From NCBI GenBank assembly GCA_033964015.1, contig CM066913.1, forward strand, positions 26,872,790-26,936,789: a stretch of 64,000 nt of DNA, given 5' to 3'. Below, in pieces: positions 1-64,000 of the stretch. Below the pieces are notes generated by a model. That model did no database searches, was not told the origin of the DNA, and saw only the letters and a program-made list of their open reading frames with translations. Origin of the DNA: Scolanthus callimorphus. Its lineage: Eukaryota > Cnidaria > Anthozoa > Actiniaria > Edwardsiidae. The translations under genes and the position numbers were made by a program. The stretch's first letter is position 1; the number at the start of each line of letters is the position of its first letter.

Positions 1-2311
1 GGATTTACTTACCGGTGCGAAAATTCACACTGTAGCTTTGGTGATGGAGTGCATCCGCAGCATGCAAGTCTTGTGCATATTCCAGCCGACCGAGAACAAT
101 CTGTGACTATTCGTCATTTCGTTGTTGGCATGCCGTCGCAATAGAGTCTTAAAGTCCTTAGTTCTGACAGGAATCACCTCAAACCCTGGCTGGCTGCCCA
201 CAGAAAAACGCTGGGGCGCTGATCTCTGAAATCAAACATTGGTGTTTCTGACCGAGGAGTAACGCTTGTTTCAATCAATCTATTTGCGCCAGCTATGGCG
301 ACATCTCCGCTTCTCTTATGAGATCTCGGCGGCATTTCTGGTGAACTCGATCGCCGACTGAAGGTTTAATGGGTTTTCCCTGAGTTAAAGTTGCACTATA
401 AATACTGTCGCACCCTTTCTGTCCCAAAACTCACGAAGCATCTTTATCTTCGATGCGTTTCTCACAGATAAGCAAGTATTTCCATTTCTTTCCATGATCC
501 GAGTAGACCCATTTGAAAAATTAAAGGAAAAACATAATTCACAGGGACAGGGATTCTCACATGAACGCAAATTTGAAACGATAGAAATAAAGAACCCTTA
601 CCTCTTCTCTTGCAAGAGCCATGAAAGGAATAAAACATCAAGAAAAACCGGGAAAATCATTAGCGTTTTCACAGACAAACTCTTGAATTGGCAGTCGAAC
701 CACGCAGGTGGAACAAAAGGCATCTACAAGGCGTCTCTGGCGTGAGAGAAACAAGCGCGCGGGGATCGTAAACTGTAGGCGCAAATAATTGTAATCCAAT
801 CAATTTAGCGGCAAAATAGTCAAACAAAATGTTAGGTTGACACAAGAGCAGCTGCAATAGGCTAAAAAACGGTTATGGAATAGTCAGAAACAGCAGCTGT
901 GTGTGGATATAATGTAAAACACCTAAACCATTTCGGGAGCCCTGTGGATAAGAAAAACACACTTTTTGGGGAGCGTTAAAGACTTCTCAACATAATGTTA
1001 TTGCAAATGTACAAAATCTGAGGTTCTATTCAATTTCAGACCGATTAGGAGGCTGATTTTGCCCTTATGATAAAATTAATGCGTATTTGGTTTTGGGCTC
1101 CCTGTGGTAAAACCGATGAAATTTTCATCCCTTAGAACATCTTTAAAACGTTTTGAGGTAGGCGGTATTTTAATGCTGTCCCAATTCGTGGGTATATTAG
1201 AGAAAAATATCGGATGTTCCGAAAAAATATTGGGACAGTGAAAAACCACTACCAGTAGAAAAAGAATTCTTCAACTCATGTAAAATAGCAGAAACCGCTA
1301 AATAGAACAGAGAGTAGAAAACACAAAGCTAAACCGCTTCACGGGACTTTCTTACAAAACGCAGACAAGCACTGTAGACTCACTGTCAGGCTAGACACGC
1401 AGCTTTCCAATTTTAAAGCAAAGCGACAAATCATTTATCTATTGTATAAGTGCATTGCGAATATAACAAAAAATAGAAAAATATTTCTAAAAGTCCATAG
1501 ACGTCATAGAAAAAATAGTTTACCAAGACCTTTTCTACAGGCAGCAATGCTGGCGGTCCGTTTCACAGACCTTACAATACATGCCGGTTGGTGCACAAAA
1601 TAACTGATAATACATGTTTGGCAATCAAAATATATTTAGTTCTCATATGGATATATAGTTTATGTAATAAAAAACATATTAAGGAAAGACTGGCGGAGAA
1701 CGGCACTTAAAAAAACATTTTTCTCAACGCGGGTACCCTGTGGTTTTTACTGGATTTAGGAAATACTCTGTAAAAGCAATTGCGCTAGGAGATTTTTTTA
1801 GAACTTTTAGTATGTTGATAAGGTGACCTCCCTCGTTCATTCCACGGTGAAAAAAAAATATTGCAATTTGTTCCAACCCGACCCCAAAAAAATCACAGAT
1901 TGACTGGACGGCGAGTCGTCCAAGTAACAACAGCACTTGGTTCGACTTGGGTGTTCAAGAGTGTTCAAAAGCGCACTTGATTACTCACGCCGGCGCCGAG
2001 AAGGCGAAATTTTTTTTTTAAGAATTTCAGGTCCAAAAAATATAAATTGAACAACAACCGTGACGTCATTAAAACCGAGCATGCGCATTTCGAAAGCAGC
2101 TAACCCACATGGATGTAAGTCGAGCTCACGCTGACTTGAGCTAACGAAATTCGAATTTTGAACACTTGGGCGAGTCGTCAAATACGCGCAGTGTAACAAC
2201 AGCGCTTGGTTCGACTACCCCAAGATAAGGGTTTTGTCTTCAACTATATTCTCTCAACAAGTTGGAGGAGATATGTTGAAGACAAGATCCTTTGTCTTTT
2301 ACGTAATATTT
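1..2311. other. No gene recognised; diverged intergenic or intronic DNA
   Basis: Only short chance ORFs are seen. A direct repeat of about 60 bp (CGAGTCGTC...GTAACAACAGC...CTTGGTTCGACT) occurs at about 1911-1960 and 2171-2215. A short inverted pair (TTGTCTTCAAC / GTTGAAGACAA) lies at about 2236 and 2274. Confidence 0.5.
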
Positions 2312-2440
2312 AAAAGCCTCCTATTCGGACTTGACGGGATTTCACAGTCCGCGCAATTAGTTCCAGTCCGAGGCGAAGCCGAGGACTGGAACTAATTGCG
2401 TGGGCTTTGAAATCCCGTCAAGTCCGAATAGGAGGCTTTT
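2312..2440. repeat. Long near-perfect hairpin (inverted repeat)
   Basis: The two halves (from AAAAGCCTCCTATTCGG on the left to its complement at the right end) form arms of about 60 bp around a short centre near 2375-2385 (CGAGGCGAAGCCGAGG). It directly abuts the TIR element that begins at 2441. It is probably a palindromic MITE or part of a compound foldback. No coding potential is seen. Confidence 0.8.
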
Positions 2441-3594
2441 GAATTACTTCAAATACTCAATAATTATTCATGATCTAATTAGCCAACACAGAGGGAAAAC
2501 GATCAATGTTGAAACATCTCCATTTATTTATTTTTTAATTCCTTGGTCATTTGAAATACTCAGCCTGTGACATAATCTTCAATCACCAACCCCTCTGTAC
2601 CCTACCCAAACAGGATTTATCAATATAATCATATTTTTTTACTTGTGAAACTTGAATTACGTCACTAGTCATGCGCACAAATGAAAAGGTTAAGATTGTT
2701 TCCACAAAGCCTGTCCCACATGAAAGTTGGCGGCGCACACGCATATTGTCTGGAACAAGATCCTTTCTATTCTACATTTCCGAGAGAGGAGACCTGTTTC
2801 TTCTCACGGAACGTTTCTACAGTCTGCCTTTGTACGGCGTAGACTGAATAGTACAAAAAAATTCGACGGGGAGAGGACCTTGAAATTATGAACTTCGATT
2901 GCGTCACTAGTCATGCGCAGAAGTGAAAAGATTAAGAGTGTTCCAAAAACCCTGTCCCACATGGAGGTTGGCGGCGCACATTCATATAGTCTGGAACAAG
3001 ATCCTTTGTATTTTACTTCTCCGAAGACACGCGTCTTCACACGGAACAGTTTCTACAGTCTGCCATTGCATGGCGCAAAGACTGACTAGTACAAAACCCT
3101 TTCGATGGCGAGTGCCTTGAAATTATGAAAATTATGAACTTGGATTGCGTCACTAGTCATGCGCAGAAGTGAAAAGATCAAGAGTGTTTCCATAAAGCCT
3201 GTCCCACATGGAGGTTGGCGGCGCACAAGCATATAGTCTCCAACAAAATTCTTTGTATTGACTTCTTCGAGAGAGGAGACTTTTGTCTTCTCACGGAGTG
3301 GTTCCTACGGTCTGCCTTTGCACTGCGCAAAGACTGACTAGTAGAGAAACTTTTCGAGGGTGAGGACCTTGAAATTATGAATATTCAAAGGTCCTTGGAT
3401 CTAGAAAACATTTCTAGATCCAAGGACCTTTGAACTATGAATATTCATAGTTCCAAAGTCCTTGGACCTTGAAAAGTTTTCAAGTCCCACTTGCAGTATC
3501 TTCCTGGGATTTCAAGGTACTGCACGTGGTACAAAATGAGAGCTCTGGTTGGCTGATTAGGTCATGAATAATTAATGAGTATTTGAAGTAATTT
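2441..3594. mobile_element. TIR element with three internal tandem units
   Basis: Terminal inverted repeats of about 46 bp lie at 2441-2486 and 3549-3594 (AATTACTTCAAATACTCA at the left, its complement at the right). Inside are three direct repeats of about 242, 246 and 243 bp starting at 2649, 2891 and 3137, each opening with AACTT(G/C)(G/A)ATT(A/G)CGTCACTAG. There is no transposase ORF, so it is a non-autonomous element. The class is not identifiable from the ends. Confidence 0.75.
3385..3433. repeat. Perfect hairpin inside the TIR element
   Basis: TCAAAGGTCCTTGGATCTAG and its complement flank a short AACAT-like loop. It lies just after the third tandem unit. A shorter related copy (CAAAGTCCTTGG) follows at about 3453. 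Confidence 0.8.
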
Positions 3595-3617
3595 CCCTCT
3601 CTCGTGACGTCACGAGC

Positions 3618-3796
3618 GGGAAATTTAGTAAAAGACAAAGTATTCTTTTGTCTACTAAATTCCCTCATTATAAATGCAAGGGAAATTTAGTAGACGAAAG
3701 AAGCCTTTGTCTTTTACTAAATTTCCCTCTTGTGAAAAAGACAAAGGATTCTTTTGTCCACTAAATTACCCTTGCATTTATAATGAGGGAATTTAG
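3618..3796. repeat. Cluster of overlapping inverted repeats
   Basis: AGGGAAATTTAGTA and its complement recur four times in alternating orientation, separated by paired AAAGACAAAG/CTTTGTCTTT blocks, so several alternative stems can form. The cluster abuts the right end of the 2441-3594 element and, with the hairpin at 2312-2440, gives that element palindromic borders. Confidence 0.65.
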
Positions 3797-4670
3797 CTAG
3801 TAAATGTCCCTCGGAGAACAAAGGAAACCGAGGCGATCATGGTATTACAAAGTATAAAAGAATAGCCGAAGTGATGCGTAACGGACGAACGAAATACGGA
3901 CATTCTCCCAAGAAATGTATATTATTGCTATATATTATTCCTGAGGTAAAACGTGGGCGAAGTGGACTCGGGGCAATTGGAAAAATTGCTTATTATTCAT
4001 GTAGTTTGTTACATAGTTTGTTTACAAAGTAATCCGAAGAATTACCTCATAATGTATTTGATTTCTATATCTCAGCGAACTCTGCGAGTAATGTTGGCAC
4101 ACACCAAGTATAGTACACCAACCGAGAAAGTTTCTCTACAAATGTATATTCAGCCTGTAATCGAGGTGGTCCTTGCCAAGTGTTGTGATGGTAATAGGTA
4201 TGTCTCTCCGCATAAAAAAATAATAATTTGCCAAGGTAAGTAAAATTGTAAAAAAAAGCTATTTAAGGTGGCTCGCGTCATGATCATGTAACTAAGCCCG
4301 TATGAAGGCATTGAAAGTCATGGCTTAGCATCGGGTAGACTTGCCACAAGTCGACCTCACGTAATTAGTTAGCAGTTGTTCTACTTTGTTTGTGGAAATT
4401 TTGTGGCGAAATCTAGTTCAAAACCAAAAAATTTGGAGGCGCGTATTTCAAAAACGCAGTATTTTCCAACATTTGTTGTTTTGAATATGTGATGATTTGT
4501 TTGCGATAAAAGAAGCTCGCAACTTTTTTTAGACCGTGAGGCTCCTGCATGACAACGGCCTATCAACACGATCTCCGTTTACTTTCATTAAGCAACAATA
4601 AGCGATACAGATTAAGTCCTATAGTGACTGTGCTCTAATTTGCGGGATTAAACTATATTGAATATCTTAA

Positions 4671-4784
4671 GGCTGGTGCCTACTAAAGCAAAGGTGATTT
4701 TTTTTTTCTCTAAACCACATAGGTGTTTCTCGGTACAATAAGGACTATTGAAATCCGAGAAAAGAATTGGGGTCTCCAAGCATT
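4671..4784. mobile_element. Left end of a TTAA-type repeat (inverted partner at 32.1 kb)
   Basis: The sequence starts immediately after TTAA (4667-4670) with GGCTGGTGCCTACTA. It is matched in reverse complement, over more than 100 bp, by 32030-32146, which is followed by TTAA (32147-32150). Further matching sequence (GATATGCTGTTTTCTCAGAA) resumes at about 6125 on this side, as if the left copy were interrupted by the element that starts at 4789. Confidence 0.6.
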
Positions 4785-4788
4785 TTAA

Positions 4789-5435
4789 GGTGGCGTACAC
4801 CTGTTCAAAGGCAAAACAATATTAAGTTTTAGACACCGAGTTTAGTTAATAAACGTTCCCCCGATTAGTTTAGTCGGTAGAGGGGGTCCACGAGTATCCC
4901 TCGGAACTAGTAACGAGATATACTTTTTTGGAATCCTTAGGATGTCTAGAAACTGGTTTTAGATGTTAACAGTATGTCTTGTTACAATTTCCGGGGGTGC
5001 TCGCGGACCCCCTCTACCGACTAGACTAGATTATTGTCATTTTTTGCCAGTCAATAAAACAACTATTCAGCTTTCTACTTGAAATCGTTTTCTTTGAAAA
5101 ATTAACCTATTCCTGAAATGAGTGAATGGACAAAGTGGGGTAAAATTAAACACGGCCTCCTATTTGTATAAAAACACAGCTTAGTCCAACGTTTTTTTTT
5201 TTCAACAGACAGCTCTAGTACCCTTGTATGTACCTGTGAAAGCAAATCAAATTCGAGCCCTATTGGCGGGCGCGCGACGATTTCGACTAAATCTAGCTGG
5301 CGTAGATGCTTACATTTATTTCAGGGCGCAATATTGGGGCTATATTTAGACATGAGTGCTTGTACTCTTCTTATCTTACCTGGCATTTGAAGGCTTGATG
5401 CCCAATGAAGTTTTTGCAAGGAAGAACGCTAAGCG
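4789..5435. mobile_element. Foldback/MITE fragment related to the 47.9-kb foldback
   Basis: It begins after TTAA with GGTGGCGTACACCTG and follows the left part of the 47859-49086 foldback (motifs AGACACCGAGTTTAGTTA, CAATAAAACAACTATTC). The right inverted arm is missing, so it is a partial copy. A 161-bp MITE (4868-5028) is nested in it. Confidence 0.65.
4868..5028. mobile_element. 161-bp MITE nested in the 4.8-kb fragment
   Basis: Inverted ends GTTTAGTCGGTAGAGGGGGT and its near-complement at the right end are flanked by GATTA on both sides (4863-4867 and 5029-5033). The related copy at 47.9 kb reads CCCCGATTATTG without an insert and so serves as the empty site. A TA duplication is an alternative reading of the borders. 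Confidence 0.75.
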
Positions 5436-6960
5436 TTTTTTCTAACATGAATGATAATTATTCTCAGGTCAAAGCTTTCGAATTTAGTTTGTGTGGGAGA
5501 CTCCAACATGGCGGCTTTGTTCCTCGCTTAAGAGAAATGGCTTGAATTAGATCACTCAAGGTGATCTTTTCCCACAAAAACAAGCAAACTGGTGAGAATT
5601 TCTCCTTCTGTTCGGGTTTGTGAACTTCGTTTTTTCGGCTCCAACATCTCTGTTTTTAGTATAGATTTCGAAAAGTTTTATACCGGGCTCAAAAGGCTGA
5701 CAAAGGACTGTTGTTTTTTATAAATGGCGCGCTGGGGCTTCGTGCAACGCGCAAAAACCTTTGAATGGGATCATATCTTGTCCACTCTGATCTTTTTGGA
5801 AAAACGACTTTTGCATTACTGTGTGATTTGTGCGAGAATCGCGTAGGTTTGGACGTCTTTGTTGCTTTCGGCTGCGAGAAATCATAATTTTTGGGTTTCT
5901 GTGAAAGACATAAAATGGCGCCTTTGCGAACTCGATCTTCTCGCTTACGAAAACACTTCCGTCCACTTTATCGTTTTCGAATAAAATGTAGCCTATAACA
6001 CAGTTCCCTGAGTATGCAAGAAAATGGCGTGGTTTTGAAGTTCTGTTGTGCAGCGTTTTTCCAGGCTTCTGGGCCAACAGTTTGACCTTGACACCCTCCC
6101 CCAACATCACGTATTATATATAAGATATGCTGTTTTCTCAGAACTCGAATAAACAAGACGCCTGGAGGTGTTTAGCGGAATGACTGAAACCATGATTTCT
6201 TTAGAAGTGATGAACTCGCGAAGACTTTGATACATAACCTTCGCAGGACTCTTGACTTCTTCAAAATATTGTTTAGCTTTAGAGGTGCAGCAAATTTTCG
6301 TTTGTTGTGGAAACCTGGAATACTGCCTGTGAGCATCTGTGAAAGCCCAGAATACTACCTGAACACAACTGTAATCAGCTGCAGTATTATTTTGCTGATG
6401 TTCATTGTTGCTTGTTTTATCAGTTTATTTCTTTCTCGTTTAGCTATTTTTAGCTTTTATTCTGTAAACTAATCAGCAGGGTCATTAGCAACCGTTACAC
6501 CAAACAAGGAACTACGATCTAGATGCGAAGTTTCTTATTCCTTAGAAACAAAAAGCCTCACAGGCTTTCACAGCTCCTGCGCTAAATGTTTAGTCAACCA
6601 AGAGAGGGTGCAGATAAAAATTCACTTCACATAGTGCTCTCATAGTCTTACAAATCGCCTCCGAATTCTCGATCTTTTGAAATTCCTCTAAAAGTATTAA
6701 CGCAAATAAAGATCGTAAAAGCTACCCCCTACTGTCCTCCAAGTTTGATATCCGTCACACTAATATTATAAAAGTACTGACGGAATTTATATTTACAGAA
6801 AATGCGCTTGGACTTTTCGTCGAGTCACCTGAACCTCCATCTTTACCATTCTAGCGTCACGCACGCACGTCACGGTCCCGCGTATTATTAATAATAGTAT
6901 TTGTTTTTAGATTTCGGTTGGGTAATCCTTAAAGTGTAAATAAATGGCTGTATATTATTG
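5436..6960. other. No gene recognised
   Basis: A 130-codon minus-strand ORF at 5718-6110 has no recognisable domain and lies in repeat-like sequence. I treat it as a chance ORF. The piece at 6105-6160 matches the repeat described at 4671. Confidence 0.4.
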
Positions 6961-7839
6961 TGAAATGAAATGTGGAATTCTTCAGGGCTCCATATTAGGG
7001 CCGCTCTTATTTATTATTTATTTATTTAAACGACCTTCCTGAGTGCAATCTGAATTCTAGTGTCCGTATGTATGCTGATGACACCAGTGACACCAGACAT
7101 AAGTGGAGTCTGTACATGGCTGAAGGCAAACAAATTGAGCCTAAATGTAATCAAAACAAAATACACCATAATTGCCAGTCATCATAAAATAAAGAATCTT
7201 GACCATACCTTCGAAATAAAGGCAGATGGAAAACTTTTAAAAAGGGAAATAACCTTTAAATATTTGGGAATTGAGATAGATCAAACCCTTAGCTGGAAAA
7301 ATCAAATAGACAAAGTTGTAAAGAAGGTATCCGGAGGGATTGGGGCACTTAGAAAGGCTCGACGTTTTGTTCCCCATGAAACAAGAATCTCCATATACAA
7401 CTCCCTCATACAGCCATATTTTGATTACTGTAGTGCTGTATGGGGGACATGTGGCAAAGGGATGGCAAACACCCTCCAGATACTCCAAAACAGGGCAGCC
7501 AGGTTTTGACCTTCTTAAACTATGATAAACAGTCAAGGGATTTACTGGATGAGCGGGAGAGTGGGACAATCTTGAGACCAGGAGGGACAAACAGCTAGCT
7601 TTGATGATGTACAAAATCTAAAATGGAGGAACCCCAGATTACCTCTCAAATATTTTTTTTGCATTCCTATCAAACCACAAAATTTAATCTTATATTATTC
7701 ATTGGGAAATTTGTTTGTGCCCAGACCAAACAAGGAAGCAGGGAAACACAGCTTCCAATACAGAGGAGCTGTCCTGTGGAATAGCTTTCCAAATAGCATA
7801 AAAAACACATCTTTCCAGAAATTTAAAAAATCCCTATAA
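6961..7839 (+). mobile_element. CR1/jockey-like LINE fragment (RT 3' half), broken
   Basis: Reverse-transcriptase motifs appear in order: QGSILGPLLF (about 6986), then MYADDT with the catalytic YADD (about 7069-7086), then the long ORF with WLKANKLSLN, KYLGIEID, LSWKNQIDKV, IYNSLIQPYFDYCSAVW and LQILQNRAARF. The C-terminus (YRGAVLWNSFPN, stop at 7837-7839) is in another frame. At least two frameshifts separate these blocks and the 5' half is absent, so it is a 5'-truncated dead copy. A short ATAG-type microsatellite follows at the 3' end, as is common for this type of LINE. Clade assignment is by motif style only. Confidence 0.85.
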
Positions 7840-7854
7840 TTCAAATATATATAA

Positions 7855-7882
7855 ATAGATAGATAGATAGATAGATAGATAG
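7855..7882. repeat. (GATA)n microsatellite at LINE 3' end
   Basis: About seven GATA units directly follow the LINE C-terminus. Confidence 0.9.
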
Positions 7883-8372
7883 TTAGTTTTTAATAATACA
7901 CAGCTCTTTGGAAGAGCATATTCTTACTATGTAATTTTTATGAAAAGATCTATATATTAATACCGTAAGGAAAATCGTGTCCGCGCTCACTCCGCTTAGC
8001 CCTGAAGCTGTGCCACCAAAAAAAGTTCACAGACCCGAAGGGAAGGTAGAAATCTGGACCGTGGGGGTGTTTTTGTTGGAAAAGATTCAACCTGGGCTAA
8101 GTTCTAATTCAAGCGATTTCTTAAGCGAGAGACAAAGCTGCCGTCATTCCTAAATGGAGGAATGCTCACCATGAATAATTTAACGATATTTTTGATAATA
8201 TTACTTCAAATTGACCTAAAAACATTCGAAATATCTGAACTATCAAGACTACTAGTCAGGATAAGGATTAATACATCGTTTTAGTATATTTTTATAGTAT
8301 ATGCCTCGTTCTATTAAAGATTAATACTATTAAGTACGTAATCAATAAAACGAGCTGTCCGAACCAGCGAAT

Positions 8373-8440
8373 TCACTCATAGCGTAGTGGTTAGGGTTAG
8401 GGTATAGTAACTGGAAAGTTACAGGTTCGAACCCTGATGA
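8373..8440 (+). repeat. tRNA-like sequence / SINE head
   Basis: A box-A-like block TAGCGTAGTGGTTA (8380-8393) and a box-B-like block GGTTCGAACC (8424-8433), inside a short T-arm (CAGG-loop-CCTG), are spaced as in a tRNA gene. The acceptor stem does not pair convincingly and GGGTTAGGG replaces a normal D/anticodon region. A tRNA-derived SINE or tRNA pseudogene fits better than a working tRNA. Confidence 0.5.
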
Positions 8441-8618
8441 TTTTCATATTCTTTTTTTCATTTCTGTAGGTGAGCGCTTGTTTAGAAAAAAATTCTAAGT
8501 GCCAGTGAGCATTCCTCGATTTAGGCGTGTGTCAAAGCTGCCATCGCCGCCATTTTGAAATCTCCCCACAGAAACTAAAAAAGAACTCAGTTCGCGCAGC
8601 CGAAAGCACCATAGACTT

Positions 8619-10036
8619 TTAAAGTGCCACTAAAGGCAGAAAACAACTTTATTTCATCAAAAAGTTCCATTATCCAAGCGAGCATTTGCGAAATAAAAAT
8701 GTGTTTTGCGCGCGCCGTGAATATTTTATTGATTTTTGAACATTTCCGATCGGCGGTTTTCTTTCGTTCAATTTTCGCGGGGGCCGAACAATTATCGACT
8801 GTGACGTCAAAAGAAGACATGTGACTTTATCACAGAATATAATTTATGTGGACGAAAGATGAATGCTGCGTCTTGAAAGACGGAAAAGTACCCGGGAAAT
8901 GGTTCTATGAAACTAGCATTGTGTGTCCAGCAGACTCCAAGAAAGATATTAGCGTCGATATTTTACGGTGTATTGCGATAATTCGAACAGAAATAATCCA
9001 AAGAAGACGTGAGAGCGAATAATATCGGCAGCAAGCGTTCCCCGGTCTGTTTATTGCTCGAAGAAACACTCATCATTTCTGTAATTCGCCGAATTGAGAG
9101 TCTACAGCCTGAAGAACGAATCACCAGAAAGGAATAAGGAAGATATACCGCCGTGTGTGATGATATTGTTGGAATAGCGATCGATCGAGAGAGGAACTAA
9201 TCGGCATGAAAGACGTGACACATTACTACGCACCCTTGAGGAGAGTCAAACACAATATCATGCAAAAAACTCGAAATACAAATGGTTTGCGAATCCGTTT
9301 ATGTGCCTTGACATGTTTAGCAGACACCAAGGAAGATATCAGCATCGATATTTTACTGTTGTATAACGATAATTCGAACAGAAACGGCCCAGAGATATCC
9401 TGCGAGCAGAGCTTCTGTAGTCAAGAGAAGCGAACAGAGGGACAGCGCGACTCGAACAACAATTTTGTACAAGGCAAACGCATTCTTTTCAATTCTTCCT
9501 GTAACTACGAATTTGAACTCTGCAAATATGGAAGAGGCAATTTATTCATTTCAGAGAGGGACGACTGTATCTGGGAATGAATAGTTTATATAAGGAAGCG
9601 AACGAACGGTTTTAAACGAACCGGACTCTAAATGTAGCGCGGAACCTGTAGCGCTGAGGGATTAAACGAAACGATTTTTCAAGAACACCACCAATAACTT
9701 TATGTTAAAAGAGTTACTACCGAGCCCAGATAGCCAAAAGACTAAAGTTCTTTCTCTATTGGAGCCATACATCGAAGTTATTGATGTGATGTCAATGTAT
9801 GAAAATAATTAATAGGAAATGCATTTGGGACCATTTGGAGATGCAATTTCATGTTTTGGTGAACAAAATCCTTTACCAGAGTAATTTTAAAAATATTCAA
9901 ATTATGTAAGCACTTTTTCAAGCTAGACATGCTACTCAGTAATTGTAGTAACACCAAAATAAATTCCCATTGGAGCCTGTAACAGTAATTTTCAAAGTTG
10001 AAACAAATAGTGCAAACAGGAAACAGGACTGCACAC
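8619..10036 (+). repeat. Left 1.4-kb inverted arm (copy A)
   Basis: Matched in reverse complement by 27436-30639 minus the insert at 28663-30427. It contains a 124-codon ORF (9206-9580), but the reverse copy at 28.0-28.2 kb breaks that frame, so it is probably not a gene. An internal diverged duplication (GA(T/A)ATTAGC(G/A)TCGATATTTTAC-like blocks) lies at about 8945-8998 and 9342-9396. Confidence 0.8.
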
Positions 10037-11022
10037 GTTTGCACAGAGGTTATTTTTGTTTTTCTTGTAGGGGAATTTAGGGGGCCTGCTCAACCAAGGA
10101 AAAATAAATTTCAATGTCAATATAAATAGCTCGTTGTGAGAAAAGTTATCCAGCTGCAAACTATAATTGTAAAAGCTTTTAGATTATTCAGTGGAGAAGT
10201 TGTTGAAAAATTCCAGCCAGTCTCATCCAGAAAAAATGTGGATGAGAAAATGTCAGCAAAGTCAGTTCCTGCTAGCAGAGGCCACTTCTCTCTTGTTTTG
10301 AGTTTTGCATTGTTGGAAAACACTAAAAGTAAAAGAAAATGCAGGGAGGTGAGTTTAAAGTAGCCTCTGCTCGCAGGGAACAAAGTCAGGTAACTCTTTT
10401 GCACTAATAGTTCAGTTTTGAATTCTCAGTTCCAATGCTGAATAGGCATGAGTGGTGCATAAAGACAGAAGGAGCCTCAGTTTGAAGTTGAGAAAATTGT
10501 GAATACCATTGAAACGCTCCCACAAGTTTGTCTATTGTCTCCATTCAAGCTTCATCAGTTTCTCATTGCTATTTGCAACTTTCTCTGCTTCAAACTGAGA
10601 CTCCCACTGTATTTACATGCCTGTTATGCATATTCAGCGGTAGTACAGAGAATTCGAAACTAGACTATTGTGAGAGGCCTCTGTTTGCAGGGGAGTGTAC
10701 GTGTACCTGGGAAACAATAGAAAGCCTTTACCTGCCCATATGTATACAAGATATGAAAAGAATTCCCTGCTGATGCTGAAAATGATCTGTCGACTGGGAG
10801 ATGATTAGTATTGCTTGGAGAGTTGCAGTTTTTGAATGAGCCAGATAGATACATAAGAGAGCAAAATAGATTTTTAACATTGGATTTTATTTCTTCAGGG
10901 ATCATTAATTTTCTATTATGGGAGGGGGACAGAACCAGAAAGGGGGGCTGTTCAGAACAGATGTTTTCCGTTGTAGGGAATGGGCCTTTCAGAAAAATAA
11001 AATTTAATTATCCAATATCTAA
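10037..11022. other. No gene recognised
   Basis: Short diverged inverted blocks are present: CCTGCTAGCAGAGGC-type at about 10268 with its inverse at about 10366, and CTCAGTTTGAAG at about 10476 with its inverse at about 10587. No coding evidence. Confidence 0.4.
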
Positions 11023-11119
11023 TAGCGGAACTCTGGTGGAGCCCCATAGGCTAATGTGTGGTATTAAAACAAAATGAAATAAAATTAAACAAAAATGAAA
11101 TAAAAGTAACCCATCGAGC

Positions 11120-12570
11120 ACATTTCGCGTGGTTATAATTTCCGATGGATAGCCGCTGGTGTAAGTATCGCGGACGTGGTCCGTCGTTTTTACGTGCCCA
11201 GGCCAGGTTCCTCAGCCTGCCCCATTGCCAACACAGCTGAACACAGCTAGGAGTAATGTCGGAGCGAAAAATTTTCAAGTTCTCATGGCAAAATCAAATG
11301 TAAATCGACTTTTCTGCCAAAATAGCAATCGCTAGTATATATTTTACATGTCAGCGACGTTTTTGATCGTGATTGTTGGCAGAGTGGAATGAAACTGAAG
11401 TGTAGACTGTGAAGTAATCGATGAGAAAATCAACTTCACATGTTTAAATCACGCTATAAACGGCTTTTGATTGCAAAGAGAAGAACAAGAATTGCACAGG
11501 ATTGTTTCAACTAAAGCACTGAGGGGATTAATTGTCCAAAACAAGGATTTAACTCAACAATCGACTCTTTAACTTCACGCGTGCTCGACGAGAAAACCAT
11601 TTCACTCGATAAGAGGGAACTTTGTGCATGCTGATTCCCGGGATAAGCATTAGATGGGAAAAGGCCATAGAACTTTATGGAACTTTATGCCACCCGTTAC
11701 ATCGAAATGCTTTACAGGCGTTTAGCAAGGAAGGAAACTGAAAGAAGAAATTGAAGCAGGTAAAGCTGTTGTTTAAAATGAGACGCTTTTCCATTCAAGA
11801 CGAAAACCAGAGAAACAATTTATTGGCTGAATTTATGAAACACGAAAGCTAACTTAATTATTAAGAACTACTTAAATTAGCGTATATTTTAGTTCTGAAT
11901 TTTTAAATAGTACCAAAGTTTGAGTATTGGAACTAAAAATAGATGTTTGGTGTGAGGAAAAGGTGTTGGTTATCGATTTTAAGGGTGATTCGCGATGTTC
12001 TTCAAGCTGAAGCCATTTTAATCGATTACACACAATCATATCCAATAGAGACTCACAATAAACTATGTAAAATCTATCCTAAATAGCCCATTGTTAGACT
12101 CCTCTTATCTAGCTCTCTAGTTAGACACTGCTATAATTCATGGGGACATCATGTAGACTTTATTATATACATTTTGAAATCACATTTATCTCTATCTCGG
12201 GTATCGATCAATTCATCAGCTCTATTTTACGGTTTTCCTTTCCATCTCTTTGTATGCAAAACAGTTCATTATGTATGCAGAAAAGTCTATGGAAAATTGG
12301 AGAGTTTGTGCCTTGAAAAACATACTGAGTGGATTGTTGTTCTCCTTCAAAAACATCTCTATTGTGCTTGGCGTGATCTTGAGGGACTCTGGCTCATAGA
12401 CTTCGCCATTATTTTTACTTCTGCATAAAACTTGCCAAGAACTTTATCTAACTCGCTGGGTGCCATGGCATTTTCGTAAAATCCTGATTTTCAAGATGGC
12501 GGAAGGAGCTGATCGGACAGGAGGGAGGTCACTTTTTGCGAAAAATACTTGTAGCACTAGAAATTATAGG
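11120..12570. other. No gene recognised
   Basis: Unique-looking AT-rich DNA. The ORF at 12174-12428 has no recognisable domain or splice context. Confidence 0.4.
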
Positions 12571-12781
12571 TAATTGTGCCTTGTTTATATGGTGATTGTC
12601 TTGTCTTCTTTTCTAGGGTTTAAGAGCCCTTTTAGGCATGAAATCTAGTGTTGTTATTTCTTGTCTGGCTCCCAACAAACCCTTTTGTGCAACAACAACA
12701 TTGAATTCCATGCTCGAAGGGGCTCTTAAACCGCAGGAAAGAAGACAAGACAATCAACAGCAGATAAACAAGGAGCAATTA
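12571..12781. mobile_element. ~210-bp imperfect hairpin MITE
   Basis: The left arm (TAATTG.GCCTTGTTTAT ... GATTGTCTTGTCTTCTTT ... GTTTAAGAGCCC) is repeated in inverse order at the right. The loop is about 12655-12700. The overlapping ORF 12638-12955 is a shadow of this hairpin and following DNA. Confidence 0.7.
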
Positions 12782-13274
12782 CGACTCAATCTCTTTTCAA
12801 TTGCTGTAGCATTTAACGCAAAGAATGTCCATTTCGTATGGCATTTGGATTGTCCTGTGAGCCTCATGTTTTTTCGCTGGACTCAGGATTTGGATTCGGT
12901 GCAGGATGTGGTGGATTATTTGCTTCAAAACTGTCAATGTTGTGCAGAAAACTGATGTCAAACTCTGGAAAATTCCTGAGGAAAAGTCAAAATATTCTTC
13001 AAGGTACTGTAATAATGAAAGTTATTCAAAGTTTTGTTTTATTGTGATTTTTGTTATCAAGCAAAAGGAGAAAGGGGAGATTCCACACCCAAAAGTGCAG
13101 GAAAATTGTTTTTCTGCTATTATTTTCCTGCAAATTTAATTGCTCAGCGCCTTGTAATACTTAAATCTGATTGGTTAATTTTTTTCTAGTGTAACATTCT
13201 GTAACATTCATTCTTCTGGCTAAGATAAAGATGCGATTCGGCTCCAGATAATGTGATTCGTGCTCAAATCGCAC

Positions 13275-13375
13275 TGCTGAGAGCCAATCAAATTTCAGGA
13301 TTTGCTAGTGATTTCAAAATGGATATAATAAACACTGTTATTATAACTCACTATCATAAATTTGATTGGCCGAGA
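13275..13375. repeat. Small inverted repeat (~100 bp)
   Basis: GAGAGCCAATCAAATTT at the left and AAATTTGATTGGCCGAGAGC at the right pair as short terminal repeats. Confidence 0.5.
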
Positions 13376-13405
13376 GCAAACAATCAATTAGAACTCTATG
13401 TCACA

Positions 13406-13470
13406 TGAACTTGACATGCTAAATAAATACGATATCTGCAGTGGATATTGCATTTAGCATGTCAAGTTCA
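13406..13470. repeat. Hairpin with perfect 18-bp arms
   Basis: TGAACTTGACATGCTAAA pairs with TTTAGCATGTCAAGTTCA around a 29-bp loop that itself contains ATATC/GATAT. Confidence 0.85.
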
Positions 13471-14248
13471 AAGTCTGCATGTTCCCAAGCCCCTCATCCA
13501 TGTCTTCATTTTCAATTTGAACAAATCCATTTTGGCATTGTATCAATTGGTATTTTTTTTAAGTATAATAAAACAATTGTTGAATACAGTTTTCGCATGA
13601 CATCATGAGTTAGCAAAACCTCATGCCTGTGTTATCTGCCTCAGCCTTCGAAAAGGATATAAATTATTCCTTTTTTGATGCTGATGTGAGGTATTTTGTT
13701 TTATTTTCCTGACTCTTGCACTGAAGTAGGAACTTAGTAATATAGAATTTGGTCTATTGGTCCTGTTTTTGAGGTTTTTGGAGGGGCATGATTGTTGGCT
13801 GACGCTCAAGCAATAAGCACTATTAAATTAGGAAAATTTTACCAGAGTTGCATGTGGCATTTCATTTAGAGGAGAATATCTCAAAAACACCTACACATCT
13901 CATCGTTTTCTTAAAGAGATTTTACATGTAAATGTATTTTTTAAAAACAACACTTTACAAACGTCTTATTCTCAATGCCATTATACTTATTTTATCAATA
14001 AAAAATAGAAAAAAAAGGAAAGTTGGACAAAAAGCTTGTGTCTATGTGTACTTGAAAATTTGTTTACCTGAGATAAACAAATGTAAAATAAAATTATTTT
14101 CAACCACTATAGTTTTGGTGGGGTGTTACAGAACGTGCAAATTAGATAACTGAGTGAAAATGTTGTAAAATTGTAGGTACTACAGGGTCACCTTTTCCAG
14201 TGATTGGCCAGATGGTCAGTGAAGTTGTGTGTATTATTGTCGCCGTGT

Positions 14249-15093
14249 GAGTTCCGCTTTTAGGCAGTGTCTAAATCTATATATTAACAATTTTATTTTG
14301 TACTCTCTTTGCTACCCCTGAATTGGCATATACAGTGCATAAATAGAGTGGGAGCCACAATTTGAAGCAAAACAATTGTAATACCAACTCAACGATTGCC
14401 TTAAAATATCCATCATCCCCCAAATTGCAACAAGAAGCTTGAGAGTTCAATATTTGATTTTTTTTTTCCATTGTAAAGCATGCAGCTAGACCCCTAGCCT
14501 GCATAGCTGCTCTAAAGGGAGGGGACGCAGGCTTCTAGACCCCTGAATATCATTGTAATCACAATGGTGTGGTTCCACGAAATATCCACCCTCCCTCATA
14601 CCCCCATAATGCTTGTCAGGGTTAGCAAAACATGCCAAAATTCTCCCTACTTTTCTTTTCTTTAATCTTTGAGACACCATAACTTTCACACCCTGGGTGT
14701 AGATGGATACATAAGCACCGTTTCTGTACAGTGGGATTTATGATCAATTTAACATGGAAAACCACAATGGTTTCCCACGCTACGAGATTTCTATTTTTGA
14801 AAAGGGCATACTAAATTTCATCATGTTTACAGATTTATTTTTGATGAATTGTAGAATTCAAAAGTGCTGCCTAAGCTTTCCTTCAGATAACCTTGACACC
14901 CTTATCATGCATACTGATTCCATTTATTGTGGATGGAAAATGGATTTGTCCATAGGATTTGTAATTTTGCTATTGTTGTGGCAAGACGGGAAAAGAGTCC
15001 CCCCATTCTCCCCACGCCCTTCCTGATAAAATTTGGTACTGTAGAGCTCAATAAAAGTAATATATAGATTTAGCCACTGGCTAAAAGCGGAGC
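14249..15093. mobile_element. 845-bp element with palindromic termini
   Basis: The ends at 14249-14286 (GAGTTCCGCTTTTAGGCAG) and 15055-15093 (its inverse with changes) are inverted. Each end is itself a small stem-loop (TTTAGSCACTGSCTAAA). The same end motif occurs alone at 16081 and 56820. The interior has no convincing ORF. Confidence 0.6.
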
Positions 15094-17439
15094 TCCTGGT
15101 TACATATTTTTCCATGTGAATGGCAAATTGCAATACTTTATTTGACATGAGTTAATGTGTCATTCCAAAATCTGGGATCCTACCATTAGATTACAAGCAC
15201 AAAACTTATATGTATTTTAGAGCAGGATTGCGTGAGCAAAAACTTGAACAGTCAATAAGACTATTTATTGGGTAAGAAGGAATGGGCAGCAGTCGCAACA
15301 AAAGCTACCCACCCTGGATTTTTTAAATTTGAACCAACCACCCTGCAGTTCCAGTGATTTTATCATGACCACCCTGGAAATTGTGCTTACCCACCCTGGA
15401 ATGTCGTATTTAAGGGTGCCCGCCCTGAAATTTCAAGCTCTACTTCCACCCACAGTGGAATTCTGAGGAATTACCCAACTGCCCAATTGGCATGGGGTGA
15501 GGCACTCCATCGTATGGTAGATGGATATGCTAGGGGGTTTTTTTTGGGAGGCTCCTGAGGTCTGCCATAGGCATGAGGAGGATAGGTAACAGGTAGGTCT
15601 GCCATAGGGTAAAGTTTTTTCTTGTCTCTGATAGGGTATGTATTACAGTATGGCTACCAGCACTTAGTGATAAAGACAGTTTATTTTAGAACCTTTAACA
15701 CATTAGCAAATTTTTTACTTATTTTTCAAGGAATCACTTCCAGAGCCAAACGGGTTACCATGGAAACACTAGTTAGCATATGGGTTTATGAGGTCTTGGT
15801 CATTCTTTGTTGTTACCAAGTTTGAATTGAATCGAAATATCCAAACAGAATTATACATAAAACATTGTTTGGCCTCTTTGCCCAAGTCTTGTTGTGACGT
15901 CATTTTTTGCTAATTTGCATTAGTACAAATCTTGAGTATCAAAAAAGCTATGAACCAAAAGAGCTATGAACACGAAAAAAAATTCTTTCGTATTTTGAAT
16001 GTGCAATCAAATAAGCCATTAAAATTTCAGCCTTGAGTTGCACTTTAACCAAACCTATTATACAATGGCTGACTGCATTTAATATATAGATTTAGGCACT
16101 GCCTAAAAGCGGAACTCCAATGTTTATACCTCTTACAGAACGACTAATTCTTATACAATGCAATAATATCATAGCAAATTTCTGACAATAATTGCCCCAT
16201 TTCACTATGACGTCATAACAAAACACTCTATTGTTTTTGCGCTATGAGTCATGGTCGCCAGAGGGGACAGCAGCATTTAGAAATGATCAAAACTAGACTA
16301 TAATGGACTATAATTGATAAGCCAGTTGGCTAAGGCAAGTAACGTTTCTGAGCTACTTGTCCTGATGGGACTAGTGATCAAAAAAGTCAAGGTCGAGCAC
16401 TCACTCATACCAGTTGGGTGGGGGTGCTTGTTGGACAAATAGAATTTGAAGAGCTGTGTATTGTGGACATGTATTTTAACCCCAGAGAAACATAACTTCC
16501 CATTACAGAATCCTAGAAATCTGGCAAAACCTAAACATCTGAAGATTTTTTTTTCCTTGGAAAGAGTTGCTTAATAATACTGAGTTTCCTAACTACCCCT
16601 AACAGAATCCTAGTCAGAAAAGTCAGAAAAAAAACCCCTTAAAAATCTGTACTGTAGTATAAAAATCATAATCATAATCGTGTTTCCAAAAAATATCCTT
16701 ACCCCCTCTATGTAATTTCCAAAGAAAAAACAGTATTTGTATAGAAAAGATCAGGTAAATTGACAGCATTTTCAATCCCTTCGTAGGAGGGGATGGATAA
16801 TATGGAACCAGACATTTCCAGAAAATATCCCCCCACAAAGAAGGGTGTTGAGAGGAGACCCCCTCCCCTCATCCCTCCAAAGAAAGTAAATTGACTCCCC
16901 ACCCTCACCCCTCTGGGATTTCCAATGTCCTTCCATGACCTACGGATGGAAAACGGGAGACAAAGCAGGTCATTCAAGGTGTTAGAAAAAAAATAAGGAA
17001 CTGAATGGAAGAGCAATTTTATCCTACCCAACTATATGAACTCTTCCATACCATAGAAATCAAAACCAAAATCAATTTATGTCAAATTGGCCCCCTTGGA
17101 TGAATCACAAGAATAATGTTACTAAAATTAATAGAAAATATCCGAAAACATAGCAAAATTTTGTATGGGTGACCAAAACAGAACAAGAACAACTATAACT
17201 TTGCAAAATCACTCCATCATGACAAGCCTTCGAACCCCCTCTTTGAACAAATAAGTGAAATTAAACAATCAAAATTAGGCAAAAATTAATGTACTTTTTT
17301 ATTGGAGTTTTGCCAATGTAAATCATTATTTCTTACAGTTCCAAATAAAAAATATATCTAAGTATATCTCCTTGTAGGGGGATTTACTGGAACTCCAGTG
17401 AGCAATGGTTTAAATCCAGTTTTAAGCCTTGTTCTGGTA
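15094..17439. other. No gene; low-complexity and short tandem motifs
   Basis: At 15305-15470 a CCACCCTGGAA-type motif is repeated about every 40 bp. At 16081-16118 there is a solo copy of the TTTAGGCACTGCCTAAA stem-loop motif. The ORFs at 16623-17031 (minus) are proline/glycine-poor chance frames across C-rich tracts. Confidence 0.4.
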
Positions 17440-17872
17440 GGGAGCATTCATTATTTATGCCAGGGGGTGGGCTGGCAAGATTTTTCATTCAGCCCCCAAA
17501 AAACTTGACCCCCCTCAAAGTATCAATAAAAACCTCAAAACCCCTTTAGGCAATTTTTATAATAATGATAACCCCCTCCCCCCTTTAGATGAGGAAGAAA
17601 TGTTGGGACATCTAGATACCACGTTGACAACAACCAGTATTTTTAAGACATTTCCTGATGCGTGCATAAACAGTTTGTTGTAATTTTACAGGTGTGTAAC
17701 CTCTTGTATCCATATGTTAAATTTACGTCATTGCTGCCATAAAACGTATAAGATGAATCCTCACAGTTGTTTTCATATTTTCTGGTGACCCTCTACTTGA
17801 ACGTGCCAAATTTAACATGGTCCCCCTTAATAATTGCCAGCCCACCCCCTGGCATAAATAATGAATGCTCCC
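17440..17872. mobile_element. 433-bp Harbinger-like MITE
   Basis: Inverted ends GGGAGCATTCATTATTTATG and complement, about 40 bp each. The right flank is TTA, while the left flank is GTA, a likely decayed TTA target duplication. GG-type ends with 3-bp TTA duplications are typical of PIF/Harbinger. The interior is C-rich and non-coding. Confidence 0.65.
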
Positions 17873-18137
17873 TTAAAGTAAAAGTAAACGAAAAACTACC
17901 AACAGAAAAATGAGCATAGCCCCCTTACCCACTATAAGGTGAGATCCTGCTTTGGAATAACATATCAAAATAGTTCTGTTGAAAAAGTGTCGACTTTCTC
18001 CAACTTCCTTATAAGGAAATATCTGCATACCATATTTGGAATTCCAGTAAGTTTTTCAATATTTCTATTGGCCTAGGAAACTTAAAACTCAACCAGAACT
18101 CAGATACACTCGAGAAAGGATGATATGCACATTTTCC

Positions 18138-18542
18138 CGGGGAGGGGGGGGGGGGGGGTGCTCGTCGGGAAAATTGATTTTGACCCTAAGGGATAGCAAA
18201 ATGGGTGTGGCAAACAACAAATTTACCCCTAAAAGAAAGCAAATTTGGCGTGGCGACTGCCAATTTACCCATAAAAGATAACAAATTTGGCAGGTCAAAA
18301 CAAATAAAGGCGAAATTTTAGGTCTTTTAGGGTTTCAACCAAGTTTCCTTTGTAAATATCGGTTCTAGTGTCAGTACCAATATATTTCTGGGCAAGGATT
18401 GGTCTGAGACTCCCCTTAGGAATAAGTTTGATTTTAAACACCCCTAAGAGATAGCACGTCTGTTAATTTTATACCCTAAGGGATAGGACGACCACCCCCG
18501 TCTGAAAATATGGGGAGTCCCCCCCCCCCCCCCCCCCCGGGC
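18138..18542. mobile_element. Element with G/C-run ends and possible 10-bp duplication
   Basis: It starts with CGGGGA plus a long G run and ends with a long C run plus GGGC. CACATTTTCC stands directly on both sides (18128-18137 and 18543-18552). Inside, CCCTAA(G/A)(A/G)GATAG blocks repeat several times. A 9-10-bp duplication would suit a MULE-like element, but class is not established. Confidence 0.5.
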
Positions 18543-19801
18543 CACATTTTCCACTGTGTTTTTCATGGTCAAGAACCTGGAAACAAGGCAGTCAAGACAC
18601 CACAGGAAGCTTGGTTCGATGTCTAAAAAGGAGGCATGTTTGAATCACAATACTGATAAAGTACAAATTCATGGTCTAGTTAAAAGTATAAGTACAAATA
18701 ATCACAAAGTGTTTTGAAATTTTGCTTTTTTGCACTTGGGATTTCAGAATTATGCGAACACCAAAAAGGAAAGAGTTTGAGTAGGCTATACTTTTCAGTT
18801 GATATGTTGCATTCATTTTTTTTGTTACAAGATTGAAAAAATACTTCTGGAAAGGTGGTATGTTTATATGAACCAAGCCACATTCCAGGGTTTTTTCACA
18901 GTGCTTATTGCAAATGGAGTCTAGAGTTACAGGGGGGGTAAGCTGATGCCCTGGTAAAAGTCTTGGCTACCTTCTTGCACCTTGTGTTGCAATTCATGTG
19001 TGAACCAGCCCTAGCATCAGCACCTGAGAACTAAAAAAAATCAAAGTCAAACGGGACACCTACAGCTAAGTAGCCTTAGTCAGTAAAAGAAATTTACAGG
19101 CTCGGAGGGCTGGATCATCAAATACCATAACTGCTTAAAGTACCTTTAAAGTCCTTGAAACAGCATTTAAAATTCCACAGAGTGTGGTGACAAATCTTAA
19201 CCTAAGTCTGAATTCTAAGATTCCAGACCTCTAGCAAGAAAATCAGAAAACATTCATTTCATGGAATCTCAAAGGCCAAGGACGTCAAACCAGGGACTTT
19301 AAAAATCTGGAGATTGTCTTGAAATGGCTAAATTTCTTGAAATATTCCCGGGAGAAATACAGTAAATGTATGGCAGTCATCTTGAATTTTTGCTGGGAAA
19401 CGAAGCGAAAAATATTGAGACGCCTGGCAAAACCGGGAGGGTTGACGTTCCTGTAAGACCCATGCAAGAAAAAAGAAAGATGATAGTATCTTTTGCATAA
19501 TATCATATTCCAGGTAGAAGTAAATAAGAAAATGTGCACAGGCATTCCCCCCTGCCCCTTTGGAGTCAGATTGGCTGTTTGGTTTTACCAGGGTTTTACC
19601 CTGCTTGCGGGGAAAAAAGTCCAGACCCAAATGATTTTTTCTTAATTGTCCGTAGGTGGTTATAGAACTTTGTTTCTTTAGAATTAGCTTGTAGAAATGA
19701 GATATACAAGCTAAATTGGCATATAAAATGCACAGTGAATAAAAGCATCTTGGCAAACTGAAAGACAAACGTGTTTTCACTGTTTTAAAGTATTTACTGT
19801 T

Positions 19802-20862
19802 GTAATAACATTTTTTGTCAACAGAGATCAGGCCGAGACATTTTCTTTATTTGAAGGCAGCTTGTTAGGAAATGTGAGCGATTTTTCTCCCACGCTCTAT
19901 AAATGCAAAGTTAGCTTGTAGCAAATGTCCAGGGGTTAGGGGATTTTTTTTATGTATCAGTCAATTCCAGCGGGGACCATCCCCCCCCCCCCCCCCCTGG
20001 GACACCGTGGGGCATTTGCGCACCCCTGCCTTCCCTGGGGTGGGGAATTTTGAGATTTTGCTGGTCCCAGGGTTGGGAATTGTTTTTCCCCGGGGGAGGG
20101 GTGTGGGGAATTTCGGTTTTCTAATCTCAAGCGCTTCGGGTTTTGCGAACTACAACACCAGTTACAATAACTATCGTTTGGCAGTTACAAAGTCCCAGTT
20201 ACAGAAAATAACGCCACATATAATATAAATGCAGAGCATGGTTTCGCAATTTCGTCTCAGTGGAAAAACATAAAAATGAATTGACACTATAAAAGAGTTC
20301 CAATTTAGCAAAAAGTCAAGTAACATAACTGTCAAATAGTTGCTCTGCAAATAGAATAAAGGTAAATTTCGCATTGAGAGATTCCGGAGACAATTTGCAG
20401 AAATGGCTATAACGGCGAATGGCCTAGGAATGTCTACCGATATTGTACTAATACCTTAGTTTCACTTCTTTATTTCTATTTTGTCTCACTTTCAGTGAAG
20501 TAAGAACTCGTTCAAAGACGAGAAAACTAAAGTACATTTACTGAAACAAATTATAAATGCTCAGACAGTATAAATGGAGTTGAAGTTTTTGCTGTGAAGC
20601 TTTGTCATGCAGAGTCGATGGAATCCTACCGTCTTTTTCTCGTCCCGGGGGTGGGGAATTTTCAGTTTTATTTTTAGAAATGACCAAAATCCCGGGGGTT
20701 GCATGGTAGCGCTGGAATTGACTGATACATTATTGCCAAAGCTTGTTGTGCCTGGGAACTTTGTTATGCATGTGAGCAGAGAAAATCCCTTGCATTTTCT
20801 AGCAAACTGCCTAATAAATAAAATGTCTTAGCCTGATCTCTGTTGACAAAAAATGACATTAC
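19802..20862. mobile_element. Palindromic element split by another MITE
   Basis: ACATTTTTTGTCAACAGAGA at about 19808 is inverted at about 20835-20857. The arms continue for roughly 130 bp (19802-19950 against 20731-20862). The centre is occupied by the 19952-20730 element. Confidence 0.6.
19952..20730. mobile_element. 779-bp MITE with perfect 20-bp TIRs
   Basis: ATGTATCAGTCAATTCCAGC at the left and its exact complement at the right. Internal GGGGTGGGGAATTTT blocks repeat near both ends, and a C run lies at 19981. Inserted in the centre of the 19802-20862 palindrome. Confidence 0.8.
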
Positions 20863-21996
20863 CAGAGGATTAAAAGAGTGGAAAATGCTTTTGTCTTTCA
20901 GCTGGCTGTGATGCTGGCTTTATTATCATGATACAATGTTACAGTCAATCATTATTGATTTCTGTCTATGATTTCAAGCCAATGCAAACCCCTTTTCAGC
21001 AAAAACGTTTTCACCAAAACACATGTAGTCTCATCCACAAAGCCAAGCTTCAAATATTGAGTTCAAGTCTAATTTCCAATAGTCAAATTAAAGAGAGTTG
21101 CAGGGACTGAAACATGACAGGGGACTGAAACATGATTCCAATGTGTATTTACAATTATCTTATTGCAAGTACAGGAAATATGAAGTATAGATATAGTATT
21201 TTAAATATGATATCCTAGAGATTCATGTGTTGCATTTTCAATGGAGAACATGCGCCCTACAAGCGAAGAGATGAGCAAAGCACTCAACTTTGGAACTAAG
21301 TATTCTTACTTGAAAACTTACCTGAATATCGTATCTTTTCTTCTTGAAGGAATCTTGATGCCAAAGCATTTCTGTCGTTAGAAACTTATTCAGCTCCAAG
21401 GATGTCCTTGAGAAGCGAGTCGTACATTGTTCTTTCCATGTAAAAATATTGAGTTTTCTCCTAACAGTATTACAGTTCGAGCGACATGTTTTCTTTTCTT
21501 GAACAAGCCAACTGCAAAGGCTGGCTAAATTCCGTGAGAATTCCGTGTCTATGCCAATTAAATTTATTCCGTGCTTGAGCTGTAACAAAGCTGCAAATTA
21601 TTGTCCTTGTTTTTGCAATCTAAAATGATTCATAGCTTGATTTTAAACCTCTTAACTTAATTTCTTTCTGGTATGATCCGGCTGAACTGAACCACTTTAT
21701 CGATTACTCATCCTTCCCTGATCCCAGTCCATTCTGCCAGCAACCAAAGACAGGTAACCCAAAGGCTTCATGTATCTTTTCCGAACATCCCCGAAAGTTC
21801 TTTCAAAGTTTTGTGGCCAATAACAATGATACAAGCTACAAGAAACTGCAGATGGCGGACGAAATCTTGACTTGCACAAGGGCCGCCTAACCAAATTGAA
21901 TATCGTAACCCATGGCAACACACCATGTACGCACTCAGAAATAAGCCGACGGTACACCAGCGGCTGTCCAACGGAAAATACAACCACTCGAATACA
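20863..21996. other. No gene recognised
   Basis: Minus-strand ORFs at 21238-21588 and 21697-21987 have no recognisable domain. The first contains a CAG|GTAAGT donor-like site on the minus strand (about 21323), but no matching exon was found. A GGGACTGAAACATGA doublet lies at 21103-21135. Confidence 0.35.
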
Positions 21997-22129
21997 GCTC
22001 GATGGGTTACTTTTATTTTATTTTTTTTAATTTTTTTTTCACATTTTTATTTATTTATTTTTTTCACACATTAGCCTATGGGGCTCCACAGGAGTTCCGC
22101 TATAAACCGCACCAGGGCTGAGGACCTCC

Positions 22130-22410
22130 CTTAAAAAGACCCCTCCCCTGGAACTTCCACTCGTGAAACCGACCCCCACCCCTGGAATTTCCACTCATGA
22201 AACCGACCCCCTCCCCTTGAATTTCCAACCCCATAAATGACCCCCACCCCTGGAATTTCCATTTTTCTGGCAAAATACCCCTGGGAAATCTCTTTTTGAA
22301 TAAAATGTCCCTGGAAAATCACCTTTTTTACTCCTCCCCCTTGGAATTTCCAGTCTCCAGACACACCCCCTCTCCTGGAATTTTCAGAGTTTAATACAGC
22401 CCCCCTGGAA
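22130..22410. repeat. Degenerate minisatellite, ~35-45-bp units
   Basis: CCCCTGGAATTTCCA-type blocks recur about seven times with ACCGACCCCC-like spacers. This creates a glycine-rich false ORF on the minus strand. Confidence 0.7.
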
Positions 22411-22557
22411 AATTGTCCATAGGTCCTCAACCTCCCTGGTTCGGTTTAACAATGCAATCAGCCAATGAGTAAGACAAGAAGTTTATATTTCATGCTTAAA
22501 AAAATCATGAATAGTTTATAAGAACAATACAATAGAAACACAATAAGAATCACAGGA

Positions 22558-23828
22558 CCGTAGCATCCCGAGGGAGGGGGGCTCCCCCTATTTTTGGGGT
22601 GCAGGTACTTGTCACACCTTTCAGGGTTCAAAATCAGGCCTCTGGAAAAATTAGAAAACTTGCAAAAAAAAATTCCAGATAGGTACCCATTAGAGGTCCA
22701 TTCTAGCAAATCAATCAAATTACACTTGTTAGGGACCGTTCATTTTTTATCAGGGAGGGGGCTGGTGGAAATGAGGGGGTACCCTGTATTTTTTGGTTGG
22801 CCCCCCTTTCATGTCCGTATTTTTTAGGTGCCCCCCAAAATCCAATGTATTTTTTCTGGTGCCTCCCCCCCCCCCCCCTCTATTATAAATGCTTGCCCTG
22901 TAAGGTAGACTCTTGCCTAAGTGATGCAGTCTCATTCTTCTTAAAGTTTTTCTTACTTCTGTCAAAGCTAAGGAACCGATCCCCCCTCAGAACTATTAAA
23001 CGTTTTCGTGACACCCACCTCAGGTCCTAGTAGAAAAGATTTTACATAAAGAGGGGGTCACATAATTCTTTCGTTGCGGCCAACTTTTGATAACCGCATT
23101 TCATCAAGCCTCAGTAAAAGGGTAAATGAAGGTTTTTTGTGTATAGTCTGTCAGGAGCCCAGAAAGCTCCTAGTGAAGGGATCCTGAGCCTTTAGGTAAT
23201 ATTTTTCATGCGCGCCGCAAATGAAGAAATTATTATTATTCATGTGCGTGAAGCGCAGCCCAAATGACGAATTTCTATGCTTGTTGTAAGTAAACGTTGA
23301 ACTCACGCTTATACCTGTGGGGTGTTCTTTCGTACGTAGACTGCCCGGCAGGCCTATCAGTGCAGGGCATTTTTGAGAGGGTTTATTTGTTCTTATCAAA
23401 AAGTAAAAGAGCATATTAGATGTTAAATTCGTCATACGCGCGAAGCGTGCCGAAATTTTTATTAAGTATTTAGTGAAATCAGAAACATATAAGCGAGTTG
23501 AAACATGTAACAAACATATTGCATGCTGTAAAAAATACAAACTTTTCGTTTCCTCCCTGTTATGTGCTTGTATTTTATTGGGTGACCCCCCCCCCCCCCC
23601 TCATTTCCACCAGCCCCCTCTCCCTGATAAAAAATGAACGGTCCCTTAGTTGCCTGAATTTCAGACGTATTCTCCCTCGTAAAAAATATATGTCTTGCTG
23701 ATACCTTTTTAGGAGCCCAAGTCAACTAAGCGATGCCATGTATGGAACCTTTTAGGGATGAAATTGAAAGTTCCTGACAAGCACCCCTGCCCCAAAAATA
23801 GGGGAGTTCCCCCTGGGCATACTGTAGC
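22558..23828. mobile_element. Outer inverted-repeat element hosting a Harbinger-like MITE
   Basis: The left arm (CTCCCCCTATTTTTGGGG ... TACTTGTCA) at 22558-22640 is inverted at about 23735-23828. The middle is largely the nested 22732-23645 element. Confidence 0.6.
22732..23645. mobile_element. 914-bp Harbinger-like MITE
   Basis: GGGACCGTTCATTTTTTATC at the left and its exact complement at the right (about 50-bp TIRs extending through a GGGGGCTGGTGGAAATGAG block), flanked by TTA on both sides (22729-22731 and 23646-23648). The interior ORFs are short and unrecognised. End type and TTA duplication match PIF/Harbinger. Confidence 0.8.
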
Positions 23829-24830
23829 ATGTTGTAAATCTGATACAGCCACTAGTGGTTGTAGCTAATTTGCATAGCAACTTTAATGAAACATATCAAG
23901 TTTCACTTCCAATTGTTTTAAAACAGACGACACTAGAAGGGAGGATGTCTTCTCCATTTTTTTAAGTAGTTTAAAACATTTGCAACAATTAACAACTATT
24001 TATAGTAAAAATACACTGTATAGCGGCTTTCACATAACTGCTGTGAAAACAATTCATGAGTAATTCATTATCCTATCAAATGCATAGAAATTCAACAATT
24101 AACCAATCACAGAGCGAGAGGTGATTCACAATCTCTCTTTTTGTCAGCAATTTAATTAGACGTATAATTGTGTAATTATTTTCTCTACACAATCTGATTG
24201 GTATAAGGATCAAAGACCATGCTCTTGACCAATCACAACCCAAACCAATCACAATTAGCAAGTTATTTGTAATTACTCATGACAGTCATGTGGAAACTGC
24301 TCTAATTATGTTTTACTTGTGTCATGGTATGGTCTTTCCGAAAGCCGCCTCTGGCAAAAGCCACCTCTGGCTGCTGTTGTCACTGAAATTTAAAGAAAAT
24401 AACCAATAAGTCTGATGAGCCTCGAAGACAAAACCTGCTTATCAAAACTATGGGCCCGCTTCATGCGCAACGAAAGAAAAGTGTGATCCCCCTCGACTAC
24501 CTGTAAAATGCCTTCTACTATGTCGAAACTAATTATTTTTTTTATATTTAACATATAAGAATACGATTGCATTTGTAAAAGGAACAGCCCTGGAATAGGT
24601 CTGCACACCACAGAGCAATATTATTCACCATCTACAGAGCAATATTATTAATTAAATGACTAGAAACCGCTACTAGTATCTTTAAACATGGGGAAATTCG
24701 GTAAGACAAAAAAAAATCATGTGAAAAATACAGAAAAAATTCCTGCAAAGCCATGGCTTGCTAAAAAAACATTCCTACACAAATTCTAACCAGGAAAAAC
24801 ATCCTGCATAACCAAAAACCTCCTACCTAC
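23829..24830. other. No gene recognised
   Basis: AT-rich DNA. Short inverted CCAATCACA-type words at 24100-24255 suggest a worn inverted repeat. Confidence 0.4.
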
Positions 24831-25216
24831 CCCCCCCCCCCCCCCCTAAAATTTCTGATGGTCCATCCCTTTTAAACTACAGTCTATGAATTATTGTGTC
24901 TATGTTTAGCAAAATTTACATCTATGTTGTGCAAAATGTATACATTTCCATGACTTCAGTTCCCATGCCTGACACTATCGGACAGAGAAACAATGAATCC
25001 AACAGTAAATTAAAAGTAAAATGTCCCCCCCCCCCCCCTAAAATTTCTGATGGTCCATCCCTTTTAAACTACAGTCTATGAATTATTGTGTCTATGTTGA
25101 GCAAAATTTACATCTATGTTGTGCAAAATGTATACATTTCCATGACTTCAGTTCCCATGCCTGACACTATCGGACAGAGAAACAATGAATCCAACAGTAA
25201 ATTAAAAGTAAAATGT
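24831..25216. repeat. Tandem duplication, 192-bp period, C-tract junction
   Basis: Two near-identical 178-bp copies (24847-25024 and 25039-25216) are each preceded by a C run. They differ at very few positions, so the duplication is recent. Confidence 0.9.
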
Positions 25217-26576
25217 CAGTGCATATTGGCACTGATAGACAGCAATAATTATTCCTAGATAGATTTCCGCTTGCCTGTCATATGTGAAATACTCTGTGAA
25301 GCTTCCCCGCAGCCAGGAATACATCTTAGGGAATTTCTACAAAATTAAATTAGCGCACAAAAGTTACTCGTTGTAGCCGAACCAAATTGAGAAGTCGAAA
25401 ATGTCTCAATTTGAATTGAAAATGTCTCAATTTGAATAGCTTAGATACATTAGAAAATTCAAGAATCATTGTACCATTATCTAAACCTGAAGTTTGGAGC
25501 TGGACGAGTCCTATGATGACCAAAAGCTCGCGAGCTAAAGATGGCAGCCATGCCGCCGATGCGTGACAAGTTTTTCTTTCATGACATTCTCCCGAGTCTC
25601 TCCGCCAAAAGTAAACACAGCCACGGCAGTTGTCAGCTCCACTATAACTTTTATATCACTAGAAAATACGGTATTCTGATTGCAATACAGAAAAAAAGCT
25701 TAAACCACAATGGTTGAGCTTGTAAAAACGACTAATCTCACGAGCGGCCACTATCGTCGCATTCAACTTTCATCTTTTTCAAACGAGTGAGAAAACAGCC
25801 CGCGAAAGTTCGGGAAAAACACGAATGAACGTTTGAAGTTTGCGGTAGATAAACTCTGATTACTGCTGAATGCTCATTTTATACTCTAGCTACAAAGTTC
25901 AAGTACCTACCTTGAAAATGGGTTTCTACGCTAGCTCTTCGTTCGTCCGTCTTCTTTTGTCTTTTTCGACTTCACCATTCACTGGTATTCTTCTCTACTC
26001 CTTCTTTCCCTCGACAAACTTTTTTTTTCTATAATCATGACATCGGTCACTCTTCTTCCCGCTGGTAACTCATTTTCTAAAATCGTGATTTGTCAGCTTG
26101 ATTTCAAGAGTTTTTGATGAAGAGTAAAAACCGTCGTGCGTTGTTTCGTTTGTTCACTTTGCACTCTCTTTGGCGGTGGTTGATGCTTTGCCCGGCTTCT
26201 TCCCGTCGCTGTTTCTAGCTCTCTCCTCGAATAATTTCTTCCGCTTCTTCTATCAAAATTCTCTCTTTCATTTTTCTCGTCTTGTCATCGTTTTTTTTTA
26301 TCAGTCAGGAAAAAGAACTCTGTACAGACGAACAGACGACAGAGTCCTGCAGAAAAATGACAAACAGTTCCGGGGTTGCCTGTGGTGGGGCGCGCAAACA
26401 GACACGGACGCGCCAGCGATACCATAATGGGAATACCGCTGAGCGTTGAAAAATGAAGTCGATAGTATACCTGAGTTCTTACTTGAGCTATTGAATTCTT
26501 CATACGCGATACCTATGGTGCTCCGCTCTGCGGCCTTCGGCCGCAAAGGAGCTCCGCTATCATCAGCTCATAAGCA
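25217..26576. other. No gene recognised; locally GC-richer block
   Basis: 25500-25640 is GC-richer, with a 58-codon ORF starting at ATGGCAGCCATGCCG. It could be an old promoter/first-exon region, but no splice partner is seen. 26519-26557 is a hairpin (TGCGGCCTTCGGCCGCA core) bordered by the GGAGCTCCGCT word shared with other elements here. Confidence 0.3.
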
Positions 26577-26712
26577 ATTATTGGATAAGGTTTTTGTGAT
26601 CTCCAGAATAAACAATGTCGAGACAGGTGGAATCAGGCGAGGCCGTGAGGTAGGCCTGACTTGGCAAGACATTGTTTATTATGGAGATCCACAAAAACCG
26701 AATTCAATAATT
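26577..26712. repeat. ~136-bp hairpin MITE
   Basis: AATTATTGGAT...AAGGTTTTTGTGATCTCC...AATAAACAATGTC is inverted at the right half (GACATTGTTTATTATGGAGA ... AAAACC ... CAATAATT). The centre is about 26625-26675. Confidence 0.75.
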
Positions 26713-27435
26713 TTTTATTATACATTGATTCAGTAAAAATACTTTTCTTTCTGTCAAGCAATTTATTTTACACAAGCGCCTCATTAAAATAGTGAAAGTG
26801 CTCTAGTCCCATGATTCATTGTGCATGTTTCAAGAATCAGCTACCTTCAAACTCCCCCCCCCCCCCCCCCCACAGAAGAATTGCAAGCTTGAAAAAACCC
26901 TCTCCCTTCAGAATATTTCCAAATGCTGCCCATCCCTGTGGTACATATATTTTCTCGAATTTCCCTTTCAATTAAAGAGTCTAAAAATAGTACATTATTT
27001 TAATGGTCTGAATATTTTCTGGAATTAGATGGCATTAATACTGTTAGCTTATGTATTCCAGAAAAATAAAACACTCACCACAGAGAGAATTTCTCCATGG
27101 ACATCCCCTCTGGAATTTCTGAAAGAGTGATACAGTATAATGTTTCGGAAATTGCATCTTTACAACCTGGAAAAACAAGCAATTTCCCCCTTCACCTCCA
27201 CCATTACATTTCCAACATTAAAAATATCCTCTATGGATTTTTGGGCCACTTGATTTCACAAAAATTGTCTCCTGGTAAACTTGATGAAACCTTATCTAAC
27301 ATAACGCAGATAGCTATTGAGTTACACATATACATGTACAAAAATATTTTAATTCCCATGGCTTTGCTCATGCTTAAATTGGCATTCAATTGTGAACTTC
27401 TAGTGGACTGATGTTTTCAATATCTGGTGGTCAAC
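26713..27435. other. No gene recognised
   Basis: The ORF at 27097-27411 has no recognisable domain. A C run lies at 26854-26871. Confidence 0.4.
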
Positions 27436-30400
27436 ACAGTTACACGTTTTCCCGTGTTTGCACGATTTTGCACGACGTTTCAACTTTGAAAATTATTTTT
27501 ATAGGCTCCAATGGGAATTTGTTTTTGGTGTCTAGCTGAAAAAGGTAACAGTATATGAATATCTTTGATTTTAGCATAGATAAAAGATATTGTTCACCAA
27601 AACATGAAATTGCTCGTTGTCCAGATGGATTTCCTGTTACTTAATTATTTTCACACATTGACAATAGAAAGTGTCACATCCATAACTTCGTTGTATGGCT
27701 CCAATAGAGAAAGAACTTTAGTCTTTTGGCTACCTGGGCTCTTTTGGCTATCTGGACTCTTTTAACATAAAGTTATTGGTGTTGTTCTTGTCTTCTTGGA
27801 AAAATCGTTTCGTTTAATCCCTCAGCGCTACAGGTTCCGCGCTACATTTCGACATCCGGTTTGTTCGGTTTCGTTCGTTTAATACGGTTCGTTCGCTTCC
27901 TTTATATAAACTATTCATTCCCAGATACAGTCCCTCTCTGAAGTGATTTATTGCCTCTTCCATATTTTCGGAGTTCAAATTCGTAGTTACAGGAAGAATG
28001 GAAAAGAATGCGTTTGCCTTGTACAATTGCTGTTCGAGTCGCGCTGTCCCTCTGTTCGAAGTCCCTCTGTTCGCTTCTCTTGACTACAGAAGCTCTGCTC
28101 GCCGGATATCTCTTGGCCGATTCTGTTCGAATTATCGTCAAACAACAGTAAAATATCGATGCTGATATCTTCCTTGGTGTCTGCTAAACATGTCAAGGCA
28201 CATTAACGGATTCACAAACCATTTGTATTTCGAGTTGTGTTTGACTCTCCTCAGCGTAATGTGTCACGTCTTTCATGCCGTTCATTTCCTCTCTCGATCG
28301 ATCGCTATTCCAACAATATCATCACACACGGCGGTATATCTTCCTCATTCCTTCCTGGTGATTCGTTCTTCAGGCTGTAGACTCTCAATTCGGCGAATTA
28401 CAGAAATGATGAGTGTTTCTTCGAGCAATAAACAGACCGGGGAACGCTTGCTGCCGATATTATTCGCGCTCACGTCTTCTTTGGATTGTTTCTGTTCGAA
28501 TTATCGCTATACACCGTAAAATATCGACGCTAATATCTTTCTTGGAGTCTGCTGGACACACAATGCTAGTTTCATGGACTTGCGAGCCATTTCTCGTGTA
28601 TTTTTTCGTCTTTCAAGACGCAGCATTCATCTTTCGTCCACATAAATTATCTTCTGTGATAAGGTGACTCATTCGAAATTCAAAATGCACCCAACTGTGT
28701 CTAGAGCGCAAATCTGCGTCGTCAAACTAACGGCTATAACTTTTGTGTCTTTTCCTCTATTGTTATAATTATTTTTTCAAATCCTACTTTACTGATGTAT
28801 AAATATGCTACTGGGAACCGATCTTCTTGAAAACATTTTTGGAAGTCACAATCTAAATTTTTGTGAGGCCCTAATTTCATATTCCGGTCGTACTAGAAAA
28901 AAATTTTGCCGGTTTTTTTGGCTGAAATTCCAGGAATCGATTCCAGTTGTAGTGATCTCAATTCAAGTGAAGTTACATAAAATTCGTCGGAACAGAAACG
29001 CGGTAATAAAAATACCGTCAGTTATGGTCAACTTTTGCCAGATTAGAACGCTGATTCTGCTTGGCTTGAATTGAATTTTAATAGTGCTCCGAAAACTCAT
29101 TATTTTGGGCTCTTCCACCGGCACTATGTTGTATAGTAATGTATTAAACTTTACCGAAGGTCAGATTGTAAATACCATGAAATACTAAAATGTTCGAACA
29201 TTATCTACCGAGGAAAGAAATTGTGAAAGCGCAATGAATTTATTACAAGAATGTCGAGTTAAAATGTGTTGTTATTACGTATTATTTCTTGCTAAGATGT
29301 ATATAGACGAGAAGCTTGTGGCATTGGTAATATTTAGTAAGCAAGTTTGAACATCTTGCGTGCTTATTTGATATAGAAGAAAATTGTTAAAGTTACGGCG
29401 GTCGCCCTCTGGTCATGCACGCAGATTTGAAGCTGTCTTGTTTATGAATGGTAATGAAATCTCACATTTTGCCAGGGGGACATAGTAGGCTAACTCTAAT
29501 CATCGAACAAAGAAAACGTTTATCGTCGACTCTTTTTTTGTTCCATAGGGACTTAACAGACAATTGCTATTTCGGAGCGTGACTGCTATTGATTAGATTT
29601 GACCTAATGAGCTCCCCCTGGAAAAACTTCAGATTTCATTATCGTTCATAAACAAGAGAGCTTCAAATCTGCGTGCAAAACCAGAGGGCGAATGTCGTAA
29701 CTTTGTAATTTTCTTCTATGCCAAATAAGCAAATATAATGGTCAAACCGGGTTACTAAGTTTTACCAATGCCACAAACTTCTCGTCTATATAAATCTTAG
29801 CAAGAAATAATACCTAATAACGACACATTTTAATGCGACATTCTTGTAATAAATTCATTGGTCTTTCACAATTTCTTTCCTCGGTAGATAATGTTCAAAC
29901 ATTTTAGTAGTTCATGGTATTTGAAATCGGACCCTCGATAAAGTTTAATACATTGCTATACAACATAGTGCCGAGGGAAGAGCCCCAAAAAATGAGTTTT
30001 CGGAGCACTATTAAAATTCAATTCAAGCCAACCAGAATCAGCGTTCTATTTTGGTCACAGTTGACCATAACTGACGGTATTTTTATTACCGCGTTTCTGT
30101 TCCGACGAATTTTCTGTAACTTCGCTTGATTCGAGATCACTACAACTGGAATCGACTCCTGAAATTTCAGCCAAAAAAACCGGCAATTTTTTTTCTAGTA
30201 CGACCGGAATATGAAATTAAGGCCTCACAAAAATTTAGATTGTGACTTCTAAAAATGTTTTCAAGAAGATCGGTTCCCAGTAGCATATTTATACATCATT
30301 AAAGTAGGATTTGAAAAAATAATTATAACAATAGAGGAAAGACACAAAAGTTATAGCCGTTAGTTTGACGACGCAGATTTGCGCTCTAGACACAGTTGGG

Positions 30401-30639
30401 TGCATTTTGAATTTCGAATGAGTCACCATAAAGTCACATGTCTTCTTTTGACGTCACAGTCGATAATTGTTCGGCCCCCGCGAAAATTGAACGAAAGAAA
30501 ACCGCCGATCGGAAATGTTCAAAAATCAATAAAATATTCACGGCGCGCGCAAAACACATTTTTATTTCGCAAATGCTCGCTTGGATAATGGAACTTTTTG
30601 ATGAAATAAAGTTGTTTTCTGCCTTTAGTGGCACTTTAA
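27436..30639 (-). repeat. Right inverted arm (copy B), carrying a foldback insertion
   Basis: Reverse-complement partner of copy A. The arm is continuous with copy A except for the 1765-bp insertion at 28663-30427. Ends with GGCACTTTAA at 30639. Confidence 0.8.
28663..30427. mobile_element. 1.77-kb foldback element with 4-bp target duplication
   Basis: Ends GGTGACTCATTCGAAATTC and its complement. The inverted arms are about 830 bp each, with the centre near 29545 (loop about 29490-29610). ATAA is duplicated on both sides (28659-28662 and 30428-30431). Copy A at 8824-8840 (rc GTGATAAAGTCAC) shows the uninterrupted site with one ATAA. No transposase ORF is present. ORFs at 28805-29074 and 29914-30129 are the two arms read on the same strand. 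The family is not recognised. Confidence 0.9.
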
Positions 30640-31152
30640 ACCTAAATGGTTCTATTACAGATTACATACAGGAATGTGCAGGGATATTTCTAATTCGAAA
30701 GCTTTGAGCTGAGAAAAATTTTCATTCAAACCTAAACAAACGTACGCCATTGCCTTTCTTCCCAGAGCACGCGGCAAGTCGAAATTACACATTTACACAA
30801 ACCAAAGCCATGATTAATATTCTCTAAGTATATATCCTGACGCTGTATCACAAAGCGAAGGACACAAACCAGAAGAGAATGATGAAAGATATCCATTGGG
30901 TGTGTTTTTTGTTGGAAAAGATTCGCCTGGGTCTAAGTTTTAATTCAAGCGAATCGCTACCATGTTAATGTCCCACGTACAGAACATGAACTAAAAAAAG
31001 AACTCAGTTCGCACAGCCGAAAGCACCATAGGCATTCCAAACCTAAATGGTTCTATTACAGATTACTTACAGTTATGTACAGGGATAATTTCAATTCGAA
31101 AGCTTTGAGCTTAGAAAAATTTTCATTCAAGTTTGAACAAACGTACACAGGC
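30640..31152. repeat. Tandem unit pair that held the 22-kb insertion site
   Basis: CCTAAATGGTTCTATTACAG and about 100 following bases occur at 30641 and again at 31041. The second unit also contains, just upstream (30990-31032), the sequence that precedes the 22-kb insertion at 8575-8612 (AGAACTCAGTTCGC.CAGCC). The second unit is therefore uninterrupted, and the first is split across 22 kb. Confidence 0.8.
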
Positions 31153-31974
31153 TCGCTTCGCCGTAATAAATAATATTCAATCTAAAATATCATCCCGTAA
31201 CTAACAAACTCTTAGAACAAAATTGCTTGACAAACGTCTGTGATTCCTGGAATTAACGAAAAAAAAACATTCAGGGAACTCAGGAAAATCTCAGGAACCC
31301 ATCCCCCCCCCCCCAATTAATTATGATGTCCGTTGCTATTTTCTTTTTCAGGCCGCTTTTTTAAAGAGAATATTATTACTATAAGTAAAATCAAATTTCC
31401 CCTTTTATATACTCCGTGAATTTTTCACGGGCATCAGCTAGTTGTGTATTAATAAAGTTTCGATGATGACGAAGAAACAATTTGCCGAGTTATTTGAAAT
31501 CAACAGCAGCCTGAGTTGAGGACTTTTGCAACATAATCTTATATTCCAAGCTCGGTTAATCTTAAAACAGACCCAGTTTAACAAATATAGTACCCTGGTC
31601 CCAGGGTGAAGTTTCCGTGTTTTCGAACCAAGTTTGAAGTCGTATTTGGGTTATTTTAGTAGTAGTTCGTTTTGCCTCAGTGATTCTAGTTTTCATGCTC
31701 TGTTTCTTGCTGAAACTTCAGACCCTGGGGACACTCACTAGGATTCTCAGTTCTATCAATCAAAAACGTCAGTCCCGAAGGCGGAGCTTCGGGGCCTCCT
31801 CTCATTGGATGGTGAATTTAGCGCCCTCTCATTGGCAGCAGGATTAGTTCCGGAACGAGATCGTGTCGATCGTCTCCCCTTGAATAATACGATTCCGGTA
31901 TCATTAACACCAACACTTTGTGCCGACGTTTCGGACTCAGTCCTTCAAAATTTGTGAAATTCTTTCAAGAAAAC
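31153..31974. other. No gene recognised
   Basis: A C run lies at 31303. A CGTTTCGGACTCAGTCC word at about 31928 resembles those at 33220 and 39950. Confidence 0.4.
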
Positions 31975-32146
31975 ATTTTTTATTCGAGTTCTGAGAAACA
32001 GCATATTAGCAATATTTGATGCGTACCTCATTAAAATGCATGGAGACCCCCAATTTTTTCTCGGATTTCAGTAGTCCTCATTGTACTGAGCACACCTATG
32101 TGGTTTACAGAAAATAAAATCACCTTTGCAATAGTATGCACCAACC
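31975..32146. mobile_element. Right-hand copy of the 4671 TTAA-type repeat
   Basis: Reverse complement of 4671-4784 and about 6105-6160. It ends GCACCAACC|TTAA at 32147-32150, only 281 bp before the first MAP3K1 exon in the window. Confidence 0.65.
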
Positions 32147-32427
32147 TTAATGGGAGGGGAGTAATTATCATGATATTATGACCTATATGGGGAAATATCA
32201 TGATATCTGAGGTTTGATAATAGGCCTGCTAAATTGATAATACGCAATGCTACACCTTGCTCAAGATTCTAGTGACTAAAATTGTGAATTTGATCTTATA
32301 ACAGCTAAAACGTATTCAACTATATTGAATGACAATTTTCATAGAAAGGAAGTATCGAATTCCCTACTAGTGCCACTTAAACCAGGCATTCCTTGGCCAT
32401 TAAAGAGTTTTATTTTATTTTTTTCAG

Positions 32428-32725
32428 GCGGATCAGTGCGCTGTCCATAAAAGTTCTCCTGGAGATTTGCAAAGATGACTCTGGGGACCTGGCACTAGGG
32501 CGGATGCTCGAAAATCATGTTAACCAACCACTTGGCGGTCTAGGGTTTATGCTGGCATGCATATTAACGACAGCGCATGAGTATGCTATATGGCCCTGGT
32601 GGTTAGGAAGGCTCTATTTCCTTAGAAAGTTATTAGATGAGTACAGTGACGCGTTTCAGTTAGGCTGCGAGCATCTCAAGATTGGAGACGACAGTGTTGG
32701 TGTTATTCTACAGGATAGACACGAG
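32428..32725 (+). CDS. MAP3K1: MAP3K1 (MEKK1) exon: ARM/TOG-like region
   Basis: The exon begins after a T-rich tract ending TTTTCAG and ends GAG|GTGAGG. Its first base is the third base of a split codon, so a coding exon must precede it upstream. It encodes about 99 residues including SIKVLLEICK, NQPLGGLGFM and WPWWLGRLYFLRKLLDEY, which resembles the helical-repeat region that lies between the SWIM/RING part and the kinase of animal MEKK1. The protein activates MAP2Ks in JNK and ERK signalling. No upstream exon was recognised in the 32 kb to the left, but short exons without Met could have been missed. The phase at the 3' end is 0. Confidence 0.85.
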
Positions 32726-33369
32726 GTGAGGTAGTTAATGATAACAATGATAGTTCCTGCGCTCTCATTGTTCCATTAACCTGTGCTATGTTTCCAATAG
32801 CAATCTCGTTCCCATATCCTTTTGGTCAGCGCCAAGATACGGAGCTCTGGAATAAACAAGTTGTAAAACAACAGGCGGCCCAATTAAATTGTGCCCCCTA
32901 TTATGTTAAAGAACCCTTTTTAGCGAACATTTTCCTTATTTGACGTCTAGTGACACAAACTAATATGGACAGTAATTCTTTGCAAATGTGACTGCTTATT
33001 CCCAACACTGTTATAAGAACATGCCTCCACGATAAAGAAGAGGTAACCATGTCATAACCATGACGACCCTAAGCCATAACCTTGCTTACTGATTACTATT
33101 TAAGTAGAATAGGGTGAAAAAATAAACAGCGGCGGGTCTGGATTCTAAAGGATGCACTGGCCCAGTAAAAATGTCAAATAATTAGAGAAAAGGGACAAAA
33201 TCAGATTCAATTGTGCCGCGGATGTTTCGGACTTTTACTTCAGTCCTCCTTCCGGGCAGTACATCTCTGTTTACATAATCATAATTTGTTTTTTACCCTT
33301 TTTCTATTTGCACATAGCAAGCGTTGCCGTGAGAAGTCGTATAAAATTTACTGTCTGGGATTTTTTCAG
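32726..33369 (+). other. MAP3K1 intron, no other gene
   Basis: Contains a GATGTTTCGGACTTTTACTT word at about 33222, similar to the inverted repeat at 39.9-40.3 kb. Nothing else is recognised. Confidence 0.6.
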
Positions 33370-34116
33370 GTGGACGGTTCCGAGATATTCAGTGATAACG
33401 TCACGTGTTTGCTGTCAGTAATGAAGTTTGCCATCCTTGCAGCGCAGTGCTCTCACAGTAAAGTTACTAAACTCGCCGTCTCTGTTCTTACGACCTGTAC
33501 AAGCCTCGCCGCCAGCTGCCCTTCCGCCTTTTTGCACATCAAGAAACTAGTCTTCAAACTGAAGCCTTCACAAAGAAGCATCCTCCAAAGACGTCTCATT
33601 AGCATCGCAAGACACCACAGTTATGAGAGCAGCGAGAGCGAGACCATGGTTAACGAGGGAAGCACGTTATTACTGGACGAGGCTCAGGCGACCCCAAGAG
33701 GTATCCTGGATTTTGGCGTTGTCTCTAACCCTGTGAGAGAAGCAGGCAGTACACCGGGATTGTACTTGGAAGAGGAAAGTGGTAACTTATCCGACAGTGA
33801 GCTCTTAGAATCCATTGTGGAATCTCTACAGCGTCCCCATGATTTGGCTCTTCCAAGCCTTCCTTCCTCCCCTACACGGGAGCTGGAATCTCTAGAGTGG
33901 GCTCGGACTGAAGGTGAGTCCCCTAGATTTCCACCTGTCAAAGTCGTTATGGGAAGGAAATGCCAGAAGATAATTGAGGAGGAGGAATCCGAAGCCCTGG
34001 CTAGAGCGATGGAACTGTCAACTTTAGAGAGGGGGCCTATGATGATCCCGAATCTGCAACCTGACACCAGCGACCCGCACGAGGATGAGATGGAAATTGT
34101 ATACTCACAACCAGAG
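33370..34116 (+). CDS. MAP3K1: MAP3K1 exon: end of helical region and acidic linker
   Basis: The acceptor is TTTTTTCAG and the donor GAG|GTACGA. It is exactly 249 codons, phase 0 at both ends, and continues the previous exon. The first 90 residues finish the ARM-like part (CLLSVMKFAILAAQCSHSKV, KLAVSVLTTC, FLHIKKLVFKL). The rest is a low-complexity Ser/Glu/Pro-rich linker (ESSESETMVNEG, DSELLESIVESL, LPSLPSSPTRELESLEW, IEEEESEALARAMELS). The last motif, EESEALARAMELS, resembles a ubiquitin-interacting motif. Such a linker precedes the kinase in MEKK1 relatives. The ATG-started frame seen upstream (from 33211) is intron. Confidence 0.9.
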
Positions 34117-34720
34117 GTACGAGCATGATGCAGAGGGTAACGAATTGAAATGATGACCCATTCTGCCTTGAGGCCCAATTTTGTGTCAATTGGCCTCGTC
34201 TTGTCGCAGCAGTAAACTAAAATGGAAGTTGTTTAGGCTCTGAATAAGCTGAAATACTAGATTAACGGCTCGGCGTGAGCTCGGAATGCTAGATTTTTCA
34301 GCCAGCCACTCGCGCAGAGCTGTGCGAGTCTCGTTGCAAAAAGGAGGGGAAGCGGTAACGTCCATCTCGCAAGGACGCTTAAGAGATTGCCCTCATTCTG
34401 GACAATGGTCTGCCGGTGAGGTTGGACCTTGCCGGTAGCTCTTATAATACAGTCACATACCAAATATCTGTTAGCTGGCTCTGGTTTGCACCAAATAACG
34501 TCTTATAATAGCAATAGGACTCACCTTATAGGCTGCAAGCCCACATGCATCTAAACATCCCAACACACCACAGAATAACCCTGACATCACTTATACCTGC
34601 CACCTGGATCCTGACAAAGCAAGATCAAAAGTGGCTAAGTTACAGTGAGCTCCAAGATGAGGCCAGTTAACAGAAGAGGTGTCCTGAACCCTTTTTGTTC
34701 CAACTGGGCTCATATATATA

Positions 34721-34768
34721 TTTAACAATTAGTCGCCGTCGCCTTCGGCGACGTGATTATCTGTTAAA
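34721..34768. repeat. Small imperfect hairpin in MAP3K1 intron
   Basis: TTTAACA ... GTCGCC and CGGCGACGTGA ... TGTTAAA pair around CCTTCGG. Confidence 0.6.
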
Positions 34769-35854
34769 TAGTCACCGAGACAAAGTCGGGGTTTAGTCCA
34801 ATCAATCTATGAAAAAATAGGGTTCAAGCTATCACTAATTGCAACGGAAAGTTTCTCAACGGTTATAGGGCCAGAAAGTCATCCTCTAAAACATATAAAA
34901 AGTCCTAAAAAATCATAGAAGGGGAAAGTACTTAAATTTGGGAGTTTTTACTTTCTTTTGTTGGCACGCTGATAAAACTAGTTTAGGCTGTAACGTCTAA
35001 CAGGTAAACATTTTAACACTTTCTTTTACTTAGAAATGACCCCTTGTATAAAGTCTATTGATGTTTGACAACGGAGCCCATTTATTAAGAATTACTGAGT
35101 TGCGTTTGAAACGTGTTTCAAGATTCTTAGTCAGGTATTGTATTTGAGTTATGACATTGCAAAATTCTATTAGTCAAAGCGTAGTTTACAAAAATACAGT
35201 CAATCTACGGTTTGACCGGGAACTAATTGCAACAAAAGCTTTTACGACGGTTTTGTACTACATTTAGTCCCAAATGAACATACTAAAGGTCCCAAAAAAT
35301 CGGAGTACAGGAACACGCCGATAACGGCAATTGAAGATTCCCATACAAGGCTTGTATGAAAAACCACAGGGAGCCCAAATATCGAAAAATGCACAATGTT
35401 AAAATAGAGCCCGTTGATGAAACTTTCGACGATACAAATGATTCGAATTATTTCGAAACACAATTTTGAACATGAATAGTACGAGTTTTAGTTATATTCT
35501 TGTACTTTTTATTAAATAATCACTCAATTCTATTTTCTCAGAGTTTGATATCTGTAGAACTAATAGGAGGCGCCAGCTAGTGACGCTTTTGTTCAATAAA
35601 CTATCTCCGTTGATAACCATACTATCTCAGATTAACAAATATCTGATGTTGACATGGGTTACGCAGACATTTAATAAAATCACAAGAAAAAAATAAAAAT
35701 AATGGGGATCGAGACATCACGAGATCGTCTAACTGACACGTTAACTGGTTCCTGAAACCCTCAAACTCAAGGCAAGTTGGCTTCTTATTTCTAGCATATG
35801 TTAATATAGATGATATATTATTAGACACTAATGTCCCTGAAATAATATAAAGAG

Positions 35855-35946
35855 GATATTACATGGGCGCGCGGAGATACGAATTTTATCTTCGAGTGTT
35901 GATATTATCTCTCACTCGTTCGCCTCCAAGCGACCATGTAATATTC
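35855..35946. repeat. Short inverted-repeat remnant in MAP3K1 intron
   Basis: GATATTACATGG at the left and CCATGTAATATTC at the right. Between them are GGAGATACGAATTTTATCTT and CTCTCACTCGTTCGCCTCCA fragments, looking like an internally deleted palindrome. Confidence 0.55.
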
Positions 35947-36274
35947 TGTTTATTATATGAACTACAAATTCAATGATTTTCGAAAAAGGCTTGTGGAAAC
36001 ACATTAGCTAAGTCGGTGGTTCCCAATTTATCTCTCATAAACTTTAGAAGTCCTTTCATTTTTCAATTTAAAAAAAAAACAAGTCTTTATCATCAAACTA
36101 CAAATTAAAATGACCAAGAGTGCACAAAACCCACAAATTCTTGTGGCATTAATTATAAAATGATCGGCAAGTTCCTTACTTTATTCCTGACTTACTTTCT
36201 TGTCTGACTCTCGTCGCTACTTTCCAAAGCTCGTATCGGCTCGTAAGCGTAGCTTACTTGCTTCCATTTTTTAC

Positions 36275-36765
36275 TTAATCAAAAACTGTAGAACTCTCTC
36301 GTTTTTCAGGGGAACTATTTTGTTGCAAGTTCACATTGATATTTAACGTTCCATCTGTAATTGTTCCAGTATTAATGAGAGAGCCAAATCCCGTTGTCGA
36401 AGCAGTTTGTTGCACCGTCTCTGCCGGCATTTTTTGCATACGAACACACTCGTATTTCCTACTCGGCAGGGAGCTGTTTTGTCGTCGTACATGAACTTGC
36501 CGCAGCAATACTAGTGTACTAGCTGGACCTCTGAAGGAGAAGATGTTGGATATCCTCTCTTGTTGATTATCTGGCAGAGACGAGTAATTATTGTTCACCT
36601 GAAGTTGACCTGAGCAGTTCGGAATTTGGTTCCTGAATGAACTCCCTTAAAATTTTGACGTCGTTATTCAGTTTTTCGTTTCAAGTTAGCCTTTTCCTGC
36701 TGGTCTATGAATTCAGTAAGATCTTCATCAGTAAAATCTAACTTGAACCTTTGCACACTTGCCAT
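36275..36765 (-). pseudogene. Internally deleted Crypton/KIAA1958-like gene
   Basis: Minus strand. A start region MASVQRFKLDFTDEDLTEF (start codon at 36765-36763) resembles the N-terminus of Crypton-derived DUF3504 proteins. The segment 36275-36598, with TGFGSLINTGTITDGTLNIN, resembles their C-terminal tail. The tyrosine-recombinase core that should lie between them is missing and the joined frames are broken. Reading: a non-autonomous deletion derivative or pseudogene of the same broad family as the copy at 46.5 kb. Confidence 0.55.
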
Positions 36766-37733
36766 GTTTGATATGATAGAGAGCTGATTTATCCACTGCG
36801 AAATCGGAAAACTAAAGCAAAACATGGCGATTATTTTTTGCAGAGCGACTGCCAGCACGTCATTTGCATAAGCGCGCGAAAATACTGAAAGCTCATTGGT
36901 TGAAATTTGATATCACCACATGTGTTGAGAAAAATCGTATCCCCACTGGTGGAGGTGGGGATACCGATTGTATCATTTTGATGTCGCTCAGTATCCCACT
37001 GCAGTTCATATAATAATAAGTGATAATAAATAGCCACCACCAAAGAGGAGGCCAATTTTGGGGCCAGCTGACCTGGTCTCAGTCCGTGTCCTCAGGATCC
37101 TCATCAAAGACGCAATAGGAAAGTTGGTGCACGCTGATCCCTTACATTGTCCGCCAACAATTCAAAACTCAAGGTCGTGCTTTCGGCAAGAGCACCGGAG
37201 AATACTGCAGTCCTGAATTCCGTTGCAGCGTCCAATGTGGAGAGGTTACTGTGGAGCCGCTGGTCGGTCAGAGTGAGAAGGCGCGATACGATCAGGCCCG
37301 TAGGAGGGGGTTCTCAGAGGTTCGAACAAGATCACTTGGGGCCAGAAAAATCAGGCTTTTGGTCACAAAACAGGAAGGAAACACGACAACATGCTTTAAA
37401 TTTGGTTTGTATAGGATTTGTTTTTTCTGTAAAACTGAGGACAACGAACCCCTGTGGGCGATGATGTCACCGCGCAATTTCCATCCCCAATCTTCACACC
37501 TTGATCTTCACCTTTTCACTTTCTGACTTGTAAATACACTCGTGGCTGTGATTTTCAGCAACAGTGGATGTTGGTAGGAGATTCTGTGGTTGGATGGACG
37601 TGGTCTCGCCTGTCCGTTTCTCAGACCGCACCGGTACCTTAAATCATGTCCAGCTTCTAGCCTGGCCCGGTTTGCCATCATAGATACAGACAAGAACATT
37701 TCCCCTTTCGAGCTGTTTGTTTATTGTGCTTTA

Positions 37734-37884
37734 GGCCCGCGGCAAACGCCGTGCCAGAGTCGCGCCGTTCCAATACAAAACAATAGAAATTTTTTGATTA
37801 TAAAGTATAATGAAGCGGCATCCTTTGAAAAAGGAAAGGTTCGACAGAAGAAGAGCGGTTGAAGTTCGGCGTTTGCCGTAGGCC
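37734..37884. mobile_element. 151-bp Harbinger-like MITE
   Basis: GGCCCGCGGCAAACGCCG at the left and its near-complement at the right (CGGCGTTTGCCGTAGGCC), with TTA on each side (37731-37733 and 37885-37887). Confidence 0.75.
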
Positions 37885-38925
37885 TTAAGGAGTCGAATAT
37901 ACTGACGCAAGTATGGAGAGCTGGGTCCGGTTTCTCGAAAGTGGTTTATCACTAATCCAGGATTAATTACCATGGTGACTCGATGGTTTTGTTCAGAACT
38001 AAACCTGGTTTAAATGTAGTCCACCCGCGCCTGGCGTGCTTCTTGGAGGCCGCGCGTCACGTGCCCTTTTCTATTCCGTAGGGGCGCGAAGTGGTGTCTT
38101 TTTTCTGAGAACACGGACCGAGACAATGCTTTTTTAAAAGCAAGCAAAGCTGGCACTAAAACTGGCCACCTCTTTCAAACTATTGTTCATTGTGGCGATA
38201 AACTGATGAGGAATTCAGGGACTTTAGTGTCTAAAAATATGTAAAATATATCAGCATACGCTGGATGAAAACATCCAACTTGCTTTGACTTTGAAGTACT
38301 TTGAGGGTTTCAGGAAACCCGGCAAATGGTGTTAATAAAACGATCTCGATCCGAATTATTTTGATTTTTAGTCAGGGTAACCCATGTTGTCATCGAATAT
38401 TTGTTTATCACAAATTTGTCTGGCTATCAACGGAGATAATTTAGCGATCAAAAGTGTTCCTAGCCGGCGCCTCCTTTTTCCGTTTTTGTCGTGTGGACGG
38501 GTAGATGCAATCGACCGTAAGATCTTTAGACAAAAACGTTTTCACGATCATAACAAAACTCGCGCGCAGACTCCCAATCCTTTCGATATTATCGATTATA
38601 GCAAGAGAAAACAAACCTCTCGACCAGTCAGTGCCCGGAATCTTTTATAATCACTTGAGTTTATACTAAATGGAGTATAATGGATATTTCCCTTTCAACG
38701 TTTGTTTTTATAGCGAGCAAACAATGGACGAAGTCTAATATTGTGCTGCCTACATAAATGAGCAATACCTGTGTTTGAAGCTCTTTTTAAGATTTATTAA
38801 AACAAATTTGGGTTTGTATTGATGATTCGAATTTAATCTTCGCGTGTAAAAAAACCTCACGCACTCACTCGCTGCGCTTACTCTTGAAAAGTGAAGCATT
38901 CTAACGTTGCCTTTGTAAAATCTAG

Positions 38926-39069
38926 TCCTTAGAGAAAGCGTCCAGTACCAAGCACCTGTACCTTGAAAATGTCCACTGGAAGAAGGGAGAGCTTCTCGGC
39001 ACTGGTGCGTTCTCTTCCTGTTACGCCGCTCGTGACGTCATGACGGGTTCGTTGATGGCAGTCAAACAG
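38926..39069 (+). CDS. MAP3K1: MAP3K1 exon: kinase N-lobe start (glycine loop, catalytic Lys)
   Basis: 48 codons, phase 0 at both ends, between AAATCTAG and CAG|GTGCGC. It contains WKKGELLGTGAFSSCY, a glycine-rich ATP-binding loop in which FSSCY is diagnostic of MEKK1, and SLMAVKQ with the ATP-anchoring lysine. It lies 4.8 kb after the linker exon, behind an intron full of repeats. Other AGs nearby (TTAG at 38932) would break the phase or shorten the N-terminus, so 38926 is preferred but is the least certain boundary of the set. Confidence 0.9.
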
Positions 39070-39389
39070 GTGCGCCACGTGGTGATTACCACACCGCTTT
39101 TGACCTACCCCCTCTGAACAAGCTATTTGGTTTGAAAAAATAACTTATCAATATTCCTAAGTACGATACCAAAACAACTACGTCATGGACGCAAATCTAT
39201 GAGGCGTGTTGTGTTTTCACCAACTAAAACAGGTTTTTAGCTCTCTGGGTCATGTCGAAACGCTTTTTTCCGCCTGCTCTACAATGACCCCTAATAAAGG
39301 CGCCTGTGCTTTCAGCTCAATAATTTAGAACAAGCGTGCGGCCAATACTTAAGCAATAGAGAACTTTTTACGTGTCTACATACTCTGAT

Positions 39390-39502
39390 GCAAACACGAG
39401 GGGAGGTTGGGAGAATTCGAGACAGTTATGCAGCCAGGAGACCGAAGGTCAAGTGGCTGCATAACCAGTAGTCGAGAATTCTCCCAACCTACCCGAGTGT
39501 TT
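39390..39502. repeat. Hairpin in MAP3K1 intron
   Basis: CAAACACGAGGGGAGGTTGG ... ATGCAGCCA is inverted at the right. The short centre is near 39447. Confidence 0.7.
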
Positions 39503-39908
39503 CATTTTGGCTAGCCGATTCGCCGAAAGTCTCCAAATTGGGTCGCTTAACTTGATTTGTGTTGTTTTCCCCTCTTAATACGAGCTGTATACTTTTAAAA
39601 GTTCCTAGAAATCAAAGAAATCGTTTCATAAAGGGAGGGAAGAGGATATCGGAGGACAAAAATATCATGTTTAAATCGTAAAAATTGTTGACAATCGTGA
39701 AGGTTTGAAAAGTCGAAGACAAGCCAATTCTTTGAACTTGTGGTTAACGGATGGGACGACAAATGATAGCTAAAAAAGAAAACAGCACTGTTCCACAATT
39801 TCATTGCTTCAAGTGTTTGGATAATTTTTTTCTTTCTTCTTAAAAAGGTGTGCAAACAGCAATGTGTTTCTGGATCCCTTCGGGATGCCTTGGTTTGAGG
39901 TAATGCAA

Positions 39909-40268
39909 TGTAAGAGAAAGAAAAGCCAAAACAGAAACGCAAAATTTGCCAACGTTTCGGACCTTTATTTCGGTCCTTCTTCAGGGCGACTAAAACCGTT
40001 ACAGAAATCACGTATATTGGATGGACACACTGAAAACCATGGCCCCAAATGGCCTGAATATCAGAGAAGAACTCTAGAACTCTAACCCCTTTTTTATCCC
40101 GTATTTATCTCTATCTTGTTTGTGTCGCGCGCAACCATGTGCGCGCGCGCATTTGTGTATAAATACGTGATTTCTTTAACGGTTTTAGTCGCCCTGAAGA
40201 AGGACCGAAATAAAGGTCCGAAACGTTGGCAAATTTTGCGTTTCTGTTTTGGTTTTTCCTTCTCTTAC
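39909..40268. mobile_element. Foldback with ~115-bp arms in MAP3K1 intron
   Basis: GTTTCGGACCTTTATTTCGG at the left arm (about 39953) is inverted at about 40215. The arms also share ACAGAAACGCAAAATTTG. The central loop, about 40020-40165, holds a (GC)n stretch. Related words occur at 31928 and 33222. The same-looking peptides in both strands' ORFs are a product of this symmetry. Confidence 0.75.
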
Positions 40269-40456
40269 GATAAATTTTTGTCAAAATATAAAAATGAAAA
40301 AAGAAGGCAACGAAAACATCGTCCCGGGCGTGACGTCACAACCATGTTTACATACTCTCATTTAAACACACCTGTCGACCAATGAGAGCGCGCGTACTAT
40401 CTTAGTTATTTTATAAATGCCAATCATGCCAATTTTAATATTTTTGTTCTTCTTAG

Positions 40457-40751
40457 GTGTCCTTTTGTCGCAACTCAAAAAGCGAGCAAGACAAGGTCTG
40501 CCAAACAATACTGGACGAGATCTCCATCATCGCCCGACTAAAACACCCCCATTTGATTAAATGCCTTGGTGCCACACGGCATACAGGGCATTTCAACATT
40601 TTTCTAGAGTGGATGCCTGGTGGTTCAATATCCATGCTTCTGTCAAAATACGGGGCCTTTGAGGAGTCAATCTTAATTCGCTACCTAAGACAGATACTAC
40701 AGGGAGTCGCGTACCTTCATGAGAATCAAGTGATCCATAGAGACATCAAAG
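40457..40751 (+). CDS. MAP3K1: MAP3K1 exon: kinase C-helix to HRD loop
   Basis: The acceptor is CTTCTTAG and the donor AAAG|GTGAGG. 98 codons plus one base (phase 1). It encodes the C-helix glutamate region ([15 protein letters not shown]), the hinge ([11 protein letters not shown]), [10 protein letters not shown] and the catalytic loop VIHRDIKG. All are intact and close to animal MEKK1. The catalytic aspartate is in HRD. The ORF that reads on past 40751 is intron. Confidence 0.95.
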
Positions 40752-40821
40752 GTGAGGGGCTCAAAAATGTTGCTCCAGAAGTCCTCATACGCTCATATCT
40801 TTCTGTTCTATTCTGTTCTAG

Positions 40822-40964
40822 GTGCAAATATTTTAGTGGACTCTACGGGCCAGGATATTCGAATTGCAGATTTTGGTGCTGCTGCTCGACTGGCAACACA
40901 ATTCACTGTGGCTGGCGAGTTCCAGGGTCAGCTGCTGGGTACCATAGCTTTTATGGCGCCAGAG
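40822..40964 (+). CDS. MAP3K1: MAP3K1 exon: DFG to APE (activation segment)
   Basis: The preceding intron is only 70 bp (40752-40821), ending TCTGTTCTAG. The exon completes the split Gly codon and gives [21 protein letters not shown] (Mg-binding DFG), [17 protein letters not shown] (activation loop threonine and APE motif). The donor is GAG|GTAATT. Phase out is 0. DFGAAARLA and [17 protein letters not shown] are near-identical to the vertebrate MEKK1 activation segment by family knowledge, so the kinase is expected to be active. Confidence 0.95.
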
Positions 40965-40999
40965 GTAATTTTTTCCAAGTAGGCCTTTTGACTGTAGTG

Positions 41000-41195
41000 A
41001 ATTGGTAATAGGCCTCTTGCGAGATGAAGTCATGTTCAAAATGGCGGCCTCCTGACAAAAGAATTTTACCCCCTATCAATCCCACAATGCGTCTCAACTG
41101 GTGCATTATGGGATTGATAGGAAGTAAAATTATTTTGTCAGGAGGCCGCCATTTTGAATATGACGTCATCTCGCAAGAGGCCTATTACACCAATT
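41000..41195. mobile_element. 196-bp palindromic MITE in MAP3K1 intron
   Basis: AATTGGTAATAGGCCTCTTG at the left and its near-complement at the right, with arms of about 90 bp (CAGGAGGC(C)GCCATTTTG inside). It lies 36 bp downstream of the APE exon. Confidence 0.85.
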
Positions 41196-41204
41196 CTGAA
41201 TATA

Positions 41205-41784
41205 CCTATAGGCGAGTTCCATTGTTTACCTTTTGACTCATTTGCATAAGCATCAACCAGAATCAGGCATTCCAACGCCGCTGCAAAAGGATCGGTTCTG
41301 AATATCAATAAAGGGTGACAAATGGAATATAAATAGAAAATCCCAGCTCGATATCATGTAAAACAAGCGCGCGGCACGAAGTTTGATTTTGCAGAAAATG
41401 TATGGGCTAATTAGCTTTTTGCCCTCCAGTAACTCAGGCGTTGTTGAAAAGCTTTTAAAAATAACACAAATCAGTCAGAACTAGTTTATTACCGTTTTCA
41501 GGATATTATTTCATCGCTGACTTGTTTTCGGCATGTTTTCAAGACTTATTGCGGTTCTTAAAATTGTACTTGAATAACTGGAGGTCAAAGTACTCATTAG
41601 TCCATACATTTTCTGTAAATTGAACTTCGCATCACGCGCTGACAATACAAGATATCGAATTTTTCTACCTATGTTTAATTTGTCACCCTTTTTGATATTC
41701 AGACCATATCATTTTGTAGCCTCGCCGAAAAGTCTAAAGCGAAAAATATGTAAACAATGACGTCAGCTGGAATCGGCCTATAGG
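41205..41784. mobile_element. 580-bp foldback in MAP3K1 intron
   Basis: CCTATAGGCGAGTTCC ... GTTTAC at the left is inverted at the right (GTAAAC ... GGAATCGGCCTATAGG). Inner inverted blocks: AGGGTGACAAATGGAAT/AATTTGTCACCC and GAAAATGTATGG/CCATACATTTTC. It sits 9 bp from the preceding MITE. Confidence 0.75.
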
Positions 41785-42498
41785 AGTAATTTCGAAGTGA
41801 TTACCGATTTCTCACGACACAGTCATCTGAAGTCTGCACTATTGGCCTTCTGATCGAACATCTGCTGTTGACTGTGTGTGAGGGAATTTCGAACTTACCT
41901 TGAAAGAGACTGATGAGAGGCTAAAATGTCAAATTTGGTGAGCATCTGAGGGATAAATAAATCAAAAGTGACCGACAGATAAATAAATCAAAGGTGGGGA
42001 TTATCTCGATGACCTTTTTTGGTAGATGTTGATCTCCCACGACGTAGACATAGAGGCAATCGAGATGCTGGAGGAGATAGAAATCAACAGCCTCCTGAAT
42101 ATGATCGCCCAGCTTCCTGTTGCCCTCGCTGTTGGCGTGTGTGCGGTGGTATGCTGCACAGCAGACATCGGCCGAGGCAATCGATAACTGCTTGCAGTTT
42201 AAAATATAATCGCTAGAAAAATGAAGAAGTAGCGGAGCACCATACGTAAGGAAAATATCGAGTTGATTCGCGAAGCGGGGCTTATTTTGAAAAGCAATGT
42301 CGTTGTTTTCTTCCTTCTCTGTTTTTTTAAACATATTTTTACAACCAGTTTTCATAATATTACGTAACATACAAAGAGAAAAAAAGAATTAAAGTAAAAA
42401 AAAAGATAATAACAATGATAATGTGACATAGTAATGATATAGAATAGTCTAGTTCTCTCAGAGGTGGAGAAGCAAGCATTCCCATATTTGGAGGTGTG
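41785..42498. other. No gene recognised in this part of the intron
   Basis: A minus-strand ORF at 41921-42370 has a stretch (ASADVCCAAYHRTHANSEGN and following 40 residues) that reads like real protein, possibly a scrap of a transposon ORF. No family was recognised. Confidence 0.3.
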
Positions 42499-42785
42499 CT
42501 AAGAGGATGTCCTTTTCTTTTGGTATATGTTTTTCAAGATCACAACTTTTCCTAACTTTATAAAGAAAAGATCTAATGATTGCGGTATATAGCTTTTACT
42601 TTTAGAGCCGAAAATATGTGATTTCGCTGAACGAATCAAATGGTTGAGCAATCTATAATGTTTAATACTTTTATCCCATAGTCCAAGGATGACATCTACT
42701 TCCCGGAGATCCAAGAACACCAAAGAAGTATTATTAACCCATGTTTCAAGAGACATCCAAAACTCGCGAACTTTGACATGAATAA
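42499..42785 (-). mobile_element. LINE C-terminal fragment (L1/Tx1-like)
   Basis: Minus-strand peptide HVKVREFWMSLETWVNN, then DVILGLWDKSIKHYRLLNHL and FFIKLGKVVILKNIYQKK. The pattern V(K)xFWxxLxxW with a downstream ILG and hydrophobic LL motif matches the extreme C-terminus of L1/Tx1-type ORF2 proteins. Short and truncated at both ends. Confidence 0.65.
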
Positions 42786-43812
42786 ATTTCGTACAAGCGA
42801 ACCAACCATGAAGTTATTTGTTTATTTTATAAGTGCTGAGATATTACAAAATAAAGTCGAGAATAGATTGAGTTCCGAATTTTTAAAAGCGCGCGTACAC
42901 GAACCCGACACTAACAACCACAACAAAACATCTAAAATTTTCTTTTATTGGATGAAAGTATACAATGCTTCTTATGTCAAAAAAATTCAAAGTTAATCGA
43001 AACCTAAACAGAAAGTCTTTTACTGCGATTCCTTAAATTGAATTTCTTAAATTGAAATATAGAAAGTTTCTAAATGGCTGACAAGAATAACAATGATGTC
43101 AATGAATAGCAGGTTTTTCACAGAAATATCGCCCATTGCACAATCGAGAGGAAACCTACAATTCTAGTCAGAGTCTGATTCAACAATTTTCAGTCTTTTG
43201 TACCTTTTCGGGGAAGATTCGTGAAAAGCCAACTTTGGCGATTGGTTGAGGCTGTTTACGGAAATGCTGAATTGACCTCCGTGGATAACTGCATCGGTAA
43301 AAAGCGACATCGTTTGTTGACTGTTTTGATATTCGGCTGTCGCGGAACTTGATTTAGATTAGATAGGGTTTCAATCAAAACGGTGTTCGGTGAATGGTTT
43401 CTTTTCTATATTTGTTATGTTTGAGAGACGAAGCTTGCGAGGATATGATAAAGTTAGAACAGCATTTGGTTCCCAATCCGCTTCATTTGCAAAACAGCCT
43501 TACTAGATGTAGAATAGCAATAAAATTGTCAAAAGATGGCTGAAACTACCCGGGAGAAAATATATTTTTTAAAGCTAATTACCAGAATGAATTAACTTGG
43601 TTGAATGATACAACAGCGGTATTTGGGAGCTAAACATTTTTGTTATCGGGATATGACAGCTTCGAATCCAGTATATGACGTCGCAGGCAAGCCAGAGCAA
43701 CAAATATTGACACGCATGCGCCTGTCCTGCATCAGTACCGTGACCAATGTTACTCCCACATGGGAACTCTTAGAAACAATGGCTGTTTTGAATGCCGGTG
43801 GAAACGGCTTAT
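42786..43812. other. No gene recognised in this part of the intron
   Basis: AT-rich. Chance ORFs only. Confidence 0.45.
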
Positions 43813-43816
43813 TTAA

Positions 43817-44230
43817 AGGGGCACTGTCACCATTTTACACGATTTTATCGTTAATTTAGGTAGCTTAAATGCAGTCAGATTCACAAGAACTGAACAAAAT
43901 AATCATCAAGGTTTGTTAAATAACCTTTCAGCTACAAGATGAGTACAAATTTGGAGTATTTTCGTGTGTTATCGAGCGGATGGAATTGGATTGTGAAATG
44001 ACATTTTTAATTTCGTATCAGGCTGAACAGTTTTCAAACTTGGAAATTTGATACCGAAAGCTATTAAATCTTACGTAAGAATGCTTATATAATGCAAGTT
44101 TCAGTTCCTTTTTCTTTCTAGGACATAATAACTATATATACATAGGATTCTGAGTTCTTTATGTTAGATCACTGGTCTTATTTTATAATATTTTGTTGAA
44201 ACAAGCCAGTGGCTCGGTGACAGTGCCCCT
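43817..44230. mobile_element. 414-bp TTAA MITE
   Basis: AGGGGCACTGTCACC at the left, its exact complement at the right, TTAA on both sides (43813-43816 and 44231-44234). TTAA targeting indicates a piggyBac- or Kolobok-type transposase source. The AG(G/T)GGCACT end resembles the end of the 22-kb insertion at 8623. Confidence 0.9.
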
Positions 44231-44399
44231 TTAACGGGATGGCTTCGAGATTTCCACGCGGGATTCGATACAGGAGCGGAAATGCCGTGGAACACATTTG
44301 CATAATTATTGCGCAACTTGAGCTAACACTTGAGTTATGAGCGAGTGACATCGGCCCCCCACAATAAGTCGTTTCTACGCTTCGCGTATCCACGACTTA

Positions 44400-46123
44400 A
44401 AAAATGAAAAAGCTCCTAGATGTTTGGAAGATGCGAAGTCTTACATTGTAAGGCAAAATAAATATTGTCAGAACATTGGCACTGTCTAAGCTGACATATG
44501 TCGCCTCTCTACTGCCGATTGAGAAAGACTTCATTACTGAAGTCAACAAGGAGATCTGGTCATTCATCTGGAATAGGAAACCCTCTAAAGTTAAAACCAA
44601 AACAATGACTGGGAAAAAAAAATAAAGGTGGACTCAATATGACAGATTTCGATATAATAAACGCAGCATTAATAAAAAGTTGGGTCCAAAGGTTGAGCAC
44701 ACAAATAAAAGACGATCAGGAGCTCGAGAGTTGGCAGATTATTCCCCTCGAGTTACTTAAAAACGTAGGAGGCAGATTTTTATTTCAGTGTAGTTATGAC
44801 GTATCGTTGTTACCCCTTGATACCAAAGTGCTTACTTTTTACACAAACGTACTAGAAGCTTGGCAAAAATTAGAGTTATACAAAAGTGAGTCGGTCCTTG
44901 AAGAGGTAGTCTGCAATAATAAACATATCAGAGTAGCTGGGAAATCGATCTTCTACATTAAATGGTACCAAAATGGAGTAGTTAAAATCAAACATTTGCT
45001 TGATGAAAGAGGTAACTGGCTCTCTGAAGTAGATATTGCGCGACGGTATTGTATAAAACCAAACTTCCTTACCTTTTCGCATTGCGAAAAGCCATACCGA
45101 CAAAATGGAAATCAGACTGATAAAAACCGAACGGACGTGTATAAAATCAAGAGAAACATGCTTGTGACAAAAGCTTTCAAGACTCCTACCGCTGAGAAAC
45201 GAATGATTTGGGCAGCTACCCGATACGTCTAGTAGCTACCATATACAATCACACAAGATGTAAGACTGCGTATGTTTCAGTTCAAAATAAATCACAATAT
45301 TCTTTCTTGTGTTGCATCCCTTTTCAGAGACAAAATGGTAACCTCTGGCAAGTGTTTTGCGTGTACAGAGATTCAATACTTTAATCGTCTGTTGTTTGAC
45401 TGTGTAAAAGTAAAAAAGTTTTGGCAAGACTTTGAGACATGGTGGGATATTACAGCCAAAGACGCTCAAGCGTCCCCCTCTAGAGTGCAATAATGAGTTG
45501 ATTCTTGGAATATTGGAACCATTATTCGATTCAATAATGCATTCGGCTTGGGAAAACGTCTTTCAATTTGAAATCGGATCTCGGCTAGATCACCTTCCTG
45601 ACACCACGCTTCGACACTTGCTTTGTGGTTCTTGGAATATCCCAGTGATAATACTGATCAACAAATTCTTCTCTAAATAAACGAGGAGAGATTTACCAGG
45701 CTCGTCAAGTCTACCAAAGGCCTGCCATATTGGTAACAAGACTCGCAAACAAAAGGCTCCCTGTGGATTTTTCCATATATGGAAAATCCAGTTCAAATCG
45801 TTTTCCCAAGCCAAACGTATTATTGAATCGAATAATGGATCCAATATTCCAAGAATCAACTCATTATTGCGCTCTACGGGGGGACGCTTGAAGGTCTTTG
45901 ACTGTAAAAACAATCAGCAGATTTCATTGACAAAAAAAGATGTCTTCTATGGCCTTGAACCAGCCAAACAAGAAAGCAATCCATTAAATCTTTGCCTGCT
46001 GCTCGCTAAGTATTTTATATATAGAGCGTACATAAAAAATGAAAACATATATTTCAAAGTTTTTATTCAATATTTGAGCATACATTTAGATATCGAAACT
46101 TCCAAAACTTGCAGCTCTATCTA
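44400..46123 (+). mobile_element. LINE ORF2 3' part (L1/Tx1-like), interrupted
   Basis: Reads in order: WKMRSLTL, RTLALSKLTYVASLLPIEKD, EIWSFIWNRKPSKV, frameshift near 44630, NMTDFDIINAALIKSWVQRL, FYTNVLEAW, DERGNWLSEVDIARRY, stop at 45232, then FQFKINHNILSC, GKCFACTE, LLFDCVKVKKFWQDFETWW and, after an inverted-repeat insert, LTKKDVFYGLEP and NPLNLCLLLAKYFIYRA to the stop near 46123. This is the post-RT C-terminal region of an L1/Tx1-type ORF2. The catalytic RT motifs are absent (5' truncation). Confidence 0.85.
45461..45905. repeat. Inverted repeat inside the LINE
   Basis: About 100 bp at 45461-45562 (TCAAGCGTCCCCC ... AATGAGTTGATTCTTGGAAT ... GGCTTGGGAAAACG) is inverted at about 45806-45905, separated by about 245 bp. 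The LINE reading frame is coherent before and after it, so this is either an inserted foldback or a local inverted duplication. Confidence 0.75.
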
Positions 46124-46458
46124 AGCTACTAATACTAGCATCAATTATCTTTATTTATTATTAATATTATTATTTTAAGTACAGTATACAGCTAAGATAG
46201 TTTCCATGTTTTGTAAATAGGTCTTTCTTTTTCGTAGTATCGTAAAATATTTTAGAAAATAACACCTATTTTATATGGTGAATGTGCGCATTCTGATTGG
46301 TTAAAAGGCGTGTTTGTAAGAGACCTGAGAAACACGATTGTCACGCAACGGTCGCAACCCGGCACAACTCTGTCAAGCTGCAAGTCACAATTTTTCGAGA
46401 TACTTTTAACTGATAAATAATTATTTTATCAAAATTTCCTAGACTCAGTGGTTGAAAA

Positions 46459-49151
46459 ATGCAAAGTGGAAGTGACTTTCAAGATTTTAAGTTTGATTTT
46501 ACCGGCGAGAATGCTGAGAATGGTGAAAAAAAATAAGTGAAAACGAAGAGCCGAAAGAGAAGAGACAGCGTTTTGCCGAAGTCGGCAGTGACGAAGCTGG
46601 CAAAATTTTACAGCAAGCCCAGTCGAAAAGCACAAAATACAACACAAAGTGGGCTATATCAGTTGTTGAAGGTAATTGCTAAATTATTATACATTTTATA
46701 TGAAGACAAGAACACACTTGAAATATTATCGGCAAGTCGATGCCGCACGTTTTGCACGAAACTTTAGCGTAATTCAGTTGTTTTTCTAATTAAGCTTAAT
46801 AAATTAAATTATTTCTGCTTTGAAAACCTAAATGTTTAAGTTTTTGAATGGCCTGCAAAAGTGCAAAAAACGAGCATGGAATCCAAAAATGTCTTGGCGA
46901 GATGACGAACGCGGAGCTTGACGAGACACTGATGAAATTTTACCTGGAAGCCAGAAACAAGCAAGGCGAGAACTATGGCCGTTCAACCCTGATAAGCCTT
47001 CGGTATGCCATCGAGAGGTACCTCAATGATCCACCGTTGCAAAGAGGGATAAAAATTGTGAAGAATGATGCATTTGCAAACTCCAACCGAGTTTTAGACG
47101 CCAAGCTAAAGGTCCTTAAGCAAGGGCAAGAAAATACCAAACACAAACCAGCGATCGAGAAGGGAGATATGACAAAGCTCAAAACAAGTCAGATACTCCT
47201 ACCTTCAACTCCCCTGGGGCTTCTAAGGAACGTCTGGTTCCACACCACTCTTTATTGGTGCAGGAGAGGAAGAGAGGGCCAGAGGTAGCTTAAGAAAACC
47301 AGCTTTGAGTTTGCTACCGACGCTGACGGGCGAAACTACGCTAGGATGTGTCACGACGAAGCGTCGAAAAACCATCCTGGGGGCGTAGTAGATCCCGCAA
47401 GTTTTGAAAAGCTTGCTAGGATGTACGAGACATCCCATCCAACAGACGGATATACTGCTTTACGACTCTACATCTCCAAGATGAATCCATAGAACGGAGC
47501 ATTTTTCAAATATTCAAAACGCAACTGGCAGCCCAGCGACCCAGTGTGGTTTGAAGATCGTCCGCTCGGTGTAAACAAACTGGCCGGGATGATGAAAGAG
47601 CTAAGCACGGCCGCCTCTCTTTCTCAGATTTACACAAATCACTGTGTTCGAGCAACCAGCAACGGCTGGTCTCCAGATCTCCGGCCATCGCAATGAATCG
47701 AGCCTCAAGAGCTATCACAGTAGACCAAGCTCAAATCAGCTCCGTCAATACAGCGATGTTCTTTCCATCGGCCTCGAGGGAAATGAAGTTCCAGCTCGTC
47801 AAATCCCCAGAGAGATACAGATCCATGGCAGCTCAACCCAGACCAGCAACAGAGTTAAGGTGGCGTACACTTATTCAAAGGCAAAACAACATGACGTTTT
47901 AGACACCGAGTTTAGTTATAAAACGTTCCCCGATTATTGCCATTTTTTGCCAATCAATAAAACAACTATTCCGCTTTCTCCTTGGTATCATTTTCTTTGT
48001 ATAAATTTAACCGATTTCCTGAAATCAGTGAATGGACAAAGTGGGGTAAAATTGAACATGGCCTCCTATTTCTATAAAAAGATGGCTAAGTCACACGTTT
48101 TTGGTTTTCAACAGACAGCACTAGTACCCTTTTATGTGCCTGTGAAAGCAAATCGGAATCGAGTTCTTGGCAGGCGCGCGATGACTTTGACTAAATCTAG
48201 ATGGCTCAGATGCTTACATTTAAAGAGCCCGTGTCAGCCACTCCTTTGTTATTGTTTTCGTTGGATATTAGAAGACGAATTTCGTTTAGAAATCTCTTAA
48301 TAAACATCTAAGAACAAAGTTTCAGATTTAATTTACCAAATTCAATCGAGAACATTGCTCTATATTCTTTAAATCAGCCGATGGAAATGGATGCTTTTTC
48401 CGACTTGGTATGTTGCTATGCTGTCAAAATGGCGGCTGACACAGGCTCTTTAATGCAGGACGCAATATTGGGGTTATATCTAGACATGAGCTTGTACTCT
48501 TCTTATCTTACCTGGCACTTGAAAGCTTGATTGCCAAGGAACTTCTTGCAAGGAAGTACGCTAACTGAATGCCGTCCAGTACAAAGTTCTAATAGCTTGA
48601 ATGGAGGGTTTTGTTTCACTTCTGAACTGAAATTATGCATCCTCTATTCCTTTGCTTAATTTCCAACTTTTCAGCTGAGATTTTCCTTTCCTGTTTTCTG
48701 ACAGTATTAATAGAATAGATGTACTTTCGCCTTACAGAATTTTAGTGAATAACTCCAATACGGCGTCGAGAAATAAGCGAAGGCCATTGGGCCTCAAACT
48801 TCATTCTGAACTAAACTCAAAGCAAAGCAAAAATGCATCGCTTTGACTTAATGCAACATTGCGTTTTTATAGAAATAGGAGGCCATATTTAATTTTACCC
48901 CACTTTGTCCATTCACTGATTTCAGGAAATCGGTTAAATTTATTCAAAGAAAAGGATACCAAGTAGAAAGCCGAATAGTTGTTTTATTGATCGGCAAAAA
49001 AATGGCAATAATCGGGGAACGTTTTATAACTAAACTCGGTGTCTAAAATTTCATGTTGTTTTGCCGTTGAATAGGTGTACGCCACCTTAATCGGGACGAA
49101 ATGTTCTCTGGTTGCACTATCCAGAATATGCAAATCAATTTCCATCATTGA
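46459..49151 (+). pseudogene. Crypton tyrosine-recombinase (KIAA1958/DUF3504-like), broken
   Basis: Exon 1 (46459-46671, frameshift in an A run near 46530) ends GAAG|GTAATT. It carries EKRQRFAEVGSDEAG. Exon 2 (about 46840 on) reads LDETLMKFYLEARN, TLISLRYAIERYLNDPP, TPLGLLRNVWFHTTLYWCRR (catalytic Arg region), FEFATDADGRNY, in-frame TAG at 47490-47492, NWQPSDPVWFEDRPLG, YTNHCVRAT (HxxR motif), frameshift near 47650, SGHRNESSLKSY (GH-R and catalytic Tyr) and RPSSNQLRQYSDVLS. A foldback (47859-49086) then interrupts it. After the insert, the frame continues DEMFSGCTIQNMQINFHH to TGA at 49149-49151. Several lesions make it non-functional, but all catalytic signatures are still readable. Confidence 0.85.
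47859..49086. mobile_element. 1228-bp TTAA foldback inserted in the Crypton ORF
   Basis: GGTGGCGTACACTTATTCAA at the left, inverted at the right, with arms of about 220 bp (47859-48078 and 48868-49086). TTAA on both sides (47855-47858 and 49087-49090). Removing it and one TTAA leaves the Crypton reading frame uninterrupted. The ORF running into it from the left (47644-48300) is fused sequence, not a gene. A partial relative lies at 4789. Confidence 0.9.
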
Positions 49152-49491
49152 GCTTAACTGTGAACACAAGGTCATGACCTGAACCGAACTCGACCAGTTC
49201 TTTGCCTGAACGTTTCTTGGATTGTTGTTTATCCTGTCTCTTCTGAAAACTTAGTTAGTTTTCATGTAATTTTATCCATTTTGGTTAAAGATCGGGCTAT
49301 ATTTGTTGTTTTGAAGGCAAAACTTTCTCTTGTTTTGAACTCGCTATCGTCTGTGTGGACTCGCGAATGGAAGTGAAATTCGCTTGCACAACGTGACGCG
49401 CCAATGTGATTACCATAATGTAAGGAGAATTCAGATTTTGATAATAAAGTTTTCCCCTCTTTTATTTCGCGCGTGTGTACGTTGTTTTCTA
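49152..49491. other. MAP3K1 intron, nothing recognised
   Basis: No coding or repeat structure stands out. Confidence 0.5.
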
Positions 49492-49681
49492 AAAGCAATA
49501 AAAGTACTTTCCGAGTGCTCTCTGGTTTCTTACAAACACTCGGGGAATGTTGGGAGAACTGATAAAATCTTGATAGACACTCGCCTCCGGCTCGTGTCTT
49601 TCAAGTTTTTATCAGTTCTCCCAACATCCCCCTCGTGTTTGTAAGAAACCAGAGAGCACGCGGAAAGTACTTTTATTGCTT
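49492..49681. mobile_element. 190-bp palindromic MITE in MAP3K1 intron
   Basis: AAGCAATAAAAGTACTTTCC at the left and its complement at the right, with arms of about 80 bp reaching GTTGGGAGAACTGATAAAA. It ends about 140 bp before the C-lobe exon. Confidence 0.9.
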
Positions 49682-49821
49682 AAATAAAGTTTGTAAAAAT
49701 TTTGTAAGATGTAACTGTATAAGGCATTTGTATGTAGTGTGTGTATAATGTAAAATTTTGTAAAAAATCAATAAAAAAATTCATTTCAACGGGACCTTTT
49801 TTGCTTGTTTCGTTATTTAAG

Positions 49822-49953
49822 GTTCTGCGTGGTGAAAGTTACGGGCGGAGCTGTGACGTATGGAGTGTCGGGTGTGTACTTATTGAGATGGCCACAGGAA
49901 GACCGCCATGGAATGCTCATGAGCACTCTAACCACCTCGCACTTATATTCAAG
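49822..49953 (+). CDS. MAP3K1: MAP3K1 exon: kinase C-lobe (F-helix)
   Basis: 44 codons, phase 0/0, between CGTTATTTAAG and [39 protein letters not shown] carries the DVWS F-helix aspartate. NHLALIFK follows. It is separated from the previous exon by an 8.9-kb intron holding two foldbacks, two LINE fragments and a Crypton pseudogene. Confidence 0.95.
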
Positions 49954-50284
49954 GTGAGTCTGAAGGTTACAGAACGTCTTCGGGATACATCAAAGTTTAC
50001 GACCTTCGCGAAATTATGCCCTTTTGACTAAAAACGCCACGATAATAAAAACTAATACACGCCTTTTCGGCTCGTGGTGTTTATGCCATAGATCACTACA
50101 AGCCTCACGGTTACTAATACTATAAATGAAATGGGGTCCAAATCCGAACTTTTTGAGTGTAGCGAATCATCAGCCGGATGGGTTCCTCGTTAATTGTGTT
50201 TTTTTCACATAGCAGCTTGATCATCTTGTAGTATGGTCTGGTTGCCATTGGAAAGCGACCGATTCGTTGGAAGCGTAACGTTTT

Positions 50285-50400
50285 AGACAGATAGATAGAT
50301 AGACAGACAGATAGATAGATAGATAGATAGATAGACAGACAGATAGATAGATAGACAAATATATAGACGGACGGACGGATGGATAGATAGATAGATATGA
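50285..50400. repeat. (GATA/GACA)n microsatellite
   Basis: Interrupted GATA, GACA and GGAC units over about 115 bp. Confidence 0.9.
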
Positions 50401-51335
50401 TATAGATATCTTTATTTCTGAATGAATTGCAGTGTAGACTGAATAGCTACATTCAGGGTCAGCATGAATAATGATAATAGCAATAATAATCGTTTATGAC
50501 TCCATCTTCCAATAAACTTTATAAATAAGCAGTGTGAATGCAGCAGCAAGCTCCGTTCGCAGGCAAGATCAATGTGGAATTTAAATGGCTATGTGCCCGT
50601 AGAGAGCACAAAGCCGGTTTTAATCAACATAACCACTTAAGAATACAAATATGAATATCTTTAAAGAAGCTTGCCCTGCGAAGGTGAGGGCAATAAACCG
50701 CCAAAGCCTGCTGACGAAGCTGGCCGCCCCACCCTGCTGCTGGACACTGCCTCTTTCCCCCAAGAAAAAAGTATCTACGGCAAAACCAACTTTCCGCACA
50801 AGAAACGGCATAAAGGATTGCTGCGCCTGCATGCAACCCTCTTGAAGAACTAAACACCCTTTAGATAAGGTACTCGTATGTACTCTTTAAGTAATCGTCA
50901 ATGCAAGAACTAGGCAAACCTCCATTGTTCTACGGCATTGAAGGTTCCCCACGTAGGATATGTCCTATTTTTTACCACAGAAATTTACCATGACTAGTAA
51001 CATAATAAAAGTGAAAAACTGATAGATTTCCACTTGCTTTGAGAAAATATTGCAACAAAAAGTCCCTAGACCAATCACATTACAGAAAAACAAAGGAGTG
51101 AGAATCAGCATTTTACGGTAGGTTCCCCACATACAAAGTCTTTTAAAATTCCATATCCTGTTTGTGAGTACCACATGTGCTTATATATCCCTTCAACTCC
51201 TCAGACAAGTTTTTCTAGCATAGTGAATTTACTGATTTTCTTGTCTAAGCCAATAAAATTGCCTATATTTTCAATAGAAATTAATTGCATTACAGCATGC
51301 TTTGCCGTTGGCTTGCCTAGTTCTTATAGGGACCA
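50401..51335. other. MAP3K1 intron; no gene recognised
   Basis: A short inverted pair AAGAACTAGGCAA (about 50905) and TTGCCTAGTTCTT (about 51313) brackets the 3' flank of the DIRS element and may be part of its terminal repeats. GGTTCCCCACRTA occurs at 50944 and 51121. Mixed-frame ORFs at 50620-50857 are not recognised. Confidence 0.4.
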
Positions 51336-53373
51336 TTACTTAAATGCTTCTGACTTCCAACGGCCTAATATACGTATCTGAGCAACAGACATACCTTGCT
51401 CTGCAGCATGAGAGGCCGCTCCAATACGAAAACTATGTCCCTTAAATAGATGGAGAATCTGACTAACGGGGACTTTTGAAGAAACTATGAACTCTCCAAC
51501 TCTAAGGAAACCGCAAAAGGCTATGAGGCACATGGCTTTAAATAATGCTGTCTGGTAAGCGCTTGTTGAAATGGATTGTGCAGAGTTAATAATCTGCTTC
51601 AATATAGGTAAAGTAATGGGGAACCTAGAATCTGGTTGGTGGCCAAGTTTTGAATACCCTTTTAACATTTCAATAACAAAACCAGATTTGGTTGGGTCAG
51701 TAAAGCCTGCTAAACGGTGGTAATACCCAAGCACGGATACATAAGTTGATGATGCATACTGGTGCTTATAGAGGTACGCAATGTAAAGGGCTAACAGCAG
51801 GTATGATAGGAAGCTGAATCTCCGCAAGGGGGCCAAATAATGCCTGGTAAAACTGTGCATAAAGCGTCCACCCTCTTCGATATGTGGACTCAGACGAGAT
51901 TTGCAAGCTAGCGGAGAGAAGCTTCATAACTATGGTAGATAGTTCTGCAGAAGCAGTTGAATCGGAATGGGGGTTGGCTGCTGATCGAACGAAACCGGGG
52001 CCAAGCGATGGAAGCGGGATATCTGTAAACGAGAATCAGCAGCTCGTTAAACACTCCCGGTACATGACGGACCTTAAAAGAATGTTGTACCGAAGGCAAA
52101 CCAACAGCAGTTTTCTGACATAAAACAAAAGCTCTTTATCTCTAGCGGTACATCGGTTGATGACATGAACAAGAGCTATATTGTCTGTATAGAAGATAAT
52201 GCAACAATTAGCCATGGAAGACCCCCTTAACTCAATTGGGTAAAACTCTAATGTGGCAATGTTTTTGCCTTACCACTCTTGGGGCCAAGAACCATAGCAC
52301 CAGTGCTTGCCAAAAATACCCCAAAAACCCAATGACCCTGAAGAGTCTGTACATATGCTCAAGGATTCACTTGACACCAATCTGTCATCCAAAAAAGAGG
52401 ATCGGCCATTATAAGAATGGAAAAAATATTTCCAAGTTTGTAAATCTTGATCTCTTGGGTAAGCTTAGCCTTGTGATGAGGTTTCTTGAGTCCGATGGTA
52501 ATATGAATAGTACGTCGAAGAAAAGCCCGCCCTGGAACTACAACAGTACAGGCAAATAATATGTTCAATATGCCAATGAAGCTTTGTAATTCCTTCAGAG
52601 TGGCCTTCTTGCGAGTGAGGAAATGGTCAATAATAAAGCTCCTGCACTTGACCAGTTTGTCCTCCGGTAACCGAGAAACAAAGTTGATGGTGTCACGCTC
52701 AACCATTTCATGCCAAGAAGATTATAATCGTCAGGGTTGATTGGAATTATGCGGAAGGCATTCTTGATATCAGTTTTCGCCAAATAGCAACCACTACCTG
52801 CCCTTTTAGTGAAGGTTATTGCATCATCAATTCTAGCGTAATGGACGTTAGAATGCTTTTGCTCAATATGATCATTAACTGAAGAACCCTTGGGAAATGA
52901 AAGGTGATGAATAATACGAAATTCCCCGGGAGTTTTCTTAGGAATAATACAGCGGAGAAACCCTAAAGTTCGGGAGCGGTGGCTTAAGGAAAGGGCCAAC
53001 AATTCTACCAGCTGTTAGCTCTTTGTTCAACTTAGACAACTTCCGGATTTGAACGAGCCGATAAGAGATTCTGTGCCTCAAATGCCTCCTTTTTACCGTC
53101 AAAATTAATGGCAAAACCTTTTGAAAAACCATTAACAAGAGTTTCAACTTTATCACTGAAATAACCTGATAGCAAATCATAGAGCTTATTATTCAGCACA
53201 TCGATGCACTCCCCAAATATGGTCATTGGAACGCCAATAGCTGTCTTCTGTACATGACATATATCCTGCGATATCCGTCGGTTGAGGGAAATATGATGTG
53301 TTGAGCTCGTATTTAATACGGAAAAGTAAATCATTTCTGGGATTTTTTGTGCTATCGAAGTGCTGAATAATAA

Positions 53374-53478
53374 AACCATTATCCTGCTCGATTTTTGGAG
53401 AATATCGTCTGATTTAGCCAACTCGGGACTGCGTATAGTATCAGACGATATTCTACGCAATCTCGCAGGATAATGGTT
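53374..53478. repeat. Structured spacer hairpin between DIRS gag and pol
   Basis: AACCATTATCCTGC at one end and its complement at the other. An inner stem ATATCGTCTGAT / ATCAGACGATAT is also present. It starts directly after the gag stop codon. The same hairpin with the same flanks is present in the DIRS fragment at 61736. Confidence 0.8.
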
Positions 53479-54254
53479 AATTATTTACCCGGACGGGCGT
53501 TGGCAGCTGTGTCGCCCCTAGCTTGGGATACCGGCGGCCGACAATCTGGGTCCAGCTGGCAAATTTCCCTACCCTGATTTGTGGGGACGAAAATGACACT
53601 TGGACATGGGATGGGTGCCTTTGCATGATGTGCAAATATGGCTGTAATTGCATTTGCCCTCACATGGTATCCCTTTGTGAAACTTAAAGCAAAACCCATT
53701 AGGAACACCGTATTTTGGTTCAGGTCTCCCCCAGCTGACCCCTTCGGGCGTTAGGATGGGTGACAAGGAAGCCAGAATTCCCAGTGAATAGCCTCCAATG
53801 GGTGAGAAGCAGCATGGGTTTGTCTCTGGTATCGGTAGTTTTCATCGTACAACTTCCAATTTGCCCCTCTGAAAGCTAAATCATGAATAGTGTCTGTGTA
53901 TTTCATCAGAGCTGGGCTTCTTGGGGATACTTCTCTGTGTATATAGACACAAAGATCCTAAAAGCTGCTGTCCAAGCTTCGATCGAGCGAATCTGCTTGG
54001 GTTTGGTCCTTTCCTCAAATATTAATGCAGGATTGTCTGGAGCACCTTGAAAGCCAGTAACATTAAGCTGATACTGAACAGCCTGTGGAACCTGAGTAAC
54101 GAGGAGCAAACCCAAGTTGATATACTCATTGATCCAAATTTTTTGCTTCAGACTGCACTGGATTCTCTGACACTATCATTTAACTGGCTTTCTTGTCTAG
54201 AAGTGCCTGGCTCTGAACTGCTAGCCACTTGCACCTGCAAAGTGGGCTCAGCTG

Positions 54255-54599
54255 GGGCGCTTTCCATTTGACCAAAAATCCCGGAATTTTCGGTTAGAAG
54301 TCAAATGGAAAGCGCCAAACCCGGGAAAAAATTTCGAAATTTTCGGACAACCTCTTGAGCTTACCCCAAACGTGGGAATTTTTGGAGAACTCGGAATTTC
54401 CGGGAATTTGTCCCTTTCCATTTGATTTCTGACCGAAATTCCCGGAAATTCCGGGTCAAATGGAAAGCGGTGCAGAACGTTCTCGGACTTTCGTCCAATC
54501 GTGGCTGTTCTCGTGAATTGCCGGATTGAGACCTTTCCATTTGACTCAGAGAACTACTGGGAATTCAAACCGGGATTTTTTGCTAAATGGAAAGCGCCC
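54255..54599. mobile_element. 345-bp MITE inside DIRS gag
   Basis: GGGCGCTTTCCATTTG at the left and CAAATGGAAAGCGCCC-like at the right (AAATGGAAAGCGCCC), with CTG on both sides (54252-54254 and 54600-54602). The CTTTCCATTTGA word recurs four more times inside in both orientations. The 3-bp duplication would suit Harbinger-type, tentatively. Confidence 0.75.
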
Positions 54600-55038
54600 C
54601 TGGTCTTGCAACTGGCACTTCAACAGAATTGGTAGGTAGACCTTGGCCTTCAACGCAGAAAGAACAGCGACAGTGACATCTTTGATGATTTGCTGGCGAT
54701 CATTGGGTGCTGCACTTGGTTCTGCAATGGTGTTGCATTCAGAGTGGTATCATCAACTGGTGCCACTGGATTCGGTGCAGTATCATGGACTCGTACCGTT
54801 TTCCTTCGTGCTTCAGAAGTTATCGCTGAGCCGGCATTACAGGGTCTTTTTACTCTGGTACTTTTTTACTGGTACTTTTTCGTGGCATGCTGAGAAATCT
54901 CCAATGCAAGAAAACATACGAAGTATGGTCACAGGTTTTAAATACAGCAAGGAATTATTTACACAGTAAAGGATTTCGAATTTGATCGTCACAATGAGAT
55001 TTTAGGTTGGGCAGGGTTGACTGGCTAACACACACACG

Positions 55039-55538
55039 TGTTGCCGACAACAATTGTCAATCCCATAACTGCCCTTGAAATTTGTACCACTGCCAGGTTC
55101 TATCAAGAAGAGGCGAGAGTCATGTTAGTGCAAGGAAGATGTTAAACCATAAGGCATTCTACAAAAGTAGAAACACTGCCAACAAATGCTTCCCACAACT
55201 GCACTTTAAATAAAATTTAACATGCCAGTACTATGCACTCAGCATACACCTTGATGCCGAAAACAATTGTCAATCCCATAACTGCCCTTGAAATTTGTAC
55301 CACTGCCAGGTTCTATCATGTTGCCGACAACAATTGTCAATCCCATAACTGCCCTTGAAATTTGTACCACTGCCAGGTTCTATCAAGAAGAGGCGAGAGT
55401 CATGTTAGTGCAAGGAAGATATTAAACCATAAGGCATTCTACAAAAGTAGAAACACTGCCAACAAATGCTTCCCACAACTGCACTTTAAATAAAATTTAA
55501 CATGCCAGTACTGTGCACTCAGCATACACCTTGATGCC
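55039..55538. repeat. Direct repeats next to the DIRS 5' end
   Basis: A 220-bp unit at 55039-55258 is repeated almost exactly at 55319-55538. A 60-bp partial copy (55259-55318) lies between. It may represent the repeated terminal region of the DIRS element. Confidence 0.9.
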
Positions 55539-56146
55539 TTGGCTAATGATATGATTTGCTAACCATAGCAACACAGAAGGGGATAACAACTGACATACAC
55601 AAACACAAAATCACAACAACAAAATGAAAATTTGAACTACAGTTACAATCATAATTGTACTAGCAACCAATACACAAAGAGGAGCTGTGGAAATGTCACA
55701 GGTTAGGGAGCAAGAAAACCCAATTATCTCCCCCTAGAGGGGGGTCTCAATGATTGTAAAATGGGAAATTCACTCATCCCTATTTTCGCGCCATTTCTGG
55801 GCAAATCCCGGTATTACTAATTATATTATCATAAATCGGCATTTGTCCGATAAAGGCATAAAATTCCATTTGCTGCAAATGGAGTTTTTATCTTAATATT
55901 TAAATGTGACAAAATCGCCACAGCGCTTTGTTGTGGGCATATCTTTAATAACATTGGCGCTTCCTGATCTGAGAGCATACCCATGGTAGTTAAGGGAGGT
56001 AACTTGGCTTAGTACTGAGCGGCGTGAGCGAAGTGTTTGCGGTCTACACTCAAATGCATATAGCGATAAGTTTCCGTTCCCACTGATAAACGCAAGTTGT
56101 GCGAAACAGTCCCCGGAAATGGAAAAATTCAGTGTATTTTTATGAC
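55539..56146. other. MAP3K1 intron, nothing recognised
   Basis: AT-rich; a 171-codon minus-strand ORF at 55893-56408 reaches into the following repeat and has no recognisable domain. Confidence 0.4.
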
Positions 56147-56455
56147 AGTGTGCCCTGGCCAAACGAAACGCAAGCTCACACAAGTCGACACAAGTTGTGA
56201 CTTTCACTTTCACTTGCGTTGAGGTGGCCAAGAGAGTTTCAAGTTTTGATACAAGTTGAGTGTTTTGCTCCTTTGCGCGCGCTGATGACGCCATGATCAC
56301 CCCACTTTCGAACACAAAGCGCGCGGTGGTCAAACGAGACGCACGCTGCATGAAAATTTGTTCGAAGTAGACGCAGGCGAACACAAGTCGTCGCAAGTTG
56401 GTGGCCAAACGGTTCGCAAGTCAATGCAAGTACCGAAACTTGCGTTAACTTGCGT
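56147..56455. repeat. Probable MITE remnant with ACTTGCG/CACAAGT words
   Basis: CCTGGCCAAACGAAACGCAAG at the left and GGTGGCCAAACGGTTCGCAAG nearer the right, with many ACTTG(C/T)G and CACAAGT words in both orientations. It ends about 25 bp before the last MAP3K1 exon. Confidence 0.5.
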
Positions 56456-56480
56456 TCATTCTAATCTTTTTTCTTTTCAG

Positions 56481-56627
56481 ATTGCGTGCGCTACCGCCCC
56501 ACCCGAGATCCCCGAACACCTAAATCCCGCAATACGTGACGTAGTGTTACGGTGCCTCGAGGCCAAGCCAAAGGAACGCGCACCCGCCTTAGATCTCCTA
56601 AGGCATCCACTGTTTACCAAAATGTAA
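56481..56627 (+). CDS. MAP3K1: MAP3K1 terminal exon (kinase C-terminus, stop)
   Basis: The acceptor TTTTCTTTTCAG is strong. 48 codons plus TAA. It encodes IPEHLNPAIRDVVLRCLE with the RD...RCL kinase subdomain XI pattern, the KPKERAPALDLLRHPLF tail and stop TAA at 56625-56627. The protein ends a few residues after the kinase domain, as in other MEKK1 proteins. The preceding 6.5-kb intron contains a DIRS element in the opposite orientation. Confidence 0.95.
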   Translation: MACATAPPEIPEHLNPAIRDVVLRCLEAKPKERAPALDLLRHPLFTKM

Positions 56628-56819
56628 ATAGCCGTATATCAATAGGGTTTATATAGGGTTTTTATTTCAATATAGTTGGGGTGCGAATTTTGTTACAGTA
56701 CGGCTCTTTATCAGCGTGTTACGAGTGTCAAGATCCTCTATCCAGCGTTGTTGAACATGATATCAAACGACATTTCCTAGTACCTGGGTAGCGTGACCCA
56801 CGCTTTTGAAACGGGTCAT

Positions 56820-56856
56820 AATATATAGATTAAGGCACTGCCTAAAAGCGGAGCTC
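56820..56856. repeat. Solo stem-loop motif in MAP3K1 3' flank
   Basis: AAGGCACTGCCTAAAAGCGG follows ATATATAGATT. This is the same motif as at 14249, 15055 and 16081. Confidence 0.75.
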
Positions 56857-56922
56857 AAGGTTTATAAACATATATTTTGTAATCTGATATAACAACCTCA
56901 ATAACTGCATCCGATTTTGTGA

Positions 56923-56958
56923 AAGCTTGATAACCTATTTATATAGGTTATCAAGCTT
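56923..56958. terminator. Perfect hairpin in MAP3K1 3' region
   Basis: AAGCTTGATAACCTAT pairs with ATAGGTTATCAAGCTT around 4 bases. It lies 34 bp upstream of the candidate AATAAA. A role in 3'-end structure is possible but unproven; it may simply be repeat-derived. Confidence 0.4.
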
Positions 56959-56991
56959 ATAGATATTTATAAATACTTTTTAGATCTTCCT

Positions 56992-56997
56992 AATAAA
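56992..56997 (+). promoter_or_regulatory. Candidate polyadenylation signal of MAP3K1
   Basis: First clear AATAAA downstream of the stop, about 365 bases away. Not proven; the intervening sequence includes repeat motifs. Confidence 0.3.
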
Positions 56998-57594
56998 ATT
57001 GTAAAGAAGTATAGTGATAGAAAGCAGAGTGTTTTATGTATTTCATTTTTGTTGTCACGATTTGTTATTTTAATAATATTAAAAGGATTCACTAGTAAGC
57101 TCCTGATTACTAAACTGACATAATATTAATATTCTTACTAGCCTCCTAGGTTTAGCTTGTAAGAAGAACTAAGAACTAAGAAAGTAATAAAAAGTCAACA
57201 TCAAAAATACCTGCCTCGTACCCAGGCGCAAACGAACCGCTCCCAATATGCATTGCGCGCTCGCTACTAGAACACTCGCAAGAGGGTTTTCTCTCTGTTT
57301 GTACTAAATAGAGACGCCTAGGGACGAGGCAGCAAAAATACTGTAAAACATATGGGGAAAAAAACTGAAATTAATATATAGAGAAAATAGTAAACGATTT
57401 TCATTGAGGTAACCAGGCCGCTCATTGTCTCGGTCGTGTGGGATTAAGTTATGGGAAATGGGTTGACCTCGGATCGAGCAGCCTACAGCTTCACTATGTA
57501 TCTGCCAAAGACCTAATTTGCCCAATGACCCTTCCAAAAGGGTACCTTTTCCCAAAACTCAGAAAAACCCTTCCCTTTAACAGTTAAGGGCAGT

Positions 57595-57780
57595 GGCCCG
57601 ACTTAGCCAGTGGGGAAGCTTTCCCTTTTACCACAAACCAGGTTTTACACGCTATGTTAATGTGTCTGTGGCTTAGCATCTTGACAAGTCATACGAAAAA
57701 ATCGTATAGGAATACCAGACGGAAAAAGAGCACAAAAAACTAAGCTTAAAAGGGAAAGTTCCCAATAGCCAAGTCGGGCC
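57595..57780. mobile_element. 186-bp MITE downstream of MAP3K1
   Basis: GGCCCGACTTAGCCAGTGGG at the left and near-complement at the right (TTCCCAATAGCCAAGTCGGG), about 32-bp TIRs. Confidence 0.75.
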
Positions 57781-57914
57781 AAAAACTCATCAAAGATGAA
57801 TTGAAGGGTTTCTATAAGAAAACCCATATTGGCGCGACCAGGATACTGGGCACTTGGAAAAAGAAACTTAGAATTCTTAGCAGTTCTACTTACATATGTC
57901 TAAATAAGAGTTCA

Positions 57915-58556
57915 ATATACACACGAGCCAACATGGTATTTTGAATAAATCCAATTCAGAGCTTGACACACGAGCAAACATGGTATTTTGAATAAATCCA
58001 ATTAAGAGCTCGACACACAGCAAACATGGTATTTGAATAAATCCAATGTAGAGCTCGACACACCAGCAAACATGTATTTTGAATAAATCCAATTTAGAGC
58101 TCGACACACGAGCAAACATGGTATTTTGAATAAATCCAATTTAGGCTCGACACACGAGCGAACATGGTATTTTGAATAAATCCAATTTAGGCTCGACACA
58201 CGAGCGAACATGGTATTTTGAATAAATCCAATTTAGGCTCGACACACGAGCGAACATGGTATTTTTAATAAGTCCAATTTAGGCTCGACACACGAGCGAA
58301 CATGGTATTTTTAATAAGTCCAATTTAGGCTCGACACACGAGCGAACATGGTATTTTTAATAAGTCCAATTTAGGCTCGACACACGAGCGAACATGGTAT
58401 TTTGAATAAGTCCAATTTAGGCTCGACACACGAGCGAACATGGTATTTTTAATAAGTCCAATTTAGGCTCGACACACGAGCGAACATGGTATTTTGAATA
58501 AGTCCAATTTAGGCTCGACACACGAGCAAACATGGTATTTTGAATAAGTCCAAATT
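57915..58556. repeat. Minisatellite, ~46-bp unit, ~14 copies
   Basis: Each unit carries GACACACGAGCGAACATGG, TATTTTGAATAA(A/G)TCCAATT and a (GAGCT or GGCT) variable part. The left units are 47-48 bp with AGAGCT, the right units 46 bp with AGGCT. Two sequence variants (TTTTGAATAA and TTTTTAATAA) alternate in the right half. Reading it on the minus strand gives repetitive false ORFs. Confidence 0.95.
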
Positions 58557-59266
58557 AGAGCTGGAAGCTCGCCATAGACGAGGCAAATAGCGGCGGGGAA
58601 CGGGATCGGCAGAGGCTACAACAGGCGGGTGGCTGCAGGTATGGCGGCATCTGGAACTGGGTGGAAGCATGTAGACATCGGCTGAGGCGACGTAACCTGG
58701 TGAAACGAAAAAGAAATCTACTAGCGACTCACGGGCTTATGTATCTTCTTAGTGAAAAGGCCATGAATCAAAGTCAGGATTCATTTAAATAAGACAAGAC
58801 TTGTCAAAGGAATGTATCCTTAATTCAACAACACGCTGTTACATAAGAGTGTTATGTAACCCACACATTTCAAGACTTCGCGGCATAATTACTCAATGAA
58901 AATAGCTGGTGGTTTTGTGAGTGCAAAGATTATTTGCAAATTTCTGGTTGTCTTGAGGCCTAAAATTACAAAATTTCCTTTGGGGGAGCATTGCCTGAAA
59001 TATAAAATCAGAATATTTAGAGCTCCTTTTGTACGTCGTAAACGTGAATTCTTATCCATTCTACTCTCAAACCCAATCAGTCTCCTGATCATTTCCTAAA
59101 TCCACGAAATTGTGTTAATAGGAGTTTGATATCCTCACAAAGAGTTACAGCTAAAACCGTTGTTACGCGCTGCGCGTTTTCAAAACTTCGAAAGGATTTA
59201 TGGATTTGCTGATCCGTCAATCATCTGAATGGGGCGGGGCAATACAAATAACAACACAATATTTTT
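58557..59266. other. Intergenic, nothing recognised
   Basis: No coding or clear repeat structure. ORFs at 58889-59099 on both strands mirror each other and are unconvincing. Confidence 0.45.
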
Positions 59267-60229
59267 CAAGTAGCTCGTCCAGATTCGCCCGCTTTCGAAT
59301 TTTGCGAGACGGGGAATGAAGTTTGGAACAGAGATGGAAGCAGAATTGAACACAGCTGGAATAATCTGGGAACAAGAAAATGAGTCGATAAGGGCTCTAT
59401 CATTAGTTCATAGTTCAGACTTTATAAACCTTCTTTTCACGGCGTTTCAATGAAATCAGTGAAAGTGAAACACACGAACAAATCACATCTGTAATAAGAA
59501 GTTTCTGCTCCAAGGAAACAGAACTCAAACTAAGTGTTTGCTCGATCTCTAGCGTTTCATGCGACCGAATATGTTTCCGATTCTAGCGCGGTATCGACTT
59601 TGAGCTGCGGCCAACAGTTCATTCAATACAAAGAGCTATAATAAACTTCGTCGCCTGCGACACAAACGAAGCTTTCTAGCGCTTTCGAATTCTGCGAGAC
59701 GGACGTAGACGGGAATGAAGTTGGAACAGTGATGGACGAAGAATTCAACGCAGCTGGGATAATATCTAAGAACAAGAAGACGAGTCAATAAGGAGAACGG
59801 CTCTACAGTACTACATAGTTTCGACGTTACAAATCTACAAACCTTACTTTCACGGTGTTTCACTTCGAAAATGAAATCAGTGAAACACGAATAAATCACT
59901 TGTAATAAACAGCTTCTGTGGCTCCAAGTAAGCAGAAGAAAAACACGATATTGCATTCGATCTCTTGCGTTTCATGTGACCGAATATTTTTCCGATTCTA
60001 ACGTGCTTCGGCTCAATTCAAGGCGACCAGTTCATGATGGCAATGCAAAGCTATATTCCTTCGATCGACACAAGCGAAGCTCTAACGTGCAGAACAGAAT
60101 GCCTGCTACCATCTATCCCTCCTAGGAAGCATAAATACGACTCTCCAAGGCAATTCTGTTGAAATTTCTCGAGTCATTTCTCCTGTACTCGCAGAATTCG
60201 AAAGCGGGCGAATCTGGACGAGCTACTTG
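59267..60229. mobile_element. TIR element with duplicated ~390-bp core
   Basis: The ends CAAGTAGCTCGTCCAGATTC at the left (59267-59309) and its complement at the right (60190-60229) form TIRs of about 40 bp. The core holds two direct units starting GCTTTCGAATT(T/C)TGCGAGAC at 59291 and 59681. No ORF of transposase type. Architecture parallels the 2441-3594 element. Confidence 0.8.
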
Positions 60230-61357
60230 TATTGCTATTTATGAGCGTCCGTCTGTAAATATCACCTATAGGCTTCAGGATGCAAAAATTCAAAATCGCT
60301 CAAATTTGGTCAGAAGTTAGGTCATAATAAACTATTAATGTTGTCGAAGTTTCAGGTCGATCTTATAAATACGGAGCGGGAGCGAAGAAGTAAGCCATTT
60401 CGTCGAATAAATTAGCGATTTTTTCGTATTTTTCACCTTCTTTGAAAGATGACCAAAAACTCTTCTAAAGTGATTAGTAGGCCAAAAAATCAGCTAATAT
60501 CCTTGTAGATAAGATAACAAGCTTCCGATTGAGTGGTTTTAGAACTCTTTCCGATAAAAGATAAATATTTCAGCGATTTTTAAACATTTTTCCGTTTTTT
60601 TCCGAAGGCCCAAATCGGGAGCTTATATCTCCGATGATATCTGGAATTGTCGAACTTTGAAATATTGGCGAGGAAGAGCAATGTTTCTGCTTTTAATTTA
60701 TAAAATAAAATTTTGCGGCAATCAAAATCGCGAAGTTCTATGACCCGGAATTCAACCCCTGCTGAGCGCTAAAATACCGCTACGATTTCCAGGAACTAGA
60801 AGTCACGAACTACAAAAACATGTACATACCTGGTCGCAAATCGCCAAAACCACGGGGAATAAACCCTCTCAGATGGAATACACTGGTATTGTTTCATTCT
60901 TAGACGATACAGGACGTCCACGCATAATTATTCAGCTTCTTCGAGCATTTTCCTCAAGACCACAAAGTAAACAAATTATATCACCGACCGAACTCCTGGC
61001 TATTCTGCACATTAAATGGAAATTGAGTCACTTCTAAACCCTTCCTAAGAAGAAAGAATACTTTTCTTCCTTAGAGTTGAATTCCTGAGCTGACTTTCTA
61101 TAGAAAATCAGGTAAAGCAGCGCAATTCTCACGTAGTAGTAAAGAGTTCACACACATGTTTTGGCTCAAGTGTCACATGTCATCAGTGTCATGTGATTGC
61201 ACGACCACAGGAATCCCGAGAGATTCGAGATAAAAAACAAACAAACGTGACAGTGGCTAGGGTTTCATTCCGGCCAGCAGGGTGTCGCAAGATCTTTCGC
61301 AATCGCTGGTTCCGCTTGACACGTGTGTGTAAGAGATTACTGTACTGATTCAGAACA
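60230..61357. other. Intergenic / 5' flank of the next gene
   Basis: No gene recognised. The last 100 bases before ATG 61358 contain no TATA box. Confidence 0.5.
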
Positions 61358-61541
61358 ATGAGCATTTGCGACTATGCAGCTTGTGTCGGGGGAGAATGTG
61401 GCCCAAGTGTGGATAACTTAGGCATTACTGAACACGTTCAACTCAGTGACTGTCATAAAGATATACATGGACACAAGCAGCTTTTGAGAATCAGAGACAA
61501 AATCCTAGTTTCGGAAGTTCAACTTCTACTAGCGCGAGCCG
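61358..61541 (+). CDS. Unrecognised Cys/His-rich protein, exon 1
   Basis: Starts ATGAGC, the first ATG in this frame, and ends GCCG|GTAAGT (phase 1). It encodes MSICDYAACVGGECGPSVDN, an early cluster of four cysteines, then LSDCHKDIHGHKQL and the helix RIRDKILVSEVQLLLARAG. Cysteine spacing (C-x4-C-x4-C) with later CH and HxH pairs suggests metal binding. The family is not recognised. The phase and coding style match the next exon. Confidence 0.75.
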
Positions 61542-61735
61542 GTAAGTGATTGATGATTATATTTCTTCTACCCCTAAAATTGCCGCACTAGGTAGAATAC
61601 GGACAACACAATGACCCTTATTAAGGCTGGTTAACATGACAATAATGGGCGTACGATTTGCACTGCGCGTTTCTGTAGGAGCTTTACATGGAAGTGCAGA
61701 TCAATATTTCTACTTTAGTGTAACGGTAAATAATT

Positions 61736-62028
61736 AACCATTATCCTCTGCGAGATGCGCGGAATATCGTCAGCGACGACGCAGTTCGCTTTGGCGAAAT
61801 CAGACGATTTATTCTGCAATATCGAGCAGGATAATGGTTTTATTATTCAGCACATCGATAAATCAAAAAACATCCCAAAACGATTTAGTTTTGCGTACAT
61901 GTTTCGCCCACATGACAGATATCGCAGGATATAAAGCCATTTGCAGAAGACAAATAATGGCGTTCCAATTACCATATTTGGGCAGTGCATCGCTGTCCTA
62001 AAGATTGTCCTGAATAACAAGAAGTGTT
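61736..62028 (+). mobile_element. DIRS fragment in the first intron
   Basis: It begins with the AACCATTATCCT...AGGATAATGGTT hairpin (61736-61839) and continues into sequence matching the start of DIRS pol at 53350-53160 (TATTATTCAGCACATCGAT, GATATCGCAGGATAT, AGAAGACA). It is in opposite orientation to the copy at 51.3-54.9 kb. Confidence 0.8.
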
Positions 62029-62182
62029 AGACGCTGCGCGCGTCCCTGAAGAGAAGTATTGCAAACTTTGGGCTGAACTTTCTGCTTACGAACCTAGCCT
62101 TGTTGGGTGGTTTTCACCTGATCTATGAAGACAAAAAAAAACATTGGTGAAATATTTAACTGGCCATCATTTGTACAAATAG

Positions 62183-62401
62183 GATTGTTCCAGAACGAAC
62201 GGTTATATCATGGCCTGTCAATTTGCCCCCGTCATCGCGATCTGCATGGGATTCGATTTCGCACCTGCAAGAAGTACTGCGCTGTCCCTTCTAAGTGGGC
62301 TGCCCACAAGACGGATAGTGCCATTGTAGATTCAGGGATTACCTTCGCTCAGTCGCAGGTGCTTCAGCAACTGACAAACCAACTCGTCTCAGTTGGCTTC
62401 C
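62183..62401 (+). CDS. Unrecognised Cys/His-rich protein, exon 2
   Basis: Acceptor ACAAATAG, donor TTCC|GTAAGT. It completes the Gly codon from exon 1 and ends in phase 1. It encodes LFQNERLYHGLSICPRHRDL, HGIRFRTCKKYCAVP and a helix VLQQLTNQLVSVGF. CPRH, H, C and C are further candidate metal ligands. The ATG at 62125 in the intron is not used if this model is right. Confidence 0.75.
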
Positions 62402-62482
62402 GTAAGTGTGACTTGGTGACTGGTTATGCTTCAGCTGTTTCTATCAGTTGATGTTTTTGTTTCTTTCTCTTGTATACAATAG

Positions 62483-62574
62483 CCATTTGCAGGCGATGTC
62501 GCGAGAAACTGAAACCCTTAACGTTAGCAGCAACACCATCTGCATCTTCTCCTGACAGCCAGAAAGACGATGAG
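62483..62574 (+). CDS. Unrecognised Cys/His-rich protein, exon 3
   Basis: Acceptor TACAATAG, donor GATGAG|GTATTT. Phase 1 in, 0 out. It encodes PICRRCREKLKP, a CxxC pair, then a Ser/Pro/Asp linker (TPSASSPDSQKDDE). The CxxC followed by basic residues closes the presumed zinc-binding module. Confidence 0.75.
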
Positions 62575-62968
62575 GTATTTTTGTTAATGATGTATTTAGA
62601 TCATTACCTTTATGGGTGTTCGATGTCACTCGCCCACAAGCTCACTCTCTCGATCGAGTGAACTTTGTGCACGGGCAGCAGGATGAACCTCTCGAAAGTT
62701 TCAATAGCATTTTGATCTCGGCCGCTCCGCGGCGTGATTCAAAAGAAAAAAATCTACCTTTTAATTTGTGTTTTCATAAAAAAGACCTGAAACAAACTAC
62801 GACTCCGGGAAACAGTTTGACCATAAAATGGCCGTAAGCAGGATTCTTGGGCTCCTGCCGTAAGAGAATATAACTGCATGTAGAGTACCTAAGAGTTCGC
62901 CATTGCGGCATTTTTACAAAAAAGTCGTCTTCCTCTTTATTCACTCTCTGTCGCTTTTTGTTTTACAG

Positions 62969-63988
62969 AGTCAAGAACTTCGAAGCGAAGCAAGCTCGGA
63001 GGAATCTCTTACGGAGGCATTAGGCCAACTCAGTATTGCTGAGGGAGATCCGAGTTTCATCCCTACCGATGCCGAAAGTACCGCTAGCACTGCTTCATCT
63101 AATGGAGTAACGTTGCTGACACAGGAACATAAGCGGACTACGCTTAACGAGTTCTTACGAACTTGTGGAGTTTCCGAGTCAATTGGGCGTCCCAAGAAGG
63201 CGTGGCAAGATCTGAGCACAAGTGCGCAAAGAGTGCACACAACACGGGCATCGCATGCTATCGTATCTATGTTAGAGGTGATAACACCCGATGACGCCGT
63301 TGCCCTTTGGCAAGCTGTGCAGTCCTCAAATAGAGTCGAGCGCGCCCTTGGAATACCCTCATCAACAGTCGACGCTAAGTACCTACAGGCCTTGGCTGAA
63401 ACTTACGAAACTGCCAGCACCTGGTACACGAAGCGACAGGCACTGTCGGTGATGGCAGACCTGGCTTCACTGAGTGAAATACGGCGGTACCTCCCTAATT
63501 TGAGCGAGTACCGTCACAAGGTTGCCAAACAGCATTTACTAAAGTACGGCAGAGGGGCTTTAGTACCTAGAGAGACCAACACTAGAGTGCGCATTGATGA
63601 GAAACGGCTGGATGCCTTCTTGTCTTTTGTGACCAGTCCTCACATCATCCAGGACTTGCCATTTGGGCAGAAATACATTCGTCTATCTAACGGAGACATT
63701 CTTGAGACCCCAAACGTCATCCGCGCGATGATACCTGCCAGAATCTACGCGCAATATACTCAGTTATGCCAAGAACAAGGAATTACCCCACTGAGCGAGT
63801 CAACTGTCAGGCGGATCCTTGCAGTCTGTCCGGCTACAGTCCGTAAATCCCTTCAAGGATTAGATTACCTATCGGCGGACGGCGCAAAAGCATTTGATGA
63901 CATCATCGACGTAGTACGGAAGTTGGAGGGCGTTGGCAACTGTAACCATAGCTGGGTGGCTGGGTGGCTGGGTGCGAAAACGCCTTAA
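62969..63988 (+). CDS. Unrecognised Cys/His-rich protein, exon 4 (long helical region)
   Basis: Acceptor TTTTACAG, phase 0. About 340 codons. An acidic/Ser linker (EASSEESLTEALGQLSIAEG) leads to a long helical region: TLNEFLRTCGVSESIGRPKK, MLEVITPDDAVALWQAVQSS, YLPNLSEYRHKVAKQHLLKY, FVTSPHIIQDLPFGQKYIRL, PNVIRAMIPARIYAQYTQLC, LSESTVRRILAVCPATVRKS and LDYLSADGAKAFDDIIDVV. LSESTVRRIL looks like a helix-turn-helix-type helix, and the whole hints at a DNA-binding or transposase-derived protein, but no family or catalytic triad was identified. The stop (63986-63988) follows a GGCTGGGTG triplet repeat; the true exon may end earlier at a donor. Confidence 0.7.
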   Translation, partial: SQELRSEASSEESLTEALGQLSIAEGDPSFIPTDAESTASTASSNGVTLLTQEHKRTTLNEFLRTCGVSESIGRPKKAWQDLSTSAQRVHTTRASHAIVSMLEVITPDDAVALWQAVQSSNRVERALGIPSSTVDAKYLQALAETYETASTWYTKRQALSVMADLASLSEIRRYLPNLSEYRHKVAKQHLLKYGRGALVPRETNTRVRIDEKRLDAFLSFVTSPHIIQDLPFGQKYIRLSNGDILETPNVIRAMIPARIYAQYTQLCQEQGITPLSESTVRRILAVCPATVRKSLQGLDYLSADGAKAFDDIIDVVRKLEGVGNCNHSWVAGWLGAKTP

Positions 63989-64000
63989 AACAGGCTAAAC

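Follow-up and report, generated by a model that had tools for sequence, protein, structure and literature searches.

Two kinds of transposon that duplicate TTAA on insertion bear on the locus described here. Kolobok elements are defined, in the account given by PMC9587614, by TTAA together with 5'-RR/YY-3' termini, and ten full-length Koloboks with AG ends are described from Xenopus in the part of PMC6004289 that deals with them. For piggyBac elements, the relevant section of PMC2872659 gives the terminal motif CC[C/T]T. We analysed a 64,000-nucleotide stretch of the Scolanthus callimorphus genome (GenBank GCA_033964015.1, contig CM066913.1; hereafter the window), in which a preliminary description had reported a 22-kb TTAA-flanked insertion. 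That this block is a nest of elements we regard as practically certain. Very probably it is a 5.5-kb non-autonomous TTAA transposon with inverted arms of ~1.4 kb (the carrier), which lies inside a Helitron-type repeat and was later loaded with inserts. The ends, the TTAA duplications, the sister copies, the uninterrupted sites of three inserts and the ends of four were read directly.

Ends, arms and inserts of the block

The block between the two TTAAs is 22,013 bp long. AGTGCCACTAAAGGCAG occurs once per strand of the window, at 8623 (+) and at 30619-30635 (-), and both occurrences, which are exact complements, adjoin TTAA, as the preliminary description had reported for ends 22 kb apart. The ~1.4-kb inverted arms that it proposed also align, at 98% identity for the outer pair (8605-8830 / 30428-30653) and 84% overall, gaps counted, for the inner pair (8821-10023 / 27448-28668), in which two blocks reach 97% (8904-9226) and 96% (9268-9443); left and right differ at 0/208 positions of the outer ~208 bp. 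That description lacked the 1.77-kb palindrome interrupting the right arm, and its end at 31090 takes in Helitron sequence outside the TTAA element (Table 1). Its statement that no transposase is readable in the interior held: no Pfam match at E 0.01 was obtained for any of 19 scanned interior ORFs, drawn from the 143 stop-to-stop ORFs (55 aa or longer) with a start in 8500-30700. The Rfam and tRNA searches each returned 0 matches in the window, and a neighbouring ORF (33169-34125) had three unnamed matches in a protein search.

Table 1. Features of the block and its surroundings, in window coordinates
Feature	Position	Strand	Basis
Helitron-type host repeat, 5'-TC ... stem CCGTGA/TCACGG ... 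CTAG-3', A on the left and T on the right; encloses the TTAA element	7949..31441	+	ends set by complete copy in C3 duplicate
Left TTAA target-site duplication	8619..8622	.	sequence and sister rows
Left inverted arm of TTAA element, AGTGCCACTAAAGGCAG end	8623..10023	+	arm alignment
TTAA element interior, part 1; last two bases are the TA duplicate	10024..11024	+	sister copies
Nested insert 1, 3.3 kb; starts GCGGAACTC, ends CTAAATCTATATAT; TA duplication 11023-11024, 14285-14286	11025..14284	+	absent from seven sister rows
TTAA element interior, part 2	14285..15059	+	sister copies
Nested insert 2, 11.5 kb; ends as insert 1; TA duplication 15058-15059, 26558-26559	15060..26557	-	absent from five sister rows
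Second-level insert within insert 2; ends as insert 1; TA at 16080-16081, 22101-22102	16082..22100	-	end sequences
TTAA element interior, part 3; first two bases are the TA duplicate	26558..27447	+	sister copies
Right inverted arm, inner part	27448..28662	-	arm alignment and sister copies
Nested insert 3, 1.77-kb palindrome; ends GGTGACTC/GAGTCACC; ATAA duplication 28659-28662, 30428-30431	28663..30427	.	splits right arm
Right inverted arm, outer part	30428..30635	-	0/208 differences from outer left arm
Right TTAA target-site duplication	30636..30639	.	sequence and sister rows
Neighbouring host-repeat unit with joined flanks, paralogous empty site	31001..31146	+	joined near 31041

At least four other elements have inserted into the carrier, which is nesting without a new giant element. 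The three TA-flanked inserts have GCGGA[GA]CTC on one side and, on the other, ...GAG[CT]TCCGC, a short hairpin and CTAAATCTATATAT, in this order; both such ends recur in L051 and in an insert of L044, and a single one in L037. The sister copy on C11 (L046) sits inside sequence matching the end of insert 2 (25658-26559). Because this sister copy landed in insert-2-like sequence while insert 2 sits in the carrier of the window, the periods of activity of the two families presumably overlapped.

The family of insert 3 is young. A 712-bp probe found 1130 candidates, and all 40 scored, the window and its duplicate on C3 among them, were 98-100% identical. Its relatives have their left end after TTAA at 6/6 other loci and TTAA on both sides at the 3/3 loci with both ends in the stretch read, versus ATAA in the window. 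The two arms of insert 3 are only 89% alike although its copies are nearly identical, so a family may have diverged arms from the outset, and we rejected arm divergence as a measure of age.

Sister copies, host repeat and native size

Apart from the duplicate, ten paired loci (L031-L033, L037-L046) were compared with the window. They align, with indels of their own, in blocks within 8619-11022, 14278-15059, 26558-28668 and 30428-30639, four blocks that are nearly complete in the C1 copy L041; in a few copies (L040, L046) repeats within insert 2 are briefly matched as well. Sister copies without the window's inserts measure 4.7-5.4 kb (L039, L041, L042/L043, L046). Site 1 is uninterrupted in seven sister rows (CAATATCTAA[TG]AACAATTTT), site 2 in five (AATAAA[AT]GTATCATCA) and site 3 in three as well as in the window's own left arm (GTGATAAAGTCAC), and for the second-level insert no uninterrupted site was seen among the copies read. 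Since the sister rows run uninterrupted at the insert sites, the native element is ~5.4-5.5 kb long with ~1.4-kb inverted arms, and ~16.5 kb of the 22 kb were added later; the window minus its inserts comes to ~5.48 kb, versus 5.37 kb for L041. TTAA stands on both sides in 9/11 rows, of which at most 8 are independent because the flanks common to C7 and C19 make these one event; in the other two, the left end is missing (L045) or the right side is altered (L037/L038). The 6 ORFs of L041 that were among those scanned gave no Pfam match at E 0.01, and the carrier apparently has no genes of its own.

The preliminary description had offered a large non-autonomous TTAA transposon among its explanations. 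An element of ~22 kb moving as such would agree with the intact ends and arms, with the identity of the outer arms and with the existence of a second copy, of 23.6 kb, on C3. The C3 copy, however, has the same flanks as the window (blocks 98.6-100% identical over 7153-30969, and a further match at 36700-37500) and therefore arose by duplication of the whole locus and not by transposition. The paired copies read lack inserts at the window's sites, and the one other copy of ~20 kb that was read, on C43, is filled by a Polinton-type element instead. A native size of 22 kb is thus very improbable, and we rejected it, as we did a giant element, on the sister copies without inserts; the suggestion of a giant-element remnant found no support for the same reason. 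Closest among the earlier options was a foldback whose loop had accumulated insertions, and "non-autonomous TTAA transposon" fits the 5.5-kb core.

Polintons (Mavericks) make 6-bp duplications and encode a protein-primed polymerase B. If the arms were terminal repeats, a remnant of such an element, or of another giant virus-like one, would suit the size of the block and its long arms, and the sister copy on C43 does hold a Polinton-type element in its right arm. That element, however, is delimited by separate ends (AGTAGTATAACCC) and by a separate 6-bp duplication inside the arm (GTCGTC/GCCGTC, one difference), while the window has TTAA and none of its 19 scanned interior ORFs matched a polymerase, integrase or capsid-like protein, so that we rejected a Polinton remnant in the window as next to impossible. 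In the C43 element, 4/10 scanned ORFs had matches. These comprise polymerase B (E 2e-46), an integrase (just under the cut-off) with a chromodomain, an adenovirus-type protease (just under the cut-off) and an RNA-helicase-type domain, with a GRF zinc finger on the opposite strand. At C1:30646000-30651000 the flanks are those of the same locus (96.6-96.9% identity in alignments including flanks) and the Polinton-type element is absent; the two loci are alleles or paralogues. The most interesting by-product of the analysis is thus a locus whose two copies differ by a Polinton-type element, carried by one and missing from the other.

Over the outer ~208 bp, the differences within a copy were below the between-copy mean in 8/9 copies, C43 being the exception, and as low a value arose in 11/100,000 permutations; the truncated L045 was left out, as were C19 and the C3 duplicate, which repeat C7 and the window. 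Short MITE copies behaved in the opposite way in 5/5 cases, and the pattern of the long copies would also arise from a source whose two arms were equal, so a claim of arm homogenisation was dropped.

Helitrons begin with 5'-TC, end in a hairpin followed by CTRR-3' and insert between A and T without a duplication. The host repeat fits this description as read from the sequence, without folding, and a complete 1.0-kb copy of the same type (TC...CTAG, between A and T; L034 6566-7601) in the C3 duplicate has two end sequences in common with it. The equivalent of this C3 insertion in the window (13566) is empty. The preliminary description had placed an empty site at 30990-31060. The flanks are indeed joined there, but the joined unit is a diverged neighbouring unit of the host repeat (CACCATAGGCATTCCAAACCTAAATGG) without TTAA, and in joined-flank units (near 31041; L034) ATTCCAAAC or ATTCAAAC takes the place of the CTTTTAAAC of the occupied site. 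To judge from these sequences, the empty site is therefore paralogous, and we rejected an allelic one. The nesting suggests the order Helitron-type repeat, TTAA element, inserts. The carrier would have landed in the Helitron-type repeat, and at least three separate insertions would then have followed, namely those of two TA-flanked elements, one holding a further one, and of one palindromic element.

Copies across the genome

The searches covered the 597-Mb, 302-contig assembly that contains the window. With a 602-bp arm probe, 746 first-look candidates were found, and the 40 that were scored gave 67 matches. The end TTAAAGTGCCACTAAAGGCAG, at one mismatch or fewer and with TTAA in front, occurs 500 times in the 597 Mb (254 forward, 246 reverse) versus 0 for the reversed control pattern, and its number is therefore above chance. 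Among the 100 of these 500 places that were listed, all exact and on contigs C1-C5, 60 ends form 30 head-to-head pairs within 30 kb; 25/30 span 240-539 bp, and the others 1847, 4844, 5375, 22021 (the window) and 23594 bp (its duplicate). The remaining 40 have no partner in the list, where a partner carrying a mismatch would not appear. Six short copies that were read have outer arms of 85-156 bp, 82-87% identical to those of the window, and a seventh, L051 (1.8 kb), holds a TA-flanked insert.

A 36-base pattern of the long-arm subfamily (two mismatches or fewer) matched 51 ends (28 + 23; control 0), and 34/51, counted from the listing, are head-to-head neighbours forming 17 pairs 3.9-23.6 kb apart, a 19-kb pair on C13 among them. 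The long arms thus do not occur solely as solo repeats that never pair, the pattern that the preliminary description had named as speaking against it. The 17 pairs, only some of which were read, are partly dependent, since C7 and C19 have common flanks and both the window and its duplicate are counted; a further pair on C3, 99 kb apart and probably two elements, was omitted. Six of the 17 measure 3.9-5.4 kb and 11/17 exceed 6 kb, so that loading of long-arm copies with other sequence seems common.

Superfamily, transposase and related systems

The ends of the carrier bear on its superfamily. Both the window and the matched ends read AG...CT, and TTAA duplications flank most sister rows, as in Koloboks, to which the carrier probably belongs. 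The TTAA duplication would equally suit a piggyBac, and the genome has 88 matches to the piggyBac family (PF13843). Inverted ends reading C[CT]CTTT next to TTAA are present in 7/10 fetched piggyBac loci (5 distinct; two pairs look identical), and the other 3/10 have none within the stretch, from which it follows that some piggyBac ends in this genome depart from CC[C/T]T. The carrier, by contrast, ends in AGTGCC, and AGTGCCACTAAAGG was present in 0/10 of these loci; we rejected a piggyBac identity on the ends and consider it most improbable.

A THAP profile gave 440 candidates, 150 of which were scored, and two of them lie, by eye, ~290 bp inside a carrier-type end (C11:22009416, C35:412413). 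The two agree at 99% over their first ~690 bp and may therefore represent a single copy, as its alleles or its duplicates. On C11, an arm of ~210 bp, 92% identical to that of the window, comes first, followed by a THAP ORF (E 8e-11, 43 bits) and, further on, by an exon with VSDRH...FDLWHL (DxxH). This putative DDE exon has a sub-threshold Pfam match to a Mutator-like transposase (E 0.012, 15 bits versus a cut-off of 26.5), and its 70 aa have 68 matches in the genome at 31-100% identity, the best two being the C11 and C35 copies. A protein search with the THAP ORF gave no matches. As no right end was found within 13 kb, we do not present the C11 partner as an intact autonomous element, and no two-ended autonomous copy (AGTGCCACT ends with a THAP/DxxH transposase) was found here. 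For an independent check, another THAP element was compared at the left sides of three copies (C14 twice, C21), out of five THAP matches with one score. In two of these comparisons the similarity begins exactly at TTAA|AGTGCATATG, which in the first C14 copy lies 343 bp upstream of the THAP match, and in the third it begins three T's earlier, the T's being common to both flanks by coincidence; judged by these left ends, this element too begins at TTAA|AGTGC. The carrier would have moved by cut-and-paste, in trans, through a Kolobok-type DDE transposase that bears a THAP domain.

Sola3 elements also target TTAA. A TTAA element of a third superfamily such as Sola3 would be compatible with the duplication, which alone does not separate superfamilies, and with a THAP partner that is one-ended, but the 5'-AG/CT-3' ends make this unlikely, as do the gene with THAP and DxxH that follows a matching end and the other THAP elements that begin at TTAA|AGTGC. 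The link between AGTGCC ends and a THAP/DxxH gene suggests where the numerous short derivatives may have come from, and this origin can be tested; in addition, clean ends were obtained for several mobile families of this genome, and an apparent giant TTAA element resolves into a nest of smaller ones. Loaded elements such as those of the window (22 kb) and C43 (~21 kb with the Polinton-type element) could conceivably move as one unit because their outer arms stay intact, although we think it quite improbable that the resident THAP transposase can still move them. If it can, loading would be a first step towards a fusion like Teratorn, which joins a piggyBac and a herpesvirus in fish, here of a Kolobok with a Polinton.

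AGTGCCACTAAAGGCAG was not found in the literature searched, nor was any paper joining three of foldback, long inverted repeats, nested insertion and Kolobok. Drosophila FB elements have 9-bp duplications and short tandem repeats in their arms. The carrier resembles Foldback elements in its long inverted arms and snap-back structure and differs in its 4-bp TTAA duplication. KolobokP has long terminal direct repeats around its interior, whereas the arms here are inverted, and the carrier is accordingly no KolobokP. Coral piggyBac-like MITEs (CMITE), as far as PMC2872659 describes them, are likewise non-coding, numerous and flanked by TTAA duplications, but they have CC[C/T]T ends and ~100 bp, in contrast to the AGTGCC ends and ~500 bp or 5.4 kb found here. 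The carrier compares best with Kolobok and T2-MITE of Xenopus, to which the accounts in PMC6004289 and PMC9587614 ascribe TTAA duplications and 5'-AG...CT-3' ends (5'-RR/YY-3'). Kolobok and its MITEs, as described there, also have many short derivatives, and here a THAP gene with a DxxH exon stands behind a matching end; what sets the carrier apart from Kolobok in these accounts is a 5.4-kb element with ~1.4-kb inverted arms and no coding match found.

Second copy of parts of the window

Two parts of the window, 7153-30969 and 36700-37500, have a second copy on the same contig, at a distance of about 210 kb. It is 98.6-100% identical to the window and also contains the inserts; either the region was duplicated recently or one haplotype was placed twice. 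Compared with the window, this C3 copy (L034) lacks the stretch 8146-8520 and carries two additional insertions. A full-length Helitron-type insertion was found in the duplicate, and the equivalent window position, 13566, is empty (A^T site). The window also contains an ORF of 151 aa, which we take to resemble a LINE reverse transcriptase; a Pfam scan of this ORF at 0.01 gave no match. A tandem repeat of about 14 copies of a 46-bp unit was observed as well.

Positions of features in the window, in fetched loci (L) and on contigs (C) of the 597-Mb assembly G000
Feature	Position
Window 7153-30969 and 36700-37500, second copy	G000:C3:26669000-26694000 and 26701103-26701903
Helitron-type insertion	L034 6566-7601
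ORF	window 7054-7509 (+)
Tandem repeat	window 57919-58558
TA-flanked family, window	11025-14284, 15060-26557, 16082-22100
TA-flanked family, L037, L044, L051	
Polinton-type element locus (L031-L033)	G000:C43:474900-497400
Locus without Polinton-type element (L045)	G000:C1:30646000-30651000
Palindromic family member	window 28663-30427

Sister and short copies of the TTAA element

On C43, the arm of a TTAA element houses a Polinton-type element whose ORFs include polymerase B, integrase/chromodomain, protease-like and helicase-type ones; L045, a locus on C1, has flanks that match and lacks the Polinton-type element. Short copies (L047-L050, L052, L053 and others) possess the AGTGCCACTAAAGGCAG ends of the TTAA element and span 240-539 bp in 25 listed pairs.

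Nested insert families

Ends of the TA-flanked family are asymmetric, with GCGGAGCTCC on one side and GGAGCTCCGC, a hairpin and CTAAATCTATATAT on the other, and its L037 and L044 inserts contain internal tandem repeats of about 128 bp.

The palindromic family is found at TTAA, and its window member used an ATAA target. Identity was 98-100% among 40 scored of 1130 candidates, and the family is young. Its GG...CC ends are compatible with Kolobok too.
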